Of a stretch of 40,183 nucleotides of DNA, positions 1-40,183 are shown piece by piece (within the stretch, counting starts at the first letter, position 1; the number at the start of each line of letters is the position of its first letter). The position numbers were made by a program, and so were the translations under genes. Origin of the DNA: a virus; IMG/VR virus record IMGVR_UViG_3300020220_000129, positions 1 through 40,183 of that record; one strand, given 5' to 3'. The notes beneath the pieces are model-generated. The model was given only the letters and a program-made list of their open reading frames with translations, had not been told where the DNA came from and ran no database searches.

Positions 1-168
1 ATGCTTAAGGCTTCTTCACTAGACCGTCTTGGAATCGGAAATGAATCTAACTACAACGAGTACTACTGGTCTGTAAAGTCCATCGAAGAGGGCGGTAAGG
101 TTCTAACCTTGGACCTTTGTGTCGAAGACAACCATACCTACCTTGCAAATGGATTTGTATCGCACAAC
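1..168 (+). other. C-terminal intein segment (intein 1 of the reductase, 5' part not visible)
   Basis: Residues 1-56 carry intein blocks F and G: LDLCVEDNHTYLANG followed by FVSHN, with Thr57 as the +1 nucleophile. Penultimate His and terminal Asn are both present, so the C-terminal chemistry looks intact. The preceding YYWSVKSIEEGGKV resembles the linker before block F in many inteins. The N-terminal splicing domain and any endonuclease are upstream of the window, or in a separate gene if this is a split intein; the sequence here cannot tell. Confidence 0.88.
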
Positions 169-3033
169 ACTCGTCGCGGAGCCCAGATGGGCATACTACG
201 GGTTGATCATCCCGATATTCTTGAGTTTATTGACTACAAGCAGGACCTTACCAAGCTTACAAATTTCAATGTTAGTGTTGGCGTTACAGACGACTTTTTA
301 AAGGCCCTGGATGCTGACGAAGAGTTTGAACTTGTTGACCCTGCTGATGGTCCAACCGGCAGTAAGCTTCGTGCAAAGGACGTTTGGAATCGTATTATCA
401 CCCGCGCCCACAGTACCGGTGAACCAGGAATTGTATTTCTGGATCGCATGAATAAGCATAATCCTACGCCTAAGCTTGGTCCCTACGAAGCAACCAATCC
501 GTGCTGGACTGGTGATACAAAGGTCTGGACCATTTATGGTCCCAAGACATTTGCTGAACTAGCTAGCTCCGGGGAAGATATTCCTGTACTGTCACAGGAT
601 GCCAACAACCAGCTGGTATTCAAGATGATGCGTAATCCCCGACTGACAAAAAATAACGCTGAGATCTTGGCCGTAACCCTTGATGATGGGACTGTTCTTG
701 AGCTTACACCTAACCACAATCTCTACCTCAAGAACGGTAACAAGGTCATGGCAAAGGACCTGGAAATTGGCGTATCACTGGGTAGTGTTTACCGGTATAG
801 CGCTAGTAGCAAGGGTTATCTACGACTTACAAACGGTGTTGATACTCCTATGGAACATCACGTAGTAGTATCTTGGAATAGTGGTCGTAGGCCTAGCTAC
901 CCAACTGAGCATTGCCACCATATTGACAATAATAATATTAATAACCTTCCAGATAATCTAGAAATTATTTTGGCATCTCAGCACAACAGCGAACACATGC
1001 TTGGTATCAATAATCCAATGTCAGGTGTTTGGGATGAAAGAAATCCTCTTTTTGGTAGACCTACTGCTGGACAAGACAATGGCAGGTATCGCACAGACAT
1101 CGACGACCAGGAACTTGAAGCACTAAGAGCTTCAGGAATGTCCTATAAGGACATTGCCAAGGTTACTGGGTGTAGCAAGTACACTGTAATGAAGCGTCTT
1201 GGCTGGGTACGACCTGGATCAAAAGAAGCGGTAGCAAACCATAAAGTTGTATCAATCACCAAGCTAGAAAAAACTGCTGATGTTTACAACGGAACAGTAG
1301 ATGATACCCACCGTTACTTTGTAATGTGTGGTGAAAATGACGCAATCCTTTCTGCAAACTGCGGGGAACAGCCCCTAAATCCTTATGAATCCTGCAATCT
1401 AGGGTCTATCACTCTAGATAACATGGTTTCCTATGGAGAAGATAACAAGCCGTTTCTTGATGACGAAAAGCTTCAAGAAGCTGTTTGGCTTGCAACGCAA
1501 TTCATGGATGACGTTGTTGATGCAAACGAGTATGTTCCACGGGTTCCTGAAATTCGTGAAACAACCCTTAAGACTCGTAAGCTTGGTTTAGGTATCATGG
1601 GGCTTGCCCGAATGCTTTGTAAGCTAAACATTGCTTACAACAGCTCAGAGGGTCGTGCCATGGCTGAACATGTCTATGCATTTATTGACCTTCACTCAAA
1701 GGCTGCCTCCACGGAGCTGGCACGCGAGAGGGGTGCTTATCCCTATTTCATGGATAATCTTGACGAGTCCATGGAATTCTTCCGCAAGGATCTTCAGGAG
1801 CGTTCAAATCGCGCTCTGGAGTCTGGGATGGAAGAGATTAGTGATGGGTACTTGCAGGTACTAAACCAGATTGAACAACACGGTATTCGTAACAGCACAA
1901 CTACAACAATTGCACCTACAGGCACTATCTCCATGGTTGCTGACACAAGCGGTGGTTGTGAGCCATTGTTTGCACTTGCATTCAAGCGATTCCAGGCAGA
2001 AACCCAGATGATTGAAACCGACAAGATTTTCTTGGCGGCTCTAGATAATCTTGGACTTTCTGCAGAGGTCAAGAATCATGTACTAGAAGAAGTAACCAAG
2101 AATGAAGGCTCACTAATCAATGCATTGGCCAGGGTTCCTGGACTACCTGCAGAACTAGAACCACTCGCACAAGTATTTGTAACCGCTGGGGATATTTCTC
2201 CAGAAGATCATGTACTCATGCAGGCTGCCTTACAGAAGTACTGTGACAGTGCAATTTCCAAGACTGTAAACGCTCCTGAGAACTATACAGTCGAAGAAAC
2301 AGCACGTGTTTATGATCTTGCTCTCAAGACCAACTGCAAGGGTGTAACTATCTACCGTAATAACAGCCGCCAGTTCCAGCCCCTAGCAGTTACGAGTGCT
2401 CCAGCTACACCAGAATCAACTGGGCTTTCCAGTGCAGATGAAACCAGCATCATTGAGCTTGTAGAAAAGGTCATGAAGGTTCACGAACCCCGTGAGCGTC
2501 CTAACAGGCTCTTTGGATTCAACGACCGTATCGAAACAGAACAGGGCAAGCTATACGTCCAAGTAAACTATGACTCACAGGGTGTTCGTGAAGTCCTAGC
2601 AAATCTTGGTAAGGGTGGGGGTGTCCTTAGCTCTCTCGTAGAAGCTATTGGTCGCCTTATCTCAGTTGCACTCAAGCACCATACACCTGTTGAAGATCTA
2701 AGCCAAAGCCTCCGCGGTATTCGTGGTGGTAGCCCAAATGGCTTTGGTCCTAAGCAAACCCTTAGCATCCCTGATGCTATTGGTAAGGTACTTGAAGCGA
2801 GCCCAGAAACACTCGGTGTAACAAGTTCACAGCCTGAACCACAATTAGAACAGGTAGGTGTTCTATATAAAGAGCACCGTGTACCCAGTGCACCTGTTGT
2901 AAACACACCAGTAAGCCTAGATCCAGTACGTGACTTAGGTCACAGCCCAGAGTGTGCAGAATGCGGAGGTACCTTGGTATTCTCTGAGGGCTGCATGTTT
3001 TGTCCTCGGTGCTTTACTAGCAAATGTAGCTAA
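1..3033 (+). CDS. nrdJ: Adenosylcobalamin-dependent (class II) ribonucleoside-diphosphate reductase, 5'-partial, with two inteins
   Basis: This enzyme reduces ribonucleotides to deoxyribonucleotides using B12 as radical source, supplying dNTPs for phage DNA synthesis. Visible residues 1-56 are the end of an intein; reductase sequence starts at T57 (TRRGAQMGILRVDHPDI). A complete intein occupies residues 168-453. Splicing restores NPCGEQPL, the N-x-C-x-E active-site motif. Further hallmarks are PTGTIS (639-644), SGGCEP (650-655), a TSCPD-like domain at about 835-935, and a Cys-rich tail with C985, C988, C998, C1001, C1004 and C1009, typical of class II enzymes that carry a reducible C-terminal Cys. 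Visible extein is 668 residues. About 200 N-terminal residues expected for the family lie outside the window or in another gene. The frame is open from base 1, which happens to be ATG, so the true start cannot be decided. An intrinsic terminator follows the stop. Class assignment is firm; the start is not. Confidence 0.95.
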   Translation: MLKASSLDRLGIGNESNYNEYYWSVKSIEEGGKVLTLDLCVEDNHTYLANGFVSHNTRRGAQMGILRVDHPDILEFIDYKQDLTKLTNFNVSVGVTDDFLKALDADEEFELVDPADGPTGSKLRAKDVWNRIITRAHSTGEPGIVFLDRMNKHNPTPKLGPYEATNPCWTGDTKVWTIYGPKTFAELASSGEDIPVLSQDANNQLVFKMMRNPRLTKNNAEILAVTLDDGTVLELTPNHNLYLKNGNKVMAKDLEIGVSLGSVYRYSASSKGYLRLTNGVDTPMEHHVVVSWNSGRRPSYPTEHCHHIDNNNINNLPDNLEIILASQHNSEHMLGINNPMSGVWDERNPLFGRPTAGQDNGRYRTDIDDQELEALRASGMSYKDIAKVTGCSKYTVMKRLGWVRPGSKEAVANHKVVSITKLEKTADVYNGTVDDTHRYFVMCGENDAILSANCGEQPLNPYESCNLGSITLDNMVSYGEDNKPFLDDEKLQEAVWLATQFMDDVVDANEYVPRVPEIRETTLKTRKLGLGIMGLARMLCKLNIAYNSSEGRAMAEHVYAFIDLHSKAASTELARERGAYPYFMDNLDESMEFFRKDLQERSNRALESGMEEISDGYLQVLNQIEQHGIRNSTTTTIAPTGTISMVADTSGGCEPLFALAFKRFQAETQMIETDKIFLAALDNLGLSAEVKNHVLEEVTKNEGSLINALARVPGLPAELEPLAQVFVTAGDISPEDHVLMQAALQKYCDSAISKTVNAPENYTVEETARVYDLALKTNCKGVTIYRNNSRQFQPLAVTSAPATPESTGLSSADETSIIELVEKVMKVHEPRERPNRLFGFNDRIETEQGKLYVQVNYDSQGVREVLANLGKGGGVLSSLVEAIGRLISVALKHHTPVEDLSQSLRGIRGGSPNGFGPKQTLSIPDAIGKVLEASPETLGVTSSQPEPQLEQVGVLYKEHRVPSAPVVNTPVSLDPVRDLGHSPECAECGGTLVFSEGCMFCPRCFTSKCS
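502..1359 (+). other. Complete intein (286 aa) with HNH homing endonuclease, in the reductase active site
   Basis: The intein begins at Cys168 (CWTGDTKVWT, block A) and ends at Asn453 (AILSAN), with Cys454 as +1 residue; the exteins join as ATNP-CGEQPL. Block B shows TPNH. The insert includes an HNH_3-like endonuclease (HCHHIDNN at 304-311, then NNLPDNLE at 314-321, H328 and H332). A NUMOD3-like DNA-binding motif follows (NNPMSG and NPLFGR, 337-353), and then a helix-turn-helix segment (about 366-403). Block F reads VYNGTVDDTHRYF. The penultimate residue is Ala rather than the usual His, a deviation tolerated in some inteins. The insertion splits the codons around the catalytic cysteine, so an unspliced protein should be inactive. 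Confidence 0.93.
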
Positions 3034-3050
3034 TAAAACATGACCAAACA

Positions 3051-3096
3051 GTAACCGATGAGGGGTATAAAAGCCCTTCATCGGTTACACTTTTAT
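3051..3096 (+). terminator. Intrinsic terminator after the reductase gene
   Basis: An inverted repeat starts 17 bases after the stop codon. GTAACCGATGAGGGG pairs with CCCTTCATCGGTTAC through about 15 base pairs with one G-T wobble, around an 8-base loop, and runs into an ACTTTTATT tract. It should separate the reductase message from phoH. Confidence 0.82.
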
Positions 3097-3125
3097 TATG
3101 GGTCTTGTCGTAAAAGGGTATAAAA

Positions 3126-3866
3126 GTGGCACAGAAAAATTCAAATCGTTCTAGCCAGCGTCATAATGAAGGTAGACCATCTTCTTCGCGGTTCAGGGAC
3201 GATGATGATATTCCTAATCCACAAAAAATAAATCTTAGACGCTTGAAGTGTGTACAAGTTACACCTCGCGTAAACCAAAAAGTAGTCTTGAACTTAATTG
3301 AAGACTACGACCTTACATTTTTAATTGGGCCTGCAGGAACCGGTAAAACATTCTTGCCAGTTGTCTATGCCGTAGACATGCTTCGTCGCGGTGAAATCAA
3401 AAAGATTGTTGCTGTACGACCAGCAGTAGAAGCGGGCGACTCAATCGGTTATCTTACCGGGGGCCTATCTGAAAAGATGGCCCCTTATTTACGCCCAGTA
3501 CTTGATGCATTTGAGAAAATTCTTGGTAAGCCTCAGCTTGATGCTCTCATGCGAGAAGGCATTATTGAAATTACAAGCCTTACTTACCTACGTGGTCGAA
3601 CCATTGAAGATGCTGTATATATCATGGACGAGATGCAAAATGCTACGCCAGCACAGCTCAAGATGGCTCTAACCCGAATCGGTGAAAACTGTACAGCCGT
3701 AGTAACAATAGATCCACACCAGTGTGATATTCCTGTTGAAGAGTCTTGTATTCGAGATCTTACAAGGTTTGAAGGTAACAGCGAAATTTCAATCTTTAGA
3801 TTTGCTGTTACCGACGTAGTACGATCTGAGATCGTAAAAACAATTCTTAAAGCTTATAATAATTAA
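3126..3866 (+). CDS. phoH: PhoH-like P-loop ATPase
   Basis: A 246-residue PhoH-family ATPase. It carries Walker A GPAGTGKT (68-75), the family motif RPAVEAGDSIGYLTG (98-112) and Walker B-type YIMDEMQN (165-172). The N-terminal 40 residues are polar, Ser/Arg/Asp-rich and probably disordered. PhoH family members couple ATP hydrolysis to RNA-related functions in bacteria; the role in phages is unresolved, although the gene is so common in aquatic phages that it is used as a marker. The start is GTG at 3126, chosen because AAAAGGG (3112-3118) sits 7 bases upstream and no in-frame ATG lies nearby. It lies downstream of the reductase on the same strand, separated by a terminator, so it may have its own promoter. 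Its 3' end overlaps by 20 bases the end of a convergent small reading frame. Confidence 0.96.
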   Translation: MAQKNSNRSSQRHNEGRPSSSRFRDDDDIPNPQKINLRRLKCVQVTPRVNQKVVLNLIEDYDLTFLIGPAGTGKTFLPVVYAVDMLRRGEIKKIVAVRPAVEAGDSIGYLTGGLSEKMAPYLRPVLDAFEKILGKPQLDALMREGIIEITSLTYLRGRTIEDAVYIMDEMQNATPAQLKMALTRIGENCTAVVTIDPHQCDIPVEESCIRDLTRFEGNSEISIFRFAVTDVVRSEIVKTILKAYNN

Positions 3867-4047
3867 TGTATAAAACTAGCAAGAAATAACAAAAACTAGC
3901 TAGTAACACTGATCCAAGTCCAACTGCTGGTGAAAACCACCCGGGTGCACCAAACACACCAACTACAAAATAAAAAACAAATGTAATAAATAGAAGCCAG
4001 ATAACAGTTGAGAAATACAGATATTTTAAAAATACTTTTGAAGTCAT
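3847..4047 (-). CDS. Putative small membrane protein (66 aa, two TM segments)
   Basis: A 66-residue, strongly hydrophobic frame with two predicted membrane spans (about 10-32 and 40-62) separated by GAPGWFSPAVG, with a Lys near each end. I recognise no family; the size and topology would fit a small holin-like or other phage membrane protein. It is last on the - strand and convergent with phoH, overlapping its 3' end by 20 bases. The start codon lies only 4 bases after a terminator-type hairpin (4052-4073). The only Shine-Dalgarno-like bases (GGGG) are inside the 3' arm of that stem, so translation would be poor or structure-controlled. No other ATG is available in frame. It could be a non-coding 3' tail of phoH; hydrophobicity is the only coding argument. 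Confidence 0.4.
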   Translation of the reverse strand: MTSKVFLKYLYFSTVIWLLFITFVFYFVVGVFGAPGWFSPAVGLGSVLLASFCYFLLVLYINYYKL

Positions 4048-4051
4048 AAGA

Positions 4052-4073
4052 AAGCCCCGGTTTACCGGGGCTT
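4052..4073. terminator. Bidirectional hairpin terminator between the convergent transcription units
   Basis: AAGCCCCGG, loop TTTA, CCGGGGCTT: a perfect 9-bp GC-rich stem. On the + strand it is followed by ACCTTTCTTTATTTTTC, suiting phoH termination. On the - strand it follows the stop of the coiled-coil gene by 8 bases and is followed by TCTTATG. It can serve both converging transcripts. Confidence 0.8.
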
Positions 4074-4081
4074 ACCTTTCT

Positions 4082-4297
4082 TTATTTTTCAGCAGATTCT
4101 GCCTGTACTTCAGCAGATTTATTTGTAGATTCTTCAGCAAACTTAAGAACCTGCAGAATAATTCTGCCGTGTTCAATCTTTTTATTGACCTGTTCTAAGT
4201 TCTTGTTGACTTGTTCTAGAGTTTCAAGAAGCTCAGCCTTATTTGCAAGATTAGCTTGCAGCTCTTTCTCAGTCTGTTCAACTGCTTCGTTTAGCAT
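4082..4297 (-). CDS. Small coiled-coil protein (71 aa), unknown function
   Basis: A 71-residue charged protein rich in Glu, Lys, Leu, Asn and Ala. The segment from about 5 to 45 has heptad-like Leu/Val spacing with repeated LEQVNK units (LETLEQVNKNLEQVNKKIE), so a coiled coil is likely. There is no signal peptide or membrane span. The start is supported by a strong GGAGG site (4305-4309), 7 bases from the ATG. A candidate promoter element (4329-4342) lies just upstream and a hairpin terminator just downstream, so the gene could be expressed by itself as well as by read-through from the tail operon. I do not recognise a family. Confidence 0.72.
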   Translation of the reverse strand: MLNEAVEQTEKELQANLANKAELLETLEQVNKNLEQVNKKIEHGRIILQVLKFAEESTNKSAEVQAESAEK

Positions 4298-4328
4298 GAT
4301 AAAGCCTCCGGGCTAGTTTTATTACCTA

Positions 4329-4342
4329 TCTAGATAATACTA
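4329..4342 (-). promoter_or_regulatory. Candidate phage promoter element, copy 1 (TAGTATTATCTAGA)
   Basis: This 14-base sequence (given on the - strand) is identical to one at 34788-34801. It lies 32 bases upstream of the coiled-coil gene start in a 68-base gap. It contains the AT-rich core TATTAT, which could act as a -10-like element. Function is inferred from duplication, orientation and position only. Confidence 0.45.
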
Positions 4343-4357
4343 TAGTTTATAAATACT

Positions 4358-4377
4358 GACTATAACTACTTATAGTC
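4358..4377. repeat. Inverted repeat at the end of the two-TM gene
   Basis: GACTATAA, spacer CTAC, TTATAGTC: a perfect 8-bp inverted repeat that includes the stop codon of the upstream gene. It shares the string ACTACTTATA with the inverted repeat at 34802-34821, and both lie on the upstream side of the same 14-base element. It could be an operator or part of a promoter. With no U-tract it is a weak terminator candidate. Confidence 0.45.
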
Positions 4378-4719
4378 GTTGGGATCATCGTCGTGAATCC
4401 ATGGGTCCTTTGCGGGTTCCGGTTCAATGTAGACAATCAATTCAGTCTTTGATTTTGGTTTTGTTTTGAAGGGTCTTTCAACAAGACTGTCTTCGGTTTC
4501 AAGGTTGTACTTCAAAGCAAGCTTACTTGTAAGCCAGTTATGCGCTTTTGAAACCATGATACCTACAAGTAGCCCAATACCCAAGATGAAGCTCCAGTGA
4601 ACATCAAGTAGTAAAGCAACAGTAGCAAGAAGTATTGTAATGACAGAAGCAATTACCCCGAACATCAAGAAAATTTTGTTATCAATGTTCTTGATGTGCT
4701 GCTTTTCTTCTTCAGTCAT
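4366..4719 (-). CDS. Putative two-TM membrane protein with acidic tail (117 aa), holin-like topology
   Basis: The N-terminal 16 residues are charged. Two hydrophobic spans follow (about 17-38 and 43-60) with a very short turn (LDVHWS), then a hydrophilic C-terminus ending in acidic DDDPNDYK. This layout, in a phage late region a few genes downstream of an amidase, is compatible with a holin, but no family motif is recognised and another membrane role is equally possible. The start is 4 bases after the stop of the tail-fibre chaperone gene, with no clear Shine-Dalgarno site, so translation is probably coupled. The 3' end overlaps an inverted repeat. Confidence 0.72.
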   Translation of the reverse strand: MTEEEKQHIKNIDNKIFLMFGVIASVITILLATVALLLDVHWSFILGIGLLVGIMVSKAHNWLTSKLALKYNLETEDSLVERPFKTKPKSKTELIVYIEPEPAKDPWIHDDDPNDYK

Positions 4720-4723
4720 TTTT

Positions 4724-5035
4724 CTACCAAGGTTTAGTAGGCCAGTTTACTGTTCCTGCAATAAAGTTATTGGTCATATCTCTCAGAGCTTGCCTGTACT
4801 GGCGGACTTCTGTGGAATCAAGACCCTGGTCTTCTAGCAGATTAATCTTATGGTCCGCTTCTTCCAATAAAGGTTTGCGTTCTTCTCTTATTTCTATAAG
4901 AGCAAGATCTACGTTTTGGAGCCAAGCCTCCCCGTTCCATTCATAGGTGTGATGGGGACGCTGGGGTACTTCTAGGTCTCCAAACGCTGGATCCCCCTCA
5001 TAATAAAAGCCGTGCTCTGCACTAATATAACCCAT
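4724..5035 (-). CDS. Tail fibre assembly chaperone-like protein
   Basis: A 103-residue protein from the start used here. The C-terminal half matches the pattern of phage tail-fibre assembly / tail assembly chaperone proteins: EREE-type helix with RKPLLEEADHKI (54-65), YRQALRDM (80-87) and the terminal VNWPTKP (96-102). Such proteins help fibres fold and trimerise and are usually encoded directly downstream of the fibre, as here. I chose ATG 5035 over an in-frame ATG 33 bases upstream because it overlaps the fibre stop codon (TAATG) and has GAGG (5042-5045) 6 bases before it. The N-terminal WNGEAW region is also typical of these proteins. Confident at family level, not on the exact client. Confidence 0.82.
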   Translation of the reverse strand: MGYISAEHGFYYEGDPAFGDLEVPQRPHHTYEWNGEAWLQNVDLALIEIREERKPLLEEADHKINLLEDQGLDSTEVRQYRQALRDMTNNFIAGTVNWPTKPW

Positions 5036-8000
5036 TACCAACCTCGCGAGACAATTAGGCGGCCCCAACCTAAAGCTGCTGTCGAGCTACCCACATAACC
5101 CCTTACACCTGACCCTCGGACCATGATATAAGCTGATAGAGTTCCTACATACGCTAAAGTAGAGCCGTGGAATGCTGTACTACTCGTCGCATAGTGTATG
5201 GGCTCGTTGTACTCATTGGTTGTAGGGTTACTTATACCAACCATACCAACGTGTCTAAAGTAAAGAGGCAAGCAGCCTAGGTTGTGGTTAAACCTATACG
5301 ACGTGTTGCTACCACCATGCGTTTGCCTCGGCGTTACGAAAAAGCCCCGGTAAGCGTAGTTTACAAGATTTGTTACGCCTGTGGCATTTGTAGTCGCTTC
5401 ACCCACAAAAATTGCATTAGTGTTTACTAAAGAACCACTTACTTGCTTATACATCTTCATCTGGGCAATGTCGAACTTAAACCGATTCTCCACAAGAGAC
5501 TCTGTGTTTAGATTTTCAAATACAGTATATGTAGTAGGAGTTGTTACGTTATCACCGGGACTTACACTTCCTAGTAACGTAAGTCCGCTGTTTGTTCTTA
5601 CGTTTAAGTGTTGTGCTTTATTGTACGTACCGGTTACTGCATACACTGATACCGTTACTGGGGTATGGCCCTGGCTATCCCCTATATTGACAGTCATAGT
5701 TAATGCACCTACGGGCATCTCAGGAAACGTAATTAAAAACCTTGCCCAGTCCCCCATACCGGGCCTTGCTGGGCTAGGCTCTGTTGGACCATACATGAGT
5801 AAAATGCTGTTTGAAACACTGTACGCTGTAGCGCCATCGTTCAAATTACTTTTATTAAAGTAATTCGCGTGATTCCAGTAAAAGGGGACACCGTTCATCC
5901 TACTGTCGTAAGCTTCAGTGCTCGACACAGTGTATAAATACGTTTGGTCTGACTCAAAGCCAGACGTTTCTTTTTTGACAGTAAATGTAATTTCGTTTAG
6001 GGTAGCCCCGTGATTCCAGGTGCCCGGGGAGGAGTGATAATCATAAACTTCTACAACAAGCTGCGTATAGTAAGTATTGCTATCAATATAGTAGGGTTGT
6101 AATGTGGTGCTTCCGTAGGTTAACGCGCTCGCGTCAGTTCTTTCTATGTAAAGATACGAAGTGGCGTTTGCCGGTAGTGTCCATGCGCCAGATACGTTTG
6201 TTGTAATTTGTTCAAAGTAGTCTAATGGCCCGTTATTAAACCCGTTTGCAAAAGACAGTTCTACTGGGGTAACAGAACCGTTAATTCCTACGGTAAGTCC
6301 CGCCCCGCTTGTAAGATAACTTGCGTATAAACCATTTCGGGGGCCGCTTAAAACCGTCTGCCTGTTAGAACCTAGTTGAGGAGAAGATGGTGCGAACTCT
6401 AAAGCGGTGCCCGAGCTATTAACCTTAAGGACTTGATTTGAAGCCCCTAATGAGCTTAAACCCGTCCCACCTCGGGCCACAGGCAGCGTACCTGATGTAA
6501 GCGTGTCCGTGGAAAGCGCCGGAATGTCTGCAGAAGCCAAGGACCTGAATCCTGGCTCAGCTGCGCTGCCCCCTGTAGGTCCTGCAAACACGGTGTTCGC
6601 ATTTTGGTTGTCCAGAGTCAGGGCCAGGGTTCCAGACGTCGTGACAGGGCCACCTGCAATGTTGAATATGTTTGCCGGAGCACTAAGACCCACGCTGGTT
6701 ACGGAACCGCCACCAGCCCCGCCACCGCCTCCACCACCAGAAGCAATCTCAATACCCTCGGCAGTGTTAGTAATCGTAATGTTGCTTCCAGCAACTAGAT
6801 TAGCCAGGGTGTATCCAGTGCCATTACCAATAAGTAATTGTCCGTTGGTTGGTGTTGTAGATAACCCAGTACCGCCATTAGAAACGCCAACAGTACCAGA
6901 CAAAGTAATGTTTGGTGCCGCACCACCAGAAGAGGACAGCGGTGATGAAGCAGTAACACCAGTTACTGTACCGTCTCCGCTACCAGCACCAATAGCAGTT
7001 CTAAAGTTTGCTGCGCTTAATGCATCAACTGTGTGATCTGCATTAATACGCATGAAAGATACTGCACCGGGATTAACAAGTGTAAAGATATTACTTCCTA
7101 CAGTGCTAGCACCAAGAGAGATTCTACCGGTGCTGGCGGTTAATCCTGTATCGCTACCATCCCACTTCATCCTGTCGGTGTAAGCTGTGTCCCAGTTAGT
7201 TTGAGATGCAGTAGTAGGTATGCTGTAACCAGAGGCCAAAGTAATACTAAACGTTCCAGAACTAGTAATAGATGCAGGACTTACAGATAATCCTGTAGGA
7301 ACAGTAAGCCCTACACTTGTAACTGTTCCGTTACCAGAACCAGTTCCTGCTCCAATTGCAGAACGAAAATCTAGAGCATTTAAAGCCGTAACCGTGTTGT
7401 TAGCGTTTAGCCTAAGAAACGAAACTGCTCCAGGATTCGTCAAAGTAAACAGGTTGCTGCCTACTGTAGTTGCACCCAGAGAAGTACGGCCTGTCGAAGC
7501 TGTGAGGCCACTAGAACTACCATCCCACTTTAATCGGTCTGTGTATGCGGTGTCCCAGTTAGTTTGTGAAGCCGTTGTAGGAATACTGTACCCTGCAGCT
7601 AAAGTGACAGCAAAGGTTCCACTTGTAGTAATAGATGCCGGTGTAACAGATAATCCAGTTGGTACAGTTAACCCAACGCTTGTTACTGTTCCGGACCCAC
7701 TACCAGTACTTGTAATGGTTATAGAACCAGCACCATGAGTAATACTGATACCAGAACCAGCAGTCAGAGTCTTGTATTCAAGTCCACCTGAGTTAGGATC
7801 CTGTACCCCTAGAATTTGATTAGCTGTTCCAACAGAACTAAGCCCCGTACCCCCACGAGAAACGGGTAAAGTACCTGAAGTAATCTTATTGGCACTAATA
7901 TTAGGAATATCGTCGGCAACAAGAGCTCTAAATGTAGGAGCAGTTGCACTGCCTGTTGAGGGGCCCGCAAAGACAGTATTTGCCGTCTGGGTGTCCAGAG

Positions 8001-9216
8001 TAACAGTAAGTGTTCCTTCGCTTGTTACAGGCGATCCTGACACATTAAACACATCTGTAGGCATAGCAAGTGCGACGCTAACCTGTGCAAGACCACTAGG
8101 AGCTAAGATTTGCTGCCAGTTTGCTAAAGTAGATGCTCCAGCAGTCTTTAGAACAAACGATGTTTCAATGTCAGTACGAACAACAATATCGCCTACTTGA
8201 GCTGTAAGGGCTAACATTGCTTCTTCTGTAGCAACAACAAACGTATTAGTAATTGCTAAATCTGGCAGCTGTGTCGTAGGTAGTTTACCGTCAGCATCCA
8301 ATGATGCGTAACCGCTAGCTGTACCTCTATTAGCAGCATTTTCAGGGGTAAAAGTCAAAGCAGTTGTAACATCCCCAGATGTAAGAGAAATAGCTCCAGT
8401 ACGCGTATTAAAAGCTGATACGTAGTTTCCAGAAGCTACACTTGTTAGATTGGGATGGTAAGCTTGAACATCTTGACCAATGACCAAGCCTAAATTAGTG
8501 CGTGCAATTGACGGTGTTGTTCCGCCCGTACCGCCGCTAGAAACAGGCAAAGTTCCTGCAACGTCTGTACTTAGAGCAACCTTGCCCCATGTAGGCGGCC
8601 CACTGACGTTTCCGTGGAGTACTTGATTGGATAGCCCTAAACCAGAGACAGGCTCAGGTCCTGCTCCAGCACCACCGCCAACTAACAAAGCATATTGTGT
8701 CAGTACTAGAACTCTTGCAAATGTACTGGTACTGGAGAAATAGGGAATACCCCCTGAAGTACCATTTGCTGTAACGCTTAAAGTTCCTCCACCGGTTACA
8801 GGACTGCCACTAACAGTAAAAATTGACGGCATTGATAAACCAACACTGGTTACTGTACCGTCTCCGAATCCCTGACCTAAAGGACCAAATGTTGTACCGT
8901 TTGCTCGATAATACAACCCAGCGGTAGTGATCCATATGTCGCCGTTGCTTGGTGCACTAGGAGCATTTCCGGGCAAGACATTTACAAGCCCAGAAATGTT
9001 TAATTTTGATCCTAAGCTTATTGAGTCAATTGCTGTATTTGTGCCACGAGTAATAGTCAGTGCTGAGATACCATCGTCGTCAGCATCATTACGAGTTCGT
9101 ATTGAGAATATCTTAGAGTTTAAAAAGATATCCCAAACACGTTCATTTGCAGATTGGTCCTTTTCTCTAAAGAACAAGCGAACTACATCGCCAATACCGT
9201 ACTGCTGCTTGAACAT
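5035..9216 (-). CDS. Large repeat-rich tail fibre protein (1393 aa)
   Basis: A presumed trimeric fibre for host attachment. The N-terminal ~75 residues (MFKQQYGIGDVVRLFFREK...) form a distinct probable anchoring domain. Residues from about 110 to 970 are built from repeats of GTVTSVGLs-type strands, GGTLSVT-type strands and LPVSRGGTGLSS units, typical of phage fibre shafts. Two consecutive ~120-residue blocks (about 505-750) are near-duplicates. A poly-Gly stretch lies near 820-830. The C-terminal ~400 residues are non-repetitive and Tyr/Asn/Thr-rich, the likely receptor-binding tip. There is no visible chaperone autoprotease motif; a separate chaperone gene follows. The start codon lies one base after the amidase stop (TAATATG) with no clear Shine-Dalgarno site, implying coupling. 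The receptor cannot be inferred. Confidence 0.9.
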   Translation of the reverse strand: MFKQQYGIGDVVRLFFREKDQSANERVWDIFLNSKIFSIRTRNDADDDGISALTITRGTNTAIDSISLGSKLNISGLVNVLPGNAPSAPSNGDIWITTAGLYYRANGTTFGPLGQGFGDGTVTSVGLSMPSIFTVSGSPVTGGGTLSVTANGTSGGIPYFSSTSTFARVLVLTQYALLVGGGAGAGPEPVSGLGLSNQVLHGNVSGPPTWGKVALSTDVAGTLPVSSGGTGGTTPSIARTNLGLVIGQDVQAYHPNLTSVASGNYVSAFNTRTGAISLTSGDVTTALTFTPENAANRGTASGYASLDADGKLPTTQLPDLAITNTFVVATEEAMLALTAQVGDIVVRTDIETSFVLKTAGASTLANWQQILAPSGLAQVSVALAMPTDVFNVSGSPVTSEGTLTVTLDTQTANTVFAGPSTGSATAPTFRALVADDIPNISANKITSGTLPVSRGGTGLSSVGTANQILGVQDPNSGGLEYKTLTAGSGISITHGAGSITITSTGSGSGTVTSVGLTVPTGLSVTPASITTSGTFAVTLAAGYSIPTTASQTNWDTAYTDRLKWDGSSSGLTASTGRTSLGATTVGSNLFTLTNPGAVSFLRLNANNTVTALNALDFRSAIGAGTGSGNGTVTSVGLTVPTGLSVSPASITSSGTFSITLASGYSIPTTASQTNWDTAYTDRMKWDGSDTGLTASTGRISLGASTVGSNIFTLVNPGAVSFMRINADHTVDALSAANFRTAIGAGSGDGTVTGVTASSPLSSSGGAAPNITLSGTVGVSNGGTGLSTTPTNGQLLIGNGTGYTLANLVAGSNITITNTAEGIEIASGGGGGGGAGGGSVTSVGLSAPANIFNIAGGPVTTSGTLALTLDNQNANTVFAGPTGGSAAEPGFRSLASADIPALSTDTLTSGTLPVARGGTGLSSLGASNQVLKVNSSGTALEFAPSSPQLGSNRQTVLSGPRNGLYASYLTSGAGLTVGINGSVTPVELSFANGFNNGPLDYFEQITTNVSGAWTLPANATSYLYIERTDASALTYGSTTLQPYYIDSNTYYTQLVVEVYDYHSSPGTWNHGATLNEITFTVKKETSGFESDQTYLYTVSSTEAYDSRMNGVPFYWNHANYFNKSNLNDGATAYSVSNSILLMYGPTEPSPARPGMGDWARFLITFPEMPVGALTMTVNIGDSQGHTPVTVSVYAVTGTYNKAQHLNVRTNSGLTLLGSVSPGDNVTTPTTYTVFENLNTESLVENRFKFDIAQMKMYKQVSGSLVNTNAIFVGEATTNATGVTNLVNYAYRGFFVTPRQTHGGSNTSYRFNHNLGCLPLYFRHVGMVGISNPTTNEYNEPIHYATSSTAFHGSTLAYVGTLSAYIMVRGSGVRGYVGSSTAALGWGRLIVSRGW
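6965..7690 (-). repeat. Tandem duplication inside the tail fibre gene (two ~360-bp units)
   Basis: Two consecutive units with boundaries near 6965, 7322 and 7685. Both encode GTVTSVGLTVPTGLSV, SGYSIPTTASQTNWDTAY or AGYSIPTTASQTNWDTAY, WDGS, GLTASTGR, TLVNPGAVSF or TLTNPGAVSF, and a closing AIGAG segment. At protein level most positions are identical, while the DNA differs at many third positions, so the duplication is not recent. Confidence 0.85.
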
Positions 9217-9217
9217 A

Positions 9218-9811
9218 TTAGTCTACTAAAATAGCCTTATAGCTAAATTTAGACTTGCCAGATTTAAGAGAATCGTACTTACTGATAACTGAGTTTTTAA
9301 AGTCAGGAAAATACTTACCAATGTCAGACTTTTGATTACGACCAATTTCAATATCTACCAAACGGTGATCTGTAAGGTCTTTTGTTCGTGGGTCCAGATT
9401 ATGCCAACACATAAACTCTGCAACAAACTGAGAAGCTACATCAAGCATCTCAGCAGTAATAGGGCACTTACCCGTTAACGTATCTGGGTCGGTCTTCATC
9501 ATCGCTGCAAAGCCAACACCGATATTGCTTTTATTAGCCTTAAAGGCATGACGACCATATTGGCTAATCTTGAGTGTTTTGACAACATGTGCTTTTTTAC
9601 GTGCTACATCAAAAACAACATTGTAGTGGTAGCCATCAAATGCCATAGCATAGGGCCCAACGGACCAGTGCATAGTTACTCGTTCGATCTTTCCTAGATC
9701 AAGGTGTCGTTGATCGTTCTCGTACTCAACAGTAATAGGTAAACCATCTACGGTAGCTCTTAGAGCCTTACCAGGTTTTGCCTGCTTATCACTAAGATCC
9801 AAATAACCCAT
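9218..9811 (-). CDS. N-acetylmuramoyl-L-alanine amidase endolysin (Amidase_2 type)
   Basis: A 197-residue zinc amidase expected to cut the peptidoglycan amide bond for host lysis. The fold signature is RVTMHWSVGPY with zinc ligand H48, YHYNVVFD (61-68), IGVGFAAM (97-104), DHRLVDIE with H149, and the closing KSDIGKYFPDF, in which D163 takes the third zinc-ligand place and FP follows as in many family members. No signal peptide, membrane span or cell-wall-binding domain is evident, so export should need a holin. Upstream GGAG sits 9 bases before the ATG. The start lies inside the end of a 47-codon membrane-peptide frame, and the stop abuts the fibre start. Family assignment is firm; cleavage specificity is inferred. 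Confidence 0.9.
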   Translation of the reverse strand: MGYLDLSDKQAKPGKALRATVDGLPITVEYENDQRHLDLGKIERVTMHWSVGPYAMAFDGYHYNVVFDVARKKAHVVKTLKISQYGRHAFKANKSNIGVGFAAMMKTDPDTLTGKCPITAEMLDVASQFVAEFMCWHNLDPRTKDLTDHRLVDIEIGRNQKSDIGKYFPDFKNSVISKYDSLKSGKSKFSYKAILVD

Positions 9812-9935
9812 GGATTAGATCTCCAAATTCGTTCAGGGGTAAAGGATTTCCACCAGAAACGAATACTAGGTAGCTCCAAGTTCCAACAATGACAAAAACT
9901 AAGCAGAACTCTAGTAATCGCTTTATAACGACCAT
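9792..9935 (-). CDS. Putative single-span membrane peptide (47 aa) upstream of the amidase
   Basis: A short frame that begins MVVIKRLLEFCLVF and has one hydrophobic span (about 7-29) preceded by Lys-Arg and followed by a polar tail (GGNPLPLNEFGDLIHG). It fills a 161-base gap between terminase and amidase and overlaps the amidase start by 20 bases in another frame, an arrangement common for phage lysis genes. Its start has only a weak TAGAG-like ribosome site. Possible roles are pinholin/antiholin, lysis regulator or spanin-like peptide; nothing in the sequence chooses among them. It could also be a chance frame, but the length, location and amphipathic layout argue for a gene. Confidence 0.5.
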   Translation of the reverse strand: MVVIKRLLEFCLVFVIVGTWSYLVFVSGGNPLPLNEFGDLIHGLFGS

Positions 9936-9972
9936 GACTCTAGTATAGCGTAGATATCTCTATAAATCGCTA

Positions 9973-12900
9973 CTAAGTCCACTTTCTAGGAACCCTAGAC
10001 GCTGACCTACCTGGTTGAAAACCTGCACCTCTAAGTTTGTTTTCAATCTCAGACAGCTTTGTAGCACCAAGTACGTCAATCTTTACGCCGGCCTGCTGAC
10101 CAAGCCCGTATGACCGCTCATCTTGAGCAATCCTGTACACCACAGCTGCCACACAGTCCGCTAAGTCTTTTGAGCAGCCAAGAGAGTTACCCTTAGGGTG
10201 ATCAATCTTGCGTCCGTGAAGCAGCTGTAACTTTGTAAGCTCAGCATTTAGCTTGGCTGCAGCCTTACTTGAAGTTGGGTCTGGCAAACGCACCAAACCG
10301 TTATCAAGTCGGTGACGTAGCGTTTCGTACATGGCTAGCTGGATTGGCGCACTAAACGTGACCTCTTCCGTAATGATGCCCTGTGTATAAAGCCGTTGAA
10401 TAGCAGCACCGGATTGCCAGTGGTCAAAGCTCAGGCGCCGAACATGCCTAGCATTGCTGATTTTCAAGATGTTTTCTTCTACATCCTGAAGGTTCACGGG
10501 GATTTTTAGTTTTGGATTTGTTGGGTCAAGTTCAGGCTCCCACTCCAAAACCAGATCAATTACAGCGATTAGCCCTTTACCGTCTGGATCAGGCTCACCA
10601 TGCCCACACGCAAAACCAAAACTGTCCTTCTTTAAACCGGGGTCTGCATGTGCATACGAAAAATTTGGGAAATCCATCTCTTGTAGATTATACAAATCTA
10701 CGGCAACAAATGTTCGGTATTGGTCAGCCCGCATTTCACGAGCCTGATCCTCAGTAATAAGCGCAACACCCTGTCCTGTATGAATCTTCTTCTGAACGTA
10801 CTGTGCAACAGGTTGCTGTACAGAGTACATATTGACGATTTCTTTGTTGAAGAAATCAGACTGCGCGCCAGGCCTTACACCCTCGTAGTCACGCATAGAT
10901 CCAATAACATCGCTGGCATAGAATGTAGCTAACTGAGGATCCTCTCGACCGCTGTAATTAGGATTTACATCCCAGGTACACAACCTGAAACACAGCATTT
11001 CTTTGGCGTCCAGGCGACCTTCTTCAACCTGTTTCCACAGAGTGTCGGACATGTCACTCTCTTGCCATGCAGATCCAATAGCAATCTTCAAGCCGCCGTC
11101 AGAGCGATGTTTGAAACGCGTGGTACCCTTACCGACGTTATTCCAGAGAGCTAGTCCTGAGCTCTCTACGGTAGCTCCAGGCTCAACTGCAAATCGGTTT
11201 ACCTCGTCCATTAATAGGCCCCAAAGGTTCTTACCTACAAGACCGGCTCCTCGGGAATGTCCTGCTCGGAAAATAATGTTCTTTTTTCTGTGGATGATTT
11301 CAGTGGTTTGAACAACAATATCACCCCGTTCAATCATTGCTCCAAAGTATGCAGAGGATTCCATACGAGCTTTTGTGTATGCAAAGATCGTATCTTTAGC
11401 CTGCTGCTCGTTTGTTGCAATTGACAGAACAAATATAGGGTCTCCTGCAATCAAGCCTAATTCAGCTCCAGGGTTATCCATCTTTGTAAGACGATAAAAC
11501 TCATAAGCAGACATACCACCAGTAATTGAGGAGTTATGAGAAACAATTCCATTTGCCACAAACTCCGCAACCTCTGGAACGCAAATATCGTAGGTAGGCT
11601 CGTGAGTGTCCCAAATTTCTGTTATTGGGTCAAAGAACAGGTTCTGAGTGAGCAGTTCTTGCAAGAACTTGATTTCTTCTTCACACCCATCTACTTCCTT
11701 GAAGTAGTTAATAATTTCTAGAAGTTTGTTATAAGTTATGCCAGATTGACTATCCGGATTCTCTCTTAGCAAAGTACCGCCGCATTGGCGGCGTATACTA
11801 CCCCACTTGTCAACACGACCGGAACCCCTTGCAACCATTCCTTCTTTTAGTTTCATCTTTTTTAGCATGGTATGCAAATAAGGAACTTTATCTACTGTAT
11901 CAACTAGAGTGTCAGGAGCCTCTTCTAAAATTCTTTGCTTACGTTCAAGACCAAAACCAATACTATTAAAAAATCTACGTGCGTTCCTACCGTAAATATG
12001 TAACGTCCAATAGCTATTGGTAGTGCCGTCTTTTTTAGTGTAGTTACCGGTGTAGTAAGCTCTGCTTGAAACAATCCCAAATCCCAGTAGTAATACCTGT
12101 ACTTCTTTAAGTAACTGCTCAGAAGTGGAAGCAAGCCCTACTGTTAGACGCTTCTTGAGGCCGTATTTGCCCTTAGTAGTACTACAGCTGGCAAATCCAT
12201 CTGTGTCGTACAAACCCCGCAAGAAATGCCGCACAGTCTCTTTAGATGATGTTCTTATTGCAGCGGGAATCTTCTTAGTGTAAGAAGTTGTACGATTGAG
12301 ACTCAGAGACTCTAAGAAGTCCCTTATGACCACAGAATGGTAAGACACACAGTTAACTTTAGTATTATCCAAGTAAGGTCTTACAGTAGGTTTTACGCCA
12401 AACTGTTTTTCAAAGATTTGGCAGTAATCTTCTATTAGTGATTGATCCATAGAAGTCAGAACAATAGAAGAAGACTGGTTTACACCGCCATCACCAACCA
12501 GATAACCAAGAATACGGCCAAGTTCAGGAGACATGTGTGTTGGCAGTTTATAGGGGTTTACCTTTCTCTTACGCTCTTTTGGTTGAAACTCTATTGGCTT
12601 ATCAGTTCCAAACCCGGCGTGGTTACGCTCTACACACAAAACATCTCCGACCTTTACGTCCGGAAGCTTTTTCCATGCAAACTCCCCATCCTTTGTAAAG
12701 ACCAGGATTGGGTGTACTACAGAACCGCCAACCTCGTAACCAAATCTAGTCCTAAGGTTTATGACCCTCTCAGAAGGTCTGGAAATACCCGCCGCAGTAC
12801 GCTTAAATCCAAACCTAGTGTGTACATCAACACTCAGCGGAACAATGGTCTCCTCTGAAACATTTGATGGTAAATATTCATCCTGATACAGGAATCCGCG

Positions 12901-13311
12901 ACCTTTGATAGACGTTAGGGCAAGACTTAGGCACTTGGAACTACCCATGCCAGATTCTAAGGACAGGTTTTTATAGCGCTGCCCAGGCACCCAAATAGCC
13001 TTCTTTTCTGCAATCCAGTTGTCCATGATGAGTTGCTCATCGAACTCGTCATCGGGCCCGTGACCCCACTGGGCAAGCTTCTGAAGCCTGTTAGGGTCGT
13101 CTGGGTTGATGCATTCAAGCCACTTACCCTTACCCAGCGGCAAGCCATAAAAAGACTTCATGATGACCCGCTGAGCAGGGAACAGGTACATGCCCAGGAT
13201 TTCCCTGCAAAACTCAATAGGTCCTAGCAGTTCGTCTTCTTGCTGTAGCGCCTCTGAGATGATGTCGTCTAACAGGCCGCCAAAGCTTTGGTCTTTCTTG
13301 TCTCGGGCCAT
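9973..13311 (-). CDS. terL: Terminase large subunit, interrupted by an intein
   Basis: This is the ATPase/nuclease motor that packages DNA into the prohead. After removing the intein (residues 127-593) the exteins total 645 residues. The P-loop is rebuilt as ESGMGSSK-SSITGG. A Walker B-like LLMDEVN lies near 697-703. The C-terminal RNase H-like nuclease has HADPGLKKDSFG near 885-897, SFDHWQSG, and the closing DHPKGNS...CSKDLADCVAAVVYR near 1035-1057, as in large terminases. The ATG lies one base after the preceding stop. Placement between baseplate and lysis genes, far from any portal or head gene in this window, is unusual. No small terminase is recognised nearby; the 125-residue protein just upstream has no obvious HTH. 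Identification is firm. Confidence 0.93.
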   Translation of the reverse strand: MARDKKDQSFGGLLDDIISEALQQEDELLGPIEFCREILGMYLFPAQRVIMKSFYGLPLGKGKWLECINPDDPNRLQKLAQWGHGPDDEFDEQLIMDNWIAEKKAIWVPGQRYKNLSLESGMGSSKCLSLALTSIKGRGFLYQDEYLPSNVSEETIVPLSVDVHTRFGFKRTAAGISRPSERVINLRTRFGYEVGGSVVHPILVFTKDGEFAWKKLPDVKVGDVLCVERNHAGFGTDKPIEFQPKERKRKVNPYKLPTHMSPELGRILGYLVGDGGVNQSSSIVLTSMDQSLIEDYCQIFEKQFGVKPTVRPYLDNTKVNCVSYHSVVIRDFLESLSLNRTTSYTKKIPAAIRTSSKETVRHFLRGLYDTDGFASCSTTKGKYGLKKRLTVGLASTSEQLLKEVQVLLLGFGIVSSRAYYTGNYTKKDGTTNSYWTLHIYGRNARRFFNSIGFGLERKQRILEEAPDTLVDTVDKVPYLHTMLKKMKLKEGMVARGSGRVDKWGSIRRQCGGTLLRENPDSQSGITYNKLLEIINYFKEVDGCEEEIKFLQELLTQNLFFDPITEIWDTHEPTYDICVPEVAEFVANGIVSHNSSITGGMSAYEFYRLTKMDNPGAELGLIAGDPIFVLSIATNEQQAKDTIFAYTKARMESSAYFGAMIERGDIVVQTTEIIHRKKNIIFRAGHSRGAGLVGKNLWGLLMDEVNRFAVEPGATVESSGLALWNNVGKGTTRFKHRSDGGLKIAIGSAWQESDMSDTLWKQVEEGRLDAKEMLCFRLCTWDVNPNYSGREDPQLATFYASDVIGSMRDYEGVRPGAQSDFFNKEIVNMYSVQQPVAQYVQKKIHTGQGVALITEDQAREMRADQYRTFVAVDLYNLQEMDFPNFSYAHADPGLKKDSFGFACGHGEPDPDGKGLIAVIDLVLEWEPELDPTNPKLKIPVNLQDVEENILKISNARHVRRLSFDHWQSGAAIQRLYTQGIITEEVTFSAPIQLAMYETLRHRLDNGLVRLPDPTSSKAAAKLNAELTKLQLLHGRKIDHPKGNSLGCSKDLADCVAAVVYRIAQDERSYGLGQQAGVKIDVLGATKLSEIENKLRGAGFQPGRSASRVPRKWT
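11533..12933 (-). other. Complete intein (467 aa) with LAGLIDADG endonuclease, inside the terminase P-loop
   Basis: The intein starts at Cys127 (CLSLALTSIKGRG, block A) immediately after the Walker A lysine and ends VANGIVSHN at residue 593; Ser594, itself a P-loop residue, is the +1 nucleophile. The length of 1401 bases keeps the frame. Two LAGLIDADG-type motifs are visible: LGRILGYLVGDGG (about 263-275) and FLRGLYDTDGFAS (about 362-374). Block B reads GSVVHP and block F reads PTYDICVPEVAEFVANG. Penultimate His and terminal Asn are present, so splicing chemistry looks intact. The position means unspliced terminase cannot bind ATP normally. Confidence 0.95.
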
Positions 13312-13312
13312 T

Positions 13313-13690
13313 TTATAGTTTCATTACCTGAATATCGCGTACTTCATTATCTGAGCTTACATAGCTTAAGTACAGTACTTGACCAAAAGACATGGTGTCT
13401 ATGTATGCTTTTTCTACAAGGGTTTCTCCAAAAATATTCGAATGCAGATTAATTCTACATAAAAATAACCTGTTTTCGTCGTATAAACTATAAGGCCCAA
13501 TAATGTCTGGTATATTTAGTTCAGAATCATTAACAGTAACAAAGTGTGTTTTATCTGCATGATTTATTATTTTATATAAAGTATCAAATGGCAAATTTGC
13601 AATATAAGATTTATCTGGTATTTCAGATAAAAGTTTGTCAATAACTAATTTAAACGTATCTTCAACGTAATAATCAGGTCCTTGAAGCAT
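13313..13690 (-). CDS. Unknown protein (125 aa) between the giant tail protein and terminase
   Basis: A 125-residue acidic protein with no membrane span, signal peptide or recognised motif. The first half looks helical (DTFKLVIDKLLSEIPDKS), the second half beta-rich (NRLFLCRINLHSNIFGE, DTMSFGQVLYLSYVSS). It starts 5 bases after the upstream gene stop and ends one base before the terminase ATG, so it belongs to the same message. Position suggests a tail/baseplate accessory or packaging partner, but nothing in the sequence tells which. Confidence 0.75.
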   Translation of the reverse strand: MLQGPDYYVEDTFKLVIDKLLSEIPDKSYIANLPFDTLYKIINHADKTHFVTVNDSELNIPDIIGPYSLYDENRLFLCRINLHSNIFGETLVEKAYIDTMSFGQVLYLSYVSSDNEVRDIQVMKL

Positions 13691-13695
13691 AGTGT

Positions 13696-16600
13696 TTATT
13701 CACCCACAACTGATCTAAGTCCGGAATCACCTGTAGCTCTAGTAGCTATATTACTATTACGTAATAACTTAAGTGAACTTTGTAAATCTATTACTACCTT
13801 AAGTTGTACTGCTCTGAGTGCTGATAAATCCGCATCAGTTTGGTTAGCTCTAGGAGAGCCTAAGTCCATAGTCTTAATAAATGTAATATATTCTTGCAAC
13901 CTCTCGGGAGCAAAGAACGGATTTGAACCACTCTTAGCATTAGTTATAAATTTATCATTTAATTGTTGGTACCCTCGTTGTATTACGTGGGCTTCGTGAG
14001 AAATATCGGCTGTACTAAGTTTATTAATATAAGTATCTACAGCTAATTTCCAACTATCAAGAGTACTTTCTAACTTTGTTTTAAAATTACCATTCTTACC
14101 TATGTTTGAACTACCTATACTAGTTATAGTTGCTTTAGCACGCTTTAATTCAATTAAAATTTGTTTCTTATCTTCTAAAAACTTTTTAAGCTGTGTGTTA
14201 GTAAAATCTTCAGCAATAGTAGGTATATACTTTTCAACATCATCTATATATAAAGCAAATCCTGAAGGATCATTTACAAACATATTAGCAGTACCTATAG
14301 ATCCTTCCTTATTTATTTTTTCTACAGCATTTGCTACAGCTTCAAGTCTATTAGCTATATTATTTTTTTCTAGTTCTAAAGTAGGATTGGTTGTATGTGC
14401 AACTCTAACTCTAGCAATATAGGTTCGTAGTAATGATAAATTACTTACGAATTCATTATAAAATTTAAGAACGTGCACATTACTAAAATATGATGTATCA
14501 AAATTAGTATAGTTAGTAGTATTGCCTTTAGATTCCCACGCTAGCATATTTGTTTTTATATCATTTATAAAAACACTAGATACAGCACGATAGTTTTTAA
14601 ACATCTGAACAGCACTGCTATTAGAAGTATTTGTAGGAAGTATCCCATTCCACCGAGTAATTAACTTAGATAAGTTTGTAGATAGTGCATCTTTTGTATT
14701 AACTTTGGGAATAGACTCACGGCGCTGTATTACTGAATCTTCTGTGGCAACAATATCTCTTGGTTTTGGAATAGCAGCCGGTAATTTAGATTTAAGATCA
14801 CGAATAGCAGCCGGTAATTTAGGTTTAAGATTACGAGTAGCCCTTAATCCCGAACTAGGTGCATTAGGGATACCAAGATTTAATATATTAGTTCCTGGAA
14901 GTGTAGTAATATTTCTAGACTCATCAACTAAAGGAAAAAAGGGCTCTGCACGACCAATACGTGGAGGTCCAGGAGTACCAGTAGATACAGTTGCTGTTGT
15001 AATTATCTTTTTCATAAAATGATCTGTAATTCTAAAACTTATTTGGTACCAAACACGATCATCAGATTTTATAAATCGCTGAAACTGATGAATATAGCCC
15101 TTTACATTAATAGCTATACCCTGGTCTTCATCGTCTCTTTGACTGCCAGCATAGCTCCTAATTGTTAGCTCAAGCATTTCACCAGACAACTGCATATACC
15201 TAATAATGTTAGACTCTTGTTGAGCTCTATAGTAATTTGCGCTTGTGTTGTAAGTTAAACCATCGCTAATCGGTAAGTCTTCAAATTGTGAGCTATCAAA
15301 TCGAGAACCTTGTTCTGCAAGGCTTCTCATACCTAAGAATGAGCCTACAAATTCAATAACTTCTTCGTTAATACCCATTACTTGGTAAATTGGTCTGCCA
15401 CCAGGTACATTTAGTTTTGCAATATTCAAACTTGATTTCCAAGAAATTCCATGACCTGCCCCAGGAGGTTGCATACCCTGATTACTAGAGCTGCCATAAG
15501 ATCGTATAGCAGGCATTACTTCAAACGTATACTTTTCTTTACTTGCTAAAGATTTAATTTGTGCAACCGAAGCCATTTTCATTTCAGCAGGAGGAAGTGA
15601 CGGCCTTCTAACTCCCCTTAAAGCAGCTTCTTGATTAATAGTAAAAATGTTTTTTCCTGCAATAACCGGATTAGCTTTATTAAACTTTTCCCTCTCATCT
15701 AGAGTTTGGAGCTCAATATAAGTATTTAAAATAGCTATTGGGTACCCATCATAAGTTGCGCCTACAATAGTATCACCGCTGTCTAAAGCAGTTTTATAAG
15801 CAGTAACAGCATCTCGAATTTTTTTATTAGACACTAAAGGAACTGTTCCACTACTAGTACGAGATCTTACACGTCCAGTAGAAAAGCCCTCTAAAATATC
15901 TTTGGCTTTTGCAAAACCCTCTGTAGAAAACGCTTTATTTGCAGCACCAATAACTGCAGCAGTAACTAATCCTGCATGAAATCTTGCAGCAGCAGCCTGT
16001 GAAACTTTATCATCAAGGTTACGTCGAACTATTTCTACGTCTTTGTAATTGTTTGATCCGTGTAAGTAGTTAATTGAAAGGTTTTGAAGTGCTGCTACTG
16101 TAAGTCTATTTACATGACTATTTGTTACATCTATGAGCAACCTTGGATCATTTGTTGGATTATATACAGGTACAACGGTACTTGTTGTACCTAACCTATA
16201 TCCTATAAATCCTTGAAGTTCTGGACTATCTATAGTCTCAAAACCATAGGACTTGTTTATACCTGCAATTACACCGGCGTAGTCTATATTGTATTGTAAA
16301 TCGCCCTCTAAACCTGTAGCGTATTTTCTAAAAACTGGTGTATAAGTCCTCTCAGGGGGTGTAGTAGTAGTAGTAGTTGTAGTAGTGCCACCACCAGCAA
16401 CTCCATTAACAGTAAAACCATTTCTCTTAGTAATAGTTAACTTTACGTCCTCTCCAAGGTAAGGTTGAGGAAAACTTACAGATACATTTTTAGCTCCAAC
16501 TGTAGCTGGGAGTGTAAAGTTTGCAGTGATAGTACCATTAGTGTCGTTATAGTGTATGTTACTACCACTAGTATTACCAATACTTACACCAGAAGGAGTT

Positions 16601-19600
16601 CTACCTTGTGGAGGTAATTTACCATTAAGTTTAATACTAACTGTTAGAGACGTATTTGCTGTTCCACTGCTTGGCGTAACACTATTAATTACAAGACCGC
16701 CAGTAGTATTCGAGTCTCCAGAAGGCTTTGCTACCTCTTTTCCTGGATCACAGTTTGGTTTTGGCTCTTCATGGCATGGACACGGTGGATTTAAAGCATC
16801 AGTTGCGCTCTGAGCCGGGCCTGATATAGCACCATTTGCCCAGGCAACTAGTCTGTTTGTTAGCCACTCACTTACAGCGGTATATGCTTGAGCCTGCTCT
16901 CCTGGAAAATACGTGTTTAAAATCTTTTGTAAAACAGTATTACCAGACTGCAACCAAGCACTTGTCGCTTGTGGTCTATCTAAATCTGCAATATTTGATA
17001 AAACACTACTTAGATTTTCTTCAACGCTTTTAGAAATAGCTGGATCAACTTTTAACGCAACCAAGCTAGCTTCAACTAAACCAGAAATAAGTTTTGCAGA
17101 TGCTCTAGGATTAGCCTTAGGATTAAATACCGGCAGGAATTGTCCGGGTCGTGATTCAAACAAATACACTAAGTTATTAAAATAAGTACCATTAAGAGTT
17201 GACCACGGATTTTGTGGATCTCCCCCAGTTTCAAATAATCCGGCAAAACCATCATTTATAAACCTTACAAAGCCACTAGACTTTGTAACAACCGTTGTAC
17301 TATTAGATGTACTAGCTATATTATTTATACTTCTATTAATACTGTCATTAGTTATACTTGTTGCAGTATCTACAACATTCTGGATACGTACATCTTCAGG
17401 TAAACTAGTTGACGTTTTTGCTAAACTTAATAATGCATTTTCTACAGATACAAATTTTTCAACATCAGGGGCAAGTTGTGTATTTGGTGGATATTGTATA
17501 GTTAAACCGTATACTTCTGGCGCAGTATAAGAAGACTGGTTATTAATACTTTTAAGTCTTTCTTTTATACTATTTGGTAGTAAAGTATCATAAGCTTCTA
17601 TAAGTTTAGTAAACCTATAATTTATTTTTTCTTCTTGGTTGTTACCAATATTATAAGTAAGTACTTCTTTTACTTTGTTAACAAAATCAATTGGTAAATT
17701 AACAACTTGTACGCTAGGTGCTAAGGAAGCTACGTATTGTTTTTTAGCAGTATCAATAATATCTTTATTTGACTGCCTATAATTTAATTTTGCATCTACA
17801 GCTAAGCTAGATGCAATCAAATGTGTTGCAAAAGAAATTTTTTCTGCAATAACAGGGTGACCAACACTTTGTAAAATATTTTTTGAATCACGTAAATTAC
17901 TTGGCGGCCTTTCACGAGCAACCCAAAGATTTGGTTCAGTTTCTTTTGGAATTACAGTTTCAAAAGAATAAACAGCATTTCCACTAGAATCTTTAACAAC
18001 AAAGTCTTCTACAAATTCTTTAGAAGTTAATCCAGTACTTTCTCTGTATGTTGTAACTGAACTTACTCGAGTTACAGTTCCACCTGGGGTATAAACAGTG
18101 TCATCATCATCATCTTGATAAGAATCTGTTGGTGTTACTTCTATAGAAATAATTTGGCAAATAGCTGTATTACCATTAAAAATATAGTTGTATCCAAACT
18201 TATTTTTACTAATTACAGCATAAGTTGTAACAGGTACTTCTGTTGCAGTTGAAGGCTGAAACGTAAACTCAGACTGAGCTTCGTTAGTACCCCAGCGCAT
18301 AATTGTAGGAAAGTACTTTTGTAAAGTACCTAAATAAATTACTTTAGCTATAACAAGATTTGATAAAGACTGTAAATCTTTATTCAAGTACTCAAATAAT
18401 ACAGACTGTGCAGCTGATCCCTCGTATTCTGGTACAAGCAGTGTATGTCCTCTTGGATTAACATCACCAAGGTTATAAGGAATTTTATAAACCGGGTTGG
18501 GGCCATTAGATTCAGGTGTACCTAGCAGTACACAATTTAAATCCTTAAATGACACCGAATCCGTTGGGCTTGGGTCTATTAATACTAATGCACTACCTGT
18601 AGAAACTGTCAAACCAAAAGAATCAAATCCACCTAAACTAATACTCGGTAAGTACTGTGCTTGAACTTCACGGTCTACGACCTCTCTACCTACTTTACTA
18701 AGTAAACGCTCACTTACAGTAATAGGTTGGCCTGCTGCCACAACAGGAAATTGTTCAGGCAAGGTATCAAGAACAAGGTTAGTAATAAACCCCCAAGTGT
18801 TTAAGAGCCCACTTAAGTTTAACTTGTAACGAAGCGACAAGTTTAAAATAAAATCATTGTATTCTTCTAAGTAGTTTCGAGAAAAATCTTTTATATTGTA
18901 TTTTTCTTTATATAATTTTGGTACATCAATAGTTAGTACTTCGCGTAGCCCTTCCCAATCAGCAAAAATATTTACTAGCTCTAAAAGAAATCCATACGAA
19001 ATATCTGGTTCAGGCTGAGTTTCAAAACCCTCAAGAAGCAGTAACTCATTACCGTTAAATCCCAAACGTTGCTTACGGTAACACCTAACAAGCTCCAAAC
19101 CCAACATCTCTTCAACACTAAATCTAACACTCGGGTTATGTAATGATGACACTACAGGAGCTTCTGAGAGGCTGTAGAAGCCCACTGCACGAGCTATTCC
19201 ATAGTAGAACGCCCCACGACCAAGAACTTGTACAGAGGTCTCAGAGAGCGCATAGGGGTCTTTAGCCTGGTAGCTTAAAGCTGCTAATCCCAAAGCTTCT
19301 ACTAGTTCAATAACATAGCCACTAGTATTGAAAGCTTTAATCAAATCAGGTAAGTAGTCAATGTTAAGCTTTATAAGGCCTTCTAAAGGGCTCCAGACAG
19401 CAACCTGGTTAGCAGTAAACTCTTGGTCAGCTGCGCCTGCCTGTCTAAATGTAAGGCTTGATAAAGTAGTTTGCCGGCTTGCGTGATTTCCAGGAAAGTT
19501 ACCTGTTAAAAACTTAAGCTTTTCTACACAAGCTGCAAGATCATTAACAAGCTGATTAGGGTTACTAATTTGATCTATATAATTTTTATCTAGCTCAAGC

Positions 19601-19641
19601 TTTACAGTACCCTGGGGAGAGTTTAGTACAGTATAAGACAT
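13696..19641 (-). CDS. Giant tail/baseplate-associated structural protein (1981 aa)
   Basis: Not recognisable as a single known family. The first ~950 residues are mixed alpha/beta. A Cys-rich linker follows (CPCH at 954-957, C964), then an IPT/TIG or other immunoglobulin-like beta domain (about 983-1080, INSVTPSSGTANTSLTVS), then a run of nine Thr (1086-1094) and PP. A segment near 1410-1560 (RPIYQVMGINEEVIEFVG...DRVWYQISFRITDHF) resembles domains of baseplate/tail-tip proteins such as the XkdP or DNA-circularisation group; this is weak. The C-terminal ~350 residues are mostly helical. An 11-residue tandem repeat (LKPKLPAAIRD / LKSKLPAAIPK) occurs near 1603-1625. The start has GAGGTTAGGG just upstream. 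By context between the DUF4815-type protein and terminase it is probably an external baseplate, fibre-network or tail-associated component. Confidence 0.85.
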   Translation of the reverse strand: MSYTVLNSPQGTVKLELDKNYIDQISNPNQLVNDLAACVEKLKFLTGNFPGNHASRQTTLSSLTFRQAGAADQEFTANQVAVWSPLEGLIKLNIDYLPDLIKAFNTSGYVIELVEALGLAALSYQAKDPYALSETSVQVLGRGAFYYGIARAVGFYSLSEAPVVSSLHNPSVRFSVEEMLGLELVRCYRKQRLGFNGNELLLLEGFETQPEPDISYGFLLELVNIFADWEGLREVLTIDVPKLYKEKYNIKDFSRNYLEEYNDFILNLSLRYKLNLSGLLNTWGFITNLVLDTLPEQFPVVAAGQPITVSERLLSKVGREVVDREVQAQYLPSISLGGFDSFGLTVSTGSALVLIDPSPTDSVSFKDLNCVLLGTPESNGPNPVYKIPYNLGDVNPRGHTLLVPEYEGSAAQSVLFEYLNKDLQSLSNLVIAKVIYLGTLQKYFPTIMRWGTNEAQSEFTFQPSTATEVPVTTYAVISKNKFGYNYIFNGNTAICQIISIEVTPTDSYQDDDDDTVYTPGGTVTRVSSVTTYRESTGLTSKEFVEDFVVKDSSGNAVYSFETVIPKETEPNLWVARERPPSNLRDSKNILQSVGHPVIAEKISFATHLIASSLAVDAKLNYRQSNKDIIDTAKKQYVASLAPSVQVVNLPIDFVNKVKEVLTYNIGNNQEEKINYRFTKLIEAYDTLLPNSIKERLKSINNQSSYTAPEVYGLTIQYPPNTQLAPDVEKFVSVENALLSLAKTSTSLPEDVRIQNVVDTATSITNDSINRSINNIASTSNSTTVVTKSSGFVRFINDGFAGLFETGGDPQNPWSTLNGTYFNNLVYLFESRPGQFLPVFNPKANPRASAKLISGLVEASLVALKVDPAISKSVEENLSSVLSNIADLDRPQATSAWLQSGNTVLQKILNTYFPGEQAQAYTAVSEWLTNRLVAWANGAISGPAQSATDALNPPCPCHEEPKPNCDPGKEVAKPSGDSNTTGGLVINSVTPSSGTANTSLTVSIKLNGKLPPQGRTPSGVSIGNTSGSNIHYNDTNGTITANFTLPATVGAKNVSVSFPQPYLGEDVKLTITKRNGFTVNGVAGGGTTTTTTTTTPPERTYTPVFRKYATGLEGDLQYNIDYAGVIAGINKSYGFETIDSPELQGFIGYRLGTTSTVVPVYNPTNDPRLLIDVTNSHVNRLTVAALQNLSINYLHGSNNYKDVEIVRRNLDDKVSQAAAARFHAGLVTAAVIGAANKAFSTEGFAKAKDILEGFSTGRVRSRTSSGTVPLVSNKKIRDAVTAYKTALDSGDTIVGATYDGYPIAILNTYIELQTLDEREKFNKANPVIAGKNIFTINQEAALRGVRRPSLPPAEMKMASVAQIKSLASKEKYTFEVMPAIRSYGSSSNQGMQPPGAGHGISWKSSLNIAKLNVPGGRPIYQVMGINEEVIEFVGSFLGMRSLAEQGSRFDSSQFEDLPISDGLTYNTSANYYRAQQESNIIRYMQLSGEMLELTIRSYAGSQRDDEDQGIAINVKGYIHQFQRFIKSDDRVWYQISFRITDHFMKKIITTATVSTGTPGPPRIGRAEPFFPLVDESRNITTLPGTNILNLGIPNAPSSGLRATRNLKPKLPAAIRDLKSKLPAAIPKPRDIVATEDSVIQRRESIPKVNTKDALSTNLSKLITRWNGILPTNTSNSSAVQMFKNYRAVSSVFINDIKTNMLAWESKGNTTNYTNFDTSYFSNVHVLKFYNEFVSNLSLLRTYIARVRVAHTTNPTLELEKNNIANRLEAVANAVEKINKEGSIGTANMFVNDPSGFALYIDDVEKYIPTIAEDFTNTQLKKFLEDKKQILIELKRAKATITSIGSSNIGKNGNFKTKLESTLDSWKLAVDTYINKLSTADISHEAHVIQRGYQQLNDKFITNAKSGSNPFFAPERLQEYITFIKTMDLGSPRANQTDADLSALRAVQLKVVIDLQSSLKLLRNSNIATRATGDSGLRSVVGE
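14769..14834 (-). repeat. Two 33-bp tandem repeats inside the giant tail protein gene
   Basis: Copies at 14769-14801 and 14802-14834 differ at only two positions. They encode two 11-residue units around KLPAAI, probably a flexible linker between the middle beta domain and the C-terminal helical region. Confidence 0.85.
16360..16386 (-). repeat. Trinucleotide (ACT/ACA) run encoding nine threonines
   Basis: Nine consecutive Thr codons (seven ACT, two ACA) follow a Gly-Gly-Gly stretch and precede Pro-Pro. It marks a linker directly after the Ig-like domain. As a triplet microsatellite its copy number could vary without frameshift. Confidence 0.85.
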
Positions 19642-19651
19642 GCCCTAACCT

Positions 19652-22579
19652 CTATAACACATGCGTTTCAATATCACTAATTTGAGGATTATTCTGGAAT
19701 GCAGTCGCAGTATAAGAAATAACAATTAGTAATTTTTTACGTATGTTATCAGCGTTATCTTTTATAGTTACTACCATACCGCGTAAAAGACCTGCATCTA
19801 CATACTCTTGCGGTGTATCTACAAATCCTTGAGCAGTATAAGTAGTAGTTAAACTATCACCAAAATAGCTGTACTTTACTTCTACTTTATAATCTTCAAG
19901 TGCGGGAAACGCATTACCATCTACAACCCAAGTAAGTGTATCTACTCTTGTAGGTTCAGCTGCCAATTCAGCTGAATTAGCGTAAGTAATGGTATTGCTA
20001 ACATCTCCAGATAAAATATTTTGTGTAATTAACGCTGGTAAGATCTTTAAAAGATCAGAAATTTGATCATTAATTTGTTGTTGTTCTACGACGTTTGTAA
20101 GCCTAAACCGGTATTGCTTAATGTCATTTGCACTGTTAATTGGTACAGTAACTAGAGCAAGAGGTAGTTTATTATTTTCCTGTAAAGCTGTGAGTGCTGC
20201 AGTTTCACCTAAGTCAGACGCATTCCCAAGTAGCTGATAACCTAGACTCCCGTCAGGACCATCTTCTCGAACATTACCTGAAAAATAAACAATATATTTT
20301 GTTATTTGACTTCCAGTATATTTGTAAACTATGATGGAGCTTCTAAAACTTACATCACCCTGACTAAAAGATAAGTACGGGCCATTAATTGTATTACTAT
20401 TTGGATTACTCCAACTAGATAAAAGAATATTAGATGTAGTAGGTTCTTTTGAAGTTGTTAATTTAAATCCTGTATTAAATTCTTCACTTGTATCATAAGT
20501 TAACTGAGAATTTAGAGTTGGCGGTAAAGTAAGGTCAACTGTAGCAGTATATAAAACTGTTAAAGCTGTACCTACTTGTGGTCTAATAGAGGCTCTACGG
20601 ACAATAGTATTTTTCTGAAATACTAGCGGCTTATAGTACCACCCAATTACTGCTCTTTTAACTGGTAAATTATTAACTATTTGTGTTCTGAATACAATAT
20701 CCCAATCTAGACCGCGTTCATAAACTCTCGTATTATCACTAATTTTTACAATTTCTGATACGTTTGGAACACCTAGTAGTTCGAGGTCTGCAATAGGTAT
20801 TGAAGCATCATCACCAAGATGGACACCTTCACCATATACATTTGAATTACCAGTATAGGTAATAGTTTCTTTAAAAAGTGATAGTGCTGAAGCACCATCT
20901 ATAGATATAAATGTACCAAAAGTAACTTTATGTACACCAGTTGTAAAAGCAGTAATTTCTGGGGTTGTTAATGTAACCGTATTATTGTTTTCTGGGTAAA
21001 TAGTAACTGTTTTACTAGATTGATTTCTATTATTACTCGTACCAACTTCTGGATTAATTCCTAAAAACAGCCTTCCTTTTACAAATGCATTACCAGGACT
21101 TACTTGAACTTTATGGCTTTGACCACTAATTTGAGAAACTTCAAGACCCTCAATTACTGAGCTACTAACAACATTACTAAGACGTTCAGATAAAAATGAA
21201 TCTGTTAGTTTTGTGTATTCTCGGTTTGGTAGGCTTGAAATAATTTCTCCATTATAAGTAATGTGTACTGGATAAATTCTTGTAAGGGCATCTTCTTTTG
21301 ATACCCCGTATTCTTCAATAAAAGCAGATTCAATTGTATCGTTTAAGTCAGTATCTCTAATAATGTAATCTAAATTATCACTAACAATAGCTGGAATTAC
21401 TTGATTAGATAGTAGTGTACCATTTAAACTAGTAAAACTATTATTAGTAAAATTACCATGACTAATATAACTAGAAGGACCAACAACAAAACTACTGTAA
21501 GCTGATCCAGATGCAGTTACAAACTGTTTGTACTTAGGTTTACGTTCTTCATTCTTATAAAGTAAGTGCAAGTCGGAAATATAAATTTCTATCCCTGTAC
21601 TGATTGAACTATTACTAGTAATTTCTAAACCAATGTTAAGTGGTGTACTAGAACCTACCCCCAAACTAGTTAAAATATCTGGTGTAATTTCTAGAGATAT
21701 ATTAGATGCTGTTCCAGCGGTTAAACTTGTTGAAGGATTGCTGTTATTAGGTACAAGCGAAGAACTACTAATAAAAAGCTGTGGACGAACTGAAATTGTA
21801 TTACCATTACCTGGATTTACTACTTTAACTGAAAACTTTATTTTTGAACCTGGTGTGATAGTCTTACTTTCTTTAGAAAAAATCTTTAGTAGTGTTGCAC
21901 CAGTAACCGCTGGTGGTAATGTAACTTTTGCGTTATACACACAATCTGAAGAGATGCTTTCAGTAGTATCAATATTAAAAACAAGGCTTGCAGCAGTGTT
22001 AGGATCGTTAGTTATTCCACCTAAATTATTAATTTTTTTATCATCAAAGTCTGATACAGAAAGCGTACCAGCAACCCAAATAGGCGTGACTTTAAGTCTA
22101 TTAGCACCAGGTAACCCTAAAGCTGTACCGTTTATATCACTAATTGCAGGGTCGTATAAGCTAGCATCTGAAGCAGACTGTACTACTTCTTTTCTTAGAT
22201 AAACTCCTAAAAAGCCCCATAGTGGTACATCATTTTTACTCTTTGGAACAGCTAAACCTGTAACTTTTTCAGAAACTTCGTGTACAACCCCATCAATCCA
22301 GATTTTTCCTGAACCCTCTGTATTGTAAGTTACAACTGGTAAAGACTCTGAATCAAAAGTTTTACTATCTTCACCTAACCTAGTTAAAAACATCCCAGAA
22401 ACAACGTCGCCGTTTTGTAAAAAACTATCACCTGTACGTTGTACAAGATCTTTAGCAAGCGACTGAATCTCGTTTAGTTCTGCAGACTGCGGAACTTCAC
22501 CAGCAATATTTCGCCATTCAAAAAAGTTTTTGGATTTACTGTATCTATTGTAATAACCGCTATCTGGGGTAAAAGGCAT
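19652..22579 (-). CDS. DUF4815-type tail/baseplate protein (975 aa)
   Basis: The N-terminal ~140 residues match the DUF4815 pattern found in phage tail-associated proteins: DSGYYNRYSKSKNFFEWRN, then PQSAELNEIQSLAKDL (about 30-45), RTGDSFLQNGDVVSG (49-63) and a gKIWIDGVVHEV strand (92-103). The rest is beta-rich, Ser/Thr/Asn-rich, without membrane spans, with carbohydrate-binding-like stretches (VYNAKVTLPPAVTGA, 217-231) that I cannot assign to a family. Such proteins are thought to be structural, connecting baseplate and fibres or forming adsorption parts; that is inference. The start has a modest AGG site 9 bases upstream. Its stop lies 10 bases before the start of the giant protein. Confidence 0.78.
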   Translation of the reverse strand: MPFTPDSGYYNRYSKSKNFFEWRNIAGEVPQSAELNEIQSLAKDLVQRTGDSFLQNGDVVSGMFLTRLGEDSKTFDSESLPVVTYNTEGSGKIWIDGVVHEVSEKVTGLAVPKSKNDVPLWGFLGVYLRKEVVQSASDASLYDPAISDINGTALGLPGANRLKVTPIWVAGTLSVSDFDDKKINNLGGITNDPNTAASLVFNIDTTESISSDCVYNAKVTLPPAVTGATLLKIFSKESKTITPGSKIKFSVKVVNPGNGNTISVRPQLFISSSSLVPNNSNPSTSLTAGTASNISLEITPDILTSLGVGSSTPLNIGLEITSNSSISTGIEIYISDLHLLYKNEERKPKYKQFVTASGSAYSSFVVGPSSYISHGNFTNNSFTSLNGTLLSNQVIPAIVSDNLDYIIRDTDLNDTIESAFIEEYGVSKEDALTRIYPVHITYNGEIISSLPNREYTKLTDSFLSERLSNVVSSSVIEGLEVSQISGQSHKVQVSPGNAFVKGRLFLGINPEVGTSNNRNQSSKTVTIYPENNNTVTLTTPEITAFTTGVHKVTFGTFISIDGASALSLFKETITYTGNSNVYGEGVHLGDDASIPIADLELLGVPNVSEIVKISDNTRVYERGLDWDIVFRTQIVNNLPVKRAVIGWYYKPLVFQKNTIVRRASIRPQVGTALTVLYTATVDLTLPPTLNSQLTYDTSEEFNTGFKLTTSKEPTTSNILLSSWSNPNSNTINGPYLSFSQGDVSFRSSIIVYKYTGSQITKYIVYFSGNVREDGPDGSLGYQLLGNASDLGETAALTALQENNKLPLALVTVPINSANDIKQYRFRLTNVVEQQQINDQISDLLKILPALITQNILSGDVSNTITYANSAELAAEPTRVDTLTWVVDGNAFPALEDYKVEVKYSYFGDSLTTTYTAQGFVDTPQEYVDAGLLRGMVVTIKDNADNIRKKLLIVISYTATAFQNNPQISDIETHVL

Positions 22580-22595
22580 ATTATTTTACCTACAC

Positions 22596-23099
22596 TTACA
22601 CATCAATAATCATTCCAACGGTTTTAGAAACACCGTTTGTAACGGTAATTCCACTACTTTTATGTACGGCTTCAATTATGTAATTAACTCCTGCAGCTTT
22701 AATATCCGTAGCAGAGACGTTAGAAGCAGTAACACTAATCCCTTGCAGATGGCTTACAAGAATAATGTAAATAACATTTGTTTGAGCTGCAACACTATCA
22801 GTTGTAAGTGGAGCTTCAAAATATACGCTTGTAACATTACCAGTTGAAATATCACTAATACTTCCTGTAAGAACTTTATAGTTTTTATCACCATAACTTA
22901 CAGTAAGCTGCCCATCGACAACGGGTCCAAGTATCTCTCGCTTTGTAACTCGAGCAGCCCCAACTAAGTTATTTGTATTAATAACTAAACTAGAAGATTC
23001 AGCATCTGCTTGTGTGCTAAAAAGCATGTACATAGGCATAGAAGCATCAGCGTAATTCATAGCTTTTTTAGCTTTGCCGCTAATATGAAGTGTAGCCAT
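22596..23099 (-). CDS. Unknown virion-type protein (167 aa) in the baseplate cluster
   Basis: From ATG 23099 (MATLHISGKAKKAMNYADAS) the protein has 167 residues, mostly beta-strand-like (VDGQLTVSYGDKNYKVLTG, NVIYIILVSHLQG) with no cysteine, signal or membrane span. This start was preferred over one 24 bases upstream because it lies one base past the stop of the preceding gene (TAAAATG). Position between a baseplate protein and the DUF4815-type protein suggests a small baseplate or fibre-connector component. No family recognised. Confidence 0.75.
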   Translation of the reverse strand: MATLHISGKAKKAMNYADASMPMYMLFSTQADAESSSLVINTNNLVGAARVTKREILGPVVDGQLTVSYGDKNYKVLTGSISDISTGNVTSVYFEAPLTTDSVAAQTNVIYIILVSHLQGISVTASNVSATDIKAAGVNYIIEAVHKSSGITVTNGVSKTVGMIIDV

Positions 23100-23100
23100 T

Positions 23101-24162
23101 TTATACCTGGTGATACCCTGCACTACGCGTAGTAGTTGCCTTACCTGTAAACTCTAAATCCCACTCAGTTTGTACAAAACTAACAGTAGCTGGTGTCTCT
23201 TGTGGTTTTCCTAAAAACAGTTGACTTTTTACGTCTATGTATACGCCAGCAGCTTTAATCGTTGTTAGTACATCTACAATTTGTTGACCTGATTCCTGAA
23301 GGTTAGATATAACTATTTCTAGTTTACCACCCTGATGCCTAGAAGATGGAAAAACTCTTGAACCAGTTCTACCTAGATTAGTATAGCTTCCTAAATCGGT
23401 TTTGAGGGCATTAATTCGTTCGATTTTTTTAGGATCGTTAGAACTACTTTCAAAGGTAGAGTCTGTTAGTGGCGCATTACCTGTAACAGGTACAGGGTAG
23501 TAAGTATTTGGCTTGGCACTGGGGGTGCCCAATTGTAACTTACTTAACTCTTTGTACTTTTTATTATAGGCTGATAGTCTATCAAAGTACTCTACATCAC
23601 TTTCAGTTTCAAGTTTTCTAGGTTTATACGACCTAGCAGAGGGCCAAGCCTTGATTAACTTAAAAGGCTCTATAACCGTAACAGAGGTACCGCCAGGTAA
23701 AAGTTTTGTAATTGTTTTTTGTATAGCATCAATGGTTACGTTTTGTTTTGTAAATAAAGCTACAAGTGCGTTTGCATAACCATCTAATCTACTAGAGTAT
23801 TCAGCACTATCTGTTAAAGTATTCTCCCAGCTACGACCATCAGCATCTGGATTAATTCCATAATCTTTGTATGTATTTCTAAGATGACTGACCCAACGAT
23901 CGCCTAATGGGCTTTCGCCCTTAATAAACATAGAGTGCTTAAGATCTTTTATAGCAGCAAGCCAGCTTGCTAGTCCTGTAGCAATTGAAATAAAAATAGC
24001 ACTTGATACAGATGTTGCTTTTAGACTAGTATTACTTGTAATTACTTTACTAACACTATTTCCGTACCAACCAGATACTTTTGGAATTAAACTAATTAAA
24101 GTATTAAAAACTATTGGTATAAGATTACTATACTCAACAGACTTTCTATTAAAGTAACTCAT
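23101..24162 (-). CDS. Baseplate-region protein (353 aa) following baseplate J, unknown
   Basis: A 353-residue protein whose start overlaps the stop of the baseplate J gene (TAATG), so the two are translationally coupled. In many contractile-tailed phages the gene after the J/gp47-like protein encodes another wedge subunit (gpI-type); that positional analogy is the only functional hint. The N-terminus has a hydrophobic helix (about 54-70, SSAIFISIATGLASWLAAI), possibly packing rather than membrane. The C-terminus has an alpha/beta segment GGKLEIVISNLQESGQQIV. No motif proves the family. Confidence 0.75.
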   Translation of the reverse strand: MSYFNRKSVEYSNLIPIVFNTLISLIPKVSGWYGNSVSKVITSNTSLKATSVSSAIFISIATGLASWLAAIKDLKHSMFIKGESPLGDRWVSHLRNTYKDYGINPDADGRSWENTLTDSAEYSSRLDGYANALVALFTKQNVTIDAIQKTITKLLPGGTSVTVIEPFKLIKAWPSARSYKPRKLETESDVEYFDRLSAYNKKYKELSKLQLGTPSAKPNTYYPVPVTGNAPLTDSTFESSSNDPKKIERINALKTDLGSYTNLGRTGSRVFPSSRHQGGKLEIVISNLQESGQQIVDVLTTIKAAGVYIDVKSQLFLGKPQETPATVSFVQTEWDLEFTGKATTTRSAGYHQV

Positions 24163-25409
24163 TAGGCAAACTCAACGTCATTTAAGGCTAAAATACCCCC
24201 AGAAACCGGGTATACTTCGCCTAAATTTCCAGCATTAATTGGTGTGCCTGAAATTGTTTTTGCAGCTACCGTGATTCCGCCAGTAGCAACTAGACCAACT
24301 CCTGATTCAAGATCAGCTTTATAAAGTTCATTTTGTAAAGCAAAAAGTCTTATAGGTTCATCGATTTCTAGAGAATTAAATTTAGTTTCTAGTGTACTTT
24401 CAATAAGTCGTTTGTATGCGTCACTTAAAGTACTTTGAGTAGTTCTTACAGTAACTACTAAAATAATTTGTGTGACTGGTACAGTAAAGATATCATAAGC
24501 AATTCCAGCCGCTTTATTAGTTTCAATAGCGTTAACAATATTTGCTTCAATAAGTGCTAAACCTTCTTGAATATTAGAAGGCTGCACTTGTACAACAATA
24601 TGGCCTGGGTATTTTCTTAAGTTATTACTTGTTTCAGGGCCATCAATACTGTTGTTAATTACCTTACTATTATCGTAAACAGTACAAGCTCTGACACCAC
24701 TTACAGATTTTACAGATGCTTCAATAATTTCTACAGTACCTTTACCTAGGTTTTGAATATAAGTTTTAAACCTTTCTCTTGCCTCTTCATCTGTTTCATC
24801 GTCTAAGCCATTACTTAGCGGACTACCAGAAACATTTCCAGAACTATCTATATTAGAACCAACAATAAACTTTAAACCGCTATAAGTTGGATTATTTGAA
24901 ACTAAAGTAGTACCCGCCTGTAAATTAGCTTCAGACGTTTTTGATGTACATCTAACACTTAATGTTTTACTATTTCTAATATCATTAATTGGTCCAAAAA
25001 CACTAGTATCAGAACCACTTATAACAACAAACTCTAAGTTATAATTTCCAGTAAAAAATAAAGAACTATTAATATCAATATCTGCTGTAAAACTAACACC
25101 AGGATCTCTAACTACTAAAACAGTTCCACTAGCTTGTGTACCGGTTTTCATTTCAAATGCAAAATCTCTAAACCGCCTTTTTAATAGATCTCCTGTAGCA
25201 GTTTCAATATAAAATCCATCTATTAAACTTTCGAGCTCTGACCACATACCAGAAATTGTTGAAGAAATAGACCTAAATATACTTCCAATAATCGATCCTT
25301 CACTGAAGTCGGTTAACTTTTTTGTATTGCCCTGTTGTTGTGATACAAGGGTATCAACCATTTCCTGATTAATGGTTTTAAAAGTTTTTGACTCAAATTC
25401 TTTTGGCAT
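24162..25409 (-). CDS. Baseplate J-like protein (wedge subunit, gp47/gpJ family)
   Basis: A 415-residue baseplate wedge protein. It has the family layout: an N-terminal helical part with DFSEGSIIGSIFRSISSTISG and a LDGFYIETATGDLLKRR stretch (about 34-80), a central beta domain, the diagnostic GLDDETDEEARERF motif (about 199-212) followed by GKGTVEIIEASVKSVSGVR, and a C-terminal region with IVVQVQPSN and VTVRTTQSTL. J-like proteins join the inner baseplate ring to the outer parts. The start is supported by AGGGAAC upstream, and it follows the gp25-like gene by 12 bases, the usual order for wedge genes (gp25 then J). Confidence 0.92.
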   Translation of the reverse strand: MPKEFESKTFKTINQEMVDTLVSQQQGNTKKLTDFSEGSIIGSIFRSISSTISGMWSELESLIDGFYIETATGDLLKRRFRDFAFEMKTGTQASGTVLVVRDPGVSFTADIDINSSLFFTGNYNLEFVVISGSDTSVFGPINDIRNSKTLSVRCTSKTSEANLQAGTTLVSNNPTYSGLKFIVGSNIDSSGNVSGSPLSNGLDDETDEEARERFKTYIQNLGKGTVEIIEASVKSVSGVRACTVYDNSKVINNSIDGPETSNNLRKYPGHIVVQVQPSNIQEGLALIEANIVNAIETNKAAGIAYDIFTVPVTQIILVVTVRTTQSTLSDAYKRLIESTLETKFNSLEIDEPIRLFALQNELYKADLESGVGLVATGGITVAAKTISGTPINAGNLGEVYPVSGGILALNDVEFA

Positions 25410-25421
25410 ACTTATTGTTCC

Positions 25422-25910
25422 CTAACTAATACTCAAAGAGCTAGACTCATTTGACCCAATACGAATAGTTTGCTCAGACTCTACGCCGGTAATTTCATAC
25501 GTAATAGACAAGTTTATCTTTCCACGGGATATATCAACAATGTCCAGATTTATGTCAGTTACCGAGATGCGCGTATCTTCAGAAATTACCCTAACTACTG
25601 TATCAGTAAAATTCTTTACCCAATGATTTGTAAGTGGCTCAGATATAAAGGTATGTAACATAGAGCCATAGGTGCTATCGTAATAAACCCAGTTTTTTGA
25701 ACCCGCTTCTGTGTAGGTTACTACTAATGCTTGATAAGCTCCAAGCGGAGTTCTAAGCCTTCTAATCAAACTCTCTTTTACGTTAATTTCGTTACTAGCT
25801 AAAGCCAAGTCACCATCTTTTATGTCAAAGTCTATTTCATCTACGGGTATTGAGGCTATGATTCTGTTGTCTTTTTGAAGTAACAAATCGCTGAAAGGAT
25901 CTAATGCCAT
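25422..25910 (-). CDS. gp25-like baseplate wedge protein
   Basis: A 162-residue protein with the arrangement of gp25/GPW family wedge proteins: an N-terminal strand region (DFDIKDGDLAL), a helix-turn KESLIRRLRTPLGAYQAL (about 46-62) equivalent to the family's LxTxxGxx motif, then YYDSTYGSMLHTFIS (77-90), a helix VKNFTDTVVRVISED, and paired C-terminal beta strands. gp25 polymerises with gp6/gpJ-type subunits and helps nucleate the sheath. Its ATG directly follows the preceding stop (TAAATG) with GAGG upstream. Placement immediately before the J gene strengthens the call. Confidence 0.82.
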   Translation of the reverse strand: MALDPFSDLLLQKDNRIIASIPVDEIDFDIKDGDLALASNEINVKESLIRRLRTPLGAYQALVVTYTEAGSKNWVYYDSTYGSMLHTFISEPLTNHWVKNFTDTVVRVISEDTRISVTDINLDIVDISRGKINLSITYEITGVESEQTIRIGSNESSSLSIS

Positions 25911-26894
25911 TTAATTAGCCTCGCTTTGAAATGCCACTTCATCGCCAGGAAACACATAAGCAGGGATTGGACTCATTCCTTCCCATTGAGGTAATTCAAT
26001 ATGCTTTTTAACTTTAGATGCTGTGCCTGTAGGTAATCCAGTTGCTTCGTGTGTTGTAATGATTTCACTAGCAACAGGTATAACTGGGTTTACATCAACT
26101 CTGCTAGCTTGTACTACAATTTTACTATTAGATCCTTGAGAAATAACACTAATGTCATTATTTGTTCTTATCTCAAGTTCACCCTCACTAGATATTTTAA
26201 TTTTAGTTGAGGCTACTACCTCTGCGGTATCAGCAGAAACATGAAACTTTTCGTTTGACAATAAAGTTATATCGCTAGCAGACACACTATAAACCCCCTT
26301 TACAGTAGATAATAAGTTCTGTGCTCGCTGGGTTAATAGGTCTGCCTGCTGTAGTAGCATATGAGCGAATATAAGCCTCGTATGGGCGCTATCCGTAATA
26401 AGGGGTGCTTCACAGCGCATAGCTGTCCCACCGCGCCACAGGAGGCTCCTAAAGACCTTTATGTCATTACCTGACAGTATTGTTGTCTGATTGCCTGTAG
26501 CGGTGTGTACAGCGTTTGTATTCACTACATCAGCTAGTTGACCCCGACTGTTCCTAATACGAATAAGAGGCTCGTTATAAGACTTAGCATTGACTGTAGC
26601 AAGCTTGTTTATAAGATCAATAAATCCGTTGTAGTCACTAGATGCAACGCCCTCGGCTTCGGTAGCAAGAATTTTTTGAAGGTTTGCAGATATCTCTATC
26701 TTAAGTTTTTGCAAAACTTCGGGATGAGCATCTTCAGGCGGAATCTGTTTTGTACCGGCTGATGCATCTGAAACAAGTGTGGCTGCCAAAGGCTTTTCTA
26801 CAGAAGCCATCAACCCTATAGACTGTATTGAGTTTGATTTAGCTTGTTCTGCCATTGCAGAGCCAAACTTGATTACTTTTGAATCACTAATCAT
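25911..26894 (-). CDS. Probable spike/beta-helix baseplate protein (327 aa)
   Basis: The N-terminal ~190 residues are mainly helical. Residues about 201-270 show alternating short strands with polar turns (VSASDITLLSN, FHVSADTAEVVAST, KIKISSEGELEIRT, DISVISQG, KIVVQASRVDVN), the pattern of the triple-stranded beta-helix in gp5/gpV-type membrane-piercing spikes. The C-terminus (PAYVFPGDEVAFQSEAN) is short and has no PAAR signature. I infer a spike or spike-adapter role next to the wedge genes. The start overlaps the previous stop by four bases (ATGA). Confidence 0.7.
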   Translation of the reverse strand: MISDSKVIKFGSAMAEQAKSNSIQSIGLMASVEKPLAATLVSDASAGTKQIPPEDAHPEVLQKLKIEISANLQKILATEAEGVASSDYNGFIDLINKLATVNAKSYNEPLIRIRNSRGQLADVVNTNAVHTATGNQTTILSGNDIKVFRSLLWRGGTAMRCEAPLITDSAHTRLIFAHMLLQQADLLTQRAQNLLSTVKGVYSVSASDITLLSNEKFHVSADTAEVVASTKIKISSEGELEIRTNNDISVISQGSNSKIVVQASRVDVNPVIPVASEIITTHEATGLPTGTASKVKKHIELPQWEGMSPIPAYVFPGDEVAFQSEAN

Positions 26895-28243
26895 GATGCT
26901 AAGCCTGCAAAAGCATCTTCAAGAAAAGGGGTATTTGAAAGGTACTTAGTTATTTCTAAACCCTCTTGACCCAAACTTGTTAAAGTCTCGTCATTTGCTG
27001 TGGGAAGAGCACTGTAATTAGAAATTCTTTCAAGTTGATTAATTGCTACAACAGCTATTAAACCTTCTGCACCTGTAACACCACCAAAACTATTTATCGT
27101 ATTTTTCCAAGTCTCAAAAGTAGTTTCAAACAAATCAAAACGTTGAGTATTATTTAAACTTGTTGAACCCCCATAAGCACTTAATAAAATACTTAGTAAA
27201 TTATTTACATATGTTGAACTTTTTACTGCTGCGTCATTATAAGATGAGTTTTCGCTTAAAACAGAAATAAGTTCATTAGGGGTTGTATTAGAGTTACTTG
27301 GCACTGACGACAAACTATTCCAAGTATCTTGATACTCATCAAATATTCTTTTATGTGTAAAATATTCCATAAGTATTGTAGATATACTTGTAGGGTTCTT
27401 TAAAGTAGATTTTAGGTTAGATAACCAAACCTGTGGGTGACTTGTATATCCAGCTTGTTGATACAGGCTCTTCATGGCTGTTGCTACATTATGTGGAATC
27501 TCTTCTAGGGCCTTATCAAGTTGTCTTAAACACATAAAAGCTTTGTAGTTTACAACAGTCCGTAAACCAATAATTGCAACTAATTCTGCAAGTTCAGTGG
27601 ATACTGTAAGTCCATCAAGTATCCAGCTATTAGTTGCACTCATATCAATAAGGCTTGCCCAGCGAGCAAGTAAGGTCTGTGGAATTTGATTTGTGCCTGA
27701 GCGTAAACCTGGTACAGGGTAGTACGGTAAAAGATTTGCAATTATCTGTGAGCTAGTTGTATTAGAATTTTCAGGAAGATTTTTTGCTAGTGTATAGGCT
27801 GTGTATAAATCTAAATTATGTTGTTGCAGATTATCACCACAAGCCATGTAAAATAAGTTTCCAGGTATAGCTGGTACCAGTAACGGGTTAGCAAGCACGC
27901 TCTCAAAATGTATTGGATTTTTATTTGTCTCAGGCTCAGCGTACAGCTTTGATGCCGGTATTTCAGACATTGCGCTGAGTGTCTCATCATGGGTTAAGAC
28001 ATAGCCACAAATAAAGTTCCTCATTTGCTGTGTGTATTTCTTTAGAGAAGATGCGGGATTTTCAATAACATCATTACTTGTATTAGCTGCTTCTGAACTA
28101 ACTTTAGACAAGTATTCCTGAAGAAGCTGTAAAGCTTTCAAGTCCTGTACTAAGTTTGTTGCAGTTTGTACAGTATCCAGCACACTAGGATCAGGGCTTA
28201 ATACTTTGGCTCTGATTGTACTTGTTGACGTATCTAAATTCAT
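26891..28243 (-). CDS. Unknown helical protein (450 aa) of the baseplate operon
   Basis: A 450-residue, mostly alpha-helical, Asn/Ser/Leu-rich protein without signal peptide, clear membrane span or known motif. It has few cysteines (FICGY, YMACGDN, FMCLRQL). Its ATG directly follows the previous stop (ACATAAATG) with a GGGA site, and its stop overlaps the following ATG, so it is firmly within the tail message. It could be a baseplate structural or hub-associated component; no family recognised. Confidence 0.72.
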   Translation of the reverse strand: MNLDTSTSTIRAKVLSPDPSVLDTVQTATNLVQDLKALQLLQEYLSKVSSEAANTSNDVIENPASSLKKYTQQMRNFICGYVLTHDETLSAMSEIPASKLYAEPETNKNPIHFESVLANPLLVPAIPGNLFYMACGDNLQQHNLDLYTAYTLAKNLPENSNTTSSQIIANLLPYYPVPGLRSGTNQIPQTLLARWASLIDMSATNSWILDGLTVSTELAELVAIIGLRTVVNYKAFMCLRQLDKALEEIPHNVATAMKSLYQQAGYTSHPQVWLSNLKSTLKNPTSISTILMEYFTHKRIFDEYQDTWNSLSSVPSNSNTTPNELISVLSENSSYNDAAVKSSTYVNNLLSILLSAYGGSTSLNNTQRFDLFETTFETWKNTINSFGGVTGAEGLIAVVAINQLERISNYSALPTANDETLTSLGQEGLEITKYLSNTPFLEDAFAGLAS

Positions 28244-28726
28244 TTATGTCCCTGAATCGGGTCTTTGCTTTCCTGTGCGGTTTATAACCCGATTTGAGTT
28301 TAGTTTGTAGCTATGCTGTGGATGTGGTGTACATGCTAATACAGATCCAACACCCTCAACGGTAGGGAGCTCTGAACCTACAATAGCATCTGCACTACTA
28401 CTTTGGGGTGGAGTATGCCCGTAAAAAGTAATACGCTCTTGTAAACTGGGTCCAGCTTCAGGCTGCGGTACTAATTTTGTAGGATCAGGTAAAGCAAGAT
28501 TTGTATTAGGTGAGTTAAGTCCAGGGATATTGTCTGTCAAAATATTACCTATATTACTAAATTCAAGGCCATAAATTGAATAACCTTTCACAAGTTGCTC
28601 AGCAGAGTTTTTTACTACTGCTACCTGCGCATTAAGATAATTACTAATAGACTGGTGGTTAAAGCTTAAATTACTAAATATACTAGTAGCATCTAATAGC
28701 TTATTAAATTCTCCTAGATTAGCCAT
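28244..28726 (-). CDS. Unknown small protein (160 aa) of the baseplate operon
   Basis: A 160-residue protein with a helical N-terminal half (about 1-65) and a Pro/Ser-rich C-terminal half (PDPTKLVPQPEAGPS; GHTPPQSSSAD) ending in RTGKQRPDSGT. The single Cys sits in VLACTPHPQH. No catalytic motif is visible. The start is strong: GGAGGG immediately before TATAAATG, with the stop of the OB-fold gene directly adjacent to the ATG. The long unstructured tail suggests a linker or adaptor inside the baseplate. Confidence 0.72.
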   Translation of the reverse strand: MANLGEFNKLLDATSIFSNLSFNHQSISNYLNAQVAVVKNSAEQLVKGYSIYGLEFSNIGNILTDNIPGLNSPNTNLALPDPTKLVPQPEAGPSLQERITFYGHTPPQSSSADAIVGSELPTVEGVGSVLACTPHPQHSYKLNSNRVINRTGKQRPDSGT

Positions 28727-30823
28727 TTATACCCTCCAGTAAACCTGAGATTTAGCCAATGCATTTGCAACAAATGTGTATCGTTCAATTGTTGTAGTCC
28801 ACCATTTTAAAGCCAGCGGATCTGATATGTCTCCCAAATAAGTTTGAAAAATTTGTAAAAATTCTTGTTTTGATACAGCTGAAGTTTTTCCAGCATATGT
28901 ACTTAAAAATGTTTGAGCTAGTTCTTTACCAGGCTGTCCATTAAAAAGCCTAAGCATAAGATAAATAATAAAACTACTAGTCCATAGCTGAGAAACAACC
29001 TGACCACTTTTACCAAGCTTATCTACTAGTTTTAGTGCTGTTGTATTAGATTTAAACGGCGAACCTACACGGCCCGTAAATGCTTCAATATCAGAGTTGT
29101 ATTCTTTTATAATGTATAAAATTTCTTGTACTAGTGTACGAACCTGGGCTGTATAACCACCAGCAACGCCATACTTCAAACTATTTGTGGTGTGACTAAT
29201 ACCGGTTGTATCAAGGTATAAACGATCAAGAAATCTTTTTCCAGATGTATCTTTTAAAGCTGCTACATTTGGTACATAAAAGTTGTTCGCTTTTAACCAA
29301 CCCTCGGCTGAGGTAGATATTTCTTTTAAATTTGCATGTGTTATATCTGCATAAGTGTATTGTTTTTTATTATTTGGTGATAAAGTATATCCTGTAAATC
29401 CAGCTAACTTATTAAAGTTTGATCTATCACTTAACATACTTTCTTTATAATTTATATCATTAAATCCAAAAATATTTTCATGTATAAATAAATCTACATT
29501 ATTTTCAATAGTACTTATAGAAGCATTTTTTATTTTATAAAGCTTTAGTGGGTATGAATTTAGTAACGTTTTTAATCCAACTGCCTGTGAGTTATATAAC
29601 AGTGAAAGTCTTAGTGCAGCAATTAAATTAATCCAAGCAGATCCGTAACCATTTAAACCATTAAGGCAATTTAAGTTATTAGAAGTAGCTGGGTCAAAGC
29701 TATTTAAATTTCCTACAAGTGCTGTTGATGGAAAATAAGATCCACCAATTTTGCTTACATTTAAACCCTCAGTATAAACTCCCGCTGTGAGTGCTCCAGC
29801 AATTAAGTATTTAAAGTTATCTGTAGGTTTGTAATTAGTTCTTACAAAGTTTAGTAAAGTTTTACTATCTTCAGTTTTATTTGTATAAAATATATCGGAT
29901 TGCTCAATAACAGAAAAGTAGCCTTTAGATTTTAATTTAAATTCAGCAGCTTCTTTTATAGCTAATTCATAAATTAGTGGTGAAACTCTAAATTCAAATT
30001 TTTCTGGAAATAGAAAATTTTCTAAATTAGTTTTAACTTCTAAGTCAAGGGACTCTACTAAATCATTTAGGGGATCTTTTAAAAATGATGATACAGGTTG
30101 ACTAGAGCCTAAAGCAAATACATCAATTTCTTTTGCAAGACTATGAATGATGTCTCCAAACATACCAACATGACCCACCCCATCTTTATCAACCCAGGGT
30201 GAAATACCAGCTGGGGTGCTATCTTTGACAGCGTTTTTGATAGCTTGACTTGACGGTGTTTTAGGGTTTAAAAGAGTTTTCAGCTTAAACCCATTTGCTA
30301 CAACAATCTTTCCGCCTACAGCATTTTGACTGTAAGGTGCAAATCTAAAGCCTCGAGCTGCATTCTGCTTTGTCCAGTAAGTGTCTGAACCACCATCTAA
30401 AAACCTAAAGCCATTACCGTCTTTGTCCACAGCTATGTACTTCGTAGGGGGCTCTATATCGTCTTTTAAGACGGGTATTACACTAGTAATGACTGGCTCA
30501 ATCCGCCCTGAAATAAACGTTATTTGGACGTGTGTACCGGGCTCTAAAGGCTCAGGCATCCTTGCCCTATACCTTGTGAAGTTAGACTTTACGGTTTTGA
30601 CTTCGCCGTCTACAACGTCTTCTGCGTTTTCAGAGACGTTAAGGAGTTTTACCTCAACCGTATTAAAATCTGAATCACCACCTGGTACAGCTACAATCGC
30701 AAAACTTTCCAAGACATTAACAGACTCTACAATCCCAAATCGGGTTGTACTAGATTCTTGTTTTTTCTCTACAACGGTCTTGAATTGCTCAAGACCTAAT
30801 CCGCGTAAAAAGTTTTGATCCAT
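28727..30823 (-). CDS. Baseplate/spike protein with N-terminal OB-fold-like domain (698 aa)
   Basis: Residues about 28-120 (RFGIVESVNVLESFAIVAVPGG, VEVKLLNVS, RYRARMPEPLEPGTHVQITF, RIEPVITSVIPV) follow the strand pattern of the gp5/gpV/VgrG OB domain that caps the tail tube. A Gly/Phe-rich segment follows (GNGFRFLDGG; GFRFAPYSQN), then a long, mainly helical C-terminal region (about 250-698) without a recognised family. There is no lysozyme motif and no extended beta-helix in this protein. It follows the hub/SLT gene and precedes the other baseplate genes, which fits a central spike or hub role. The OB assignment is by pattern only. Confidence 0.72.
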   Translation of the reverse strand: MDQNFLRGLGLEQFKTVVEKKQESSTTRFGIVESVNVLESFAIVAVPGGDSDFNTVEVKLLNVSENAEDVVDGEVKTVKSNFTRYRARMPEPLEPGTHVQITFISGRIEPVITSVIPVLKDDIEPPTKYIAVDKDGNGFRFLDGGSDTYWTKQNAARGFRFAPYSQNAVGGKIVVANGFKLKTLLNPKTPSSQAIKNAVKDSTPAGISPWVDKDGVGHVGMFGDIIHSLAKEIDVFALGSSQPVSSFLKDPLNDLVESLDLEVKTNLENFLFPEKFEFRVSPLIYELAIKEAAEFKLKSKGYFSVIEQSDIFYTNKTEDSKTLLNFVRTNYKPTDNFKYLIAGALTAGVYTEGLNVSKIGGSYFPSTALVGNLNSFDPATSNNLNCLNGLNGYGSAWINLIAALRLSLLYNSQAVGLKTLLNSYPLKLYKIKNASISTIENNVDLFIHENIFGFNDINYKESMLSDRSNFNKLAGFTGYTLSPNNKKQYTYADITHANLKEISTSAEGWLKANNFYVPNVAALKDTSGKRFLDRLYLDTTGISHTTNSLKYGVAGGYTAQVRTLVQEILYIIKEYNSDIEAFTGRVGSPFKSNTTALKLVDKLGKSGQVVSQLWTSSFIIYLMLRLFNGQPGKELAQTFLSTYAGKTSAVSKQEFLQIFQTYLGDISDPLALKWWTTTIERYTFVANALAKSQVYWRV

Positions 30824-30834
30824 ATATGTAACTT

Positions 30835-33800
30835 CTAGTATCCCCCAAACGGTAGTTTTGGTTCTTCACGCGTAGGTATTCTACTAGGTATAAACTTAGA
30901 TTCTCCTGCTTTTTCAGAATTAATTAATCCTGGAATCTTTGCTTTAAGATCTGCTATTTTTCCATTCAAATAAACAATAATTGGATCGATTTGCTTGTAT
31001 AAGATAGGAAAATTTTTTCTCATTTCTATAACGTGTTGTCTTTCAGCAACATATATAAAATACTTAACTAATTCTTTTTGAGTTGGTGTATACAAAAATG
31101 TTTCTGCTTGGTCTTCTAAACCTTTACCAGGTTCGGTATTATTAATTGCTATTTCAATTGCTTGATTTAAGGCTTTCTCATAATCTGAAAAAAGTACAGT
31201 TACTGTATCAAGATAGCCACCTATAAACTTTCCTGCATCCCACCCTAAAATACTTAATATAATAATACCTAGTACGCCACCTAAAACAACTCTAAGAGCA
31301 GCCGTACCAGTTTCAAAAATTGCAGCTAAGATAGAATTGTATATTACAGTAGCTGTAGATCTTATAAAAAGTGCTACCCCAGCAGCTGCTGGTCCTGTAA
31401 ACGTTCCTAAAATTTTTAAAATAGTTTCATTTGCTTTTGAGCTAGCAAAATCAAATGGCCATACTACCATTCTGGGTGGTATAAAATCATAATCATTCCT
31501 TGCTTCAATAATTGGTCTGTTTTCTTCCATTACCTCATTAAAAAGTTGTATATCTTCAGGGTTTAACAAAAACTTTTGTATAGGTTGATTATTTGCATCT
31601 AAAAAATACTCAGCAACAGATTTTGGAAGTGGTGGATTTGCTGCTTTTACTTTTTCTACTAATTTATTAGCTTTACGATATACTTCATTAACGGCACTTG
31701 TATAATGAACACCATATTTATAATTAAACTTCCCTGCAGAAACTTTTTCAGAATCAACTAAAGGTTCTTTGAATTCTGTAATAGGTTTTCCTAAAGTCCA
31801 ACATAAATATTGATAAGTAAAAATTTCATAAGCAGCTATTAGTTCTTCTAGCTCTTTAGCTAACACAGCATGGGCGTATAGTACCATTAATTCTGTTGAA
31901 TAACGTATATAAGAAGATTGTCTTATCTTTGATACATTTATAGGTTTAACAAGATTATCTATAGGAATATTAAGATCACCTGAATCTAGAGCCGGATCTC
32001 TACTCAAAGCTGAAACATCTAGGGCACTATTTTGTAATCTAAGAATCTCTTGCAAGTGTGCAGGCAACTTACGCGGATCAAATGAACCTTGTGGATCTAC
32101 AACTACACCCATAGTTACGCAACCATTTTGAACGCCACCCGACGAAAACATATGGATGACGCCCTCTAAGCGCATTACGTGGTTGTCAAAAAACCCCATA
32201 TTATTTAAACGCACCATATGGCTTGGTCGCATATCTGGATTTAGCGGAACCATGAAATCTGCTGTATGTAAATCTTTTCCATGTACATTAATCATTGCAT
32301 TCAAGATTAAGTCCATAGTGTTTGTTGTTACCGTTTCATCAGAAGTCTCATCCCAGAGAAATCTATTTCGAATCGGTAGTCTAAGTTTACTTACAAACTT
32401 AAGTGGCTGTGCTGTAGTTGGGCCTAAAAGCCCAGGATTAGTTATATCAATGGTGCTTTCGCTAGGAACTGGTGGCTCTGCAAAAGCTGATTCTTTCTTA
32501 GCTGCTGCGCTTGTTGATGCAGTAGCTGCACCGTAAGATGTTGCATCATTTGTTAGTGCCATAGCTTGTTCATATGTAATTCCTGAGATTGTTGGTGTAC
32601 CAAAAAGACTCTGGCTTGCACTAATTTTTGCTTTACCACCCGCACTATTATTGTGTTGAGGTGTAACTAGAGTAAATCTTGTAACCATACCTAAAGTAGA
32701 CCAACTTGAATGTGCAGAAAGTACATTAGGTTTAATTTTATTAGTAACGGGTTCAAATGGATCCCTTGTAGGATCACCCCAAGTAATTGGTGCTCTACGA
32801 TCTTTAGATCTAACTAGTTCGAATGGATCTCTTTTAGGATCACCCGAACTAATTTCTGTCCCAACTTTTTTATAAGATAATATCCAAGGATTATCTTCGC
32901 CCCGTAATACAGAAATATCTTCAGTTATTGCAACAGTAGTTACAGTTGATGCATCAGTTCCAGTAGTTCGGGATTTTTCAGCAGCCAGCCAACCATTATA
33001 AAGTGGTAACCACAATAGTTCTTTTGTGGGTGGATAAACTGCAGATGATCGCCTAGCCCTGATATTATTTGCATACCGCTTAGTCTCAGTATTTGTAATA
33101 ATTGAAGAAGAAATAATTGTATCAAAAGAAAGTTTTCCAGGATTGCTTCTGAGTTCTTGCTCTACAACATATATAAATTGAGGTTTTTTTGTTCCAGGAA
33201 CTATATTACCCGCGCCTACATATAGTGTTAGTGTAAACATAAGAGCATTTTCTGTAGATAATTTTCCAGCATTATATAAATCTTCAATGCTTTGACCGTT
33301 AAAGTATTTAGCTCGAGCTTTGTTAACCATGACTTGCCAACCCATCTCTAAGTTATAGAGAGGATTACTCTTTAAAAGAGATACATCTACTCCAGTTAAA
33401 CCACTCTTCGCGTTAGGCATAACTTGTGCAAGGCCTACAGCGCCGGCATTTGAAGTATTAACCTCTCCGTCTTTGTAGTGCAACCACTGGCTTTCCAATT
33501 GAATTTGTGCAGCAAATGTAATCGGATCCAAAAACTTTGGACTACGCGCTTGTTGACTTAATTGAATAATTTTACTTGCCCATTCATAAGCGGTTTTTTC
33601 ATCGATTTTATTTGATGTTTTGAATCCTGTTATAGGTGCATAAGTTTCTGTACCAACGTAATTGTTATAAAGTTTGATAGCTCTAGCTAAACCATCCAAG
33701 TTGTAGCTAGCAGCTCCAGCTGACTTAATACCCACACCTCCGCCAAACAGAGAAGCATCTTTAGTTCGCTTATAAGGCTCCCCACGAAGTCTACAAGACC

Positions 33801-34767
33801 AGGCTATATTACCTGTGTTAGGGTCACAGTACAGTTCTCTGGGAACTGTCTCGATACTTGAAAACCACCTAATAGCATCCACAGGAAACTGATCTAGCAA
33901 AGCGTAAGGAGAGGCTCCGTTAGCAAGTGCACCTGTATGCTCCTTTGTAACCCCAGTAGCCCCACCAAAAAGTTTCATAGGAGGTCTTCCGCTGGGATGA
34001 AACAATAACTCGCTTGCTGGTGTACAAGCACCATTACTACCTTGGGTTATAAGTGTTTGTACAATTTTTGTTCGATCAACACCTGTAGTAAAATCTTGAC
34101 CAGGTATTGTTATGCCACCAAAAATCTTTGTATCAATTAAAAACCGCATTCTGTCCCGCGCAGTAATAATACAATTTACACCATCTGCAGGACTGTCTCC
34201 TCTACCAAGTTTAAGGTCTACTGTATCAATAACCCCTGTAAATACTTTAGTAAACTTTACTGGATTTACCTCATATGTAAGACTTACATATTTTCCTACT
34301 TCGTCAAACTTAGATAAGTACCCCATCCATATTTCGATTTCCATTTCTGGTCGAACTTCTTGTGTGTATGGGTCATCTTTAGTACCTGATTCAGTACCAA
34401 ACAAACTATATCTACGAGCATCAAACTCTTTAGGTGCAGTTCCAGAGTACTCTAATCCTGGTGCTGGTATGGGACTTTCAAGAAAAGGTAAATCTATACC
34501 AAGTGCTATTCTTGCAGATGATGCTGCGTAATACCTTACAAGCTGAACTCGAGCATTCAAAACTTTCCAGGCTGTATTTGAGTGAAAGACTCTTTTCCAA
34601 CCACCTAAAGGTTTTATACCAGAAGCCGTATGCGCGTTGTATTGTGGCTGCGTACACACAACAATACATGTCGGTACAGTTTCAGATGAGTTTGGTAGAG
34701 TGTGGTCACTATCACTCATAACATAAGAATAGTTAACACCACCCTTACTATTTGGAACCCATCCCAT
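30835..34767 (-). CDS. Baseplate hub/tail protein with lytic transglycosylase (SLT) domain (1310 aa)
   Basis: The N-terminal ~250 residues resemble tail hub (gp27/gp44-like) domains: EIEIWMGYLSKF, KVFTGVIDTVDLKLG and CIITARDRMRFLI. An SLT lytic transglycosylase follows (about 405-540), with catalytic E425 in AAQIQLESQW and the motif NAGAVGLAQVMP (440-451). The middle resumes hub-like strands (PSHMVRLNNMGFF, GVIHMFSSGG). Near the C-terminus (about 1120-1180) lies a long hydrophobic Gly/Ala-rich stretch, VALFIRSTATVIYNSILAA and VLGGVLGIIILSIL, which may insert in membranes. Role: tail-tip wall hydrolysis during DNA entry plus baseplate core. The gene follows a terminator and a candidate promoter, with TAGGAG 12 bases before the ATG. 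It may also combine parts usually held by separate proteins. Confidence 0.86.
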   Translation of the reverse strand: MGWVPNSKGGVNYSYVMSDSDHTLPNSSETVPTCIVVCTQPQYNAHTASGIKPLGGWKRVFHSNTAWKVLNARVQLVRYYAASSARIALGIDLPFLESPIPAPGLEYSGTAPKEFDARRYSLFGTESGTKDDPYTQEVRPEMEIEIWMGYLSKFDEVGKYVSLTYEVNPVKFTKVFTGVIDTVDLKLGRGDSPADGVNCIITARDRMRFLIDTKIFGGITIPGQDFTTGVDRTKIVQTLITQGSNGACTPASELLFHPSGRPPMKLFGGATGVTKEHTGALANGASPYALLDQFPVDAIRWFSSIETVPRELYCDPNTGNIAWSCRLRGEPYKRTKDASLFGGGVGIKSAGAASYNLDGLARAIKLYNNYVGTETYAPITGFKTSNKIDEKTAYEWASKIIQLSQQARSPKFLDPITFAAQIQLESQWLHYKDGEVNTSNAGAVGLAQVMPNAKSGLTGVDVSLLKSNPLYNLEMGWQVMVNKARAKYFNGQSIEDLYNAGKLSTENALMFTLTLYVGAGNIVPGTKKPQFIYVVEQELRSNPGKLSFDTIISSSIITNTETKRYANNIRARRSSAVYPPTKELLWLPLYNGWLAAEKSRTTGTDASTVTTVAITEDISVLRGEDNPWILSYKKVGTEISSGDPKRDPFELVRSKDRRAPITWGDPTRDPFEPVTNKIKPNVLSAHSSWSTLGMVTRFTLVTPQHNNSAGGKAKISASQSLFGTPTISGITYEQAMALTNDATSYGAATASTSAAAKKESAFAEPPVPSESTIDITNPGLLGPTTAQPLKFVSKLRLPIRNRFLWDETSDETVTTNTMDLILNAMINVHGKDLHTADFMVPLNPDMRPSHMVRLNNMGFFDNHVMRLEGVIHMFSSGGVQNGCVTMGVVVDPQGSFDPRKLPAHLQEILRLQNSALDVSALSRDPALDSGDLNIPIDNLVKPINVSKIRQSSYIRYSTELMVLYAHAVLAKELEELIAAYEIFTYQYLCWTLGKPITEFKEPLVDSEKVSAGKFNYKYGVHYTSAVNEVYRKANKLVEKVKAANPPLPKSVAEYFLDANNQPIQKFLLNPEDIQLFNEVMEENRPIIEARNDYDFIPPRMVVWPFDFASSKANETILKILGTFTGPAAAGVALFIRSTATVIYNSILAAIFETGTAALRVVLGGVLGIIILSILGWDAGKFIGGYLDTVTVLFSDYEKALNQAIEIAINNTEPGKGLEDQAETFLYTPTQKELVKYFIYVAERQHVIEMRKNFPILYKQIDPIIVYLNGKIADLKAKIPGLINSEKAGESKFIPSRIPTREEPKLPFGGY

Positions 34768-34787
34768 GTATAGCTGTAACTCCTAAT

Positions 34788-34801
34788 TCTAGATAATACT
34801 A
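34788..34801 (-). promoter_or_regulatory. Candidate phage promoter element, copy 2 (TAGTATTATCTAGA)
   Basis: Exact 14-base match to 4329-4342. It lies 21 bases upstream of the hub gene start and downstream of a strong terminator, exactly where the new transcription unit must begin. It directly adjoins the inverted repeat at 34802-34821. No canonical -35 was identified. Confidence 0.5.
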
Positions 34802-34821
34802 GATACTACTTATATAGTATC
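34802..34821. repeat. Inverted repeat next to the candidate promoter of the hub operon
   Basis: GATACTA, spacer CTTATA, TAGTATC: a perfect 7-bp inverted repeat in the 114-base gap upstream of the hub gene. It shares the core ACTACTTATA with the repeat at 4358-4377. It is a candidate protein-binding site. Confidence 0.45.
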
Positions 34822-34831
34822 ACACGAAAGC

Positions 34832-34869
34832 AAAAAAAAATAAGCCCCCGGTAAAGCTACCGGGGGCTT
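34832..34869 (-). terminator. Strong intrinsic terminator after the tail tube gene
   Basis: A perfect 12-bp stem (34842-34853 with 34858-34869; AAGCCCCCGGTA on one arm) and a 4-base loop, followed on the - strand by an A and nine T. It begins 12 bases after the tube stop codon and separates the sheath/tube message from the hub/baseplate message. Confidence 0.93.
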
Positions 34870-34881
34870 AAATAATTTTAC

Positions 34882-35385
34882 TTAACTAATAGTGATACCT
34901 TCAGCAGTGCCCTGCCACTGGTTTGCAACAATATTACGACCCGATGTTGCACCAAAAGACATTGTGTCTACTTTACAAAACTGCAACATGTAAGATGTTG
35001 GACCACCAGACCTAACCTGTCCATGCTGGTTAGCCATCTGGTCATCTACAAAGTCTGCTTTCTCTACACCTACTTTAAAGGTAATAGTAAATCGACGAGC
35101 ACGTTTAATTTTATTATTTCTACTAATACTATTGCTATCAAAAAATCCAAAAGTGTCTTGTAAAACTTTTGTATTTAACATACCGCGTTCACACTGCCAA
35201 ACAATATTAACTTCACCGTCTAGGTGTCGTGGGATACGTTGATTAAGTTCTAAGTATGTTTCCGTAACGTTGACAACACGTACTAGAATGGATGTAAAAC
35301 GGCCAACTAAGATTGGACCGCCAATGGCAGTAATACTAACATCCACGTCAAACCCCTGAATAGGGTCAAGAATATTATTTGACAT
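34882..35385 (-). CDS. Tail tube protein
   Basis: A 167-residue protein encoded 16 bases after the sheath gene, followed by a strong terminator. Size, the sheath-tube order and a beta-rich pattern (VDVSITAIGGPILVGRFTSILVRV, RARRFTITFKVGVEKADF, SYMLQFCKVDTMSFG) fit the inner tube subunit of contractile tails, which forms hexameric rings. ATG 35385 is preceded by AGGAG with 9-base spacing. High expression is expected from the strong ribosome site and dedicated terminator. No sequence signature proves the family; the call rests on context and composition. Confidence 0.78.
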   Translation of the reverse strand: MSNNILDPIQGFDVDVSITAIGGPILVGRFTSILVRVVNVTETYLELNQRIPRHLDGEVNIVWQCERGMLNTKVLQDTFGFFDSNSISRNNKIKRARRFTITFKVGVEKADFVDDQMANQHGQVRSGGPTSYMLQFCKVDTMSFGATSGRNIVANQWQGTAEGITIS

Positions 35386-35401
35386 TACTGTATTCTCCTA
35401 A

Positions 35402-38400
35402 TTATTGTCCAGCTTGAACAGTAACTGAAACAGGTACTACTCTATGTAAGCCTACTGTAATAAAGTCTGCTGGGTACACCGGGGTAAAGAACATATCTAC
35501 CCTTAACATACCTTGAGCAATCATGTTTGGTGTATTGTTTTCTGAGTCAACCTTAGTTTGCTGGAATCCATCAATTCGACCTTGTAGTTTCAACATGTAC
35601 ATAATTTGATCTACTGTTCCTGCAACTGTTGAACGTAGCTGACTATTATTAGGTTCAGACTTTGCAAACTGCAGAGCCTGGAAGGTTGTACCCCGAATAA
35701 AGTTATAAACCCTACGGAGTGCAATCCAATTCCATGCCGGGTCTGAAGATAGGCTCCTACCATTTAGGCAGTGGAAATTACCGGATACTTGATCTGGAAT
35801 AATCATTTCCAGCCTGGCCTTTGTATATGCGTTATAAGCCTGGCTGCCTGTTACAGGAATGTCTACTGCAGAAATTCCGGTAAATGGTGCTGCACTTGTA
35901 CGCGCAGCTGGTGAAGCTTCAAAGCGCTGCATAGCAGCAATATGCCCAGCGTAGAAACCGTCTGGTGGTGTAGACAGTGGTGCAAGATCTGAACGCTTAG
36001 AATATGTAGACCATCCACCAACCATGACTGCATAAGGACTATCAAGATTAGCTGTTTGTAACTGCGCCTGAGAAGCAGATAACCTGCGATCAGCTGCTAG
36101 TACTGCAATTCGAAGTCCGTTAATTTCATTAGATGCTGCAGCTTTTTCAATAAGCTTCTGACGAACTCCTGGGTGTGTATTTCCAGAAGCAATTAAAATA
36201 TTTACTGAATCTGAGTCAATTGCGTCCAGAACACGAAGATAGTCTTCAAATGTTGGTGGAGGACCATCCTGACCACCTAGTAATGGTAGATCTGATACAG
36301 CATGAATATCATCATCCAATGCATCATCTAGGGGGTTTACATAAATAGCTTTAATGTAATTTGATTGGCTTGTAGGAATAACAACTCGATAAGGCTTGCT
36401 GCCGTCTAAAGAAGTTTTCAAGTCAAACTGGAAGATCTCAACATCACCGTTATAAGTAGCGGTCAGAGAGATAAGCCCATTGTCCTTCAATACACTTACT
36501 TTTGCAAGATTGGACCATATCCCTTCAGAAGCAGCTTCAATCCTTAGTACATCCCCATTTACAGCCTTACCATATACTTCAGTGCTAAAAGAGCCAAGGT
36601 TATTCTGGGCAGCATTACCAGTTAGAGTATACTGGCCAATAACAACCTGATCACGGACTGCTTGATTTACAGTTTTAATTACTAAATTTCCTGATGCGTC
36701 AATTTCAGCAACAACATAGTTACTACCGTTATCTCCTACTGCTGGGTTACAGGTAGCTGCAGCTAAAGATTTTGTAACTCCATTAATTGTTACTTCACCA
36801 GAATTCAGCGTTAAAAGAACGTTGTTACTAGCCCACGAAAGTGTTGCTGTTGCTTGAGCGCGAACAAACTTACGGCGGCTAATTACAACATGTCCCTTTT
36901 TAGGGCCATCTTCACCGCCTTGAAGTAAAACGCTTAAACCATTTGATAGGTCAGATAGTAGGGCATTTGGTGCTCCGGAACGGTACTTCATACCTAGTGA
37001 ACCAATTGTCGACAAACTGCCAGACTGATAAAGTCCAACATTTAGTAGTGAGGCATTGCCTTCTGCACCTAAAAACCTACTTGTAAGTACAAGTTCGTTT
37101 AAAACTGGTCGTACAGTTGCTGTAAGACCTAGACCCCGACTATTCAAGCTCTGGGATAGAGCTGCGGCAAGAGACTCTGCAGTAGTAGATCCCTGAACCA
37201 CGTCTGCTTCTGCCCCTAGCATTATGTGGAGATGGAACGGCTTTACGGCACCTCCAGGCTTAAAAAGTTTAGAATTAGACCAGGTTGCAGTTACGTTTGC
37301 GGAAACCTTTGCACTAAGAGTAACATCAGCACTCATTGGTGCAGCAGGAGCAGGACTTACTGTTAGGACACCAGCATTTGCTACAAAATTTAAGTCGGAA
37401 CGTGCTTCCTGTAACTGACGCTTTAGGTCTGCAACTAGGGCAGCTACAGTAACTAATGCAGGTTTTAAAACACCAGGATTGTTAAGAGTCGCCGTTCCAG
37501 TAGGAGAAGGGCTACCTGTTGCAGGTATCACAGAAGCCGTAATACTAATGTTAGCAAATGACTTGTTAGCCACTGCAGCTACTGTTAAAACACCATCATT
37601 AGCAACGGTTAAAGTTACATTTCCCTGTGCAAGAAAAACTGGATTTTTTTGTGTAAAGTTTGTCCGAATATCATCCATAAGGTTTTTAATAGTATTACTA
37701 CTGGTTTTAAGAGTTGATTGAACATTAATACCACCAATAGTTACTGAGACCTTTTCACCCTCGGCAATAGCTGCGGGAGTTACAGTTACAGACTGTGCAT
37801 CCTGACGAGTAGCAGTAGCCTCAGTAAGTCCAACTTTTGCGGTTACGAAGTTTCCATTAGCTACTGACGACCCTAAAGTAACTGTTAAGTCGCTTGAAAT
37901 TGCAGACTGGTCGTACTCTACCGCAAAATTCAAGTTGCTACCAGAAAGCCTAACCAAGCTATCTGGAAGAAGTTCAGCACCATCTGGGAGCATAAACTTC
38001 ATACCGCTATTAGCAACAACACTACCAGGCTGGTTACGATCTACAAGTCGAAGAGCTAGTGGAAGACCATCGATTGATGATTGAAGGTTTACAACGTTAC
38101 CAGCTGCAGAAGCTCGCATAAATCCAAAGTTAAAAGCATTAACTGCAGTAACAATGTCTTGAGCTAGATCTTCTTTTGAAGTAACGCCTTCTCCTAAAAC
38201 AGGAACTACATATCCTGTAGACATCAATACAACCTTGCCACTTGCAGTTGCAACACCATCTAACACAGGACGCAGATAGCCTGTTGCGGGGCGAGCTTGT
38301 CCCATTACACGTCGGACACCAAAGTCCCGAGCGCCCTGGTCCATTGCAGTTTGAATTGCAATAGAACCATTCTTTGTGTCAGTACCAAAAATCTTTGCTA

Positions 38401-38551
38401 AATTTTCAGGTGTATCAACTAACACAAACTGGTTGTTAGGACCTTTTGTAAATTCCCCTACAACCCCAATACGGGCAAAGGAAACTGGTGCAACAGGCCT
38501 AGGGCCTACGTCGCTCTCATCAAATGAGATATTTGGGAAAATATCAGCCAT
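35402..38551 (-). CDS. Tail sheath protein (1049 aa, enlarged)
   Basis: The contractile sheath subunit. The N-terminal ~80 residues have the sheath pattern (ARIGVVGEFTKGPNNQF, LAKIFGTDTKNGSIAIQTA, FGVRRVMG). The conserved core resumes near 750 (LGGQDGPPPTFEDYLRVLDAI, LRIAVLAADRRLS), and the C-terminal domain ends with VDMFFTPVYPADFITVGLHRVV. Between about 200 and 690 lies a large beta-rich, Val/Ala/Thr-rich insertion, making the protein far longer than typical sheaths (about 400-660 residues). The start is ATG 38551, not an in-frame ATG 78 bases upstream, because AGGAGGAAG (38558-38566) lies directly before it and the upstream extension lies inside the preceding gene. That Shine-Dalgarno site overlaps the stop of the preceding gene. 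Confidence 0.93.
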   Translation of the reverse strand: MADIFPNISFDESDVGPRPVAPVSFARIGVVGEFTKGPNNQFVLVDTPENLAKIFGTDTKNGSIAIQTAMDQGARDFGVRRVMGQARPATGYLRPVLDGVATASGKVVLMSTGYVVPVLGEGVTSKEDLAQDIVTAVNAFNFGFMRASAAGNVVNLQSSIDGLPLALRLVDRNQPGSVVANSGMKFMLPDGAELLPDSLVRLSGSNLNFAVEYDQSAISSDLTVTLGSSVANGNFVTAKVGLTEATATRQDAQSVTVTPAAIAEGEKVSVTIGGINVQSTLKTSSNTIKNLMDDIRTNFTQKNPVFLAQGNVTLTVANDGVLTVAAVANKSFANISITASVIPATGSPSPTGTATLNNPGVLKPALVTVAALVADLKRQLQEARSDLNFVANAGVLTVSPAPAAPMSADVTLSAKVSANVTATWSNSKLFKPGGAVKPFHLHIMLGAEADVVQGSTTAESLAAALSQSLNSRGLGLTATVRPVLNELVLTSRFLGAEGNASLLNVGLYQSGSLSTIGSLGMKYRSGAPNALLSDLSNGLSVLLQGGEDGPKKGHVVISRRKFVRAQATATLSWASNNVLLTLNSGEVTINGVTKSLAAATCNPAVGDNGSNYVVAEIDASGNLVIKTVNQAVRDQVVIGQYTLTGNAAQNNLGSFSTEVYGKAVNGDVLRIEAASEGIWSNLAKVSVLKDNGLISLTATYNGDVEIFQFDLKTSLDGSKPYRVVIPTSQSNYIKAIYVNPLDDALDDDIHAVSDLPLLGGQDGPPPTFEDYLRVLDAIDSDSVNILIASGNTHPGVRQKLIEKAAASNEINGLRIAVLAADRRLSASQAQLQTANLDSPYAVMVGGWSTYSKRSDLAPLSTPPDGFYAGHIAAMQRFEASPAARTSAAPFTGISAVDIPVTGSQAYNAYTKARLEMIIPDQVSGNFHCLNGRSLSSDPAWNWIALRRVYNFIRGTTFQALQFAKSEPNNSQLRSTVAGTVDQIMYMLKLQGRIDGFQQTKVDSENNTPNMIAQGMLRVDMFFTPVYPADFITVGLHRVVPVSVTVQAGQ

Positions 38552-38557
38552 GGTAAC

Positions 38558-38566
38558 CTTCCTCCT
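38558..38566 (-). promoter_or_regulatory. Strong Shine-Dalgarno site setting the sheath start
   Basis: AGGAGGAAG lies 6 bases before ATG 38551 and overlaps the stop codon of the upstream gene. It is the best ribosome site in the window and decides the sheath start over the longer alternative. Confidence 0.85.
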
Positions 38567-39875
38567 ATTGGGGGCTTGGATTAGGGGAATCAAACAACAG
38601 AAACTCTCGAATTGGTCGACGAGTTTCAAAGTTTAGTCCGTATACCTGTCCTGTAATCAGGTACAAATCATTGGTTGCTGGATTAATCATATCAGAAGGA
38701 TCAACACGTTCCCCAACTTTTGGATGACCAACTCCATACACCAAGTGAAACTTTTCCAAATTCCAAGACACCGAGATCCACTGAGATTTATCAGTTAAGT
38801 CTAACGCGCCGTTTACCAACTTTGCATTTGGGCCGGGAATTTGTGTAAACGGGCTACCGTCATAAGTGAATAATTGATTTGTTATCTTGTTAAAGTATAG
38901 CGGAATATCGCCTAGTGTGAGCACACCAACTGGTAAAAGATCTAGGTTAATAAATGATTTTGTAGTACCAGGTCCATACAAAGCTTCTGTTGAGAGCGGT
39001 TGATTAGTTTGTGGATTATAGAGAGTACTTATACCATCATCCTCGGAAACACGCCAAGATCTCCAGCTAAGCGGCTGTCTAGTAGGGGTATTTAAAAATA
39101 CCTGACCAAAACCAGTTAGTACCGTACCAAGAGCTGGTCTAAAAAATACAGGATGGCCATTAGCTTCTAGTGATCCAATTAAAATATCCTTTCCACGAAT
39201 GATGCCATCAGTTTTCCAAGAACGTAGTGGATTGTAATATACTTGCCACATTAATTCTGCTGTATGCAAAATAAGGCTTCCGCCCTGGTCCCATGTAGTT
39301 GATATATGATTAATCCAGGTTACCTGGGAACCTCTAATTAATCCACCTAAATTAAAAAGTTCGTTAGACAGGGCAAGCCTTATATACTCGGCGTAATCTC
39401 TAAGTATTTGTTCTGCATAATTAAACTCAAAAGTTTGTACACCAAGGTTAGTACCAAATAATCCACGTTGACCAAGGCTTGTATTTGCTTGTTTCTTTGT
39501 ATCAAGCGTATAGCCAAGCATATCAAGTCGTATTTTTATATTTGCCGTAGCCATATCGATGGCTCGTATAGGATTTTGTGGATCAGGTCCAATCAGCCCG
39601 TATGGTACTAAAGATACACTTGCATTTTTAGACTCTGGTGTAGGCCTGCTTGTTCCTTCGTAGTAGTACGGATAAACAGAAACTGTTAATCCCTGTTCTT
39701 TAAGCTCTACACCAGAAAAGTTTCTAAACTTTACAGGTTTAACTAAACGACCGTCTGGTCCTACAATATTTGCTGCACCTGTAAGAAGCTCATGTTTAGC
39801 TAGCTCTGTAATAGTCTTTTCAATAATATCGTTTAAAGTTGTAGGTTTACCAAAGGTACGAGTTTGTAAGCTCAT
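38565..39875 (-). CDS. Unknown structural protein (436 aa) upstream of the sheath
   Basis: From ATG 39875 (MSLQTRTFGKPTTLND) the protein has 436 residues and mixed alpha/beta composition. Stretches such as YEGTSRPTPE, DILIGSLEANGHPVFF and LNPETN-like turns hint at a virion component, but no family is recognised. By position before sheath and tube it could be a neck, tail-terminator or tail-completion protein; this is inference. I chose this start because it lies one base after the stop of the preceding gene (TAGTATG); an in-frame ATG 45 bases upstream would overlap that gene. Its stop lies within the sheath ribosome site, so expression of the two is probably linked. Confidence 0.78.
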   Translation of the reverse strand: MSLQTRTFGKPTTLNDIIEKTITELAKHELLTGAANIVGPDGRLVKPVKFRNFSGVELKEQGLTVSVYPYYYEGTSRPTPESKNASVSLVPYGLIGPDPQNPIRAIDMATANIKIRLDMLGYTLDTKKQANTSLGQRGLFGTNLGVQTFEFNYAEQILRDYAEYIRLALSNELFNLGGLIRGSQVTWINHISTTWDQGGSLILHTAELMWQVYYNPLRSWKTDGIIRGKDILIGSLEANGHPVFFRPALGTVLTGFGQVFLNTPTRQPLSWRSWRVSEDDGISTLYNPQTNQPLSTEALYGPGTTKSFINLDLLPVGVLTLGDIPLYFNKITNQLFTYDGSPFTQIPGPNAKLVNGALDLTDKSQWISVSWNLEKFHLVYGVGHPKVGERVDPSDMINPATNDLYLITGQVYGLNFETRRPIREFLLFDSPNPSPQ

Positions 39876-39876
39876 A

Positions 39877-40183
39877 CTATCGTCCGCTATCCAGCATACG
39901 ACGTATGCGAGCAAGGCCATCTTTCATTTGATTAGAAGGATTAGCCTCTACAGACTTAGCACTACCTGTACCACGAGCATCAAGTGTGACACTTTCTGTG
40001 CGGCCTAGCGTAATAGAGCTAACAACTACAGAATCTACATCAGGATCAAAGGACTGTACGTTGTAAGCCCTTGTGGCTAATGCAGTATCAATACCCTCTG
40101 GGAGGGCTGTAATCTGGAACAGGAACTTCATGTCAGTTTCAGGATCAGTACTAAAACCAACAAGGTCTAGAGCAGGTACATAC
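39877..40183 (-). CDS. 3' end of an unknown gene, cut by the window edge (101 aa visible)
   Basis: The frame is open to base 40183 (YVPALDLVGFSTDPETD precedes the first Met at 40131), so the gene most likely starts outside the window. The visible end has beta-like VDSVVVSSITLGRTESVTLD and a basic tail (GLARIRRMLDSGR). It lies upstream of the neck/sheath genes in the same message, with its stop one base before the next ATG. Too little is visible for a family assignment. A start at 40131 is possible but no ribosome site supports it. Confidence 0.65.
   Translation of the reverse strand, partial: YVPALDLVGFSTDPETDMKFLFQITALPEGIDTALATRAYNVQSFDPDVDSVVVSSITLGRTESVTLDARGTGSAKSVEANPSNQMKDGLARIRRMLDSGR

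Follow-up and report, generated by a model that had tools for sequence, protein, structure and literature searches.

The closest described system is that of Ma-LMM01 (Fukuivirus), a distant cultured relative of the phage studied here. In the sections of PMC5780444 that deal with its promoters, the late ones follow the pattern WTNNA-N16-22-TATTMT, with no phage-specific motif, and the phage is described as being without gp55 and gp33. Four sites, predicted by BPROM, underlie this consensus, and only five late genes are named alongside a middle pattern consisting of a -10 TANNNT; with five late genes in all, most virion genes of Ma-LMM01 are therefore not late (PMC5780444). The same sections leave open by what means such phages, having no sigma factor of their own, schedule the expression of their genes.

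The window analysed here is an IMG/VR virus record of 40,183 bases, whose source is an uncultured phage that is distant kin of the Microcystis phages. With three records that belong to this species, 99.75-99.92% identical across 13-29 kb, the known sequence grows to about 70 kb, the extension including about 29 kb from the overlapping record G002. It had been proposed that a 14-mer occurs at two places on the - strand of the window, before - strand genes with good ribosome sites. This is confirmed here: both copies (sites A and B) are exact matches lying in non-coding gaps (4298-4365 and 34768-34881), each ahead of a - strand ORF with a GGAGG or AGGAG ribosome site, and the end of the 14-mer is 31 nt (A) and 20 nt (B) from the ATG. 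The features of the two regions are the following.

4052-4073, scored on the + strand: terminator-like hairpin, in the space where ORFs 3126-3866 (+) and 4082-4297 (-) converge
4082-4297, - strand: ORF of 71 aa, coiled-coil-like, on the downstream side of site A
4329-4342, - strand: site A 14-mer TAGTATTATCTAGA, exact match
4329-4333, - strand: CTAGA, read as the flanking box of site A
4334-4339, - strand: TATTAT, read as the -10 of site A, its end 36 nt ahead of the ATG that opens ORF 4082-4297
4357-4362, - strand: TAGTCA, possible -35 of site A, with a 17-nt spacer to TATTAT and 9/12 sigma70 matches
4358-4377, - strand: inverted repeat of site A, GACTATAA-GTAG-TTATAGTC, with 8-bp arms and a 4-nt loop
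4366-4719, - strand: ORF of 117 aa that includes hydrophobic stretches, on the upstream side of site A
30835-34767, - strand: tail-region ORF of 1310 aa that follows site B and contains a weak lysozyme/transglycosylase-like stretch
34788-34801, - strand: site B 14-mer TAGTATTATCTAGA, exact match
34788-34792, - strand: CTAGA, read as the flanking box of site B
34793-34798, - strand: TATTAT, read as the -10 of site B, its end 25 nt ahead of the ATG that opens ORF 30835-34767
34802-34821, - strand: inverted repeat of site B, GATACTA-TATAAG-TAGTATC, with 7-bp arms and a 6-nt loop
34841-34870, - strand: intrinsic terminator behind the tail-tube-like gene, a 13-bp stem followed by nine T
34882-35385, - strand: tail-tube-like gene, 167 aa, homologue of Ma-LMM01 gp092 (35% identity over 95%)
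35402-38629: tail sheath gene, with phages of the Microcystis/Microcoleus group as best matches, as for the gp092 homologue

The reading towards which we lean, with some reserve, is that sites A and B are sigma70-class promoters serving genes of the virion region, dominated by the -10 TATTAT and accompanied by CTAGA, a box that recurs in the gaps. In both places the hexamer is within one base of TATAAT and lies at a fitting distance before the gene (36 nt at A and 25 nt at B), as in bacterial sigma70 (SigA) promoters with a weak or no -35. They differ from the bacterial sites in that neither carries a significant -35 or a TGn extension. The -35 hexamers are poor (4/6 with a spacer of 17 at A, and 4/6 only with a spacer of 19 at B) and none at 16-18 nt was better than chance; the TAGTCA of site A is not significant because the region contained five hits of this kind and the shuffles 5.0. 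The sigma70 scan thus yielded no more hits than shuffles do, site A passing at chance level and site B not being called. Sigma70-type promoters can do without a -35, and TATTAT would be the -10 of one in which this element is poor, with the transcript starting roughly 20-30 nt before the start codon. The likely reader would be the RNA polymerase of the host itself, and CTAGA would be a lineage-specific neighbour that may set promoter strength or bind a regulator.

The likeness to Ma-LMM01 extends to TATTAT, which fits the late -10 TATTMT, to the virion-region setting, to the homologues of gp092 and of the sheath gene, and to the fact that no gp55-type sigma factor was found in the records searched of either phage. 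With respect to the full late pattern of PMC5780444, in the form given in its promoter sections, site A fits whereas site B matches only the -10; the about 70 kb, both strands included, contain 32 occurrences of the pattern. TATTAT fits the middle -10 TANNNT described there as well. By analogy, sites A and B would be late, middle timing also being possible, and we do not insist on the former because the published consensus stands on four predicted sites, the late genes are five and the middle pattern fits too. The analysis shows directly the sequences themselves, the gap enrichment of CTAGA and TATTAT, the terminator and the lack of a sigma-factor match in the records searched. Promoter activity, start points and timing, as well as any role of the AT-rich dyads, are what we infer.

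An AT-rich inverted repeat does lie upstream of each 14-mer, and the two have the 10-mer ACTACTTATA in common (4365-4374 and 34805-34814), as the original prediction had stated; that of site A shares bases with the stop codon of ORF 4366-4719, which lies upstream. The two dyads do not represent the same operator. The distance from TATAAGTAGT to the 14-mer is 22 nt at A and 3 nt at B, and the dyad centres are 4 bp apart within TATAAGTAGT, so that these sequences do not form a single rigid element or operator. Taken alone, the repeats carry little weight, since arms this good were found in 4.7% (A) and 7.2% (B) of 3000 composition-matched sequences.

A search for more copies of TAGTATTATCTAGA at 0-2 mismatches had been set as a test of the prediction, and the outcome went against it: the window contained none beyond sites A and B, and no third copy appeared in the about 70 kb, in which the sole two-mismatch match (67078 in extended coordinates) was inside an ORF. 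The same-species copies are identical, which shows no selection because the records are at least 99.75% identical overall. The 14-mer is frequent in other viral contigs (at least 120 stretches). Out of 79 matches examined among the loci listed, 63 were inside ORFs and 16 were mostly non-coding, a slight non-coding excess (P 0.04) with respect to the 12.8% non-coding share that a crude caller gave for those loci, and 18 matches extended at least partly beyond ORFs, two of which had an ORF start called within 150 nt. We rejected the idea that the 14-mer is a promoter word of viruses in general, although the non-coding excess counts against this rejection. A fixed composite element, searched for as the 10-mer plus 13 of the 14 bases at 0-30 nt, was also discarded: in viral contigs it was present only in three same-species records, there was none in genome contigs, and the spacing differs between A and B. 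A text search of the literature did not find the exact 14-mer, and in a search including TCTAGA this word was absent among the matches listed.

The original prediction also held that a 14-mer shared by two short non-coding gaps is unlikely by chance. Applied to the window as a whole this fails, since 25 repeated 14-mers (collapsed) were counted there against 5-18 (mean 10.9) in 20 order-1 simulations; it holds from gap to gap. Sharing between gaps arose in 10 of 4000 simulations for the seven gaps of the window (P 0.0025) and in 65 of 4000 for 18 gaps of the about 70 kb (P 0.016), these gaps being of at least 14 nt and their list slightly different from that of 16 gaps used below; both the 14-mer and a separate 10-mer were common to the two gaps in only 1 of 3000. 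The number of repeated 14-mers in the window and the frequency of the word in other viral contigs, mostly inside ORFs, would suit a coincidence between two AT-rich gaps. Nevertheless, the gap-to-gap values, and the enrichment of the core words in other gaps described next, make coincidence an improbable explanation.

A de novo motif search with its own list of 18 gap sequences produced CTAGA- and TATTAT-centred motifs. In its control, run only at widths 10 and 14, the log-likelihood was above that of all five shuffles, which were given fewer starting points, and we took these motifs only as a lead to the gap tests. The latter used gap lists that were ORF-based and hand-edited; 16 gaps entered the CTAGA and TATTAT counts and the orientation and spacing tests, after dropping 8551-8935, 30560-30834 and 55923-56132 as probably coding. 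CTAGA was the top gap-enriched pentamer of the phage in the about 70 kb, with 26 of 198 occurrences in gaps against 4.5 expected (p 9e-13). When each site was counted once the figures were 21 of 164 against 3.9, reached by 6 of 20000 circular shifts, with a CTAGA in 10 of the 12 gaps of at least 38 nt, and without sites A and B they were 18 against 3.4 (7 of 20000 shifts). CTAGA still ranked first with automatic gaps (25/198, 5.9 expected). In a profile of 49 automatically called start codons, CTAG peaked 31-45 nt before the start (9 against 3.2 expected), with 6 also in the bin at 106-120 nt. This strong gap enrichment makes some lineage-specific box look real. TATTAT occurred six times in the 16 gaps, against a circular-shift mean of 1.1 (49 of 20000 shifts reached six), and TATAAT was not enriched there (1 against 0.7). 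All six copies have sense orientation; one is in a divergent gap, and one, at 3.1 kb, is inside a terminator tail and may not count. CTAG was found 0-2 nt upstream of TATTAT in 3/6 copies in gaps and in 3/45 elsewhere (P 0.017, post hoc), and at site B a second CTAG immediately precedes TATTAT. A 10-bp spacing between CTAG boxes, suspected by eye, was discarded, as spacing 10 was seen only twice in gaps.

These counts would also be expected if CTAGA were the site for a phage-encoded regulator, either a MotA-like activator or a repressor, with A and B as its best operators and the 14-mer as an operator plus a -10. In keeping with this, CTAGA had no preferred orientation where gaps were not divergent (10 against 9), a pattern that a palindromic operator would give, and its enrichment was absent in four of the five relatives tested. 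However, no constant spacing was found between CTAGA and TATTAT or between boxes, no regulator gene was identified in the about 70 kb, and one relative also shows a marginal excess. We therefore regard such a regulator as a possible but rather unlikely explanation. The promoter of the original prediction stands as the best reading of both places; the 14-mer does not support a phage-specific polymerase or regulator, for which the CTAGA enrichment leaves room.

The relatives in which the gap enrichment of CTAGA was absent were Ma-LMM01 (about 149 kb), a Microcoleus phage (49 kb), G005 and G013 (40 kb). In this Ma-LMM01 differs from the phage studied here, with 21 of 517 CTAGA in gaps and 29.7 expected. 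The sole exception was G004 (194,626 bases), with 22 of 308 in gaps against 14.4 (p 0.03). The gap-enriched words of G004 were mostly terminator and ribosome-site words, together with CTAGACT (5 gaps) and CTAGTGTA (3 gaps), and those of G013 were AT-rich. At about 105-117 kb of G004 (L044), a block around TTTAAAAAG(AG)GG, then GGTGCG or similar, recurs in eight intergenic gaps, and may be a dispersed repeat family or a terminator-leader cassette.

We looked for the phage-modified RNA polymerase that had been suggested as the common factor and found nothing to support it. Sigma70_r2 had no match in five records of the phage and its relatives and the RNA polymerase domain Rpb2_6 had none in six; the T4 late-sigma family phrog_234 gave 0/6 (G001-G005 plus Ma-LMM01) with a positive T4 control. 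The polymerase result is that of Rpb2_6, since a search for T7-type enzymes, without a positive control, is not counted, and absence is not proven because the records of this phage, and those of several relatives, are fragments. A T4 gp55-like sigma factor or a phage RNA polymerase reading the 14-mer as a dedicated late promoter would account for its exact presence in two tail-region gaps and for TATAAGTA, contained in both dyads, which we take to resemble the gp55-dependent T4 late TATAAATA. Against it are these negative searches in G001-G005, mostly fragments, the lack of a third 14-mer in the about 70 kb, and the fact that words of the TATAAATA type are dispersed in coding DNA and not confined to gaps. 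We consider this explanation very improbable. In the relatives, a T4-type late motif was searched for as TATAA[AG]TA and rejected, with one occurrence in the gaps of 120 kb of G013 and none in the gaps of 120 kb of G014.

Site B directly follows the strong terminator of the tail-tube-like gene and would restart transcription of the next gene, the 1310-aa ORF, which matched phrog_669 (1.2e-6) and, below the cut-off, SLT. We infer that the 167-aa gene encodes the tail tube from its place beside the sheath gene. This gene hit 10 phage records in all: eight bear the name of a Microcystis phage, one is cyanophage MaMV-DH01 and one a Microcoleus phage. Ma-LMM01 and MaMV-DC are each represented by two records. 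The sheath ORF is long (1075 aa), and most of the phage matches listed span its C-terminal quarter only. The gaps after the tail-tube-like gene in relatives, 33 distinct ones taken from 49 of the 58 loci listed, were screened by script, and a hairpin was flagged in 17, that of L211 being far from the stop; in Ma-LMM01 one was seen by eye after gp092. L192, L193, L195, L207, L214, L221 and L229 are among the distant relatives that have a terminator-like hairpin there, its sequence differing. This recurrence suggests a conserved stop that parts tube and sheath from the downstream tail genes. Since the Ma-LMM01 hairpin is only about 13 nt from the next start, a promoter at that place is not general. 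In the gap matching site B, G004 and G005 have retained the terminator and lack the 14-mer, and G005 (L193) has a TATAAT at the corresponding position, 39 nt ahead of the start.

Site A would provide an extra, separate start for the 71-aa gene at the end of the tail-fibre block. No - strand terminator was called between ORF 4366-4719 and the next ORF. The 71-aa ORF had no PHROG match and only sub-threshold Pfam matches, and single-protein searches found relatives of the 71-aa and 117-aa ORFs solely in the same species. Elsewhere in the window, which contains no Rfam match and no tRNA, the gene for the large subunit of ribonucleotide reductase (1-3033) has matches to HNH endonuclease families within residues 259-405, which suggests an intein or an inserted homing endonuclease. 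A 47-aa ORF with a hydrophobic stretch (9792-9935, -), which lies immediately on the upstream side of the endolysin-like ORF 9218-9811 and overlaps it, is possibly a small lysis protein.

If sites A and B are only promoters of the host type, the finding is an ordinary one. It is also conceivable, although we hold it doubtful, that the lineage has evolved its own box, CTAGA (often ATCTAGA), in most of its longer gaps, and that a phage regulator reads it and times the virion genes. A lineage-specific box enriched in gaps, beside a -10-like hexamer, is a concrete candidate for temporal ordering and, if this were true, the CTAGA box would show how phages that lack gp55 part middle from late transcription.
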